Shown here: one piece after another, positions 1 through 43,480 of the stretch
Numbering within the stretch: position 1 is the first letter of the stretch
Layout of the letters: every line of letters begins with the position of its first letter
Origin: Gammaproteobacteria bacterium
Lineage (GTDB): Bacteria; Pseudomonadota; Gammaproteobacteria; Steroidobacterales; Woeseiaceae
DNA: 43,480 nucleotides
Assembly: GCA_030425905.1 (NCBI GenBank)
Contig: JAUHZT010000010.1
Location: forward strand, 1-43,480
Direction: 5' to 3'
Notes under the pieces: generated by a model
The model's input: only the letters and a program-made list of their open reading frames with translations
What the model was told of the DNA's origin: nothing
Database searches by the model: none
Position numbers and translations under genes: made by a program

Positions 1-56
1 GGACTCAGCAGACGACCCTGTGGAACTTCACGTACTTTCTGTGGCTGCGAACTCAT
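1..56 (-). CDS. 5' end of an unidentified gene (cut by window edge)
   Basis: An ATG at 54-56 on the minus strand overlaps the stop of the FAD oxidoreductase gene in an ATGA junction. An AGGAGA ribosome site sits about 8 bases before it. Only 18 codons are visible, beginning MSSQPQKVREVPQGRLLS, so no family can be named. The ideal ribosome site and the 4-bp coupling make it very likely the next member of the leftward operon with the two PYROXD2-type oxidoreductases and the class III aminotransferase. The family is unknown. Confidence 0.6.
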   Translation of the reverse strand, partial: MSSQPQKVREVPQGRLLS

Positions 57-1597
57 GCCGATTTCTCCTGGCGCAATATCGTGCGTGCTGCGTTACGTCC
101 TGCGGCACCGCTAATGCCGCCACCCGGGTGCGCGCCTGCGCCGCAGAGGTACAGCCCGTCTATCGGCAGTGCGTACTGTGCGGCACCGTTAACCGGCCGG
201 ACGAACAGGAACTGGTCCAGCGTGAGCTCGGCGTGATGCCAGTGGCCACCCGTGATATGAAATTCCTGTTCGATGTCGGCCGGCGTTAATAGCTCACTGG
301 CCGTGATCAATGACCTCAGGCCCGGCGCGTAACGTTCCAGCGTGTCGAGAATGGTGTTCTGGAAAGCCTCGTGCGTGGCATCCGACCAGCCGTCGCGTAA
401 TTCGTACGGCGCGTATTGCACGACCGCGGACAGCACATGCTTGCCCGTGGGTGCCAGCGTCTCGTCGCGAACGCTCGGAAAGCTCAATTCGATAACCGGG
501 GCGGGTGATGTCTCGCCGTACTTGGCCGGGTTGAATGCGCGCTCGACATAGTTTTCGTCGGGCGCGATCACAATGCGTTCGGCAAAATCCTTTTTCGACA
601 GGCCGTCAATGACAGGCAGGCTGTCGAGTGCGAGATGCAGCTTTGCGGCATTGCCTTTTGCGCGCAGGTGACTGATGCGTCGTGCAAACCCGGTCTCGAA
701 GTGCTTCGCACCCACGAGATCCATAACGGTGCGTTTGGGATCGGCATTTGAGACGACGCGAAAACTGTTAAAGCGCTCGCCACTTTCCGTTTCGACGCCT
801 GCGACACGACCGTTCTCGATGACGATACGTTTAACTGGCATGCCGGTGCGAATCGTAACGCCGTTACTGCGCGCGATATGTGCGAGGTCGTCGCTGAGTG
901 CACCGGCACCACCTGCCGCGGTAGCGACCTTGCCGTGTCCGCCGGCTTGCCGGTACAGGTAAGTCAGGATGGTGTTCGGCGAACGCGGGCCGAGATGGGT
1001 GCCGAGAACCGCATCGAGGCTGATCGCTCCTTTGAGCAGACCGCTACTGAAACGCTCAGTGACTTCATCGTAAATGTTCATGCCGATCAGGCGCAGGAAC
1101 TCGCGCATCTCGTGCTTGCCAAGCCTGCGAATGTCGAAGCCGAGCTGCGCGAGCGTCATCAGGTCGGCGGCTTTCTTTGTGCCGAGCCGTGGCGGCGGCT
1201 TGTTCAGGTAGGTTGTCAGCAAGTCAGCAAAGCGCGTCATGCGTTTGCGGAAGTCCCGGTATTCCTTCGCGTCTTCGTCGGACACGCCGTCGACCGAGTT
1301 CGCCTTGAGGCGCACATGCTGTCCGTCTTCGGCCAGGGCTATCGTGCCGAGGTTATCGCTCGCGAGTCGCGGTTTCAGGCCGAGTTCTTTCTGCACGACA
1401 GGCTGTAGCTGGTACAGGAGGTGTGCGCAGGCCGAAACCGAGTAGCCGTCGGCAAACTCACGCGTGATCGCAGCGCCGCCAACCTGTGCGTTCGCCTCGA
1501 GCACCAGAACGCTTTTGCCGGCTTTGGCGAGTAAAGCCGAGCACACGAGACCGTTGTGCCCGCCGCCGACGATAATGGCATCGTAGGTATCAGTCAT
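53..1597 (-). CDS. PYROXD2/CrtI-type FAD-dependent oxidoreductase (second of a tandem pair)
   Basis: A 514-residue flavoprotein of the phytoene-desaturase-like amine oxidase superfamily. The N-terminal dinucleotide-binding motif is IIVGGGHNGL (about residues 8-17), with the acidic end of strand 2 in VLVLEAN. The C-terminal FAD-binding block is LYLCGAGAHPGGGISGAAG, the usual ending of PYROXD2-like proteins. No signal peptide is seen, so it is probably cytoplasmic. The ATG at 1597 has GGAG about 9 bases upstream and overlaps the stop of the upstream paralogue by 8 bp (ATGACTGA). It is therefore coupled to that gene and to the cut gene at the left edge. The substrate is not readable from sequence; with an aminotransferase upstream and amine transport nearby, oxidation of a C-N or C-C bond in an amine catabolite is an inference. 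Confidence 0.88.
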   Translation of the reverse strand: MTDTYDAIIVGGGHNGLVCSALLAKAGKSVLVLEANAQVGGAAITREFADGYSVSACAHLLYQLQPVVQKELGLKPRLASDNLGTIALAEDGQHVRLKANSVDGVSDEDAKEYRDFRKRMTRFADLLTTYLNKPPPRLGTKKAADLMTLAQLGFDIRRLGKHEMREFLRLIGMNIYDEVTERFSSGLLKGAISLDAVLGTHLGPRSPNTILTYLYRQAGGHGKVATAAGGAGALSDDLAHIARSNGVTIRTGMPVKRIVIENGRVAGVETESGERFNSFRVVSNADPKRTVMDLVGAKHFETGFARRISHLRAKGNAAKLHLALDSLPVIDGLSKKDFAERIVIAPDENYVERAFNPAKYGETSPAPVIELSFPSVRDETLAPTGKHVLSAVVQYAPYELRDGWSDATHEAFQNTILDTLERYAPGLRSLITASELLTPADIEQEFHITGGHWHHAELTLDQFLFVRPVNGAAQYALPIDGLYLCGAGAHPGGGISGAAGRNAARTILRQEKSA

Positions 1598-3206
1598 CGC
1601 CGAAATTCTCCGGAACAGTGTTGGGACGTTTCATATCGAGCAGAATCTCGCGCGCCGCATTCGCACCTGGCGCGGCCATCACGCCGCCACCCGGGTGCGT
1701 GCTGGAGCCGCACATGTACAAGCCGGCAACCGGGCCGCGGTACTGTGCATAGCCGGGCACGGGGCGGTTGAACAGTAGCTGGTCCATGGTCAGTTCGCCG
1801 TGAAAAATATTGCCTTCGGTAATACCGATCTGTTCTTCGATATCCTGCGGGGTGCGAACCTCCATGTGCAGGATCAGGTCCTTGAAGTCAGGGCTGTAGT
1901 TTGCGATCTGATCGACGACGGTCTTGCCGAACTCGTCGCGTTCGGCGTCGGTCCAGCGGCGTCCTTCGATCTGGTGCGGGCAGTACTGCACGAAACAACT
2001 CATGAAGTGTTTGCCGGGCGGCGCCATGGTCGGGTCGTTGAGCGTCGGGATCAGCATGTCCACGTAGGGGTCTTTCGACCAGCGGCCTTCCTTCCAGTCA
2101 TCGTAGGCACGCTCCATGCGTTCAGGCGAATCGATAAAGTGCATGTCGCTGTGGATCAGGCTGCTGCCTTTGGGCAGTGCCGGGAAAGTCGGCAGGCCGT
2201 CGAGTGCGATATTCAGTTTGCCCGACGAGCCTCGAATCTTGAAGTTCTTGACGCGGCGATAGAACCACTCCGGCAGGTCGCTTTCCTGCATGCAATTGAG
2301 GAAGGTTCGCTTGACGTCCATCGCCGAGACGACGACCGGGCTGCTGATTTCCTCGCCGTTTTCCAGCGCAACGCCGGCCACTTTGCCGTTGCGTACGATA
2401 ATCTGGTCGACGCCCGCTTCGGTGCGCAGTTCGCCGCCCGCGGCCTGGAACGCGCTGGCGATGGATTTCGAAACGGCCCCCATGCCGCCACGCGCGAAGC
2501 CCCAGCTACCCACATTGCCGTCCACTTCACCCATGTAGTGATGCAGCAATACGTAGGCCGTGCCCGGTGAATGCACACCGAGCGCTGTGCCGATAATGCC
2601 GCTGCCGGAGAACGCGGCCTTGATGACATCGGATTCGTAGTACTCGTCCAGGTACTCGGCAACGCTCATGGTCCAGAAACGGATGGTTTCGTTCATCCGG
2701 TCCTCGCCCATCTCGAGAAACTTCTTGCCGATTTTCATGAGTTCGCGAATGTCGGACGGTTTAAGCGACGTAGGGTCGGGCGCCGTGCTTAGCAGGAATT
2801 CTCGAATGAAGCGGCACTGGCGCATCGTGTCAGCCGAATAACGCTTGTAGGCATCCGCGTCGTGTCGCGAGATGCGTGCCATCTCGCGGTAGGCCACTTC
2901 CTCGTCGTGGTACGAGCCAAAATAGTCGCCGTTTTCCATGAACGTGACCGAGCCGCCATACGGTGTTATCTGCAGACCATGCTTGTGCAACTCAAGCGCC
3001 CGGTAGATTTCCGGCCGTAACAGGCTGCATACATACGAACAGTTCGAATACATCCAGTCCTTGTAGAGATTTCGACTAACGGCGGCACCGCCGATGTAGT
3101 CGTTCTTCTCCACGCAGACAACGTCGAGCCCGGCGCGAGCCAGGAAAGCCGCAGACGTCAGTCCGTTGTGACCGGCGCCGACAACTATCGCATCATAGGT
3201 TTTCAT
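1590..3206 (-). CDS. PYROXD2/CrtI-type FAD-dependent oxidoreductase (first of a tandem pair)
   Basis: A 538-residue paralogue of the following gene, sharing its layout. The N-terminal FAD motif is IVVGAGHNGLTSAAFLARAG (residues 7-26) and the C-terminal FAD block is LYMCGSSTHPGGGVMAAPG. Both proteins share the late segment with ELTMDQLLFNRPVPGYAQY or its equivalent. The two copies are clearly diverged rather than a recent duplication, so they may act on successive intermediates or as a heteromer. The start at 3206 lies 40 bp from the stop of the class III aminotransferase on the same strand. The flavin-dependent oxidation role is family knowledge; the substrate is unknown. A carotenoid desaturase role is unlikely because no phytoene synthase or other carotenoid gene is nearby. 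Confidence 0.88.
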   Translation of the reverse strand: MKTYDAIVVGAGHNGLTSAAFLARAGLDVVCVEKNDYIGGAAVSRNLYKDWMYSNCSYVCSLLRPEIYRALELHKHGLQITPYGGSVTFMENGDYFGSYHDEEVAYREMARISRHDADAYKRYSADTMRQCRFIREFLLSTAPDPTSLKPSDIRELMKIGKKFLEMGEDRMNETIRFWTMSVAEYLDEYYESDVIKAAFSGSGIIGTALGVHSPGTAYVLLHHYMGEVDGNVGSWGFARGGMGAVSKSIASAFQAAGGELRTEAGVDQIIVRNGKVAGVALENGEEISSPVVVSAMDVKRTFLNCMQESDLPEWFYRRVKNFKIRGSSGKLNIALDGLPTFPALPKGSSLIHSDMHFIDSPERMERAYDDWKEGRWSKDPYVDMLIPTLNDPTMAPPGKHFMSCFVQYCPHQIEGRRWTDAERDEFGKTVVDQIANYSPDFKDLILHMEVRTPQDIEEQIGITEGNIFHGELTMDQLLFNRPVPGYAQYRGPVAGLYMCGSSTHPGGGVMAAPGANAAREILLDMKRPNTVPENFGDD

Positions 3207-3246
3207 TCTTTGGGTAAACCCTCTTTCTTAAGACCGCTCGCCTGGC

Positions 3247-4572
3247 TCAGGCTCTCTTGGCCTGTGCTGTTATTTTGTCCGAGGTAATGTCCACGGCGCG
3301 CTCAAATTTGTCCAGTGTTTCGTCGAGGCAGCCGTCTTTGTGAGCTTCGCACAGGAACCATGGTTCGCGCGAGTCCGGTTCGACAAGAATGCCCTGGTCG
3401 TGCAGTTCCGGTGCCAGTGCATCATAGAACTCGTAGTCTGATTCCAGCCAGGCGCGATAATCGCGCGGCGGCTGTTCAGCAAAGAACAATCCCATCAGTG
3501 CGGGATGGCCAGTGAAGCTGTGCACAATGCTGCGTGCGTCAAGAATCCGGCTGATGCCTGCCTGCAGTTTGAGGCCGTAACTTTCTATATCCTCGAAGGC
3601 GCTCGTCTCGTCGAGTATCTGCAGTGTCTTGTTCGCCGCGGCCAGTGACACGGAGTGACCGGTGAATGTGCCGCCGTGTACCACCCCATCGCCAATGTGC
3701 CGCATGATGTCCTCGCGGCCGGCGACCACCGCAATGGGGTAACCGTTCGCCATGGCTTTGGCGAACGTGCAGACATCCGCTTTGATGCCGAACAGTTCCT
3801 GCACGCCACCGCGCGCGACTCGAAAGCCGGTTTTTACTTCGTCGACGATAAGAACGATGTTGTATTTGTCGCAAAGCTGGCGCACAGCTTCGAGGTATTC
3901 GCGGTCGGCGGTGATGCCGCAACAGTTGCCCATGATTGGTTCGATCAGGAACGCGCCGATGTGCTGGTGGTTGCGCTTGAGCAGATCCTCGACGGCATTG
4001 GCATCGTTCAGTGGCGCCGTATAGAACAGACGCTTCGTTACGGCAGGCACGCCGTCGCCAAAAGGCATCAGTGGTGGGTTGCCGTCGGCCGGGTCCCAGT
4101 CCTCGATCTCCGAGTACCACATAACTTCACTGAACACGCCGTGGTAGCCGCCTTCGACAACGACGTGCGCGTCCTTGCCCGTGTAAGCGCGTGCCACCCG
4201 CAAGGCCGCCATGACAGCCTCGGTCCCGGAGTTTGAAAAACGCACGAGTTCGGCGGCCGGGACCATGCGACTGACCTGGCTTGCAACTTCGTATTCGAGT
4301 TCGGTTGACAGCGCGAACACGCCGCCGACGTGCATGCCGTCGCGCGCCGCTTCGTCGACCCGGTCATCCGCGTAACCGAGAATTATGGGACCGTAGGCGA
4401 GGCGGTAATCAATGTACTCATTGTCATCAATATCCCATATACGGCCACCTTTGCCGCGTTTGATGTAAATGGTCTTGTCGTCACCCCAGTAACGAAAGTT
4501 GGACGAGACGCCCAGCGGCATCTTTTGTTCGGCTCGTTTGAAATGGGCATTGGAATTCTTCAGGCACCGCAT
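3247..4572 (-). CDS. Class III PLP aminotransferase, glutamate-1-semialdehyde aminomutase-like
   Basis: A 441-residue fold-type I PLP enzyme resembling HemL and omega-transaminases. Visible elements are the phosphate-binding SNSGTEA (about 114-120), the PLP-pyridine aspartate in IVDEVKTGF (D244) and the Schiff-base lysine in FAKAMANGYP (K272). I place the start at 4572, where GAGGAGG lies 5 bases before ATG. The frame is open 25 codons further to 4647, but that extension lacks a ribosome site and runs into the operator-like palindrome. It is first gene of the leftward operon with the two FAD oxidoreductases and diverges from the BetI-like regulator. It is unlikely to be the haem-pathway HemL given this catabolic setting; transamination of an amine or amino acid in the same pathway is inferred. 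Confidence 0.88.
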   Translation of the reverse strand: MRCLKNSNAHFKRAEQKMPLGVSSNFRYWGDDKTIYIKRGKGGRIWDIDDNEYIDYRLAYGPIILGYADDRVDEAARDGMHVGGVFALSTELEYEVASQVSRMVPAAELVRFSNSGTEAVMAALRVARAYTGKDAHVVVEGGYHGVFSEVMWYSEIEDWDPADGNPPLMPFGDGVPAVTKRLFYTAPLNDANAVEDLLKRNHQHIGAFLIEPIMGNCCGITADREYLEAVRQLCDKYNIVLIVDEVKTGFRVARGGVQELFGIKADVCTFAKAMANGYPIAVVAGREDIMRHIGDGVVHGGTFTGHSVSLAAANKTLQILDETSAFEDIESYGLKLQAGISRILDARSIVHSFTGHPALMGLFFAEQPPRDYRAWLESDYEFYDALAPELHDQGILVEPDSREPWFLCEAHKDGCLDETLDKFERAVDITSDKITAQAKRA

Positions 4573-4636
4573 ACAACCTCCTCGCAGCTGGCCAGCCTGA
4601 AATATCTCATGGAGCAGGGCTTGGGGTCCAGAAAAA

Positions 4637-4654
4637 TGAATGAGCATTCATTCA
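4637..4654. promoter_or_regulatory. Candidate TetR-family operator (7-bp-arm palindrome)
   Basis: TGAATGA-GCAT-TCATTCA is a perfect inverted repeat with 7-bp arms and a 4-bp centre. It lies in the divergent interval between the class III aminotransferase start (4572) and the BetI-like regulator start (4730). TetR-family repressors often bind palindromes of this size next to their own gene, and TGAATGA half-sites are recalled for FadR-type TetR regulators of acyl-CoA genes. Binding by the adjacent regulator is an inference. The site is positioned to control both the leftward oxidoreductase operon and the rightward regulator/importer operon. Confidence 0.6.
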
Positions 4655-4674
4655 GAATATGGCATCATTCGGCA

Positions 4675-4694
4675 TTGAATGCGTTACTATTCAA
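4675..4694. promoter_or_regulatory. Second inverted repeat in the divergent promoter
   Basis: TTGAAT and ATTCAA form 6-bp arms separated by 8 bp. A CATTC/GAATG pair (4666-4670 and 4677-4681) overlaps it. Together with the palindrome at 4637-4654, ATTCA-type half-sites recur several times over about 60 bp. This could be a second operator or chance in an AT-richer promoter. Confidence 0.3.
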
Positions 4695-4729
4695 GCGTTC
4701 TGGATGCACTTTTCGGGGTCCCCCTGCCT

Positions 4730-5374
4730 ATGGCAAACACAGCCAAAGTATCGATTGCGCGAACCGAGGCGCGCGCAAGGCGGCGTCAGCAGCTGATCGA
4801 GGCCACCATGAAGTGTATTGGCCGCAAAGGCATAGGCGGCACAACCCTGGCGGATGTGGCGGGTGAGGCCGGTCTGTCGCAGGGCATCGTCAACCTGCAT
4901 TTTCAAAGCAAGGACAACCTGTTTCGCGAGACCCTGCAATATCTCGCCGAAGAGTACCGTTCCAAGTTCGAGGGTGTGCTCGAACGCGCCGATTCGTCAC
5001 CCGCGGCAAGCCTGATGGCGCTCATGGAACTCGACCTGAGTCCGTCAATCTGCCAGCCGATGAAGCTGGCCGTCTGGTTTGCCTTCTGGGGCGAGGTCAA
5101 GTCGCGGCCAACCTATCGCAAGATATGCGATGAGATCGACCGCTACTACGACGAGGTTGTAGAGCGCTTGTGCGACGAGATTATCAAGGACGGTTACTAC
5201 CCCAACGTTACCGCGAACAACGTGGCAACCGCGCTTACTTCAATGACCAACGGGCTGTGGTTGTCTTGTTTGATCAGTCCGCAAAGCTGGAACAGGCACG
5301 ATGCACTTGATGCCGTGCGCTGTTACCTGTCGGTCGTTTTTCCCCAACATTTCAGGAGATCCGGAGCAACGTGA
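4730..5374 (+). CDS. BetI-like TetR/AcrR transcriptional regulator
   Basis: A 214-residue regulator. The N-terminal TetR domain has RRRQQLIEATMKCIGRKG, then a helix-turn-helix at about 39-58 (TLADVAGEAGLSQGIVNLHF). The C-terminal half has VWFAFWGEV and a late NGLWLSCL segment, both typical of the BetI branch, which controls choline/betaine genes in E. coli. An ATG at 4679 is in frame, but the extra 17 residues do not look like the family. The start at 4730 matches BetI length, though neither start has a strong ribosome site. It shares its stop with the GTG of the acyl-CoA dehydrogenase (GTGA), so the two are coupled. It likely binds the palindrome at 4637-4654 and senses an amine or acyl-CoA intermediate; the effector is unknown. 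Confidence 0.88.
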   Translation: MANTAKVSIARTEARARRRQQLIEATMKCIGRKGIGGTTLADVAGEAGLSQGIVNLHFQSKDNLFRETLQYLAEEYRSKFEGVLERADSSPAASLMALMELDLSPSICQPMKLAVWFAFWGEVKSRPTYRKICDEIDRYYDEVVERLCDEIIKDGYYPNVTANNVATALTSMTNGLWLSCLISPQSWNRHDALDAVRCYLSVVFPQHFRRSGAT

Positions 5375-6531
5375 ACATTGAGCTTAGTGATACGGCAAAA
5401 GAGTGGCAGGCAACTGCCCGCGCGTTTGCAGATGATTACCTGCAGCCGCACGAGGTCGAGGCGGAGCTCAACAATGGGGAGCTGTCGCCGGCGCTGACAA
5501 AACGTAACAAGGCACGCGCCATCGAGCTTGGCTTTACACTGATTGATGTGCCGAAGGCCTACGGTGGTCTCGCGCTGCCGCTCGAAACGCAGGTTGCCAT
5601 CTGGGAGCAGCTCGGGCGCGTCACCAATGCGCTTTCCTGGTGTTTCTCCGAGGCGCAGGAGTGGATGTTTGAGGCGTGCACCGAGGAGCAGATCCAGACC
5701 TACGTAATGCCCATGACGCGGGGTGAGCGCAAAGACTGCTATGCCATCACGGAATCCGGCCCGGGTTCCGACGTTGCGGGTCTCGATGCTACGGCAGAGC
5801 GCGACGGCGACGAGTATGTGCTCAACGGAGAAAAATGGTACGTGACCAGCGCCAACCTGGCCGACTTTATTTTCTTCCAGGCGCGCATCACCGACGAAGA
5901 CGAGGATGCCCTGTTCTTTGTTGATCAAGGCACACCGGGCATTGTCGAAACGGCCAATCCGCTGTTCAGTCACACCTACGCGTCGCATCATCCTACCTAT
6001 CGCTTCGACAACGTGCGCGTGCCTGCGAGCAAGCGCATTGGCCGACCCGGCGACGGCATGGCGTATACGCATAGCTGGTTTCGTCACGAACGACTCATGA
6101 TTGGCGCACGTAGCTGTGGCGCGGCGGCGCGACTCATCGAAGAAGCGACCGATTTTGCGAGCAAGCGCATCGTCGACGGTGCGCCGCTCAGTGAGAAACA
6201 ACTGATCCAGGCAATGCTTGCCGACAGCGTGACCGAGCTGTGGGCGGCGCGCCTGATGACCTATGAAGCAGCGCGCGCGAGCGATCGCGGTGACGACCTG
6301 AAAGCGCAGCATGCCCGTTGTTCCATGGTCAAACTCTACGTTTCGGAGATGGCGAATCGCGTCGCCGACCGGGTGCTGCAGATCTTTGGCGGTCGTGGCT
6401 ATATGCGTGAAAACGTGGCCGAACGCTTTTTCCGGGAGTTACGGGTCGATCGCATCTGGGAAGGCACGAGTGAAATCCAGCGGCTAATTATTGCGCGGGC
6501 CTTGCTCAAACGCGGTCTCGAGGGTATGTAA
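5371..6531 (+). CDS. Acyl-CoA dehydrogenase
   Basis: A 386-residue flavoenzyme of the normal acyl-CoA dehydrogenase length. Family blocks are CYAITESGPGSD in the middle domain, NGEKWYVTSA, QIFGGRGYM, and the end signature RIWEGTSEIQRLIIAR. The catalytic base is expected to be E364 in that last motif, as in medium-chain and short-chain enzymes. It should oxidise an acyl-CoA alpha-beta bond and pass electrons to ETF. The GTG start at 5371 overlaps the regulator stop and has GGAGATCCGGAG upstream. No CoA ligase or CoA transferase is visible nearby, so the source of the CoA ester is an open question. The polyamine importer follows 38 bp downstream. Confidence 0.92.
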   Translation: MNIELSDTAKEWQATARAFADDYLQPHEVEAELNNGELSPALTKRNKARAIELGFTLIDVPKAYGGLALPLETQVAIWEQLGRVTNALSWCFSEAQEWMFEACTEEQIQTYVMPMTRGERKDCYAITESGPGSDVAGLDATAERDGDEYVLNGEKWYVTSANLADFIFFQARITDEDEDALFFVDQGTPGIVETANPLFSHTYASHHPTYRFDNVRVPASKRIGRPGDGMAYTHSWFRHERLMIGARSCGAAARLIEEATDFASKRIVDGAPLSEKQLIQAMLADSVTELWAARLMTYEAARASDRGDDLKAQHARCSMVKLYVSEMANRVADRVLQIFGGRGYMRENVAERFFRELRVDRIWEGTSEIQRLIIARALLKRGLEGM

Positions 6532-6569
6532 TAGCAAGTCCTGCCATCACGAGCCTCGAACGGAGCAGT

Positions 6570-7688
6570 ATGGAGTTACCTCGAACGTCCGCCGCTGTTT
6601 GCCTGCTTGCGCTCGCTTTGACGCTGTCGTCCTGTTCGCAAGAGGGCGCCGGCGGTGGTAGCGGCAAGAATGTCGTCAACGTTTTCAACTGGGCCGACTA
6701 TTTGGCGCCGGACACGCTGGCAACGTTTGAAGCCGAGACCGGCATTAAGGTCAACTACGACATTTACGACTCCTCCGAGGTGGTCGACGTCAAAATGCTG
6801 ACCGGCAATAGCGGCTACGACGTTGTTGTGCACAGCTATCAGTACTCTGCGCGTCTCGCGCCGATTGGTATCTACCAGCCACTCGACTATGCGCGTTTCA
6901 ATAATCTTGGCAATCTTGACCCGCAGGTAATGGCCGAGATCGACGTTTACGAAACCGTCCGCGGCTACACCGTGCCCTATCATTGGGGTACCACAGGCTA
7001 TGCCTACAACGAGCGGATGGTTCGTGAGCGCCTGCCCGAGCACCCGATGGACAGCGCCGATGTCCTGTTTGATCCGGATGTTGTCAGCAAGCTTGCAGAT
7101 TGCGGCGTGACGCTGCTCGATGGGCCTACGGATCTCTTTCCGATGGTGCTTACCTATCTCGGCCTTGACCCGAACTCGACGGACCCTGACGACCTCGCGG
7201 TTGCCGAAGCGCAGCTAAAGAAAGTGCGGCCCTATATTCTCTATTTCAGCAATCAGAAAATGATCTCCGATTTACCCAATAAGGAGGTTTGTGTTGCGAT
7301 GAGCTGGTCAGGCGATTTTGCCCAGGCAGCGGCGCGCGCGGAGGAGGCCGGTATCGACATAGACCTGCGTTATACCGTTCCCAAAGAGGGCTCGCGCCTG
7401 TGGGTTGACGGCTTTTTTATCCCGGCCGATGCGCCGCATACAGACAACGCGTACCGGTTTATCGATTTCATGACGCGCGCCGACATCGCGGCTAAAAATG
7501 CCAACTCGGTCTACTACGCCAATGCGAACGCGGCGTCCTGGCCTATGGTCGATCGCGAGATACTGGACAACCCGGCCATTTTCCCCGACGAGGCAACCTG
7601 GGGCGTGATGTTTCCGGTGAACCCCGTCGGGCCAAAAGAAGAGCGACCCCGGACCCGCGCATTTGCCCGCGTAAAGAGTGGTCTCTGA
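6570..7688 (+). CDS. potF: Polyamine-binding lipoprotein of ABC importer (PotF-like)
   Basis: A 372-residue solute-binding protein close to E. coli PotF throughout. It differs in having a lipoprotein signal: LTLSSC with the lipid-carrying Cys22. Expected amine-contact residues appear as W41 and D43 (FNWADYLAPDT), W246 and D249 (MSWSGD) and D280 (LWVDGFFIPAD). The end, RTRAFARVKSG, also matches PotF. GGAG lies 4 bases before the ATG. The stop overlaps the ATPase start (TGATG). It delivers its ligand to the two permeases that follow. Putrescine is the reference ligand, but homologues bind other polyamines or guanidino and quaternary amines. The neighbourhood makes a substrate of the adjacent oxidative enzymes plausible. 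Confidence 0.93.
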   Translation: MELPRTSAAVCLLALALTLSSCSQEGAGGGSGKNVVNVFNWADYLAPDTLATFEAETGIKVNYDIYDSSEVVDVKMLTGNSGYDVVVHSYQYSARLAPIGIYQPLDYARFNNLGNLDPQVMAEIDVYETVRGYTVPYHWGTTGYAYNERMVRERLPEHPMDSADVLFDPDVVSKLADCGVTLLDGPTDLFPMVLTYLGLDPNSTDPDDLAVAEAQLKKVRPYILYFSNQKMISDLPNKEVCVAMSWSGDFAQAAARAEEAGIDIDLRYTVPKEGSRLWVDGFFIPADAPHTDNAYRFIDFMTRADIAAKNANSVYYANANAASWPMVDREILDNPAIFPDEATWGVMFPVNPVGPKEERPRTRAFARVKSGL

Positions 7689-8821
7689 TGGAGCACAGGC
7701 AGGAACAGTCCAGTAAGGCCACGGGTGCGCGCAAGGACTTTATTCGTATTCGCAATGTCAGCAAGCATTTTGGCGACTTCGTTGCGGTAGACGACGTGAA
7801 CCTGGACATCGGCAAAGGTGAGTTGTTCTCGATTCTCGGCGGCTCCGGCTGCGGCAAGACGACCCTGCTAAGAATGTTGGCGGGTTTCGAGATCCCCACG
7901 GCCGGTACGATAGAAATTGACGGCCACGATGTCACGAATTTGCCTCCGTATGAGCGGCCGGTAAACATGATGTTTCAGTCTTACGCCGTCTTTCCGCACA
8001 TGAATGTGGAGAAGAACATTGCTTATGGTCTCGTGAAGGATGGAATCAACAAGGACGAGATCGCGAAGCGCGTGGATGCGATGCTCGAACTGGTACAGCT
8101 TGGTGACTTCCGGCGCCGCAAACCAGCGCAGTTGTCGGGTGGCCAGCGACAGCGCGTGGCGCTGGCGCGCGCCCTGATCAAGAAACCAAAGGTTCTGTTG
8201 CTCGACGAGCCGCTTGCGGCACTCGACAAGAAGTTACGCGAGCACACCCAGTTTGAACTCATGAATATTCAGTATGAGCTTGGCATAACCTTTGTGGTGG
8301 TGACGCATGATCAGGAAGAGGCGATGACGCTGTCGAGCCGGATTGCGGTCATGGATAAGGGGCGCTTCAGGCAGGTTGGCACGCCCAAAGAGGTCTATGA
8401 ATTTCCCGAGAACCGTTTTGTTGCCGGTTTCATCGGCACGATCAATACGTTCCGCGGTCGCGTAACTGCGATTAATGAAGAAACCATTTCCGTACATTCC
8501 GACGAGCTTGGGCTCAGTCTTCCGGCGCTCGGCAAGCACGCCGTGGAGATCGGACAGGAAGTGGATATCGCCGTGCGGCCCGAGAAGATATTCCTCGACC
8601 GGGACCGGCCGACCAATGACGAGGACACAATCTTGCAAGGGGTGGTCGACGATCTTGGCTACCTGGGCAATCGGTCGCTGTACCGCATCCGTTTGCCAGG
8701 CGGGCGAATCATCCAGGCCAGTTCGCAGAATCGGCGCCGTTCAGTGACGCGTTTTCTCGAGTGGGAAGACAAGGTCTGGGTTTCCTGGCGGCCGCGCAGT
8801 GCTGTGGTGCTGATCGACTGA
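7688..8821 (+). CDS. potG: Polyamine ABC importer ATPase (PotG-like)
   Basis: A 377-residue ABC ATPase. Walker A is GGSGCGKTT (51-59), the signature LSGGQRQ (149-155), Walker B LLLDEP with D-loop AALDKK, and the switch histidine in VVVTHDQEEA (H207). The C-terminal 130 residues form a TOBE-type regulatory domain with VRPEKIFL, as in PotA/PotG and MalK. It energises the PotH/PotI-like permease pair. Its ATG overlaps the stop of the binding protein by one base, and only one base separates its stop from the next ATG, so all four transporter genes are read as one operon. Confidence 0.94.
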   Translation: MEHRQEQSSKATGARKDFIRIRNVSKHFGDFVAVDDVNLDIGKGELFSILGGSGCGKTTLLRMLAGFEIPTAGTIEIDGHDVTNLPPYERPVNMMFQSYAVFPHMNVEKNIAYGLVKDGINKDEIAKRVDAMLELVQLGDFRRRKPAQLSGGQRQRVALARALIKKPKVLLLDEPLAALDKKLREHTQFELMNIQYELGITFVVVTHDQEEAMTLSSRIAVMDKGRFRQVGTPKEVYEFPENRFVAGFIGTINTFRGRVTAINEETISVHSDELGLSLPALGKHAVEIGQEVDIAVRPEKIFLDRDRPTNDEDTILQGVVDDLGYLGNRSLYRIRLPGGRIIQASSQNRRRSVTRFLEWEDKVWVSWRPRSAVVLID

Positions 8822-8822
8822 T

Positions 8823-9722
8823 ATGTCGAGTGCTGCCAGGGCAAACCGGGACTTACTGTGGCAGCGAGTTGCTATCGCCACACCGTACCTGTGGCTACTG
8901 CTGTTCTTCCTTGTTCCCTTTGCCATCATCCTTAAAATCAGCCTCGCCGACCCGATTGTGGCGCAGCCGCCGTTCACGCCAAGCTTCGATGACGAAGGCG
9001 CGCTAGCCGTCTCGCTTGATAATTTTCGCTTCCTGCTTACCGACAAGCTGTATGCGGTTACCTACCTGCGTTCTGTTGTGATTGCGGGCATCGCGACGCT
9101 CCTCTGTCTCGCGCTCGGGTTTCCGATGGCCTACGGCATTGCGCGGGCGCGTGAAGAAACGCGCGGTCTGTTGCTGCTGTTAATCGTATTGCCGTTCTGG
9201 ATCAGCTTCCTGTTGCGCGTGTATGCGTGGATGGGACTGATGAATAATCACGGTGTCATTAACAATACGCTGATCTGGCTTGGCATCATCGACACGCCCA
9301 TGCAGATGATGTACACGGATTTCGCCGTGTTCGTTGGCCTGACTTATTCCTACCTGCCCTTCATGATCCTGCCGCTGTACGCCACGCTCGAGCGCATGGA
9401 TCTCGATTTCGTGGAGGCGGCGCAGGACCTGGGCGCCACCCGAACCCGGGCATTCTGGGATGTAACCTGGCCACTCGCTCGCCCCGGCGTGATAGCCGGC
9501 TGCCTGCTGGTCTTTATTCCGGCGATGGGCGAATACGTCATTCCGTACCTGCTCGGCGGACCTGAATCCCTGCTTATCGGCCGCGTCTTGTTCGACGAAT
9601 TTTTCGTGAATCGCGACTGGCCGCTGGCTTCGGCGGTAGCGGTGGTACTGCTCCTGCTACTGGTTGTGCCTATCGTTATCCTGCAGCGCAACCAGGCGCG
9701 CGACGCCGAGGGCGAGGCATGA
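8823..9722 (+). CDS. potH: Polyamine ABC importer permease (PotH-like)
   Basis: A 299-residue inner-membrane permease with about six transmembrane helices, the first at roughly residues 18-38. The EAA loop that docks on the ATPase is visible as DFVEAAQDLGATRTRAFWDVTWPLARPG. A motif typical of PotB/PotH is GEYVIPYLLGGPESLLIG near the C-terminus. The stop overlaps the next start in an ATGA junction. With the PotI-like partner it forms the membrane channel of the amine importer. Confidence 0.93.
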   Translation: MSSAARANRDLLWQRVAIATPYLWLLLFFLVPFAIILKISLADPIVAQPPFTPSFDDEGALAVSLDNFRFLLTDKLYAVTYLRSVVIAGIATLLCLALGFPMAYGIARAREETRGLLLLLIVLPFWISFLLRVYAWMGLMNNHGVINNTLIWLGIIDTPMQMMYTDFAVFVGLTYSYLPFMILPLYATLERMDLDFVEAAQDLGATRTRAFWDVTWPLARPGVIAGCLLVFIPAMGEYVIPYLLGGPESLLIGRVLFDEFFVNRDWPLASAVAVVLLLLLVVPIVILQRNQARDAEGEA

Positions 9723-10522
9723 ACCGCACATCGCGCCTGATCACCTCGATACTCGCGTTCGGCTACGCGTTCTTGTATGTGCCACTGATTCTGGTAGTGG
9801 TTTACTCCTTCAATGACTCGCGCATTGCCACGGTATGGGGCGGCTTTTCAACGCGCTGGTACGGTGAGCTGCTGCGCAACGACCAGGTTCTTGACGCGGC
9901 TTTCTTAAGTTTCCGTGTCGCGTTCATGTCGGCCAGCATGGCGACGATACTTGGAACAATGGCGGGACTCGCGCTGGCACGCTTTTCGCGGTTCAGGGGA
10001 AGAACACTGTTTTCCGGGATGATCACATCGCCCATGGTTATGCCCGAAGTTATCACCGGCCTGTCACTGCTGTTGCTGTTTGTGAGTCTGCAACAGCTAA
10101 CCGGCTGGCCGGGGCAGCGAGGCTTTTCCACGATCACCATTGCCCATACAACGTTTGCCATGGCCTACGTTGCCGTTATTGTGCAATCGCGCCTGTCGTC
10201 GATGGATGAGTCACTTGAAGAAGCGGCGATGGACCTGGGAGGTCGACCGTTGCGCGTGGTGTTCGACATTACCTTGCCGCTGATAGCACCAGCGATGGTG
10301 GCGGGCTGGTTGCTCGCATTCACGCTGTCGCTGGATGATCTCGTGATCGCGAGTTTCGTGTCCGGGCCGGGCAGCAGCACCCTGCCAATGTACATTTTTT
10401 CAAAGGTGAAGCTGGGCGTATCGCCGGATATCAATGCCCTCGCAACGCTTATCATCCTGTTCGTAAGCGCAGGCGTGCTTATCGCCTGGCTGGTTGCACG
10501 TCGCGCACGCCGTGTGGCGTGA
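9719..10522 (+). CDS. potI: Polyamine ABC importer permease (PotI-like)
   Basis: A 267-residue permease with about six membrane helices, the second transmembrane subunit of the importer. The EAA loop is SLEEAAMDLGGRPLRVVFDITLPLIAP. The late segment LDDLVIASFVSGPGSSTLPM is characteristic of PotC/PotI. It is coupled to PotH by a 4-bp overlap. The class V PLP enzyme starts 30 bp downstream, so that enzyme is probably co-transcribed with the importer. Confidence 0.93.
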   Translation: MNRTSRLITSILAFGYAFLYVPLILVVVYSFNDSRIATVWGGFSTRWYGELLRNDQVLDAAFLSFRVAFMSASMATILGTMAGLALARFSRFRGRTLFSGMITSPMVMPEVITGLSLLLLFVSLQQLTGWPGQRGFSTITIAHTTFAMAYVAVIVQSRLSSMDESLEEAAMDLGGRPLRVVFDITLPLIAPAMVAGWLLAFTLSLDDLVIASFVSGPGSSTLPMYIFSKVKLGVSPDINALATLIILFVSAGVLIAWLVARRARRVA

Positions 10523-10551
10523 GTTATCGCATCCTGTAGGAGTATTTTTTC

Positions 10552-11718
10552 GTGATTGATATAGAGGCGGTTCGTGCTGACACGCCCGGTTGCAGGCATG
10601 TAATCCATTTCAACAATGCGGGCGCGTCCCTGATGCCCGATCCGGTTTTCGCGGCCGTGGTGGAGCACCTTGAGCTTGAGCGAAACATCGGCGGCTACGA
10701 AGCGGCAAAGCAGGCGTCGGGCGAGCTTGAGCAGTTCTATACCAATTTTGCGCGCCTGCTGGGCGCGCAGCCGGATGAAATTGCGTACGTTGAGAACGCG
10801 ACCCGCGCCTGGGACATGGCGTTCTACAGCCTCCCGCTCGGCAAGGGCGATCGTGTGCTGACGCACGATTCCGAGTATGTATCCAACTATCTTGCGCTGT
10901 TGCAGCAGGCACAACGGCGCGGCTTTGAAATTGACCTGGTGCCGTCAGATGCGCACGGTCAGGTCGACGTGGACGCGATGGCGGACATGATCAGGCCCGC
11001 GACGAAACTGATCGCCCTGACGCACGTCCCGACCCAGGGCGGGCTCGTCAATCCGGCAGCCGCAGTCGGCAGGCTGGCCCGGGAGCATGGATTGTTCTAC
11101 TTGCTTGACGCCTGCCAGTCGGTTGGCCAGCTACCGCTTGATGTCAAAGAACTGGGTTGTCACATGCTCTCCGGCACTGGCCGAAAGTTTCTGCGCGGAC
11201 CACGCGGTACGGGGTTCCTGTATGTGAGCCGCGAGGTGACCGAGCAACTCGACCCGCCATTCATCGACCTGCATTCAGCCCTCTGGACGGAAGAGCAGTC
11301 CTTCGAGTTTCTGCCGGGCGCCAAACGTTTTGAGAACTGGGAGTGCTACGTGGCGGGACGGCTCGGGCTGGCACGCGCGGTTCGTTACGCGCTTGATATC
11401 GGCATCGAGGTGATCGAGCAGCGCGTTAAAGCGCTGGCAACGCGCCTGCGTGCGCGGCTCGGAGAACTGCCGGACTTGACCGTGCATGATCTCGGCGAAG
11501 AAACCTGCGGTATCGTCACCTTCCGCTGTGCCAGTGAGCCCGCCGGAGATGTCGCCGCCCGTCTGCATGCGGCGGGCATCAACGTATCGACGACTACCCG
11601 GGCGGCCGCTCGGCTGGATTTCGGCAGGCGTGATCTGGACCAGCTAGTGCGGGCATCGGTGCACTACTACAATACGGAAAACGAGATTGACCGGTTCATC
11701 GAGATGTTTGCCGGCTGA
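10552..11718 (+). CDS. Class V PLP-dependent aminotransferase / cysteine-desulfurase-like enzyme
   Basis: A 388-residue fold-type I PLP enzyme of the class V superfamily. Visible features are FNNAGASLMP near the N-terminus (20-29), THVPTQGGLVNP (157-168), the PLP-binding DACQSVGQ (D186, Q189) and the Schiff-base lysine in SGTGRKFLRGPRGTGFLY (K212). Relatives include isopenicillin-N epimerase, EgtE-type C-S lyases, kynureninase-like and aminotransferase members, so the reaction cannot be fixed. The GTG start has AGGAG about 10 bases upstream. The TGA stop abuts the TGA of the convergent Rieske gene back to back, forming TGATCA. Its place behind the importer suggests it acts on the imported amine or a derivative. 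Confidence 0.87.
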   Translation: MIDIEAVRADTPGCRHVIHFNNAGASLMPDPVFAAVVEHLELERNIGGYEAAKQASGELEQFYTNFARLLGAQPDEIAYVENATRAWDMAFYSLPLGKGDRVLTHDSEYVSNYLALLQQAQRRGFEIDLVPSDAHGQVDVDAMADMIRPATKLIALTHVPTQGGLVNPAAAVGRLAREHGLFYLLDACQSVGQLPLDVKELGCHMLSGTGRKFLRGPRGTGFLYVSREVTEQLDPPFIDLHSALWTEEQSFEFLPGAKRFENWECYVAGRLGLARAVRYALDIGIEVIEQRVKALATRLRARLGELPDLTVHDLGEETCGIVTFRCASEPAGDVAARLHAAGINVSTTTRAAARLDFGRRDLDQLVRASVHYYNTENEIDRFIEMFAG

Positions 11719-12942
11719 TCAGACGGGGCGCTGCAGCTCCTGCATGAGCCATTCCACGTAGGTTTTTTCAGCACGTTCCATGCCCGAAAACGGGCCGGGC
11801 CGATAAAATCGTGAGTGCACGCCTTTCGAGTTATTGACGATAATGGTCTTGTCAGCCTCGGTGGTAACGTCCCACAACCAGGTGAGTTCGTCGACATTGT
11901 AGTCTTTGCCTTCTACGGCATCGCCACGCACCAGCCAGTAGATATCACAACGTGAATTGTCCATGTCGACGGGCGTGAAAACATAGGCGACCACGTGATC
12001 GCTGTAGGCGAGCAGGAACGAGAACGCGCCGAAAGAAAAGTCCGAAGCGCCACCGTCGTAGTCTTTGAGTTCGCCGAGCAATGGCGCCACGGGACTGCCG
12101 TCACGGCTGCCGGTCTTGTAGCCGTCAAACAGGGCCGTGCGGCTGTAGCCATAGCCAATCTCACCGGGGCGAGCGGCGGTGTCAATTCGGTCGATGTAGA
12201 TATCACGCAGACCGCAGGCTTCGAGTTTCTCCAGCATATGGTCTTGCACGCGCTCCCGTTTCTTGCGGTCGAGCATCAGCGTATGCATGCGTGCATAGTC
12301 GGGATGAGCGGTGGCGCAGTGGTAGCACTCCTGGTAGTTCTCGATCGACAGTTTCCAGTTTGCCGGGATCGGGTATTCCTTGCAGGCGGCAACCTTCAGG
12401 TTCTCGAAATCGAACAGGGCCATGGGCTCCGCAAGTTCCTTGCGACAATTCTCAACCGAGGGCGCATCCTGGGACAGGCAGATAAGGATCAGCCCATGTA
12501 TCAATTCGCAGGACAGCCTGTGCAGGCCGTGCGCACCCCAGTCGAAGTCCTCGGGCATATCGCGCGCGCCAACCAGTTTGCCATCGGTGTCATAAACCCA
12601 GCCGTGGTAAGGGCAGGTAAACTTTCGTGTGTTGCCCTGCGCCTCAAGGCATACCAGTGAGCCGCGGTGCCGGCAAACATTCGCGAAGGCGTTTATTGTG
12701 CCGTCCTGTGCGCGCACGATAATGGCTGACTCCCGGCCTACCTTGAAGACTTTGTAGTCACCCGGCTGCGGAATCTCCGACTGGTGTCCGGCAAGAATCC
12801 AGTTGCGATTAATGATGCGTTCCAGTTCGAGCTCATAAATTTCCGGGTCAACATAAAAGCGTTGATCCAGTGAGCGCCCCGGAGGCTGGTCTGCAATAAG
12901 TTGCTCAACGGTCCGTGTATCGTTTTGCTGTTCTGGTGTCAT
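11719..12942 (-). CDS. Rieske oxygenase alpha subunit, quaternary-amine (CntA/GbcA) type
   Basis: A 407-residue non-haem iron oxygenase. The Rieske [2Fe-2S] ligands are C90-R-H92 and C110-PY-H113. The catalytic iron site is ENYQECYHCATAH, with H208 and H213; a Glu (E205) stands where ring-hydroxylating dioxygenases carry the bridging Asp. That Glu and the ECYHC sequence are features I recall from carnitine oxygenase CntA and glycine-betaine monooxygenase GbcA. N-demethylation or C-N cleavage of a betaine-type substrate is therefore more likely than attack on an aromatic ring. No reductase partner (CntB/GbcB) is visible in this window. It reads toward the importer operon; PurU lies 115 bp upstream on the same strand. 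Confidence 0.88.
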   Translation of the reverse strand: MTPEQQNDTRTVEQLIADQPPGRSLDQRFYVDPEIYELELERIINRNWILAGHQSEIPQPGDYKVFKVGRESAIIVRAQDGTINAFANVCRHRGSLVCLEAQGNTRKFTCPYHGWVYDTDGKLVGARDMPEDFDWGAHGLHRLSCELIHGLILICLSQDAPSVENCRKELAEPMALFDFENLKVAACKEYPIPANWKLSIENYQECYHCATAHPDYARMHTLMLDRKKRERVQDHMLEKLEACGLRDIYIDRIDTAARPGEIGYGYSRTALFDGYKTGSRDGSPVAPLLGELKDYDGGASDFSFGAFSFLLAYSDHVVAYVFTPVDMDNSRCDIYWLVRGDAVEGKDYNVDELTWLWDVTTEADKTIIVNNSKGVHSRFYRPGPFSGMERAEKTYVEWLMQELQRPV

Positions 12943-13021
12943 TGCCGGGATTCCGAATTTCAGTTCTGTTTAGGTGGTCGATCGCGGCTACGATAGCACA
13001 AGCTTTGAGCGGCGGAACATG

Positions 13022-13042
13022 CCTGTTAATACGATAAACAGG
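13022..13042. other. Inverted repeat between purU and the Rieske gene
   Basis: CCTGTT and AACAGG form 6-bp arms around a 9-base loop, just past the purU stop on the minus strand. No T-run follows on that strand, so it is a poor intrinsic terminator. It could be an operator or mRNA-stabilising hairpin in the 115-bp gap. The rest of that gap shows no confident promoter. Confidence 0.25.
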
Positions 13043-13057
13043 TACTTCGTAAGCGCT

Positions 13058-13909
13058 TCAATCACGAAAGACAATCGTCTTGTTGCCGTTCAGCAGGACC
13101 CGTTCCTCGAGGTGGTATTGAATAGCGCGCGCGAGCACCCGGCGTTCGATGTCGCGACCTTTTCTTACCAGTGCTTCAGGCGAATCGGTATGACTGATAT
13201 GCTCGACGTCCTGCACAATAATAGGGCCTTCGTCGAGGTCGCCGGTAACATAATGTGCGGTTGCGCCGATGATTTTTACGCCGCGCGCATGGGCCTGGTG
13301 ATACGGTCGGGCACCTTTGAAACCGGGCAGGAAGCTATGGTGGATGTTGATGCAACGGCCCGTCAGGAACGACGCCATGTCGTCGGACAGGATTTGCATA
13401 TAGCGAGCCAGTACCACAAGTTCGGCGCCGGTTTCCTCGACGAGTTTCTTGATGGCGGCTTCCTGCTGCGGCTTGGTTTCCTTGCTGATAGGCAGGTGGT
13501 GAAACGGAATGTCACCGAGGTTCGACGTGTGCAGTGCTTCGCGTGGATGATTCGACGCCACGCCCACAATCTCCATGCCGAGTTCGCCAATACGCGTTCT
13601 GTACAGGAGGTCTGCAAGGCAGTGGTCCAGTTTCGACACGAGTATCAGGACGCGCTGTTTCTGGTCGATTGGGCGCATTCGCCAGCGCATACCGAACTTG
13701 CTGGCGAGCGCCTCTACGGACGAATTTAAGGACTGAACATCGGCCGTCGCGCTAAACACCACGCGCATGAAAAAATTGCCGGACTCCAGATCATCAAACT
13801 GCTGTGCGTCGAGGATGTTGCCATCGTTCTCGAGCAGCATATTGGCGACGGCCGCGACGAGGCCCTTGCGATCTACGCAGGAGAGAGTCAGTACATAGGA
13901 GTTAGTCAA
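13058..13909 (-). CDS. purU: Formyltetrahydrofolate deformylase PurU
   Basis: A 283-residue enzyme of the usual PurU length. An N-terminal ACT domain (about 1-75, beginning [19 protein letters not shown]) is followed by a formyltransferase-fold catalytic domain. The catalytic triad is visible as N188 and H190 ([11 protein letters not shown]) and D226 ([10 protein letters not shown]). It hydrolyses 10-formyl-THF to formate and THF. In pseudomonads purU genes are found with glycine-betaine and sarcosine demethylation genes, where it relieves one-carbon overload. Its position beside a betaine-type Rieske oxygenase fits that pattern here, though that link is inferred. Confidence 0.95.
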
Positions 13910-14165
13910 CGCATTTCCTTATTGCTGTTCGTTCAGAATCCATGCCCGCCGACCGGTTTACTCAAAGGTAGGTTAACCGGATTGCAGCGGGTGGGGATCC
14001 TGATTGATACGGTTCTTTGTGTCTTGTGGGTGGCTTGGTTCGCAGTCTATGCGCTCGATCGGCCCGTTGTCACGCGTGTTAATGCAGCGCCATTGCAAAA
14101 CCTTTCGACCGACGGAATTTGCCACGGCGCTGGCGAGTGTCCATCGAATTGAAATGGGCTGAATG
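13910..14165. other. 256-bp intergenic interval between purU and nnrS
   Basis: This should hold the purU promoter (minus strand) and the end of the nor operon. A rightward frame (about 13922-14152, or from a GTG near 13991) could encode a small protein with one hydrophobic helix, VGILIDTVLCVLWVAWFAVY, and a Cys-containing tail. It has no convincing ribosome site. I do not call it a gene, but it is the only coding candidate here. Confidence 0.2.
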
Positions 14166-15371
14166 CTAGCCGGGTTTTCCGTCTGCGCGTGGCCGAACCA
14201 GTATTGGTACGTAGACGATCAGGAACAACAGGAAAGCGCTGAGCCACAAGGCCGACGCCAGGGCGACGGTTGCAAGGTAGTCGAGCGGCAAAACGGCTGG
14301 GCCGAACACCCGTGTAACGCCAGCCAGTAGTGTCAGGCCGTAGGCCCACGCAATGCGTTTTGAGACTTTCAGCGCTCGACCGGTATGCCCCAGCGAAGCG
14401 CGAGTCATGACCGCGAGAATCATCATGGCGGCGGCGCCTGCGCTGAGCGCGTGCAACCAGTGGGTCGCAAACTGAAATTCGCCAAGCAGGTACAGGGCGC
14501 GCAAGCCCAGTCCCACGGGTAGCCAGGCGTAGCCCGCATGCAGCGACCAGACAATCGGGTCCGATAAAGTGTGCAGACTTTGCCAGCCGGCCAGTCGTGC
14601 AAGTTGTGCAATGCAGGCGATAGCGGCAAGCGCTGCCATGAACTGGGGTACCAGCGAGAACAGCTCGGCAACCACAATCGCGAGCATGCTGCCTGTCACC
14701 AGCCACTCTACGGCTTTGCGATTCCGTGGCTCCACCGCAAGACCTTTCGCGCGTAAGGCGTTGGCCGTGAATGCCGGCACTATTCGTCCGCCAATGACTG
14801 TAATCAACAGCATTACCAGATCAATGCCGGCGTACAGCGCTTTGCGGGCAAGCTGTATGTCGTTGCTTTGCACGGCTATCAGGAACAGGAGGTCGAGCAA
14901 CCAGAATGCGAGCAGCACCAGCAGCAATGGCCGGTTGCGATTGCTTGAGCGCAGCAAAGAGGGCGCTATAAGTAATGCGAGCGCCGGCAGGAACAGAAGC
15001 TCTGTTGCGAATAGAACTTCGATACGGCGGTGGTGGCCCGATAAAGCGAAAGCTACCCGTCCGGCAATCCAGGTAAGCGTCAGCACGATCAGGGGCGCAC
15101 CAGCGAAGCCCCGGCTGCCTGTCCAGCTTGGTACCGCCGTTAGCATGAACCCGGCAATCGCGGCGGCTATGAAACCGTACAGCATTTCGTGGGCGTGCCA
15201 GAGTAACGAAGGCATGGCGAGAGCCGGCGTCGCGCCGCTGGTCAGTATCCAGAGCCAGGTTGCGATGGCGACGAAAGCATACAGGCCGGCAAGCAGGAAA
15301 AAGGGACGAAACCCGTAGCTGAACAAGGCGAACTGCGGGCTTGATTTTCGTGCTTGCGCGGGATTTTTCAT
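14166..15371 (-). CDS. nnrS: NnrS family membrane protein
   Basis: A 401-residue protein of about twelve membrane helices. The start FALFSYGFRPFFLLAGLYA and the HAHEMLYGFIAAAIAGF segment are hallmarks of NnrS, a haem- and copper-containing inner-membrane protein linked to resistance against nitric oxide and nitrosative damage. A histidine-bearing block LHALSAGAAAMMILAVMTRASLGHTGR is also conserved. The ATG overlaps the stop of the SirB2-like gene (ATGA). It is the last gene of the coupled nor operon. Its biochemical role is not settled in the literature; protection of iron pools from dinitrosyl-iron formation has been proposed. Confidence 0.92.
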   Translation of the reverse strand: MKNPAQARKSSPQFALFSYGFRPFFLLAGLYAFVAIATWLWILTSGATPALAMPSLLWHAHEMLYGFIAAAIAGFMLTAVPSWTGSRGFAGAPLIVLTLTWIAGRVAFALSGHHRRIEVLFATELLFLPALALLIAPSLLRSSNRNRPLLLVLLAFWLLDLLFLIAVQSNDIQLARKALYAGIDLVMLLITVIGGRIVPAFTANALRAKGLAVEPRNRKAVEWLVTGSMLAIVVAELFSLVPQFMAALAAIACIAQLARLAGWQSLHTLSDPIVWSLHAGYAWLPVGLGLRALYLLGEFQFATHWLHALSAGAAAMMILAVMTRASLGHTGRALKVSKRIAWAYGLTLLAGVTRVFGPAVLPLDYLATVALASALWLSAFLLFLIVYVPILVRPRADGKPG

Positions 15372-15769
15372 GAGGTCAGGAGCTTTAGCGGGCCAAGTGG
15401 ATCATGAGTGCGCGCGATAAAATACATACTGACAAAAACAGCAACCGCCGCGACATAACAGACAGCGCGCACCTGCCGCGTGCGGCCGCGGCGCAGCGCA
15501 AACGTGCCCAGCCCAATGTACGCGACCAGCAGACCAAGTTTGGCCGCGAGCCAGCCATTCGCATAGATCGCGGCGGGCAGGATTGTTAATAACATCAGTG
15601 CGGCAGTGAGCAACACAGTGTCAATTGTGTAACTCAGGTAACGAACGCCGGCGGCCATCGGCCAGCGTACGCCGGCCTGTACCAGCAGCCCGCGCAGGAA
15701 GAACAGCGAACCGCTGGCCAGCACGGCGTACACATGCACTGACTTGATGTGGGGGTAGAACTCCAGCAT
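15368..15769 (-). CDS. SirB2-family small membrane protein
   Basis: A 133-residue protein with four predicted membrane helices. The start MLEFYPHIKSVHVYAVLASG and the later YLSYTIDTVLLTAALML are typical of the SirB2 family, whose function is poorly known. The ATG at 15769 overlaps the nor stop (TGATG), and its own stop overlaps nnrS. The frame remains open 45 codons further upstream into norZ, but that extension is arginine-rich shadow sequence. Being sandwiched between qNOR and NnrS suggests a role in NO metabolism, for example quinone or haem handling; that is inference. Confidence 0.82.
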   Translation of the reverse strand: MLEFYPHIKSVHVYAVLASGSLFFLRGLLVQAGVRWPMAAGVRYLSYTIDTVLLTAALMLLTILPAAIYANGWLAAKLGLLVAYIGLGTFALRRGRTRQVRAVCYVAAVAVFVSMYFIARTHDPLGPLKLLTS

Positions 15770-18051
15770 CAGTTGCCGATGGTCTCCGAATTGTCTGGCA
15801 GCGCGACCTCTTCTTTCTGCGGGCGCACCCAGAGACGGAAAACGAACCACGCCAGCGCCAGTGCGCCGACACTGAAGACAGTGTCGCCGGGTACGCGCAT
15901 CCACACAAGCAGGTCAACCAGTGGCTGTTGCATGAACTCGGCAGAGCGCGCATACCAGTAACCGTTCTCAATTGCGGCAATCAGCTGCAGTATGCCGAGC
16001 GGCAGCAAGGTCATCAGCGCCATGCCGGCCAGCCCGATGTTGAGCGCCCAGAACGACGTTTTCAGCAACGGGTTGCTCCAGCGCGCCGCGGGCTTCATGC
16101 CGCGCATGCAGAACAACATCAGGCCGATACCCAGCATGCCGTACACGCCAAACAGGGCCGTGTGGCCATGCAGTGGTGTGAGGTTGAGACCCTGCATGTA
16201 ATAGAGCGGCAGCGGTGGGTTGATCAAAAAGCCGAACAGACCGGCGCCGACCAGGTTCCAGAACGCCACGGCCGTGAAAAACATAATTGGCCAACGATAA
16301 CGTTCCATCCAGGGCATTGCGCGGCCCAGCTTGAACGTGTGGTAAGCCTCAAAACCGATGTATGCCAGTGGCACGACTTCGAGTGCTGAGAACGAGGCAC
16401 CCAGAGCCAGTACGGCCGTCGGCGTGCCTGCGAAGTACAGGTGGTGCAGCGTTCCCAGTACTCCGCCCGCCATAAACACCATGGTCGCAAAAAGCACAGC
16501 CACGGTTGCGGTGCTGATGCGGATGAGCCCGAGTCGCGTAAACAGGAATGCGATGACGGCAGTTGCGAACACCTCGAAGAAACCTTCAACCCAGAGGTGG
16601 ACTACCCACCAGCGCCAGTACTCAACCATGGAAATGTGCGTGTGCTCACCCCACATCAGTCCGGCGCCATAGAAGAGTCCGATCGCGACCGTGGACAGGA
16701 ACAGCAGCGTTACGATGGATTGCGATTCGTCACGGCGTGTAAGTGCCGGCCAGAGCGCCCGGCCAACCAGCGTTAGCCACAGGCCCAGCCCGATGAACAG
16801 GAACCATTGCCAGAAACGCCCCAGGTCGACGTACTCCCAGCCCTGGTGACCGAACCAGAAATTGTTGTCGAGGCCGAGTTTTTGCATCACGGCAAACCAT
16901 TGACCCGCGAAGGCACCAACGACAATGATCAGCAGGCAAACCCAAAGCAGGTTGACACCGAGTCGTTGGAACTTCGGCTCGTGGCCCGAAACGGCGGGTG
17001 CTATGTAGAGGCCGGTGCCAAGCCAGGCCGTGGCAATCCAGAGCACGGCGAGCTGCGTGTGCCAGGTACGTGTGAGCGAGTAGGGCAGGATGTCACTGAT
17101 CGCGAAGCCGTACATCTCCTGACCTTCAACCTGGTAGTGGGCGGTCATTGCCCCGAGCAATATTTGTGCGAGAAACAGTGCGATGACGACCCAGAAGTAT
17201 TTCGCGGTCGCGCGCATTGAGGGTGTCACCACGACCATCGCGAGCGGGTCTGTGTCCGGCAGCGTCAATGGTTTGTCGTGCCGCGCCGCATCTACGGCGT
17301 GATACCAGCCGAGCAGTGCGATGCCGGCTATCAGGAAGAGCACGCTGAAGACAGTCCACATGAATGCGCTCGTTGGTGGTTTGTTGCCAACCAGCGACTC
17401 CGCCGGCCAGTTGTTTGTGAAGCTGATGTCCTTGCCGGGCCGTTCGGTGGTCGCCGCCCAGGCGGTCCACCAGAAGAAAGCGGCAAGCTGCGCGCGGTGT
17501 CCGGCATCGGGAACCGTGTCGTTCTTCATCGCATAGGCTTCGCGTAACCAGGTGCTGTCAGGGTCAGCGCTGAACAGGCTGTCGTAGTGCGCAGATACCT
17601 CGGCGATGGCCAAGGCACGGTCGGCGCTGATCGTGATCGTACGCTCTGCTTCATTCCAGCTATTGACGCGAATAGTGTCGGTAAGGCGCTGCCGGTAAGC
17701 GGCCTGCTCGGCTGGCCGGAGTTCCTCATAGCGGCTACCGAACTCGCGGCCGGACCAGAGGTCGAGCGTCGCGATGGCTTCGCGATGCAGCCAGTCGGCG
17801 GTCCAGTCGGGAGCGACATAGCCGCCGTGGCCCCAGATTGAGCCGAGTTGCTGTCCGCCAATGGACTGCCAGACCTGGCGCCCGGTCTCAATGTTGGCGC
17901 GCGTAAATACGACGTCGCCGGCAACCGTGACCACACGGTCCGGCATCGGCGGTGCTTCGCGATGTATCTCGCCACCGGTCCAGAGGAGTACGCTGAAAGA
18001 AACGGTGAGCAGGGTTGCAAGGCCCAGCCAGAGCTTTTTAGTACTGTTCAT
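15769..18051 (-). CDS. norZ: Quinol-dependent nitric oxide reductase (qNOR)
   Basis: A 760-residue single-chain enzyme, the typical qNOR size. The N-terminal domain corresponds to the NorC-like part of qNORs (TGRQVWQSIGGQQLGSIWGHGGY) and lacks any CxxCH haem-c motif, as expected for quinol oxidation. The C-terminal NorB-like domain has about twelve helices, with metal-site elements in VVHLWVEGFFE, GTLHHLYFAG and HGHTALFGVYG. It reduces 2 NO to N2O at the inner membrane. The start at 18051 is preceded by GGATGG; the frame extends 18 codons further but without a ribosome site. An FNR/Dnr-like box lies 55 bp upstream. It leads a coupled operon with SirB2-like and NnrS. Confidence 0.94.
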   Translation of the reverse strand: MNSTKKLWLGLATLLTVSFSVLLWTGGEIHREAPPMPDRVVTVAGDVVFTRANIETGRQVWQSIGGQQLGSIWGHGGYVAPDWTADWLHREAIATLDLWSGREFGSRYEELRPAEQAAYRQRLTDTIRVNSWNEAERTITISADRALAIAEVSAHYDSLFSADPDSTWLREAYAMKNDTVPDAGHRAQLAAFFWWTAWAATTERPGKDISFTNNWPAESLVGNKPPTSAFMWTVFSVLFLIAGIALLGWYHAVDAARHDKPLTLPDTDPLAMVVVTPSMRATAKYFWVVIALFLAQILLGAMTAHYQVEGQEMYGFAISDILPYSLTRTWHTQLAVLWIATAWLGTGLYIAPAVSGHEPKFQRLGVNLLWVCLLIIVVGAFAGQWFAVMQKLGLDNNFWFGHQGWEYVDLGRFWQWFLFIGLGLWLTLVGRALWPALTRRDESQSIVTLLFLSTVAIGLFYGAGLMWGEHTHISMVEYWRWWVVHLWVEGFFEVFATAVIAFLFTRLGLIRISTATVAVLFATMVFMAGGVLGTLHHLYFAGTPTAVLALGASFSALEVVPLAYIGFEAYHTFKLGRAMPWMERYRWPIMFFTAVAFWNLVGAGLFGFLINPPLPLYYMQGLNLTPLHGHTALFGVYGMLGIGLMLFCMRGMKPAARWSNPLLKTSFWALNIGLAGMALMTLLPLGILQLIAAIENGYWYARSAEFMQQPLVDLLVWMRVPGDTVFSVGALALAWFVFRLWVRPQKEEVALPDNSETIGN

Positions 18052-18105
18052 TTTCCATCCCCAGTTACAGTGAGATGATCTTGCCGCAATCGCCCACGGC
18101 GTCAC

Positions 18106-18119
18106 TTGACCTGGATCAA
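18106..18119 (-). promoter_or_regulatory. FNR/Dnr-like box upstream of norZ
   Basis: TTGAC-CTGG-ATCAA matches the FNR/Dnr/NnrR consensus TTGAT-N4-ATCAA at 9 of 10 defined positions. Its centre is about 61 bp before the norZ ATG, which leaves room for a class II promoter at -41.5. CRP/FNR-superfamily NO sensors such as Dnr and NnrR activate nor genes through such sites. No regulator of this family is in the window, so which one acts is unknown. Confidence 0.65.
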
Positions 18120-18155
18120 GTGGTATTCAGCTTGGGCCAGTTGGGCAGTGTTGCC

Positions 18156-18422
18156 CTAACGCCGCGTGCGTGTAGACAGCCGGGAAACAAGGCGCCGGAC
18201 GGTGCCCGCGGGTACCCTTTGCCAGGCGCGTTCGTGCAGGTAGTACACAACAATTTTTACGGCGGGCTCAACCAGACCCACCGCCATGGCCACGGCAAGC
18301 TCGCCAGTCACGGCAAGGACAAGCAGGGTCGTGGTGACGGTGCCGGTAATGCGATAGGTGATTGCCTTGAGCAGGCTGCGCAGGTGTGATTCGCGCTCGG
18401 CTGCCGACGGTGATGCGCTCAC
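18156..18422 (-). CDS. DUF2061 small membrane protein
   Basis: An 88-residue protein with the DUF2061 pattern: RSLLKAITYRITGTVTTTLLVLAVTG, a second helix, and the ending KIVVYYLHERAW. Two membrane helices are likely. I choose the GTG at 18422, which has AAGGA about 8 bases upstream. A longer GTG start at 18464 has no ribosome site. It lies just upstream of norZ on the same strand, but the FNR-like box sits between them, so the nor operon has its own control. The function of this family is unknown. Confidence 0.8.
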   Translation of the reverse strand: MSASPSAAERESHLRSLLKAITYRITGTVTTTLLVLAVTGELAVAMAVGLVEPAVKIVVYYLHERAWQRVPAGTVRRLVSRLSTRTRR

Positions 18423-18539
18423 GTCATGGTTCCTTTTGTGCTTTTTTGCAATGAGGAGTGGCACAAGAGTACTGTGTTGGCGCGCGAGCGGATAGAATGC
18501 CGGTTCTTGCTACATGCGACCTGACAGCGAGAAAGCCTG

Positions 18540-20729
18540 ATGAACTTAGTTGATCGATATCTTCGGTATTCCGTTCTCCTGGGCCTTTCGATCCTTGCGG
18601 CCTGCGCCACCGCGCCGGTGGCCGAGCAAACCAGCGACCTGCAGCGTCTAGCGGCGCGCGCCCAGAACGTCACGATTATCCGGGATGATTTCGGCATTCC
18701 GCACGTATACGGTAAAACGGACGCAGATGCGGTTTTCGGCTTGCTCTATGCGCAGGCCGAAGACGACTTTGCGCGCGTAGAGCGCAACTATATATGGGCG
18801 ACTGGACGCCTCGCACAAGTCGACGGCGAGGACGCTATCTACAGCGACCTGCGTGCGCGCCTGTACATGAGCGAAGCCGAGGCGAAAGAGGCGCTTGCGG
18901 CCGCGCCGGACTGGCTTAAGGCGCTCTGTCATGCTTTTGCCGACGGCCTGAACTACTACCTTGCAACGCACCCCGAGGTGACACCTGCCTTGCTGACACG
19001 CTTCGAACCGTGGATGCCGATGTATTTTTTCGAGGGTTCGATTGGCGGCGATATCGAGCAGATCCCACTGCCGGGTATTGAGGCGTTCTACGGTCTGGGC
19101 AAGGGGGTCGAATCGACGGCGTCGTTACCCGTGCAACTGGCAGAGCCTGCCGGGTCCAACGGCATTGCCCTGGCCGGCAAGTTGACGCGGTCCGGTAACC
19201 CGATGTTGCTGATCAACCCGCATACGTCGTTCTATTTTCGCCCTGAGGTGCACGTGGTCAGTGACGAAGGACTGAACGCCTACGGTGCTGTGACCTGGGG
19301 GCAGTTCTTTGTTTACCAGGGTTTCAACGAGCATACCGGCTGGATGCACACGTCGACGTATGTCGATTTTATGGACGAATTTGTCGAGCAGGTTGAGGAG
19401 CGTGCAGGCAAGCTCGTGTATCGCTATGGCGACGAATGGCGAGAAGTTGCCGTGCGTGAAATCGTCATTCCGTACCGCGACGGCGATCTGTTGCGCGAAC
19501 GCCGGTTTACAACGTATGCAACGCACCATGGTCCGGTGACGCATATGAAAAATGGCAAGTGGGTTGCAACGCGGATCAATTGGGACCCGGTCAATGCCTT
19601 GCGACAATCCTACCTGCGCACCAAACAAACGGACTATGAAGGCTTTCGCGGCGTCATGAATATCCGTACCAATTCCTCCAACAACACGGTGTACGCAGAC
19701 GCAAGCGGCAACATCGCCTACTTTCACGGAAACTTTGTGCCGCGGCGCGATACGCGCTACGACTATTCGCGGCCAGTTGACGGCAGTAACCCCGCGACCG
19801 ACTGGGACGGGCTGCACACAGTTGATGAGAGCATCACAGTATTGAACCCGCGCAATGGCTGGATTCAAAACTGTAATTCAACACCGTTTACGGCCGCCGG
19901 TCCTGACAGCCCACGCGCCGAGGACTACCCTGCCTACATGGCGCCGGACGCGGAAAACTTTCGCGGCGTGCACGCCATAAGCGTGCTGACCGACCTGCAG
20001 GATGTGACGCTCGATTCACTGATCGAGGCTGCCTACGACCCCTACCTGCCCGGGCTGGAGCGGCTTATTCCCGGGCTTGTTAGCGCATACGATCAAGATG
20101 CGGAGCGCTATCGTGAGTTAGAAGCGCCGATTGCTGTGTTGCGAGAATGGGACCTCAGAACATCGGCCGATTCAGTGGCGATGACACTCGCACACTTTTT
20201 TGCCACGCAGTACGTCGACACGGGTGCGAATCCGCAAGGCTTGAGCGGCATGCAACGGGTTATCTATCTTGCGACACAGTCGCCGCCTGAGGAACGTGTG
20301 CAGGTGTTTGCGAATACGGTACGCAAGCTCGAAGAAGACTTCGGCACCTGGTCCATTGCGTGGGGCGAAGTCAACCGGTTCCAGCGGCTGAGCGGTGCGA
20401 TCGTGCAACCGCACGACGACAACGCGCCGAGTTTGCCGGTGGGTCTCGCGTCCGGCAACTGGGGCGCGCTAGCCGCGTTCGGTGCCAGGACGTTCCCCGG
20501 TACCCGCAAGCTCTACGGCTACCGTGGCAACAGTTTCGTTGCGGTCGTGGAGTTTGGCGAGCGCGTTACGGCCCGGTCCCTGCTTGCGGGCGGGCAAAGT
20601 GGCGATCCGCAATCACCGCATTTCGACGACCAGGCGCAACGCTACGTGGACCATGCGTTCAAGGATGTCGCTTTTTACCGTGAGGATGTCGACAGGCGGG
20701 CTGTCCACCGGTACAAACCCGGTGAATAA
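18540..20729 (+). CDS. Penicillin acylase family Ntn-hydrolase, lipoprotein
   Basis: A 729-residue N-terminal-nucleophile hydrolase precursor. The signal ends in a lipobox (LAAC, Cys22). The small chain has VTIIRDDFGIPHVYGKTDADA. The maturation site is AEPAG-SNGIALAG, giving Ser206 as the expected nucleophile, followed by LLINPHTSF. The oxyanion region is QGFNEHTGWMHT, and a further Asn cluster is RTNSSNNTVYADASGNIAYF. Relatives cleave amides, from penicillins to acyl-homoserine lactones and lipopeptides. The usual GSNNW motif is changed to GSNGI, so substrate scope may differ. It is transcribed alone, away from the DUF2061 gene. Lipid anchoring is unusual for a family that is mostly periplasmic. 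Confidence 0.9.
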   Translation: MNLVDRYLRYSVLLGLSILAACATAPVAEQTSDLQRLAARAQNVTIIRDDFGIPHVYGKTDADAVFGLLYAQAEDDFARVERNYIWATGRLAQVDGEDAIYSDLRARLYMSEAEAKEALAAAPDWLKALCHAFADGLNYYLATHPEVTPALLTRFEPWMPMYFFEGSIGGDIEQIPLPGIEAFYGLGKGVESTASLPVQLAEPAGSNGIALAGKLTRSGNPMLLINPHTSFYFRPEVHVVSDEGLNAYGAVTWGQFFVYQGFNEHTGWMHTSTYVDFMDEFVEQVEERAGKLVYRYGDEWREVAVREIVIPYRDGDLLRERRFTTYATHHGPVTHMKNGKWVATRINWDPVNALRQSYLRTKQTDYEGFRGVMNIRTNSSNNTVYADASGNIAYFHGNFVPRRDTRYDYSRPVDGSNPATDWDGLHTVDESITVLNPRNGWIQNCNSTPFTAAGPDSPRAEDYPAYMAPDAENFRGVHAISVLTDLQDVTLDSLIEAAYDPYLPGLERLIPGLVSAYDQDAERYRELEAPIAVLREWDLRTSADSVAMTLAHFFATQYVDTGANPQGLSGMQRVIYLATQSPPEERVQVFANTVRKLEEDFGTWSIAWGEVNRFQRLSGAIVQPHDDNAPSLPVGLASGNWGALAAFGARTFPGTRKLYGYRGNSFVAVVEFGERVTARSLLAGGQSGDPQSPHFDDQAQRYVDHAFKDVAFYREDVDRRAVHRYKPGE

Positions 20730-20730
20730 C

Positions 20731-20746
20731 CGCATTAGTGCGTTTT
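20731..20746 (+). terminator. Weak hairpin plus T-run after the acylase gene
   Basis: CGCA-TTAG-TGCG forms a 4-bp stem followed directly by TTTT, two bases after the acylase stop. It lies in the 27-bp gap to the convergent ABC-F gene. The stem is short, so termination may be inefficient. Confidence 0.25.
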
Positions 20747-20756
20747 ACGTGCCGTG

Positions 20757-22367
20757 TCAGGCGACGCGGTATTTCGAATCTTCGAGTTGCGAACGCAGGT
20801 ACTCATCGTAAGTGCCGGTGTAGTCGACCACCCCGTTCGGCGTAATTTCAATAATGCGGGTTGCCAGTGACGATACGAAATCACGGTCGTGGCTGACAAA
20901 AAGCAAGGTGCCCGCGTAATTCTCAAGCGCAAGGTTCAGCGCTTCGATGGATTCCATGTCGAGGTGATTGGTTGGCTCGTCCATGACGATCACGTTGGGT
21001 GATTGCAGGATGATCTTGCCGAACATCAGTCGGCGCTGCTCGCCGCCCGATACCACCTTGACGGATTTTTCGCTGTCATCGCGGGAGAATAGCATGCGTC
21101 CGAGCGTCGCTCGCAGCAGTTGCTCATCGGCCCCTTTGGGCTGCCATTGCGTGATCCAGTCGAACAGGCTCATGTCCTGCTCAAACTCGGCCGCATTGTC
21201 CTGCGCGAAATAACCCAGCCTGGCATTCTCCGCCCATTTGATTTCGCCGCTGTCCACTTCGATATCCTGGATAAGGCTGCGCAGCAGGGTGGTCTTGCCG
21301 ATACCGTTTTGCCCGAGGATCGCAACCCGTGAGCCTGCTTCAATTGTAAGGTTCAGGTTCTCGAACAGCGGACCTTCATCAAAACCCTTGCTGATGCCAG
21401 TCGCTTCGAGTGCAAAACGACGCAAGGGCTTTTCCTGCTCAAAGCGGATGAACGGGCTGACGCGGCTGGACGGTTCGATCTTCTCAAGTTCGATCTTTTC
21501 GAGCTGCCGTGCCCGTGAGGTTGCTTGGCGGGCTTTCGATGCGTTCGCCGAGAAACGGCTAACGAAGCTTTGCAGCTCAGCCATCTTCACTTTCTTCTTC
21601 GCGTTCTCTGCATGGACTCGCTCGCGTGCCTGCGTCGCAGCGGTCATGTATTCGTCGTAGTTACCCGGGAATATCTGCAACTTGCCGTAGTCGAGATCCG
21701 CCATGTGCGTACAGACGCTGTTCAGGAAGTGGCGGTCATGCGAGATGATGATCATGGTCGACTTGCTGGCGTCGAGAAATTCTTCGAGCCAGCGAATGGT
21801 GTTGATGTCCAGGTTGTTGGTCGGCTCGTCAAGCAGCAGGACGTCGGGATCGGAAAACAAGGCCTGCGCGAGCAGCACGCGAAGCTTCCAGCCCGGCGCG
21901 ATCTCGCTCATCGGGTCATTGTGCTGCTCCACGGGTATGCCGATGCCTTCGAGCAATTCACCGGCGCGCGACTCCGCCGAATAGCCGTCGAGTTCAGCGA
22001 ATTCGACCTCCAGGTCGGCGACCCGCATGCCTTCTTCATCACTCATTTCAGGCAGCGAATACAGTCGGTCTCGCTCCTGCATGACCGTCCACAGGCGTTC
22101 GTAACCCATCATGACGGTATCGAGTACGCGGTATTTTTCGTAGGCAAACTGGTCCTGGTTGAGCTGACCGACGCGTGCGTTCGGGTCGGTGGAAACATTG
22201 CCGGAAGTGGGTTCGAGGTCGCCGGCAAGGATTTTCATCAGCGTTGACTTGCCGCAGCCATTCGCGCCGATAAGCCCGTAGCGATGGCCATTGCCGAAGC
22301 TCGCCGAGATGTTTTCAAACAGGGGTTTAGCGCCGAACTGAATCGACAGATTTGCCGTAGTAATCAA
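20757..22367 (-). CDS. ybiT: ABC-F family ATPase, YbiT-type
   Basis: A 536-residue protein with two ABC domains, close to E. coli YbiT along its whole length. The first Walker A is GANGCGKST and Walker B is [12 protein letters not shown]. The linker has [20 protein letters not shown] and the [17 protein letters not shown] segment. The second domain has [22 protein letters not shown] and [17 protein letters not shown] proteins act on ribosomes rather than in transport. I place the start at a TTG (22367), giving [13 protein letters not shown] like YbiT MLVSSNVTMQFG. The frame stays open 93 codons further to 22646, but that part is Arg/Pro-rich and family-unlike. It converges with the acylase gene. 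Confidence 0.92.
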
Positions 22368-22728
22368 GAGTCTGTACCGAGTAGATAAGTGGGGCTGCCG
22401 GCCTTCAGGCGGGCTGGCACGTGGTGATTCAGGCCGCCGCCCGCCCGGCAGCAGGGTCCGGACTGTGGTCCGGGCGCGCGGATGATAGCAAAAACGCGGC
22501 GCTGGCGCGCAATTTGCGGCCCAGGCGCGGCAGCCTTTGCAGTCGCGGCGTTCCGCCGCTGTCGAGCGATCAAATGCCGGCGCCGCGTGTAGGAATTGCC
22601 ATCGCTTTGAAAAATTAGCGCCGAAACGCTTCGCCATTGGCTGCAAGAGGCGCGGCTGGCGGCGATCTCAGGGCTGGCATGCTAGTTGCAAGAGTACTTC
22701 CGACAATAAACCAAAGAGGAGACGACAA
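22368..22728. other. 361-bp interval between ybiT and the DUF1328 gene
   Basis: This is a divergent promoter region. It is very GC-rich near 22390-22480 and contains a 6-bp hairpin, CCGGAC-TGTG-GTCCGG (22457-22472). On the minus strand that hairpin lies in the likely 5' leader of ybiT, about 100 bases before the TTG. Open frames here are Arg/Pro-rich and have no family features, so I call no gene. No promoter is convincing. Confidence 0.4.
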
Positions 22729-22893
22729 ATGATTAGTTGGGCGGTTACATTTCTTATTATAGGCATTATCGCGGCACTGCTCGGTTTTTCCGGTATCGCA
22801 GGCGCGGCAACCAACATCGCCTGGATACTCTTCGTGGTAGGCCTCGTACTGGCGCTGGTGTTCTTCCTGATGGGGCGTCGACCCCGAATATAG
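22729..22893 (+). CDS. DUF1328 small membrane protein (YtjA-like)
   Basis: A 54-residue protein with two membrane helices: [20 protein letters not shown], then [21 protein letters not shown], ending RRPRI. This matches DUF1328/YtjA proteins. The ATG at 22729 has AGAGGAG 6-9 bases upstream, which fixes the start within a longer open frame. Homologues are often stress-induced, sometimes near other small membrane proteins like those that follow here. Molecular function is unknown. Confidence 0.88.
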
Positions 22894-22942
22894 GCCACGG
22901 GCGAAGTCGCAGCACCGGCTGCGAATTTGCCAGGAAGAAAAC

Positions 22943-22979
22943 GAGTGCGGCGTCGGCATTTGATGACGGCGCCGCACTC
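22943..22979 (+). other. Strong 10-bp stem-loop between DUF1328 and AI-2E genes
   Basis: GAGTGCGGCG (22943-22952) and CGCCGCACTC (22970-22979) form a perfect 10-bp stem around a 17-base loop. No T-run follows, so it may be a processing or attenuation hairpin, or a Rho-type barrier, that sets different levels of the two flanking genes. Confidence 0.5.
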
Positions 22980-22999
22980 AATCTGCTGGAGCCAGTTAC

Positions 23000-24016
23000 A
23001 TGCATGTCCTGATTTTCATTGCAGCAATCGCAGCGCTCAAACTGGCGGCGCCGCTGTTTATTCCATTCGCCCTCGCAATGTTCTTTTTTCTGTTGCTGCT
23101 GCCTGTCATGTCGGCAATGTGCAGGACCGGCCTGCCCCGGTTCGCCGCGGCAGCCGTGAGTGTGCTGACCTTGTTTGGCTTGCTGGCGTTTCTCGCTTAT
23201 CTTTCGGCCGGGCCGGCCGCGAAGTGGCTTGAAGAGTTGCCTGTGCTGGTCCCTTCGGTCCAGGCCAAACTGGAACCGGTTAGCGAGCCGATGGCCAAGA
23301 TTGAAGCGGCGGCCAGCGAGGTGGAGAAGCTGGCCGATGTCGATGATGAGCCGGCATCGACAAAAGTGCGTGTTGAAGAGCAGAGTGCTGTGAGCAGCCT
23401 GCTCGACCAGGCAAGTTACTTTGCAACCCTGCTCGTGGTCACAATATTCCTGACTTTCTTTCTTCTGACCTACAGCGAACAACTCGAACAGCGTATCGCG
23501 AATCTGGGGCGAACCTTCGGGGAACGCCGGCGGCTGCTGCGCATTGGTCGCCAGTTGCAGGTACAGATCTCCCGATTCCTTGGCACAATTACGCTGATCA
23601 ACATAGTGCTCGGCGTTGTCGCCGGTTTTATCTTTTACCAGCTTGATGTGCCGAACTACTGGATGTGGGGCGGCGTCGTTGCCTTTGCCAATTTCGTACC
23701 TTACCTGGGCGCCGTTACGATGACGGTTGTCATGTCGGCTGTCGCAATCGTCAGTTTCGACACGCTCGCGCAGGCGGCAATGGTGCCGCTGCTGTACCTG
23801 TTGCTGACTATCATCGAAGGACAACTGGTTACGCCAATCCTCGTGGGCCATCGCCTGGACCTCAATCCGCTGGTTATTTTTATTGCGGTAATTTTCTGGA
23901 CCTATATGTGGGGCTTCGTGGGTGCCCTGGTCGCTGTGCCCATAATCGCGAGCAGCCGAATAATTTTGTCAAACATTCCGGCTACGCAGCCGGTGGCCCG
24001 CCTGCTGGCAAAGTAG
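23000..24016 (+). CDS. AI-2E family transporter
   Basis: A 338-residue protein with about eight membrane helices. Three N-terminal helices precede a soluble segment (about 75-135), then FFLLTYSEQLEQRI. The family-typical C-terminal part has FWNxxPYLG-like FANFVPYLGAVTM, the loop EGQLVTPILVGHRLDLNPL and WGFVGALVAVPIIASSRII. Members include TqsA (autoinducer-2 export) and YdiK, but most have unknown cargo, and some are antiporters. GGAG lies about 8 bases before the ATG. The DUF1328 gene precedes it, separated by a strong hairpin. Confidence 0.9.
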   Translation: MHVLIFIAAIAALKLAAPLFIPFALAMFFFLLLLPVMSAMCRTGLPRFAAAAVSVLTLFGLLAFLAYLSAGPAAKWLEELPVLVPSVQAKLEPVSEPMAKIEAAASEVEKLADVDDEPASTKVRVEEQSAVSSLLDQASYFATLLVVTIFLTFFLLTYSEQLEQRIANLGRTFGERRRLLRIGRQLQVQISRFLGTITLINIVLGVVAGFIFYQLDVPNYWMWGGVVAFANFVPYLGAVTMTVVMSAVAIVSFDTLAQAAMVPLLYLLLTIIEGQLVTPILVGHRLDLNPLVIFIAVIFWTYMWGFVGALVAVPIIASSRIILSNIPATQPVARLLAK

Positions 24017-24225
24017 CGTGCGTGCGCTGTTGGCGCGAAGCAGTCTGCTCGTCTGCAATATCTACACACACGTGCAAATCTTCCCGATTTTGCCAAAGGC
24101 CTCGCCGCTGCAGGCGGCTGTTAGCGCCAAACGCGTCTTGGCATGCGTCTTGCTTAGTACTTATTGAGACTTCAATGCGGTTGCGACTAAAGAACCGCTC
24201 GTTCAGATAACAGGAGGACCAACCA
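24017..24225. other. 209-bp leader before the elaB/yqjD-like operon
   Basis: Two things stand out. The octamer GCGTCTTG is repeated directly at 24133-24140 and 24145-24152, 12 bp apart. An inverted repeat GCGGTT/AACCGC (24177-24182, 24193-24198) lies close to the AGGAGG ribosome site. Either could regulate the stress operon. No gene is seen. Confidence 0.35.
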
Positions 24226-24555
24226 ATGGAAGCACAAAGCGAATTAGCAGCGAACAGTAAACGATCCGCCAACGCCAAAACGGCCCGCAAGAACTCGCCA
24301 ACCACCGAGAAGGCCAGCGAAGCGGCGCACGAGGCGGTCGACAAAGTGGCTGAGAAAGCAGCCGTCGCCGAAACGCGTTTGCGGCACACCGTCAATAGTG
24401 GCGCGGAGCAGTTGCAGGAGAAAAAGCAGGAAGCCATGCAGGGCACGGAAGACGTCATTGCGCAGGTGCGTAGCTACACGAAAGAGAATCCGCTCGCCGC
24501 AGCCGGTATCGCATTCGCCGCCGGACTGATCGCCGCTCGATTGTTGCGCCAGTAA
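24226..24555 (+). CDS. DUF883 membrane-anchored protein (ElaB/YqjD-like)
   Basis: A 109-residue protein. The long N-terminal helical region is rich in Ala, Glu and Lys (EAVDKVAEKAAVAETRLRH). The C-terminus carries the family signature ENPLAAAGIAFAAGLIAARLL, a single membrane anchor. E. coli YqjD and ElaB are inner-membrane proteins that bind ribosomes and are induced in stationary phase by sigma-S. AGGAGG lies before the ATG. The TAATG overlap couples it to the YqjE-like gene, exactly the YqjD-YqjE order of E. coli. Confidence 0.9.
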   Translation: MEAQSELAANSKRSANAKTARKNSPTTEKASEAAHEAVDKVAEKAAVAETRLRHTVNSGAEQLQEKKQEAMQGTEDVIAQVRSYTKENPLAAAGIAFAAGLIAARLLRQ

Positions 24556-25019
24556 TGAGGCCGGCGAAACCGACAATGCGGCACGCCAGTGCGCCCGATG
24601 CGCATGATGCGGTGTCTGCAAACGACACCGATCGCGCACCGGCCGAGCTGGCGTCATTAAAGGCCGAGTTACAGGCGGCGGCAGGGGCTGCATCCAGCCA
24701 GATCAGCCTCATAGCCGCCACGGCGGCCGCCGAGGCGCGATTGAGTGTGCAGACCACCATCAGCAGCGCATTCCTGCGGTCGCTCAGCGCGGCCTTTCTG
24801 TTGCTGACTCTGGTGATCGTCGAATGCCTGCTGGGATTCTGGGCTGTCGGCGCGGGTGTCAGTATCACCGTGACCATGCTGGCGGCAGCGGCATTAAACC
24901 TGCTGCTTGCGGGTGCACTGCATGTCTGGCACGCCAGCCTGGACCAGAAGATCGGTTTCTCGAGGACGAGCCAGTTATTGAAAGAGCTTACGCCTGCGGC
25001 GCAGGAGGAGACGCAATGA
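24555..25019 (+). CDS. Phage-holin-family protein (YqjE-like, DUF1469)
   Basis: A 154-residue protein. A charged N-terminal region with an amphipathic helix (AELASLKAELQAAAGAASSQ) is followed by two membrane helices at about 77-99 and 101-123. A short cytoplasmic tail ends SRTSQLLKELTPAAQEETQ. This layout matches YqjE and the putative holin-X group, which despite the name are cellular genes here. It is coupled on both sides: TAATG with the preceding gene and ATGA with the next. Its function is unknown, probably envelope-associated stress. Confidence 0.82.
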   Translation: MRPAKPTMRHASAPDAHDAVSANDTDRAPAELASLKAELQAAAGAASSQISLIAATAAAEARLSVQTTISSAFLRSLSAAFLLLTLVIVECLLGFWAVGAGVSITVTMLAAAALNLLLAGALHVWHASLDQKIGFSRTSQLLKELTPAAQEETQ

Positions 25020-25369
25020 GCCTTGCAAAACTCGAACGGCAAGCCGACCTGAAGGCGCGCGCGGCACGCTACAAACGCCTCGAGTTCCAGCGCCACGCAG
25101 ACCGTACGGTAGACATTGCGAAAAAGCGCATTGCATCGCCGCTGGGACTGGCGCTTGCCTTTGGCGTCGGCTTTCTTGCAGGCAATAAAGGGCAACACAA
25201 GCGCGGCGGCGAGACGAGTGAGTCTACCGGCGCATTGCGCAAGGGGACAGCGCGGGTCTTTGAGCGGACGGCCGCCAGCATGGCGACAAGCTTCCTGGTC
25301 GGTGGCGTACTGGGCAATTCCGCATCGGTCGCAGGCGATCTCCTGCAGCGTGGGCGTGAAGGGCAGTAG
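25016..25369 (+). CDS. YqjK-like small protein
   Basis: A 117-residue protein that follows the YqjD/YqjE-like pair, as YqjK does in E. coli. The basic N-terminus (MSLAKLERQADLKARAARYKRL) precedes a hydrophobic segment SPLGLALAFGVGFLAGNKG and a second weakly hydrophobic stretch TSFLVGGVLGNSASVAG. The ATG overlaps the preceding stop (ATGA) with GGAGGAG 6-9 bases upstream. Sequence similarity to YqjK itself is judged mainly from position and composition, so the family name is tentative. Its 3' end overlaps the ClsB-like gene. Confidence 0.75.
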   Translation: MSLAKLERQADLKARAARYKRLEFQRHADRTVDIAKKRIASPLGLALAFGVGFLAGNKGQHKRGGETSESTGALRKGTARVFERTAASMATSFLVGGVLGNSASVAGDLLQRGREGQ

Positions 25370-26591
25370 TAAACAGCGTGCCTGTGCGAGCGGGACGTAT
25401 CCGAAGGTCAATCTGACGGACCTGCGGCAGGCACCAACAGGCGACTTGCTCGCCGAACACCGCAGCGCGCTCGAGGCGGCGCTGGGTGTGCCAGCAAGCG
25501 ATGGCAACCAGGTCGACATTTTGCAGAACGGGGCCGAGATTTTCCCGGCAATGCTGCGTGCCATCGCGTTGGCGCGCGAGCGAGTCGACCTGCTGACCTA
25601 TGTTTACTGGGATGGTGCGACAGCCCGGGATTTCGCAGCGGCGCTCTCGTCGAAGGCCCGGCAAGGCGTGTCGGTCAATCTGCTGATCGATGCCTTCGGC
25701 AGCAAAAACGTAGACGATGCGACCATCGCGAGCATGCGTGAGAGCGGCGTCGTCGTGCGCTGGTTTCGACCGCTCGCACGCTGGCGCTTCTGGTTAAACG
25801 ACAACCGTACCCATCGTAAAATACTGGTGGTCGACAACCGCATCGGATTTACGGGCGGCGTGGGTATCGCGGATGAATGGTCGGGCGACGCCGAAGGCCC
25901 ATCGAACTGGCGGGAAACCCACTTTCGATTTGCGGGGCCTGCCGTAGCCGGTCTCAAAGCGGCATTTCTCGACAACTGGAACGAAGCTGGCGACTGGGAA
26001 TGGGATCACGTACCCGATCAGACGCAGCCTGCGCCTGGCGGCGTGCCGGTGCAGATAGTGCAGGCAGCCTCGACGATTGGCTGGACCGCAACGGCGAGTT
26101 TATTGCGGGCTCTTGTCACCATTGCCCGTCATTCACTGCATATCGTGACGCCTTATTTTGTGCCGGATAGAACGCTGCGCGACATGTTGAGCGCCAAGTC
26201 GACACGCGGTGTCGACGTACGGCTCATGTATCCTGGTGAACATTGCGATATGCGCCTGCCGCAACTGGCGGGCTACCCGTCGGTTGGCCCATTGCTCAAA
26301 AGCGGTGTCGAGGTATGGGAATACCAGAAGACCATGTTGCACTCGAAAATAATTGTCGTGGACAATCTTCTCGCCTGCGTAGGTTCGGCGAACTTCAATC
26401 ATCGTTCGCTGGGCAAGGACGAAGAGTGTTGTGCCGTTATTTATTCACCCACGGTAGCGACCGAGCTCGTGGCACAGTTCGACGCCGATTGCGCACATGC
26501 CGAACCGGTCACCCTGCGTACCTGGCATGAACGCAGTCGCCTGGTTCGTCTGCAGGAGCGCCTGGCGCGACTCATCGTCAACGAGCTGTAG
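25356..26591 (+). CDS. clsB: Phospholipase D family cardiolipin synthase (ClsB-like)
   Basis: A 411-residue PLD-superfamily protein with two HKD motifs: HRKILVVD (H153, K155, D160) and HSKIIVVD (H329, K331, D336). Each is followed by the usual Gly-rich block (GFTGGVGIADE; CVGSANFNHRS). No N-terminal membrane helices are present, which fits ClsB rather than ClsA. It should join phosphatidyl groups to make cardiolipin. The frame is open much further upstream, inside the YqjK-like gene. A GTG at 25356 (or 25350) gives the family length and a 14-bp overlap with that gene. The start codon is uncertain because no strong ribosome site is seen. Confidence 0.88.
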   Translation: MKGSSKQRACASGTYPKVNLTDLRQAPTGDLLAEHRSALEAALGVPASDGNQVDILQNGAEIFPAMLRAIALARERVDLLTYVYWDGATARDFAAALSSKARQGVSVNLLIDAFGSKNVDDATIASMRESGVVVRWFRPLARWRFWLNDNRTHRKILVVDNRIGFTGGVGIADEWSGDAEGPSNWRETHFRFAGPAVAGLKAAFLDNWNEAGDWEWDHVPDQTQPAPGGVPVQIVQAASTIGWTATASLLRALVTIARHSLHIVTPYFVPDRTLRDMLSAKSTRGVDVRLMYPGEHCDMRLPQLAGYPSVGPLLKSGVEVWEYQKTMLHSKIIVVDNLLACVGSANFNHRSLGKDEECCAVIYSPTVATELVAQFDADCAHAEPVTLRTWHERSRLVRLQERLARLIVNEL

Positions 26592-26739
26592 CACGCGTGC
26601 GGGTCGCGGCATCAAGCGCGCCGCGCCCAGCGGGGCAATCCTGCATTTGCTGGCGACCTGCAAGCTAAGCGGCAGCAGCGTATGATGCGGCCATCCGCCG
26701 GTCGTTTCTTCGCCGGGACCCCGCCGCCAGGACCAGCCA

Positions 26740-28560
26740 ATGACCAGCAAAGTATCCACTCCCAGCGAGCCCGAAACGGTTCGATTTCGCAGCTTGAAGC
26801 TGGCCCCACCCCTGTTGCAGGCGCTGGACGAGATTGGCTACGAAACACCGACGCCGATCCAGACGCAGGCAATTCCCCCTTTGCTGGAGGGCCTCGACCT
26901 GCTGGGTCATGCACCGACGGGCACAGGCAAAACGGCCGCTTTTGCGCTGCCTTTGTTGTCACGCGTCGACGTAAACAACCGCAATGTGCAGGTAATGACG
27001 CTGGCGCCGACGCGTGAACTCGCAATCCAGGTCGCGGAGGCTTTTCAACGCTACGCGACGCATATGAAAGGCTTTCATGTGCTGCCTATCTATGGCGGCC
27101 AGGATTATACGGGCCAGATCCGGCAGCTAAAGCGCGGTGTGCAGGTTGTTGTCGGTACACCGGGCCGGATCATGGATCACATGCGCAAAGGCACGCTCAA
27201 GCTGGGCGGTTTGCAGGCACTCGTGCTGGATGAGGCCGATGAAATGCTGCGCATGGGCTTTATCGACGAGGTCGAGTGGATTCTTGAGCAGACGCCGAGC
27301 GGCCGGCAGATGGCGCTGTTCTCGGCCACCATGCCCAGGGAAATCGAACGCATCGCGCGGCGTCACCTGAACAAGCCCGTCGAGATCTCCATCAAGGCGC
27401 GTACGGCGACAGCGGAAACGATTCGCCAGCGTTTCTGGCAAGTCAGCGGGTTGCATAAGCTCGATGCGCTGACCCGCATTCTCGAGGTTGAGCCCTTTGA
27501 TGCCATCCTGATGTTCGTGCGCACCAAGACGGCAACCGTGGAATTGGCTGAGCGGCTGGAAGCGCGAGGCTATGCGGCGGCTGCAATGAACGGCGATATG
27601 GCGCAAAGCCAGCGCGAGCAAATGGTGGAGCGCCTGAAGAATGGCAAGCTCGACATTCTCGTTGCGACCGACGTTGCCGCGCGCGGTCTCGATGTCGATC
27701 GCATCAGTCATGTCATTAATTACGATATTCCCTACGACACCGAAGCCTATATCCATCGCATCGGACGAACTGGGCGGGCAGGCCGCAGTGGCGAGGCCAT
27801 TCTGTTTGTAGCGCCGCGCGAGCGACGCATGTTATACGCCATTGAGAAAGCAACCCGGCAAAAGATCGAGCAGCTCCAGTTACCGAGCACCGAGACCGTC
27901 AATAATCAACGCATCGCAAACTTCAAGCAGAAGATCAGCGATACGCTGGCGGCTGGAGAACTCGCCTTCATGCAGGGGCTCGTTGAGCAGTATCGACAGG
28001 AGCATGATGTGCCTGCGGTGGATATTGCAGCCGCACTCGCGCAAATGGTAATTGGTGACAAGCCGATGCTTCTTAGCCCCGAGAAAGAGCGGGCAGGACG
28101 GCGTAGCGAGGGCAAACCCGGCCGGCAGAATTCTAAGGACAGGCCCACGCAGGGTAAACGCCGACGGCAGGACTCGGTGCCAGAGGCACACATGGAGCGT
28201 TTTCGTATTGAAGTCGGGCATACTCACGGTGTGAAGCCAGGCAATATTGTGGGTGCAATTGCCAACGAGGCGGGCCTTGATGGCAACCACATTGGCCATA
28301 TCGAAATTGAAACGGACTACAGCCTTGTGGACCTGCCAAAAGGCATGCCCAAAGATATTTTTATGGATCTCAAGAAAGTGCGCGTTTGTGGAGAGGCCCT
28401 GAAGATCAGAAGGCTCGCGGACGAATCGCCGGCGACGGGCAGCAAGCCGGGCCGCAATAAGAGCGGTGCAAAGCACAAGGCCAGGGCGCCGAGCAAGGGT
28501 AAAGCAAGAAGCAAGCCGGCCAGGCGTAAACCGACAAAAGGTGCCAAGCCTCGCGCTTAG
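26740..28560 (+). CDS. deaD: DEAD-box RNA helicase DeaD/CsdA
   Basis: A 606-residue helicase. The motifs are in order: Q motif near Q41, motif I APTGTGKT (58-65), PTREL, GG, TPGR, DEAD (164-167), SAT (195-197), VATDVAARGLD and HRIGRTGRAG. A DbpA-type RNA-binding domain follows (about 475-560, HMERFRIEVGHTHGVKPGNIVGAI). The last 40 residues are a Lys/Arg/Pro-rich tail. DeaD unwinds rRNA during large-subunit assembly, particularly in the cold, and acts in mRNA decay. AGGA lies before the ATG. It is followed after 27 bp by the FAD dehydrogenase gene on the same strand. Confidence 0.95.
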   Translation: MTSKVSTPSEPETVRFRSLKLAPPLLQALDEIGYETPTPIQTQAIPPLLEGLDLLGHAPTGTGKTAAFALPLLSRVDVNNRNVQVMTLAPTRELAIQVAEAFQRYATHMKGFHVLPIYGGQDYTGQIRQLKRGVQVVVGTPGRIMDHMRKGTLKLGGLQALVLDEADEMLRMGFIDEVEWILEQTPSGRQMALFSATMPREIERIARRHLNKPVEISIKARTATAETIRQRFWQVSGLHKLDALTRILEVEPFDAILMFVRTKTATVELAERLEARGYAAAAMNGDMAQSQREQMVERLKNGKLDILVATDVAARGLDVDRISHVINYDIPYDTEAYIHRIGRTGRAGRSGEAILFVAPRERRMLYAIEKATRQKIEQLQLPSTETVNNQRIANFKQKISDTLAAGELAFMQGLVEQYRQEHDVPAVDIAAALAQMVIGDKPMLLSPEKERAGRRSEGKPGRQNSKDRPTQGKRRRQDSVPEAHMERFRIEVGHTHGVKPGNIVGAIANEAGLDGNHIGHIEIETDYSLVDLPKGMPKDIFMDLKKVRVCGEALKIRRLADESPATGSKPGRNKSGAKHKARAPSKGKARSKPARRKPTKGAKPRA

Positions 28561-28587
28561 TGCCGTACTCCTTCAAGGCCAGTAGTT

Positions 28588-29970
28588 ATGAATAACGATG
28601 TTCTGCAACAACTCGCAAATATTCTGGGCAAGGGCGATATCCTGACGGGCGCCGCCGTGGCGGCCTACGAGTTTCCCTGGGAGACACACAGCGAATGCCG
28701 GGCACGGGCTATCGTGTTTCCGCGCAGCACGGAACAGGTCGCGGCGGTCCTCAAGCTGTGCAATCAGTTGCGACAGCCGGTCGTGCCCTTCGGCGGAACA
28801 ACCAACCTCGTGCAGGGCTGCGCGACCAGCGATGATGACATCGTGTTGTCGCTCGCGCGTATGAATGAAATTGAGCAGCTTGATGTTGCCGAACGTACAC
28901 TCACCGCACAAGCAGGTATGACCATGCAGGCGGCGCAGGAAGCGGCGGCGGCGGCGGGCCTGTATTTTCCACTGGATATTGGTGCGCGCAGCAATTGCAC
29001 GCTCGGCGGCATTGTTTCGACCAATGCCGGCGGCACCAAGGTGATTCGCTACGGCATGACACGCGATTCAGTGCTCGGGCTGGAGGTGGTGCTCGCCGAC
29101 GGCACGGTACTCACGTCAATGAATCGCTTTATCAAGAACAACTCGGGCTTTGATCTCAAGCAGATGTTTGTCGGCAGCGAAGGGGTGCTCGGTATCGTTA
29201 CGCGGGTGGTTTTTCGACTGGCATCAAAACCCACGACGCAGCACGTAGCCTTGCTCGCAGCAGACTCCTTCGAGAAAGTTGTCGAGATGCTGGCCGTTGC
29301 GCAGGGCGCGCTGCCAGGCACGCTGACAGGTTTCGAAGTAATGTGGAACAGCTTTTACGAGCGAGCCGTGGTACCACGCGGCCGGCTGCCCGCGCCGATC
29401 GAGCCGGGCGCCTGTTGTTATGTTCTGATCGAATCCATGGGTACGGACACGGCGCATGATCAGTCAGCATTTGAAGCTTTGCTCGAAACGCTTATTGATG
29501 AGGAATTGATCGTTGACGGTGTGATGGCCAAGTCAGACCGGGAACAGGCCGATATCTGGGCGATACGCGACGAGGTTGAGCCCGTGCTGAAACAGGCACA
29601 TAACTTCGACGTCAGCCTGCGGAGTGCGGATGCCGGCAAATACCTCGAGGCGCTGGTCCGGAAAATTCCGCAACGAGTGAGCAACAGCGAGGTCGTGGGT
29701 TTTGGCCATCTTGGCGACAATAACCTGCATGTCAGCGTGCAACTCGCGGACCACAGTGCGGAGCAGGTGCGTACCGTTGAGGAAATTGTCTACGACGAGC
29801 TGCGACCGTTCAACGGCGCCATTTCGGCGGAACACGGGATTGGCATCGAGAAGCGTGCCTATTTGCACGTGACGCGCAGTGACGCTGAAATCGCGTTGAT
29901 GGAAAAACTCAAACGCACGCTCGACCCCAACAATATTCTTAACCCGGGCAAGATTGTTTCTATTACCTGA
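28588..29970 (+). CDS. FAD-binding 2-hydroxyacid dehydrogenase (GlcD/D2HGDH-like)
   Basis: A 460-residue flavoprotein of the vanillyl-alcohol oxidase fold. The FAD domain shows VVPFGGTTNLVQG (65-77), a DIGARSNCTLGGIVSTNAGG block and NNSGFDLKQMFVGSEGVLGI. The C-terminal domain has metal-binding motifs GHLGDNNLHVSV and AEHGIG, and ends DPNNILNPGKI. This group oxidises D-lactate, glycolate or D-2-hydroxyglutarate; which one cannot be told here. GlcE and GlcF subunits are absent, which favours a single-subunit D-lactate or D-2-hydroxyglutarate type. Eleven bases separate its stop from the nagA start. Confidence 0.9.
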   Translation: MNNDVLQQLANILGKGDILTGAAVAAYEFPWETHSECRARAIVFPRSTEQVAAVLKLCNQLRQPVVPFGGTTNLVQGCATSDDDIVLSLARMNEIEQLDVAERTLTAQAGMTMQAAQEAAAAAGLYFPLDIGARSNCTLGGIVSTNAGGTKVIRYGMTRDSVLGLEVVLADGTVLTSMNRFIKNNSGFDLKQMFVGSEGVLGIVTRVVFRLASKPTTQHVALLAADSFEKVVEMLAVAQGALPGTLTGFEVMWNSFYERAVVPRGRLPAPIEPGACCYVLIESMGTDTAHDQSAFEALLETLIDEELIVDGVMAKSDREQADIWAIRDEVEPVLKQAHNFDVSLRSADAGKYLEALVRKIPQRVSNSEVVGFGHLGDNNLHVSVQLADHSAEQVRTVEEIVYDELRPFNGAISAEHGIGIEKRAYLHVTRSDAEIALMEKLKRTLDPNNILNPGKIVSIT

Positions 29971-29980
29971 TACTGCAAGC

Positions 29981-31147
29981 ATGAAACAACGACTGATCAA
30001 TTGTCGCCTGTTCGACGGCGACGCGCTGCGCGACGCGCATGACGTGCTGCTGGACGGAGCGCAGATTGCCGCGATCATCGCGGCTGACGAAGCTGTGCCT
30101 TGCGACGAGGTTGTGGATCTGGGTGGGCATCTACTTGCGCCCGGACTCATCGACCTGCAGGTTAACGGCGGTGGCGGTGTTCTGTTCAATGCAGAACCGA
30201 CAATTGCCGCATTGCGCACAATCGCCGACGCGCACCGGCGCTTCGGTACAACGTCTTTCCTGCCAACGCTGATCACCGACGACGACGACGTCATGGAGAC
30301 GGCAATCGCGACGGTCGCGCAGGCAATGGACGAGAAGCTGGCCGGGGTTATCGGCATCCACCTTGAGGGGCCGCACCTGAACCCGCAGCGCCGCGGTGTG
30401 CACGACGCCGGCAGGATGCGACCGCTCGATGAAAAGGCGTTCGCCCGACTGTGCGCGTTTGCTGCCGGACCTACCCTGCTTACCGTAGCGCCAGAAACGC
30501 TGCCGGCCGGCGCGCTGGCGCGCCTTACCGAGGCGGGCGTCATCGTGTGTGGCGGACACAGTGACGCGAGTTACGAACAGACCTGTGCAGCGCTGGACGA
30601 AGGGCTGGCAGGGTTTACACACTTGTTTAATGCGATGAGCGGCATGCAGAGCCGGGCACCCGGCATGGTCGGCGCGGCGCTCGCGGACAAGGACAGTTTT
30701 GCCGGCATTATTGCGGACGGCTTTCACGTTCATCCGGCGGTTTTTGCCGTTGCGGTGGCCGCCAAGGCGCGCGGTAAACTCGTGCTGGTTAGCGATGCAA
30801 TGCCAACCGTCGGCTCGGATATCGGGCAGTTCATGCTGTTTGGCGAGGAGGTGCTTGCCGGGGACGGACGCTGCGTTACTGCGGATGGCACGCTTGCCGG
30901 TGCGGATATCGGCTTGATAGACGCAGTGCGCAATGCGGCACAGTTTGCCGACATAGACTTATACGAAGCGCTGCGCATGGCCTCGTGTTACCCAGCCGCA
31001 GCGCTGGGCGTTGCGGATCAGCTTGGTTTTATTCGTCCCGGTTACCGCGCCAATCTGGTCGAGCTCGATGCTGGCTTGCAGGTATGCCGTACCTGGGTAG
31101 ACGGTGGCCGGCGCGAGCATGCGGGCAATGGGGCAATCGATGTCTGA
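29981..31147 (+). CDS. nagA: N-acetylglucosamine-6-phosphate deacetylase
   Basis: A 388-residue amidohydrolase. The metal-site start is the NagA-type APGLIDLQVNG (Q60, N62 replacing the usual HxH). IHLEGPHLNP supplies E129; GGHSDA and FTHLFNAMSGM supply H192 and H213; LVSDAMP has the catalytic D271. It removes acetate from GlcNAc-6-P in amino-sugar and cell-wall recycling. An in-frame start nine codons earlier lies inside the preceding gene; 29981 gives the family N-terminus. Its last codons overlap murQ by 8 bp. No nagB or transporter is adjacent. Confidence 0.93.
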   Translation: MKQRLINCRLFDGDALRDAHDVLLDGAQIAAIIAADEAVPCDEVVDLGGHLLAPGLIDLQVNGGGGVLFNAEPTIAALRTIADAHRRFGTTSFLPTLITDDDDVMETAIATVAQAMDEKLAGVIGIHLEGPHLNPQRRGVHDAGRMRPLDEKAFARLCAFAAGPTLLTVAPETLPAGALARLTEAGVIVCGGHSDASYEQTCAALDEGLAGFTHLFNAMSGMQSRAPGMVGAALADKDSFAGIIADGFHVHPAVFAVAVAAKARGKLVLVSDAMPTVGSDIGQFMLFGEEVLAGDGRCVTADGTLAGADIGLIDAVRNAAQFADIDLYEALRMASCYPAAALGVADQLGFIRPGYRANLVELDAGLQVCRTWVDGGRREHAGNGAIDV

Positions 31148-32039
31148 AGAACTCACCACGGAATCTGTTAACCCGGCGACGACAGAACTTGATCGCATGT
31201 CGAGTCTCGAGTTTGTACGCGCGGTGAACCGTGAAGACGCGCAACTCGCGGCAGCCGTCGCGGCACAAGAGCTGCAGATCGCGAACGCTATCGATCTTAT
31301 CGCAACGCGCATGGCCGGCGGAGGACGCCTTGTGTACGTGGGCGCGGGTACTTCCGGTCGCCTCGGCGTGCTGGATGCGGCCGAATGTCCGCCCACGTTC
31401 AACGCTGATCCGGGCCAGGTTGTGGGCCTGATCGCCGGCGGCGAGCGCGCGCTGACCGAGGCCATCGAGGGCGCTGAGGATTCGCGCGAGGCCGGGCGGC
31501 AGGATCTGCAGGGTATCGGGCTGTCGGGTAAAGACGTGGTCGTTGGCATCGCCGCGAGCGGCACCACGCCGTACGTGCTGGGCGCGCTTGATTACGCCCG
31601 GGAATGCGCTGCCGGTACCGTCGGATTCAGTTGCAACCCGGGGAGCCCGGTGGGTGCTGCCGCCGCGATTGCGATCACGGTGGTGGTGGGTCCGGAGATT
31701 CTTTCGGGTTCAACCCGGATGAAAGCCGGTACGGCAACCAAGATGGTGCTGAATATGCTGAGTACCGGCGCCATGGTCCGGCTTGGCAAGACCTACGGCA
31801 ACCTGATGGTGGACCTGCGCGCGTCAAACAGGAAGCTGCGGGAGCGGGCGGTGCGCATCATTGTTCGTGTCACCGGCCTGTCGGCCAGCGAGGCGGGCAC
31901 TCTGCTCCAGGCGTCTTCGGGCGATCTCAAGGTCGCCATCGTTAGCCAGAAACTTGGTCTCGATGCCGGGGAGGCGCGCCGCAGGCTCGAGCTCGCTGCC
32001 GGCCGCTTGCGGCACGCGCTCGAGCATGTGGGCTCCTGA
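31140..32039 (+). CDS. murQ: N-acetylmuramic acid 6-phosphate etherase
   Basis: A 299-residue SIS-domain enzyme, one residue longer than E. coli MurQ. It begins LTTESVNPATTELDRMSSLE, then VYVGAGTSGRLGVLDAAECPPTF with the catalytic Glu at about E82. AASGTTPYV and SGSTRMKAGTATKM are the sugar-phosphate loops. It cleaves the lactyl ether of MurNAc-6-P to GlcNAc-6-P and D-lactate. NagA next door takes the GlcNAc-6-P, and the GlcD-like FAD dehydrogenase upstream could take the D-lactate. The ATG at 31140 overlaps the nagA stop. A MurNAc kinase (AnmK) or PTS is not in the window. Confidence 0.95.
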   Translation: MSEELTTESVNPATTELDRMSSLEFVRAVNREDAQLAAAVAAQELQIANAIDLIATRMAGGGRLVYVGAGTSGRLGVLDAAECPPTFNADPGQVVGLIAGGERALTEAIEGAEDSREAGRQDLQGIGLSGKDVVVGIAASGTTPYVLGALDYARECAAGTVGFSCNPGSPVGAAAAIAITVVVGPEILSGSTRMKAGTATKMVLNMLSTGAMVRLGKTYGNLMVDLRASNRKLRERAVRIIVRVTGLSASEAGTLLQASSGDLKVAIVSQKLGLDAGEARRRLELAAGRLRHALEHVGS

Positions 32040-32210
32040 CTGGCAAGGCCGGAGACCGCAGCATTTGGCTTTGTTTTCCACATGATTTACATTGCCCCGG
32101 TCTCAAACGGCCGGTGCCACAATTCGCCATAGCATGAACGCTGCTTTGCCATACCGGGCATGCAGCATGGTCGTCAACGCAACAGTCCTCAGGTTCTTGG
32201 AGTAGACGAT
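32040..32210. other. 171-bp interval between murQ and murA
   Basis: An inverted repeat GAGACCG/CGGTCTC (32052-32058, 32098-32104) spans a 39-base loop that contains T-rich sequence. It is too open for a standard terminator. An ATG at 32160 is in frame with murA but has no ribosome site and encodes a Gln/Arg-rich leader atypical of MurA. Confidence 0.3.
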
Positions 32211-33470
32211 TTGGAATCCATAGCGGTTACGGGTGGCCGGAAGTTAAGCGGCTCGGTTGATGTCAGCGGTTCAAAGAATGCGGCGCTGCCGGTTCTTTTC
32301 TCGGCTTTGCTCGCCGATGGCGAACACCATTTCGACAATGTGCCACAGCTTCGCGATATCGTTTCGACCGAGCAGCTACTGGCCGCACTAAATTGCGAGT
32401 CGAGCCGCAACGGCAACAGCATGCGAATTCGCGTGGCCCCGCCGTCGACCCCGGAGGCGCCCTACGACCTCGTACGCAAGATGCGTGCGAGCATCCTGTG
32501 CCTGGGACCGTTGCTGGCGCGCTACGGGCAAGCGCGGGTCAGTTTGCCGGGCGGTTGCGCCATTGGTTCGCGGCCTGTCGACCTGCACGTTGAGACGATG
32601 CAACGCCTTGGCGCCGAGATAGAGATAGAAGCAGGCTACGTAATCGCAAAGGCAAAGCGGCTGGTCGGCGACCGCATCCTGTTCGACAAGGTGACTGTCG
32701 GCGGCACCGAAAACGCCCTGATGGCGGCTACCCTCGCTCGCGGTACCACGGTCATCGAGAATGCGGCAAAGGAACCTGAAGTTGTTGATCTCGTGCACTA
32801 TCTGCAAACGATGGGCGCAAAGATCGAGGGCGCTGGCAGCAGTGTCATCACGATTGAGGGTGTGGACGAGCTGCAACCGGGACGGCATTCGATCGTGGCG
32901 GACCGGATCGAGGCGGGCACGCTATTGATTGCGGGCGCCATCACCGGCGGCAGCGTGCGGGTCGCCCGATGCGAGCCAGCGCACCTGCAGTCACTGATCG
33001 ACAAACTTCGGGAAAGCGGCTTTGACGTGCATGCCGACCAGGACTCGATCACGGTCGAAGAAGCACAGAGCTGGAAGGGTACGGACGTCACCACGGCACC
33101 GTACCCTGCTTTTCCGACCGATCTGCAAGCGCAGTTTATGGCCCTGATGACGCAGGCCGAAGGTACATCGGTGATCACCGAAGGCATCTTCGAGAACCGC
33201 TTCATGCATGTTCAGGAGCTTGTCCGCCTTGGCGCAAACATTACCCCGATGGCACAGGTTGCCATCGTTCGCGGAAATCGCGGTGCACTCAGCGGCGCCA
33301 GCGTAATGGCCACGGACTTGCGCGCCAGCGCCAGCCTGGTGCTGGCGGGACTGGCTGCCGAAGGCACAACAATGGTCAACCGCATTTATCACCTCGATCG
33401 TGGCTATGAGAATCTCGAGCGCAAGCTGGCCGGACTTGGCGCGGATATCAAGCGAGTGAATGCTGGCTAA
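32211..33470 (+). CDS. murA: UDP-N-acetylglucosamine 1-carboxyvinyltransferase MurA
   Basis: A 419-residue enzyme, identical in length to E. coli MurA if the TTG at 32211 is used. That TTG has TTGGAG about 8 bases upstream and gives [20 protein letters not shown]. Domain marks are [12 protein letters not shown], the catalytic loop [16 protein letters not shown] with Cys116 (the fosfomycin-sensitive residue, present here), [10 protein letters not shown] and the final [17 protein letters not shown]. It transfers enolpyruvate to UDP-GlcNAc, first step of peptidoglycan synthesis. A murQ-murA neighbourhood pairs recycling with de novo synthesis. An ATG at 32160 is an alternative start. Confidence 0.93.
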
Positions 33471-33472
33471 GC

Positions 33473-34270
33473 ATGCTTCTTGAAGGCCTGCGAGCCAGCC
33501 GCCGACTCATCAGGCGAGTCAGTCCTGGCAGCGTCTTGCTGCTGTGCCTGTACCTGCCGTTGCTGGCGCATGCCGAACTTCCCGATCAGCCGCTCGACGT
33601 TGTCATTTACGGTGCCTCCGGCGCCGCCGGAACGCGGCTCCTCAATGAAGCGCTGCGCCGTAATCATCGCGTAACCGCGGTGACCCGCGACACTAGCCGG
33701 ATCGTCGGCGGCCGACGCAATCTTCAGATCGTCGAAGGCGATATCGTTGACGCGGACAGTGTTGCCCGCATAACGGCGGGCGCTGATGTCGTCATCCTGT
33801 CGGTGCGCGGCAGCATAGATGGGTCCGACAACCCTGCCAGCACGGTGCACCGGGTGGCGGTTGAGCAACTCGTGGAAGTTTTGCGCGCCGCGCCGGACAG
33901 TCAGACCCGTTTGCTGATCGTGGGCGGTGCAGGCAGCCTCGAGGTGCGCCCGGGTGTGACCTACGCGGAGAGTATTCCGCGACTTCTTCGACTCTTTATT
34001 CCGCGCGAATTGCGGCGCGAAATCGCCGGCCATCGCCTGGCACTTGCTTATCTTGCCACTGTTGACGATGTTCCCTGGACCTATGTCAGCCCACCGAAGT
34101 CGTTCAAGCCCGGGCGCCGCACGGGCGCATATCAACTGGCCGGCAAGCGTCTCGCGTACGATGCACGCGGCCGCAGCCGGATCAGCATGGAGGACTATGC
34201 GATCGCGCTACTCGATGAGGCAGAGCGCGCCGAGCATATTCATGAGCATATTTCGGTGCTCGGCAAGTAA
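33473..34270 (+). CDS. Exported NAD(P)-binding Rossmann-fold protein
   Basis: A 265-residue protein of the NAD(P)H-binding/atypical SDR type: DVVIYGASGAAGTRLL (GxxGxxG at 48-54), TAVTRDTSR, VEGDIVDADSV and LLIVGGAGSLEV. What is odd is the N-terminus. SRRLIRR (9-15) is followed by a hydrophobic stretch VLLLCLYLPLLAHA and a likely cleavage after Ala34, a signal peptide with a partial Tat motif. Exported cofactor enzymes usually need Tat. It starts 2 bp after the murA stop, so it is probably coupled. The substrate is unknown. If the true start were internal it would be cytosolic, but no good internal start is seen before the fold. Confidence 0.8.
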   Translation: MLLEGLRASRRLIRRVSPGSVLLLCLYLPLLAHAELPDQPLDVVIYGASGAAGTRLLNEALRRNHRVTAVTRDTSRIVGGRRNLQIVEGDIVDADSVARITAGADVVILSVRGSIDGSDNPASTVHRVAVEQLVEVLRAAPDSQTRLLIVGGAGSLEVRPGVTYAESIPRLLRLFIPRELRREIAGHRLALAYLATVDDVPWTYVSPPKSFKPGRRTGAYQLAGKRLAYDARGRSRISMEDYAIALLDEAERAEHIHEHISVLGK

Positions 34271-34279
34271 GCCCGGCGC

Positions 34280-35014
34280 CTAGCGATAGTCGGGGTTCGG
34301 ATGGTCAAAACGGCAGCCTGCGTCCCACTCGCTGCGTTGGTTACCGTGTGCCGGGAACCCGCCTGCGTCACGCAGGATGCGTGCCATGTGCATCAGGTTC
34401 CAGGTCATGAACGTTGTATTACGCTGGGTGAAGTCGTTTTCCGGGCCACCGGAGCCCTCATCGGCGTAAGACGGGCCGGGGCCGGCAGCGCCGATCCAGC
34501 CAGCATCGGCTTGTGGCGGGATCGTGTAGCCGAGGTGCTGTAGCGCGTACAGGCAGGTCATCGCGCAATGCTTGATGCCATCCTCGTTGCCGGTCACTAC
34601 GCAGCCGGCCACGCGGCCATAGTAAATGTATTGTCCCTTGTCGTTCAGCTTGCCCGACTCGCCGTACAGTCGCTCGATCACACGCCGACAGACCGAGCTC
34701 TCTTCGCCGAGCCAGATGGGCGTTCCAAGTAGCAAAATGTCGGCGGCCAGGACTTTCGCGCGCAGTGCCGGCCAGCCGTCCGAGTCAAAGCCATGTTCAG
34801 TCATGTCCGGGTAGACGCCGGGCGGCAAGTCAATATCGACCGGTCGGACAATCTCGGTGGTGACGCCATTTTTTTCCATGATGGCCGTGGCAACCCTGAG
34901 CAGAGCTTCTGTGTTTGATGTCTGCCCCTGCGGCTTGAGGGTGCAGTTGAGAATCAGTGCGGACAACCCGGAAAAGTCCGGCGCCGGATTTTTATTTGCA
35001 TTCGAAGCTGACAT
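34280..35014 (-). CDS. Flavodoxin-fold NAD(P)H-dependent oxidoreductase
   Basis: A 244-residue protein of the NADPH-dependent FMN reductase/flavodoxin superfamily. FMN-contact blocks are ALILNCTLKPQGQTSNTEALL, ILLLGTPIWLGEESSV (phosphate and ring loops) and GCVVTGNEDGIKHC. The ATG at 35014 has AGGAG 9 bases upstream; the frame is open 41 codons further without a ribosome site. It converges with the Rossmann-fold gene (9 bp gap) and diverges from mscS. No signal peptide. The substrate is unknown; quinone or nitro compound reduction is typical of the family. Confidence 0.87.
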   Translation of the reverse strand: MSASNANKNPAPDFSGLSALILNCTLKPQGQTSNTEALLRVATAIMEKNGVTTEIVRPVDIDLPPGVYPDMTEHGFDSDGWPALRAKVLAADILLLGTPIWLGEESSVCRRVIERLYGESGKLNDKGQYIYYGRVAGCVVTGNEDGIKHCAMTCLYALQHLGYTIPPQADAGWIGAAGPGPSYADEGSGGPENDFTQRNTTFMTWNLMHMARILRDAGGFPAHGNQRSEWDAGCRFDHPNPDYR

Positions 35015-35136
35015 GCGATGAGTCTCCTTGCGAAGGCAGTTCACCATAGCATCTCTAAAACAGCCGTCGAAAATCAGCCGATGGTACAATCCCCCGGAAC
35101 TCAGGGATTTGATCGACGCAGCAGAGTACCCAGGCA

Positions 35137-36456
35137 TTGGAAAACAGTTTTATCGATAAGCTCGACGTTTACCTATACGAACTACGCGATTTCGCGATAG
35201 GCCAGCTCGGCGATGCGTCAATGCTGTACCAGCTAGCCATTATTGCCGCCATGTTTGCGCCCGCCTGGTTCCTGTCGCTGCGGGTTGAGCCCAAGCTGGA
35301 GGCACGTGCCCGGCTGATCAAGGGCATGCCGGGTCTGTTGCGCTTCATCGTCGCGTTCATGCGGAGAATGGAGTGGCTGTTTTTCGCCCTCTTTCTCGGC
35401 ATTGCTTACGTGCTTACCGATGCCATTGGCTGGCCCAGTCGCAATTACCTGATCTTCAGCTTTATGCTCCTGTCCGGGGCCTGGTTGCTGGTGACCGTTG
35501 TGTCGCAGGCCATTCGCAGCCGGCTGGTTGGCCGCATTTTTGCCTGGGTTGCGTGGATTTACGTTGCGGCGACGATCTTCGGCATCAAGGATGAGTTTTC
35601 GACTTATCTCGAAACGACGACGGTCGGCTTCGGCGACAAGTACACGCTGGCATTCATCAGCCGCGGCATCATCCTGTTTGGCGTAGTGCTCTGGTTGTCG
35701 GCCGTGCTCGGTGGTTTTGCGGAACGGCGCATTAATCGAATTGACGAGCTGACGCCATCGCTGCGGGTTCTGATCGGCAAAATTGTACGCATTATCCTGA
35801 TCGTGCTGGCGTTCACGATTGGCCTGTCGACCCTGAGCATTAACCTGACGGCGCTAACCATTCTCTCCGGTGCCGTCGGTGTCGGCCTTGGTTTTGGTTT
35901 GCAGAAGGTCGTCTCGAATTTTATTTCGGGCATCATTATTCTGATGGACCAGTCGATCAAACCCGGAGATACGATCACACTCGGCGAAACCTTCGGCTGG
36001 ATCCGTGAGCTGCGGGCACGTTTCGTCTCCGTTGTTACCCGGGATGGCCGCGAATACCTGATTCCAAACGAAGACTTCATTACGCACGAAGTCATCAACT
36101 GGTCTTTCTCGGATCGTTACGTGCGCCTCGACGTCTTTTTTGGTGTTGCCTACGACTCCGATCCGCACGAAGTTACGCGCCTGGCTATCGATGCCGCCTC
36201 CAAGGTCAGCCGGGTGGATAATTCCGGAAAGCTGCCGGTGTGCTGGATGAAGGAGTTTGGCGATTCGTCGCTCAACTTCGTCCTGCGCTTCTGGATCGAC
36301 GATCCACAGAAAGGCCTGACAAATATCCGCGGGCAGGTGTTGCTGGCGTTATGGGACACCTTTAAGGAACACGATATCAAAATTCCATTCCCGCACCGGG
36401 AGGTTATTTTGAGAACACCGGTAGAAGATAAGCCGGTGACAACGATGGCAGACTAG
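35137..36456 (+). CDS. MscS-family mechanosensitive channel
   Basis: A 439-residue channel with five or six membrane helices (around 30-50, 75-97, 103-125, 133-150, 173-193, 211-230) ahead of the pore. The pore helix is the TM3 signature GAVGVGLGFGLQKVVSNF (about 245-262). The beta domain follows with KPGDTI, SVVTRDGREYLIPNEDF and the C-terminal VILRTP end. It opens on membrane tension to release solutes during osmotic downshock. The start is a TTG at 35137, since the first ATG would cut off the first helix. The extra helices make it longer than E. coli MscS. A TACAAT -10-like element is at 35085-35090 without a clear -35. Confidence 0.92.
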   Translation: MENSFIDKLDVYLYELRDFAIGQLGDASMLYQLAIIAAMFAPAWFLSLRVEPKLEARARLIKGMPGLLRFIVAFMRRMEWLFFALFLGIAYVLTDAIGWPSRNYLIFSFMLLSGAWLLVTVVSQAIRSRLVGRIFAWVAWIYVAATIFGIKDEFSTYLETTTVGFGDKYTLAFISRGIILFGVVLWLSAVLGGFAERRINRIDELTPSLRVLIGKIVRIILIVLAFTIGLSTLSINLTALTILSGAVGVGLGFGLQKVVSNFISGIIILMDQSIKPGDTITLGETFGWIRELRARFVSVVTRDGREYLIPNEDFITHEVINWSFSDRYVRLDVFFGVAYDSDPHEVTRLAIDAASKVSRVDNSGKLPVCWMKEFGDSSLNFVLRFWIDDPQKGLTNIRGQVLLALWDTFKEHDIKIPFPHREVILRTPVEDKPVTTMAD

Positions 36457-36551
36457 GCGTTCTTGTTGCTTTCGATAAGGCAATAGTGTCGGTAGCGCAA
36501 TCGTCATGCTAGGGTTCAATGCTCGACTCACACAAATTAAGGGGTAGTTTT

Positions 36552-36914
36552 ATGCGTCTGATCACGATGTTGATTGCGGCAATGTTTGTTCTGGTTGCCT
36601 GCGAAAAGAACGATGGTACGGCTGAACGCGCCGGTGAGGCGATGGACGAAGCTGTAGAAGCGGTGCAGGACAAGGCCGGCGAAATGGGCGAGAGCATCGA
36701 AGATGCGGCTGGTGCGGCCAAGGATAAGGCCGGCGATATGGTCGATAGCGCCAAAGACATGGCGAATGATGCGGGCGAACGTGCCAAAGATATGGCCGGC
36801 GATGCCGGTGACAAAGCCAAGGAAATGGCAGGAGACGCAGAAGCAAAAGCCAAAGAAATGGCCGAAGAGGCTGAAGACAAGGCCAAAGAAATGGCCGATG
36901 ATCTGAAGAACTGA
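36552..36914 (+). CDS. Lipoprotein of LEA-like 11-residue repeats
   Basis: A 120-residue secreted protein. The signal ends in LVAC, with lipid-carrying Cys17. Residues 28-57 are Ala/Glu/Asp-rich helix. Residues 58-120 are about 5.7 tandem 11-mers of the form D-M-A-x-D-A-x-x-K-A-K. Such 11-mers resemble group 3 LEA proteins and apolipoprotein-like helices that are disordered in water and helical on drying or at membranes. AGGGG before the ATG supports 36552 over an ATG eleven codons earlier. Lying between an MscS channel and an MgtC protein suggests an osmotic or envelope-stress role; that is inference. Confidence 0.85.
   Translation: MRLITMLIAAMFVLVACEKNDGTAERAGEAMDEAVEAVQDKAGEMGESIEDAAGAAKDKAGDMVDSAKDMANDAGERAKDMAGDAGDKAKEMAGDAEAKAKEMAEEAEDKAKEMADDLKN
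36723..36911 (+). repeat. 33-bp tandem coding repeats (11-residue units)
   Basis: Five full units (starting at residues 58, 69, 80, 91, 102) plus a partial one encode D/E-M-A-x-D-A-x-x-x-A-K with few changes. At DNA level, AAAGA-ATGGC cores recur every 33 bp. The array could change length by slippage or recombination. Confidence 0.75.
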
Positions 36915-36967
36915 TCCGGGGCGATGAGAATGGCTAGGTTTGTTTGCGCGACGGCGGAGTAGCACGC

Positions 36968-37408
36968 GTGAACAATCTGAGTATCCAGCTACCCGAGGTG
37001 CTCAATAATCTTGCGCACCTCGGGATCGCTTTCTTGCTGGCTCTGCCAGTTGCCTGGGACCGTGAGAAGTCGAGTCGCGGCGCAGGTTTGCGTACTTTTC
37101 CTCTCGTCGCCGTTGCAGCCTGCGGCTACATGTTAATCGGCCTGTCAGTTCTGGAATCCGGTGATGCGCAAGCGCGGATTCTTGCGGGCCTGATCACCGG
37201 CATAGGTTTTATCGGTGGCGGCGCAATTTTAAAGAGCAAGGGTACGGTTTCCGGTACGGCCACAGCGGCCAGCATCTGGAATACCGGCCTTATCGGCGTA
37301 TCTGTCGCCTACGATCTTTTCGAGATTGCGATTCTCATGTCACTGATCAACTTTGTCACCCTGCGCTACGCGCACCGAATCAAGTCCGCGGCAGAAAAGG
37401 TCGAGTAA
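36968..37408 (+). CDS. MgtC/SapB family membrane protein
   Basis: A 146-residue protein with four or five membrane helices and the MgtC core: LPVAWDREKSSRGAGLRTFPLVAVAACGYMLIG, then GLITGIGFIGGGAILKSKG and TATAASIWNTGLIGVS. The C-terminal domain of Salmonella MgtC is absent, so it is the short SapB-like form. Members affect magnesium-limited growth or membrane potential; transport is not shown. The GTG at 36968 has GGAG 8 bases upstream. It converges with the leftward sigma-factor operon. Confidence 0.9.
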   Translation: MNNLSIQLPEVLNNLAHLGIAFLLALPVAWDREKSSRGAGLRTFPLVAVAACGYMLIGLSVLESGDAQARILAGLITGIGFIGGGAILKSKGTVSGTATAASIWNTGLIGVSVAYDLFEIAILMSLINFVTLRYAHRIKSAAEKVE

Positions 37409-37432
37409 GCGCTCTGGCTCTTGTGTTGCTGA

Positions 37433-38035
37433 CTAGCGTCGGCTTAGCAGGCGCTCGAGATAATCGTAAGCGAGGTTTGAGTCGGATTGGGCAAGCCAGA
37501 ACAGTGCCTCTTCGCGCAAATTCTGATCCATCGAGCGATCTTCCACGAAGCCGGTCAGGCTCCTGAACGCCGCTGGATCTGCGTGCATCGAGACCGCCGC
37601 CAATAGGTCTGACGAGCGGCCCGGCCGGGCTTTGATCTGCTGGTTGAGCCAGTTGATGCTGGCGTCTGTGTTGATGGCGCCGAGGTCTGCGATCTCGCTG
37701 TCCGCCTGCACGGGACACCCGGCGCTCAGAGCGCGAATATTGCCCACAGTTCCCGACTGTATCTGTACGTAAACACGCAACCGGTCCGAGTTAAGACTGC
37801 AGTCGTCAGCGATACTAAAACCGCGTTGCCTGCCATCGAGTTGACAGCCTGTCACCGCGGCAATGCCGCCGTTCCAGCTATAACAACAGGATTGTCGCCC
37901 GTGTGTACCGGCTTTTACCTCCCACATGTACCAGCCGTCGGCAGTGAACTCGATTTCTGCGGCCTTGCTTGAAGGGTAGGCGAGCAGGAGCAATGCTACC
38001 GCGAGTATCCGGGCCGCTTTGTCGATGGCGCGCAT
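37433..38035 (-). CDS. Secreted Cys-rich protein with HEAT-like C-terminus
   Basis: A 200-residue protein of unknown family. A signal peptide (LAVALLLLAYPSSKAA) is likely cleaved near residue 26. The N-terminal half is beta-rich with five cysteines (50, 51, 64, 79, 107), including the motif RQSCCYSW, suitable for disulfides in the periplasm. The C-terminal REEALFWLAQSDSNLAYDYLERLL looks like a single HEAT unit and resembles KERALFVLSQIDSAEAQELL in the upstream protein. Its ATG overlaps the stop of that HEAT-repeat gene (TAATG). It is last of the ECF sigma operon. Confidence 0.78.
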   Translation of the reverse strand: MRAIDKAARILAVALLLLAYPSSKAAEIEFTADGWYMWEVKAGTHGRQSCCYSWNGGIAAVTGCQLDGRQRGFSIADDCSLNSDRLRVYVQIQSGTVGNIRALSAGCPVQADSEIADLGAINTDASINWLNQQIKARPGRSSDLLAAVSMHADPAAFRSLTGFVEDRSMDQNLREEALFWLAQSDSNLAYDYLERLLSRR

Positions 38036-38928
38036 TAGTCCGTACCCTCAAGCGTAGCGTCAATGATGTTCCAGATCTCATCGCTGTCCATCATGATCAG
38101 GTACTGCAGCAATTCTTTCTTCTCGGCGGCGTTGGTGCTCGATCGGTACAGCGCCAGTACGCCGTCGTCGTTGTCGGCGATCAGCATGCCGTCGAGTGCG
38201 GCTTCGCGAATTTTCTCACTCGTGGCGGCGCGGTAGATATCAACCAGCGTACTATCCACTTCGTCTCCGCCAACTATCCCCATAGCTTCGATTGCCTGTG
38301 CCTGCCGTTCCAGGTTACTGCCGTCCATTGCGAGTTCCCGCAGGATCTCGATGTCTCCGGAAATAGCGATAGCGTCTATCCAGCGTTCGCTGTACTCGGC
38401 GCGATCGCGTAGCTGGCGCAGCTCCTCCTTCGCGCCCATCGCACCAAGCATATCGACGGCGGCCTCAAATTCGGCTTCGTCCTGCGCATTTGCCGCGAGC
38501 GTGAAAACCGATTCCCTGTCGTCTGCGATCAGGTAGGCTTCCAGCACGGCGTCGCGCAAGTCCCGGTCACCCGTGGAATACAATGCGCCGAGCTGCGCCA
38601 GCGCGTCCTGATTGCCGCTTATGCCGATCATCCGGATGGCTTCCTCGCGCAGCTCGCCTTGGGCATTCTTCGCGGTTGCGACCAGCAGCTCCTGTGCCTC
38701 GGCGCTGTCAATCTGGCTCAGCACAAACAAGGCGCGTTCTTTCAGCTCGTCGCTGTGCGTGCCCTCCAGAACCTTGCGTGCCAGCGGCAGCGCGCGCTCA
38801 GGTGGCGCGGAGATCAGTGCCTCCATGGCGGCAAGTTTCAATTGGTCATCGTCGCTCGACTGTGCATTCGCTGTAGTTGCCACGGCGAGCAAGGTGATCA
38901 TTGAGATAGTTCTAAAGAACGCATTCAT
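38035..38928 (-). CDS. Secreted HEAT-repeat protein
   Basis: A 297-residue protein. A signal peptide ends ANA with cleavage near Ala22. The rest is a run of helical HEAT/PBS-like repeats of about 28-35 residues (for example KERALFVLSQIDSAEAQELLVATAKN, REEAIRMIGISGNQDALAQLGALY, REAALDGMLIADNDDGVLALY). It is acidic and probably a periplasmic scaffold for protein-protein contact. Its ATG overlaps the anti-sigma stop by 4 bp and its stop overlaps the next start. A link to signalling through the anti-sigma factor is inferred. Confidence 0.85.
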   Translation of the reverse strand: MNAFFRTISMITLLAVATTANAQSSDDDQLKLAAMEALISAPPERALPLARKVLEGTHSDELKERALFVLSQIDSAEAQELLVATAKNAQGELREEAIRMIGISGNQDALAQLGALYSTGDRDLRDAVLEAYLIADDRESVFTLAANAQDEAEFEAAVDMLGAMGAKEELRQLRDRAEYSERWIDAIAISGDIEILRELAMDGSNLERQAQAIEAMGIVGGDEVDSTLVDIYRAATSEKIREAALDGMLIADNDDGVLALYRSSTNAAEKKELLQYLIMMDSDEIWNIIDATLEGTD

Positions 38929-39689
38929 GTCCGTGTTTCCTGTGTTGTTGACTGTGTGTTTTCTGATGCCTCTTGTGTGAGTTTGGTTAGCATGACGTTC
39001 AGTTCGAAACCCAGTTTTGCGCGCAGCAGTTCGGAATCTTCTGCGCTGATGTCGTCGGCCGCGAGGCGTAGCAAAATGGGCTCGAAGGCGCGCAACACCC
39101 GCGCAAGATCGGGTGAAGCATTCTGGCTGGCCAGCTTTTCGTAGCGACGGTTCTGCTCGATCAGGCTCATGATCATGGCCGTTCGTTCCGCGTCAGTTTC
39201 GTTCGAGAGCCTGGCCAGGTCGCTACGGCTGTCGCGGAAGTAGACTTGTAAACCACGCCGCAGAGCAGCTGGATTGTTCGCAGGCGTCGAATAGACGGCC
39301 GGGGTGAGATCGACACTTTGTGGCAATCCGGTATCCGTGGTCCCGGGGTTTAGCAGGGAGCTGAACCCAATGGCTGCCACAATGGCGGCTGTTGCCGTGG
39401 CGCCCAGCAGGAACGGCCAGATATACGTTCGCCGCGGCCGGCGCTGCTCAGCCGATGCGCTGCGGTTTGCCGCGTTCTCGATCGTATCGTGGAAGCGCTG
39501 TAACTGATCGCTGGGCAGTGCTGTGGCCGGCTCGTCGGACAGTCGATTCAGCGCCTCGCTGATACGCGCGTAACGCGTGGCAAGCGACTCATCCGCCGCA
39601 AGTGCGCTGGCAACTTTGGCGCGTTCGGCTTGGCTGAGTCCATCGTTGTAGTAGTACAGCAGTAGTAATTCGTCGTTGTCGAAATTCAT
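38925..39689 (-). CDS. Membrane anti-sigma factor
   Basis: A 254-residue protein with the layout of an ECF anti-sigma factor. The N-terminal cytoplasmic domain begins MNFDNDELLLLYYYNDGLSQAERAKV. One membrane helix lies at about 89-113, and the periplasmic domain ends in a long helical region. The zinc-binding HxxxCxxC of ZAS domains is absent. The ATG at 39689 overlaps the sigma-factor stop (ATGA), the usual genetic link for such pairs. It likely sequesters the ECF factor until a periplasmic signal, perhaps through the HEAT proteins. Confidence 0.85.
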   Translation of the reverse strand: MNFDNDELLLLYYYNDGLSQAERAKVASALAADESLATRYARISEALNRLSDEPATALPSDQLQRFHDTIENAANRSASAEQRRPRRTYIWPFLLGATATAAIVAAIGFSSLLNPGTTDTGLPQSVDLTPAVYSTPANNPAALRRGLQVYFRDSRSDLARLSNETDAERTAMIMSLIEQNRRYEKLASQNASPDLARVLRAFEPILLRLAADDISAEDSELLRAKLGFELNVMLTKLTQEASENTQSTTQETRT

Positions 39690-40222
39690 GATTCCACCTT
39701 CAGGAGGTCCGGCATGCACACGCGTAACTTGCGTACGGCGCGAAACAGGGCCTGTTTGATCGTGCCTGTGCTGCTACCGAGTTCGGCGGCGATTTCGGCG
39801 AGCCGCCACTGTTCGATGTGCTTGAGCACGAAACAAACGCGTTCAATATCGGAAAGCCGGGTTAGAGCATCGCCAAGACTTGCATCGAGTTCATCGGTGT
39901 AGCGGTCCTGCTCGGGAGATTCCTGTTCGTCCGTAATGTCAAAATCGAGCGAGTCGAATCTTGCCGGCTTGTGCTTGCGCAGTAGCTGCAGCGCCGAGTT
40001 CACGGCGATGCGGTGAATCCAGGTGTCGAGCCTTGCACCGCCCTGGAACTGGGCACGTTTGTCCCAGGCGCTGAGCAGGGCATCCTGAACGGCATCTTCG
40101 GCCAGTTCCGGGCTGCGCGTAATCTTCAGGCACGCGGCAAACCACCGATCCGCTCTGCTGGATATCGCTGCGTGAAAATCGGCGCGCGTGGGCAGCACCG
40201 GAGGTTTGAGGTTCGCGACCAT
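39686..40222 (-). CDS. ECF-family RNA polymerase sigma factor
   Basis: A 178-residue sigma-70-family factor with only regions 2 and 4. Region 2 is around 22-86 (CLKITRSPELAEDAVQDALLSAWDK, then LDTWIHRIAVNSALQLLRKHK). Region 4 is around 117-170 (ALTRLSDIERVCFVLKHIEQW, then the helix-turn-helix LAEIAAELGSSTGTIKQALFRAVRKLR). It heads a four-gene coupled operon with the anti-sigma factor and two secreted proteins. The 108 bp before it contain no clear match to an ECF promoter, so autoregulation is unproven. Confidence 0.92.
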   Translation of the reverse strand: MVANLKPPVLPTRADFHAAISSRADRWFAACLKITRSPELAEDAVQDALLSAWDKRAQFQGGARLDTWIHRIAVNSALQLLRKHKPARFDSLDFDITDEQESPEQDRYTDELDASLGDALTRLSDIERVCFVLKHIEQWRLAEIAAELGSSTGTIKQALFRAVRKLRVCMPDLLKVES

Positions 40223-40330
40223 TGCAACTTTGATGAGCGGTCGAGGAAAAAGGTTAGCACCTTCTCGATTGCGGCGGGTTAATGCGCCACCCGGTCGTTG
40301 TGCACCGGCCTATCTGGCCAGCCGATACCG

Positions 40331-41389
40331 TTACTCGGCGAAGCGACTGGCCGACTGCGGGTCGCAGTCGAAGGGAATGAACTCAAGCTCGGGCGAATAG
40401 TTCCAGACGAGTTGCGCCGTAAACGGCTTCGCGAGGTAGTCCGGGTCTTGCAGAAGAATATCGATGTCAATTGCGCTGCCGTCAGGGCGCAGCGTGTAGC
40501 GTTCGACGACGTGCTTGTTCTCGCCCGAAGGGATGCCGGCGGCGTACGGGCTGCGGTTTCTGCTGAACAGGCGCGTATCGACGACGAGCGTGTCTCCGTC
40601 CCAGTGGCCAATGGAATGACCCTGGCTGCTTCGTGCGCCATCGGCGGGGTGGTCGCGGCCGTCCATGTAGACGACGCGTTCGAGTCGATTAAATTCGTTG
40701 CGCATCAGCACAACGTCTTCGCGGACCTCAATTTCGGCCAGGTAGAACGCGGACCAGGCAACGATGCGCGGCGTAGGCCAGGTGATGCATTCGGCGATCG
40801 GGTCCATCGACTCGTCATAGGCAATTTTCGATACGGCGCCGCGCTCCTTGAGCGGGTGATCGATAATCGCGAACAGGAATTTGAACGCGAGTTCGCCGTC
40901 ACCACGCCAGATACCGTCCAGCGAGCGGGTTACTGGCCGGGACTCGGAAGGTGCTTTCTGGCCCCCCGTCATGACCTGCAGAAGCCGCTCGCCCGGGCCG
41001 CTGACGGACAGCATGCGGCCGTGGTTCTTGCGTGTATCCCGATCGGGATGAGCGCGTACTGTTACCGTGTCGCCGACTTGCAGCGAGTCCCGGGTCCAGC
41101 CCAGTCGGCGCAGGTTGGAGGTTGCGTTGCCCTCGAAGAGCCACCTGGCGCCATCGGCGTCTTCGAGCGCCAGGTAAACGTGTGGGTTACTCCAATCGAG
41201 TTCCACAACCTGCCCGTGAATTGCGACGACCTGGTCTTCAAGAAACCGGGCCGGGCTGTGGTGAGCGACAGCGAGCGCCGGAAAACCGGCGCTCGCCACA
41301 CAGGCCATCAGTAGCCACTTCAGCCGTGGCAGAGACCTAAGTCGCGGATGCAGCGCAAATTTCGCTGATTGATGCATCGAGTGTTGCAT
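40331..41389 (-). CDS. Secreted DUF6152-type protein
   Basis: A 352-residue protein. A signal peptide (LPRLKWLLMACVASAGFPALAVA) is followed by the DUF6152 pattern: AHHSPARF, then GQVVELDWSNPHVYLAL. The C-terminal half (RSLDGIWRGDG and GHWDGDTLVVDT) is like proteins of unknown function common in soil and marine bacteria. The start is uncertain: ATGs at 41389 and 41377 and a GTG at 41404 are all in frame, and none has a good ribosome site. All three lie inside the 3' end of the aldolase gene, an overlap of 40-68 bp in another frame. Function unknown. Confidence 0.8.
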   Translation of the reverse strand: MQHSMHQSAKFALHPRLRSLPRLKWLLMACVASAGFPALAVAHHSPARFLEDQVVAIHGQVVELDWSNPHVYLALEDADGARWLFEGNATSNLRRLGWTRDSLQVGDTVTVRAHPDRDTRKNHGRMLSVSGPGERLLQVMTGGQKAPSESRPVTRSLDGIWRGDGELAFKFLFAIIDHPLKERGAVSKIAYDESMDPIAECITWPTPRIVAWSAFYLAEIEVREDVVLMRNEFNRLERVVYMDGRDHPADGARSSQGHSIGHWDGDTLVVDTRLFSRNRSPYAAGIPSGENKHVVERYTLRPDGSAIDIDILLQDPDYLAKPFTAQLVWNYSPELEFIPFDCDPQSASRFAE

Positions 41390-42230
41390 TGAACTCGTCG
41401 TCACTTTGCTGTGCCGAGAGTCCCTCGGAAAGCGCTCGCGAAAAGCTCGCGACCATGTTCTTGTTCGCGATCAGGCGACGGTTGGCTTCTTCCCGGCTGT
41501 AACCGCCCGAGAGTGCAACTACCCGCACTACGTTCTTGTGCGCGGCACAATCGGCATACAGGCCGGCTTCCTCGGGCAGCGTCAACTTCAGCATAACGAG
41601 TTCATCCGGTCCGAGCGCGTCGAGATGCTGCAACAGGTGACGGTGCAGAATATCTTCCGCTTCGGCCTTGTCGGGGCAATGGATGTCGACTTCGGGCTCA
41701 ATGATCGGCACAAAACCGGCAGCGGCAATCTGTTTACCAATCTCGAACTGCTGTTTGACGACTGCCTCGATACCGGCAGGATTCGCCTGTTTGATGACTG
41801 AACGCATCTTGGTGCCAAAAATGCCGTTGGCCTTCGCCTTGCCCAGCAATTCGGCCAGGTCCGGCATTGGCTTCATCAGTTGTACGCCGTGTTCCTCGTC
41901 GGCAAGACCCTTGTCGACCTTAAGAAACGGCGCGATGTTTTTCACATTCCAGAGGTAGGAGGCGGTCGGCTGGCCTTCAACCTCGCGATCCATGGTGTTC
42001 TCGAAGAGAATGGCGCCGAGGATGCGCTCGCCTGTGAATGCCGGGGAGGTCATGATTCGCGTGCGCATCTGGTGCACAACGTCGAACATTTCCTCATCAT
42101 TCGACCAGGCACTTTCAGATACACCGTATAAGCCCAGTGCCTTGGGCGTGCTGCCACCGCTTTGATCCAGTGCGGCGATGAAACCGGGGGCGGTTCTGAC
42201 TTTTTCTAGCTGCTTCTCAAAATTGCTCAC
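41337..42230 (-). CDS. Class I fructose-bisphosphate aldolase (FdaB type)
   Basis: A 297-residue aldolase closely resembling the 296-residue Staphylococcus FdaB. Blocks include FIAALDQSGGSTPKAL, DEEMFDVVHQMRTRIMTSP, PFLKVDKGL, VPIIEPEVDIH and the Schiff-base lysine in LVMLKLTLP (K215). The end has VVRVVALSGGYSREEAN. It cleaves or forms fructose-1,6-bisphosphate. The GTG start at 42230 gives the family N-terminus VSNFEKQLEK; the frame is open about 96 codons further with no family sequence. It diverges from the BASS transporter. Confidence 0.93.
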   Translation of the reverse strand: MSNFEKQLEKVRTAPGFIAALDQSGGSTPKALGLYGVSESAWSNDEEMFDVVHQMRTRIMTSPAFTGERILGAILFENTMDREVEGQPTASYLWNVKNIAPFLKVDKGLADEEHGVQLMKPMPDLAELLGKAKANGIFGTKMRSVIKQANPAGIEAVVKQQFEIGKQIAAAGFVPIIEPEVDIHCPDKAEAEDILHRHLLQHLDALGPDELVMLKLTLPEEAGLYADCAAHKNVVRVVALSGGYSREEANRRLIANKNMVASFSRALSEGLSAQQSDDEFNATLDASISEICAASAT

Positions 42231-42326
42231 GTTTATTCTCGACTGTAGGTGGAAGACAAGATTTGGCTGGCCGAATTGTACAGCATGCGGCCCGAATGGG
42301 CTTGCTGTGCCGCCGCCAGCCGTAAT

Positions 42327-43256
42327 ATGTCGTATGCTGCCGGCGTGGAACTGGCCGATCTGGACAAGCTGCAACTCGTGCTCGAACCGGTCGGACAGGC
42401 CGGTCTGGCGATCGCTATTATGTTGATTATGGGTGGTGTCGCGCTCGGTCTGCGCGTCGCGGACTTCCTGGCGCTGAAAAATGCGCCACGCCTGTTTATT
42501 GGCGGGCTCCTTACCCAACTCGTCGGTTTGCCGCTGCTGACTTACGTCGTGCTGCTGCTCGTCGAGGTACCGGCCTCCGTGGCATTGGGCATGATCGTGG
42601 TGGCCTGTTGCCCCGGCGGGGCCGTATCCAATTTACTGACCTGGCTAGGACGCGGCGACGTTGCCTACTCGGTAACGCTAACGACTGTATCCAGCGTGCT
42701 GGCCGCGGTGCTGACGCCAACGTCCATTCTGTTCTGGAGCAACAGCTATGCGCCAACCGCCGGTTTGCTCGAGGCTGTGTCTGTTCATCCGCTGGCGTTC
42801 CTGCTCCAGACCACCGCGCTCCTGCTGGTGCCGCTGGTTGCCGGCATGCTGCTGGCGGCATGGCGGCCAGGTCTTGCGGCCAGGCTGCGCCGCGCGATCG
42901 CGCCGCTCGGTAGCCTGCTGCTGGTTGCGGTCATTGTGTACGGAGTGGTGATGTTCTTTCCGCCGCTGCTGCCCGTGCTGCCGTTTCTTGTTCTGATTGC
43001 GATCGTGCACAACACACTGGCCTTTGTGCTCGGGGGGCTGGCCGGCGTGCTGCTGCGCGCCCCGCGAGCAATTCGCCGTGCGCTGACTTTCGAAGTTGGC
43101 ATCCAGAATTCCGGGCTCGCACTGGTAATTCTCCTGAGCCAGCTTAAAGGTCTTGGCGGCGCGGCCGCGATCGCCGCGACCTGGGGCGTCTGGCATATCG
43201 TGGCAGGTGGGCTTATCGTTATCGGATTACGCAACTTTGACCGATGGAGGTCGTGA
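42327..43256 (+). CDS. BASS-family (bile acid:sodium symporter-like) transporter
   Basis: A 309-residue membrane protein with about nine or ten helices. Family blocks are GLAIAIMLIMGGVALGLRVADF, VACCPGGAVSNLLTWLGRGDVAYSVTLTTVSS, and the late FEVGIQNSGLALVI. The CPGG and GIQN motifs are typical of sodium-coupled BASS transporters of bile acids, pyruvate or other organic anions. The frame opens earlier (GTG 42249, ATG 42285); the ATG at 42327 leaves a short N-terminus before the first helix but has no clear ribosome site. The D-aminoacylase-like gene follows one base after its stop, so a shared substrate is possible. Confidence 0.88.
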   Translation: MSYAAGVELADLDKLQLVLEPVGQAGLAIAIMLIMGGVALGLRVADFLALKNAPRLFIGGLLTQLVGLPLLTYVVLLLVEVPASVALGMIVVACCPGGAVSNLLTWLGRGDVAYSVTLTTVSSVLAAVLTPTSILFWSNSYAPTAGLLEAVSVHPLAFLLQTTALLLVPLVAGMLLAAWRPGLAARLRRAIAPLGSLLLVAVIVYGVVMFFPPLLPVLPFLVLIAIVHNTLAFVLGGLAGVLLRAPRAIRRALTFEVGIQNSGLALVILLSQLKGLGGAAAIAATWGVWHIVAGGLIVIGLRNFDRWRS

Positions 43257-43257
43257 T

Positions 43258-43480
43258 ATGACGCTCGACACCCGCATCATGGGCGGCAGGGTATATGACG
43301 GTTCCGGTGCCGCGGCGATCAGCGCTGATATTGGTATCCGCGACGGACACATTGTAGAAATAGGCAAGTGCGGGCCGGCGCAGCGCACGCTCGATGCGGC
43401 TGGCGCGATTGTAACGCCCGGGTTTATTGACCTGCACACGCACTACGATGGCCAGATAAGCTGGGACGAGGAGTTGCAGC
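43258..43480 (+). CDS. D-aminoacylase-like amidohydrolase (cut by window edge)
   Basis: The first 74 codons of an amidohydrolase, starting at the ATG 43258 with GGAGG about 7 bases upstream. The sequence is MTLDTRIMGGRVYDGSGAAA, a short barrel-edge region, then the metal-binding signature TPGFIDLHTHYDGQISWD. HTHYDGQ is typical of N-acyl-D-amino-acid deacylases and related family 3 amidohydrolases. The active-site barrel lies beyond the window. One base separates it from the stop of the BASS transporter, so the pair is co-transcribed, suggesting uptake and deacylation of one compound. Confidence 0.85.
   Translation, partial: MTLDTRIMGGRVYDGSGAAAISADIGIRDGHIVEIGKCGPAQRTLDAAGAIVTPGFIDLHTHYDGQISWDEELQ

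Follow-up and report, generated by a model that had tools for sequence, protein, structure and literature searches.

Gene inventory of the locus

The analysed window comprises 43,480 nt of contig JAUHZT010000010.1 (GCA_030425905.1) of a Gammaproteobacteria bacterium (Woeseiaceae). A preliminary description of this DNA proposed an amine-related regulon, and all genes that it named are present in the region it gave. The features are:

1..56, minus strand: first codons of a GcvT-like gene, coupled to flavoprotein 2 via an ATGA overlap and leaving the contig
53..1597, minus strand: flavoprotein 2, CrtI/CrtO-like FAD oxidoreductase, overlapping flavoprotein 1
1590..3206, minus strand: flavoprotein 1, CrtI/CrtO-like FAD oxidoreductase, overlapping flavoprotein 2
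3247..4647 (longest ORF), minus strand: class III aminotransferase, GSAM/GntE-like (PF00202, 204 bits)
4637..4654, no strand: palindrome TGAATGA-N4-TCATTCA, predicted operator of the TetR regulator
4679..5374, plus strand: TetR-family regulator with BetI-type C-terminal domain (PF13977, 64 bits)
5371..6531, plus strand: acyl-CoA dehydrogenase (PF00441, 152 bits), its GTG start overlapping the TetR stop
6570..7688, plus strand: PotF-like substrate-binding protein (306-326 bits to SpuD/PotF structures)
7688..8821, plus strand: PotG/PotA-like ATPase (TIGR01187, 397.5 bits, above the cut-off of 355.6)
8823..9722, plus strand: PotH-like permease (NF007963, 370 bits)
9719..10522, plus strand: PotI-like permease (NF007889, 353 bits)
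10552..11718, plus strand: class V PLP enzyme, SufS/EgtE-like (PF00266), a local addition
11719..12942, minus strand: Rieske oxygenase, group V type (quaternary ammonium), with bridging Glu and CntA-like Tyr
13058..13909, minus strand: PurU, formyltetrahydrofolate deformylase, TTG start (TIGR00655, 337.5 bits, above the cut-off of 285.95), upstream of the Rieske gene

Coupling of the TetR/BetI-like regulator to the acyl-CoA dehydrogenase and PotFGHI, as first described, is borne out by overlapping or closely spaced gene ends; those of PotF/G/H/I overlap or stand one base apart. The regulator has an alternative in-frame start at 4730, and the aminotransferase probably starts near 4572, since the longer ORF has its start within the palindrome. 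Against the guanitoxin transaminase GntE (NF041362) the aminotransferase scores 469.9 bits, below the cut-off of 525. Promoter and terminator scans give no clear excess over shuffles (6 vs a mean of 5.8 and 17 vs 14.3, respectively).

The flavoprotein pair and its GcvT-like partner

The coupled gene left unnamed in the preliminary description encodes a GcvT-like protein. The same genome's contig C225, whose end matches that of the window exactly over 127 bases, carries the entire gene (404 aa), followed by an ADP-forming acyl-CoA ligase gene. The protein matches GCV_T (PF01571, 194.7 bits) and GCV_T_C (43.2 bits) above both cut-offs and reaches 166 bits with the glycine-cleavage GcvT profile (TIGR00528), below the cut-off of 235.85; a DD motif is present in at least 97% of 104 sequences. 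Its solved relatives are TMAO demethylase, GcvT, dimethylglycine oxidase/dehydrogenase and sarcosine oxidase. The best of them is the C-terminal domain of the TMAO demethylase Tdm (9q5a, 156 bits), and Tdm is also the best NCBIfam profile for the C225 copy, although its 257 bits lie far under the cut-off of 1100 and cover only profile positions 388-759 of 763.

The tandem arrangement of the two flavoproteins stands as first described. Their likeness to PYROXD2 is replaced by a CrtI/CrtO-type assignment by profile and a CrtI-type fold, in a comparison made without PYROXD2 itself; fold relatives include putrescine oxidase. The name "phytoene dehydrogenase" would suggest a role in carotenoid metabolism, which is ruled out by the gene context and by low scores against curated carotenoid profiles (CrtO 245-265 bits vs a cut-off of 1000, CrtI family 128-130 vs 238). 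As in dimethylglycine oxidase/dehydrogenase and sarcosine oxidase, an FAD oxidoreductase accompanies a GcvT-type folate unit, and the GcvT-like protein matches the C-terminal parts of these enzymes. Unlike in them, two CrtI-like proteins make up the FAD parts and the GcvT part is a gene of its own.

Flavoprotein 1, flavoprotein 2 and the GcvT-like protein, here called the core, occur together in 39/39 full-flank loci out of 79 named loci. A phylum survey (n=397) finds the core complete in 10/10 matching genomes other than its own. Carriers are found in Woeseiaceae, Halieaceae, Porticoccaceae, Rhizobiales and Rhodobacterales, and similar gene sets are found in Alphaproteobacteria. The preliminary description would have been refuted by homologues that never co-occur in other genomes; they do co-occur. 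The flavoprotein search returned at least 7,999 protein candidates, all with E up to 1e-40; a homologue with E up to 1e-30 is present, paralogues included, in 51 of 60 genomes (the own genome, 36 of the same genus and 23 of the same order). Matches also occur in 21 plasmid records, four of which were examined. The flanks of the 39 full-flank loci contain potH or potI (24 loci), AT3 (>=55%; 9), a PuuA-type synthetase (14) and a flavin amine oxidase (9), and some full-flank counts include cross-matches, at 22-39% identity, to distantly related ABC ATPases, permeases, Rieske proteins and aminotransferases. Among the papers listed, the open-access literature yielded no description of this gene set, in keeping with the initial statement that no named pathway is known to have exactly this set.

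Repressor, predicted operator and transporter

The palindrome TGAATGA-N4-TCATTCA has a single site in the 43-kb window, between the repressor and the aminotransferase, and by its position and recurrence is the putative operator of the TetR/BetI-like repressor. In 94 non-alphaproteobacterial loci it adjoins TetR in 50 of the 52 that possess the regulator, a count partly by construction because the palindrome was chosen from these same loci, versus 0 of the 42 without TetR, a count not by construction but including some short contigs. In one of the two exceptions (L110), a site with 12 of 14 letters occupies the expected position. Where the repressor lies upstream, it is divergent in every case (53/53 loci). 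The palindrome differs in Alphaproteobacteria, where 1 of 17 loci with a full-length TetR match reached 13 of its 14 letters; the operator claim is therefore restricted to the non-alphaproteobacterial loci. The regulator has the BetI-type C-terminal domain, the divergent arrangement and an intervening palindrome in common with the choline-sensing repressor BetI. Unlike BetI, it scores 110.5 bits with the equivalog TIGR03384 (cut-off 201.3), and no choline-oxidation genes are among the annotated genes of the unit. The letters of the palindrome are presumably not those of the BetI box.

PotFGHI has the four-gene order of the PotFGHI/SpuD polyamine ABC transporters and keeps most of their pocket residues, which we take to be W37, D39, Y40, E185, W244, D247, W276, D278 and Y314 (E. 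coli numbering). Eight of these nine are invariant in 37/37 aligned sequences, the window included. Unlike in those transporters, E185 is replaced by D (23 sequences), S (11) or T (3) and PotF reaches 339.6 bits with the PotF equivalog NF007962, below the cut-off of 636; position S38 is Ala in 29 of the 37 sequences. The PotH-like permease is the sole match in its genome at E up to 1e-15. Single copies of PotH are present in 15/36 same-genus genomes and adjoin the core in 14 of these 15, so that within the genus the Pot system is dedicated to the core. Outside the genus, PotH occurs in nine same-order genomes, and only G048 has it at the flavoprotein 1 locus; about half of the window's genus possesses the core without a Pot system. 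Given the PotH linkage (14/15) and the palindrome counts (50/52 vs 0/42), the grouping is not due to chance, and the gene set forms a regulon.

An ordinary polyamine regulon would have PotFGHI import putrescine, spermidine or homospermidine, with amine oxidation by the flavoproteins, completion of the chain by transamination and acyl-CoA steps, and side reactions left to the Rieske and GcvT-like proteins. The PotF pocket residues and Pot family scores point in this direction, as do putrescine oxidase among the fold relatives, genes resembling PuuA, PuuB and PuuC that lie close to the core in pelagic gammaproteobacteria, and a flavin amine oxidase in Rhizobiales. However, all 39 full-flank loci possess the folate-binding GcvT-like partner, for which we know of no role in putrescine or spermidine routes, and a group V Rieske protein with a quaternary-ammonium Tyr would be superfluous for them. 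We consider such a regulon rather unlikely.

The Rieske oxygenase and the proposed route

The quaternary-amine features first ascribed to the Rieske oxygenase are confirmed by its bridging Glu (48/48 rows) and its CntA-type Tyr, aligned to CntA NYMECYHC (48/48 rows, three of them duplicates); in CntA this residue binds quaternary ammonium. The protein contains the cluster motif CRH...CPYH (C-x-H/C-x2-H) and NYQECYH. Group Va Rieske proteins (CntA type) are defined, in the passage of PMC7948474 that treats them, by an aromatic residue at CntA position 203, where the window protein possesses Tyr. It matches Stc2 over the full length (237 bits), CntA over residues 23-218 only (133 bits) and the glycine betaine monooxygenase GbcA (NF058607) with 297 bits, below the cut-off of 670. 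The bridging Glu is common to CntA (Va), Stc2 and GbcA (Vb); unlike in these references, the Va aromatic residue is set in an otherwise Vb-like sequence. The Rieske protein of Rhizobium SL42 lacks the Tyr signature.

A Rieske match lies within 10 kb in 25/39 full-flank loci, distant matches included, and in 4/10 loci of the phylum survey; the Rieske protein is therefore not obligatory. It is convergent with PotI in 14 loci, and in nine relatives (seven without the duplicate contigs L079 and L084) it immediately precedes flavoprotein 1, on the same strand. The cluster contains no Rieske reductase; the own genome has two FAD_binding_6 places, and the one examined is PaaE-like (134 of 500 bits with the GbcB profile). 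PurU and the class V PLP enzyme, initially counted as regulon members, are excluded from the core by their rarity or absence at other core loci (PurU 0/38 and 3/79, class V PLP enzyme 0/38 and 0/79) and are regarded as local additions; homologues of the PLP enzyme sit elsewhere in relatives' genomes. One-carbon disposal, first proposed with PurU in the set, is kept as a function, and the GcvT-like protein is its better candidate. The window does not show the Rieske-PurU block under joint control: this block has no palindrome of its own, and the only site lies between repressor and aminotransferase.

Unrelated neighbouring operons, one each for a polyamine transporter, the flavoproteins and Rieske-PurU and each with a different substrate, would explain why Rieske and PurU lack a palindrome in the window, why PurU and the PLP enzyme are not conserved at the locus, and why the core stands without Pot genes in about half of the genus. 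The Pot genes beside the core in 14/15 same-genus genomes possessing them, the two recurrent Rieske placements (14 loci, and nine including two duplicates) and the similar sets in Alphaproteobacteria argue against this, and we judge it very improbable. Another candidate is a small betaine-like compound (carnitine, gamma-butyrobetaine, trimethyllysine or similar), of which the Rieske protein would begin the demethylation, the CoA ligase and acyl-CoA dehydrogenase acting on the acyl chain and the Pot specificity being shifted. The Rieske family and residues and the BetI-like regulator fit such a substrate, as does the match of the acyl-CoA dehydrogenase to the crotonobetainyl-CoA dehydrogenase profile (183 of 540 bits). 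A paralogous Rieske-flavoprotein locus with a BCCT carnitine/betaine-type transporter in the same genome is consistent with it too, but that separate locus could itself handle betaine-like solutes, and PotF keeps Asp residues of the diamine pocket; we consider a betaine-like substrate unlikely. For a homarine- or trigonelline-type substrate the evidence speaks neither for nor against.

Our preferred reading, offered tentatively and at somewhat less than even confidence, is a substrate-inducible catabolic regulon through which an N-methylated, polyamine-like cation is taken up and oxidatively N-demethylated. The identity of this substrate, the inducer and the order of steps are inferred. The BetI-like repressor would bind TGAATGA-N4-TCATTCA between the divergent operons and be released by the amine or a product, and PotFGHI would import the amine. 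The Rieske Tyr may hold the quaternary ammonium group while the enzyme removes a methyl group or cleaves a C-N bond. The remaining N-methyl amine would be oxidised by the two flavoproteins, which together with the GcvT-like protein may form one enzyme, and the GcvT-like protein would hand the one-carbon unit to tetrahydrofolate; with oxidation and one-carbon transfer so divided, we propose that the trio functions as an equivalent of dimethylglycine dehydrogenase in split form. Removal of the primary amine would fall to the class III aminotransferase, and the carbon chain would be passed on as acyl-CoA by the ADP-forming CoA ligase and the acyl-CoA dehydrogenase.

The retention of most of the diamine pocket in PotF supports the demethylation reading, as does the recurrence of polyamine genes (PuuA-type synthetase, flavin amine oxidase) near the core. 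Further support comes from the conserved core, the repressor-linked palindrome, the Pot linkage within the genus, the solved relatives of the GcvT-like protein and its DD motif, and the Rieske residues. Counting against it are the Rieske-PurU block devoid of a palindrome in the window, the replaced E185 and mostly Ala at S38 in PotF, the position of PotH mostly off flavoprotein 1 loci outside the genus, the loci devoid of a Rieske gene, the lack of a reductase in the cluster and the missing Tyr in Rhizobium SL42. Plain polyamine genes near the core could also mean that the substrate is unmethylated. In a bolder version, which appears improbable, the flavoprotein pair and the GcvT-like protein constitute a novel type of folate-coupled amine demethylase encoded by three genes, with the regulon dedicated to N-methylated polyamines; examples would be the methylated long-chain polyamines found in diatom silica, or methylated diamines from algae and plants. 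If true, this would account for the occurrence of the regulon in Woeseiaceae of sediments, in pelagic gammaproteobacteria and in rhizobia.

The gene set, shared by many bacteria of sea and soil, seems equipped to take up and degrade a methylated, polyamine-like nitrogen compound, which bears on the dissolved organic nitrogen compounds used by sediment, plankton and root bacteria. The regulon combines a single likely operator with a transporter of its own, its carriers include named and sequenced strains such as Shinella zoogloeoides ATCC 19623 and a Mesorhizobium strain, and it would assign a role to many proteins labelled "phytoene dehydrogenase-like" or "aminomethyltransferase family". The passage of PMC8437039 listing the Puu and transamination routes of polyamine catabolism for SAR11 does not include the flavoprotein pair, the GcvT-like protein or the Rieske protein; uptake is similar in these routes, and Puu-like genes lie near the core in some relatives.

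Gene content of the window

The window (contig C196) is a complete contig of a 3.38 Mb genome in 240 contigs, 88.8% complete; among named genomes, its nearest relatives are MAGs of Woeseiaceae and Gammaproteobacteria. Gene calls bear out the gene list of the preliminary description, which had proposed a possible amine-catabolic regulon. The features are:

56-1, minus strand: first codons of a GcvT-like gene
minus strand: two overlapping CrtI/CrtO-type flavoproteins (1 and 2) and a GSAM/GntE-like class III aminotransferase
4637-4654: palindrome TGAATGA-N4-TCATTCA, 18 bases, between repressor and aminotransferase
plus strand: BetI-like TetR regulator (the repressor), acyl-CoA dehydrogenase, PotF, PotG, PotH, PotI and class V PLP enzyme
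minus strand: Rieske oxygenase, with PurU upstream of it

The first 127 bases of the window are identical to the end of contig C225 (7592 bases, same genome). There the coupled gene left unnamed in the preliminary description is complete, encodes a 404-aa protein with GCV_T and GCV_T_C domains, and is followed by an ADP-forming acyl-CoA ligase. Solved relatives of the protein, searched with the orthologue from fetched locus L038, are TMAO demethylase, GcvT, dimethylglycine oxidase/dehydrogenase and sarcosine oxidase. A nitric-oxide module adjoins PurU (14166-18105, minus strand), comprising NnrS, a SirB2-like protein and a NorB-type nitric oxide reductase with a cytochrome c-like domain and COX1; it lies outside the amine finding. 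A penicillin-amidase family protein (PF01804, 400 bits) is located at 18540-20729 on the plus strand.

Conservation of the core and its partners

Flavoprotein 1 homologues, paralogues counted, are present in 51 of 60 genomes (the own genome, 36 of the genus and 23 of the order; E <=1e-30). The 38 loci taken around such homologues, with identities down to 46%, all possess the flavoprotein pair, and in 33 of them a clustered ORF represents the GcvT-like gene. Rieske (at least 19), Pot system (at least 16, leaving out lone potG matches at 31-33% in L037 and L042), TetR (at least 15) and aminotransferase (at least 13) are lower bounds, as some contigs stop within the cluster. A scan of named genomes yielded 79 loci from the 80 top-ranking of 592 confirmed matches, six of them duplicating a contig already in the set. 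Among the 39 best-match loci with full 10-kb flanks, distant matches included, flavoprotein 2 and the GcvT-like gene occur in 39 each, TetR in 33, Rieske in 25, potH or potI in 24, acyl-CoA dehydrogenase and ADP-forming ligase in 15 each, PuuA-type synthetase in 14 and flavin amine oxidase in nine. Of the gene set proposed earlier, the core (both flavoproteins and the GcvT-like gene), TetR, Rieske and Pot genes recur in other genomes; the class V PLP enzyme (0/38 and 0/39) does not, and PurU (0/38 and 2/39) scarcely does, some contigs among the 38 ending inside the cluster.

The phylum survey is a less biased sample, in which 11 of 397 genomes match, the own genome included (E <=1e-180). Within the fetched stretches of the ten other loci, the GcvT-like gene and TetR are present in all ten, aminotransferase in eight, Pot permeases and flavin amine oxidase in seven each, and Rieske in four.

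Genes of the same kinds are also plasmid-borne in Rhizobium, Shinella, Parasedimentitalea and Fuscovulum, as read from four of the 21 records that matched. In Parasedimentitalea the locus carries further Rieske-type proteins and an extra protein of the histone-deacetylase family, which includes acetylpolyamine amidohydrolases. The Fuscovulum version holds a DMSP_lyase-domain protein (L155, 23647-24498). An aspartyl/asparaginyl-hydroxylase-like protein (L064, 18283-18843, and 16 other loci) and a long protein, TPR-rich by eye (L110, 1934-3919, and 14 other loci), recur in the neighbourhood of the core, chiefly in pelagic gammaproteobacteria. In Woeseiaceae-type loci the cluster is repeatedly followed downstream by a gene assigned by eye from sequence as homocysteine S-methyltransferase-like (L042 16590-17516, L052, L074, L075, L077 and L087).

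The palindrome and the TetR regulator

No second palindrome site is present in the 43 kb of the window (shuffles average 0.01); Rieske and PurU are candidate targets of the regulator in this genome. The palindrome was scored in 94 loci, namely those without assignment to Alphaproteobacteria, with six duplicate contigs dropped. With >=13 of 14 letters matching, it lies no more than 400 bases from TetR in 50 of the 52 loci with a TetR match and occurs nowhere in the 42 TetR-less loci, some of them short; its letters were chosen from the same loci as counted, and the counts ignore relatedness. The exceptions are L101 and L110, the latter with a 12-of-14 site near TetR. Plain shuffling of part of the loci gives four sites of >=12 letters per 917,338 bases. 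The exact form is mostly missing from alphaproteobacterial loci, several of which show a related palindrome (TGATTG/TGAATG) at another place. Perfect copies beyond the Pot genes in L110 (321), L126 (368) and L131 (11), by label two Haliea and one Halioglobus, suggest further putative regulon members.

Transport, oxygenase and possible substrate

PotH is matched once in the own genome and once each in 15 of the 36 same-genus genomes (E <=1e-60). Since PotH lies within ~8 kb of flavoprotein 1 in 14 of these 15 (G023 counted via a flavoprotein 1 fragment at a contig end; exception G024), the Pot system belongs to the unit within the genus. Among nine same-order genomes with PotH, linkage is found in G048 only, and most others have no close flavoprotein 1; the core also occurs without the Pot system. 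In PotF, eight of nine checked pocket residues (E. coli numbering) are kept in all 37 aligned sequences, among which the more divergent binding proteins from Alphaproteobacteria are not represented. The ninth, E185, is substituted, and in most sequences Ala takes the place of S38.

The Rieske protein is similar to Stc2 over its full length and to CntA over residues 23-218 only. An aromatic residue in CntA is reported to bind the ammonium group and to mark group Va, whereas the group Vb enzymes GbcA and Stc2 carry Asn at this position, and Stc2 holds its ligand through the carboxylate (PMC7948474). The window protein is Vb-like in sequence but has Tyr instead of the Vb Asn, at the CntA Tyr203 position two before the bridging Glu, as do all 48 full-length Rieske rows (three of them duplicates). 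This combination suggests a quaternary ammonium substrate that would be bound with no carboxylate close by. In Rhizobium SL42 the Rieske protein lacks the motif, and the oxygenase therefore differs in part of the family. No reductase for the Rieske protein was found among the genes of the unit.

Because of the polyamine-type uptake, the quaternary-ammonium Rieske signature and the folate one-carbon protein in all 39 full-flank loci, we tentatively read the regulon as uptake and oxidative N-demethylation of an N-methylated, polyamine-like cation, a reading that we put at a little short of even odds. The gene set was not found described among the open-access papers listed, with long result lists covered in part, and its putative novelty rests on this negative.

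A second Rieske protein paired with another CrtI-type flavoprotein is encoded on contig C138 of the same genome (L181, 5284-13817), next to a BCCT carnitine/betaine-type transporter, a sodium/solute symporter and a SoxB-like protein; this locus agrees with a link of the flavoprotein type to quaternary-amine breakdown. Several Rhizobiales loci contain a SAM-dependent methyltransferase between TetR and flavoprotein 1 (L143 9022-9813, L149 9008-9799 and similar), which is odd for a purely demethylating pathway.
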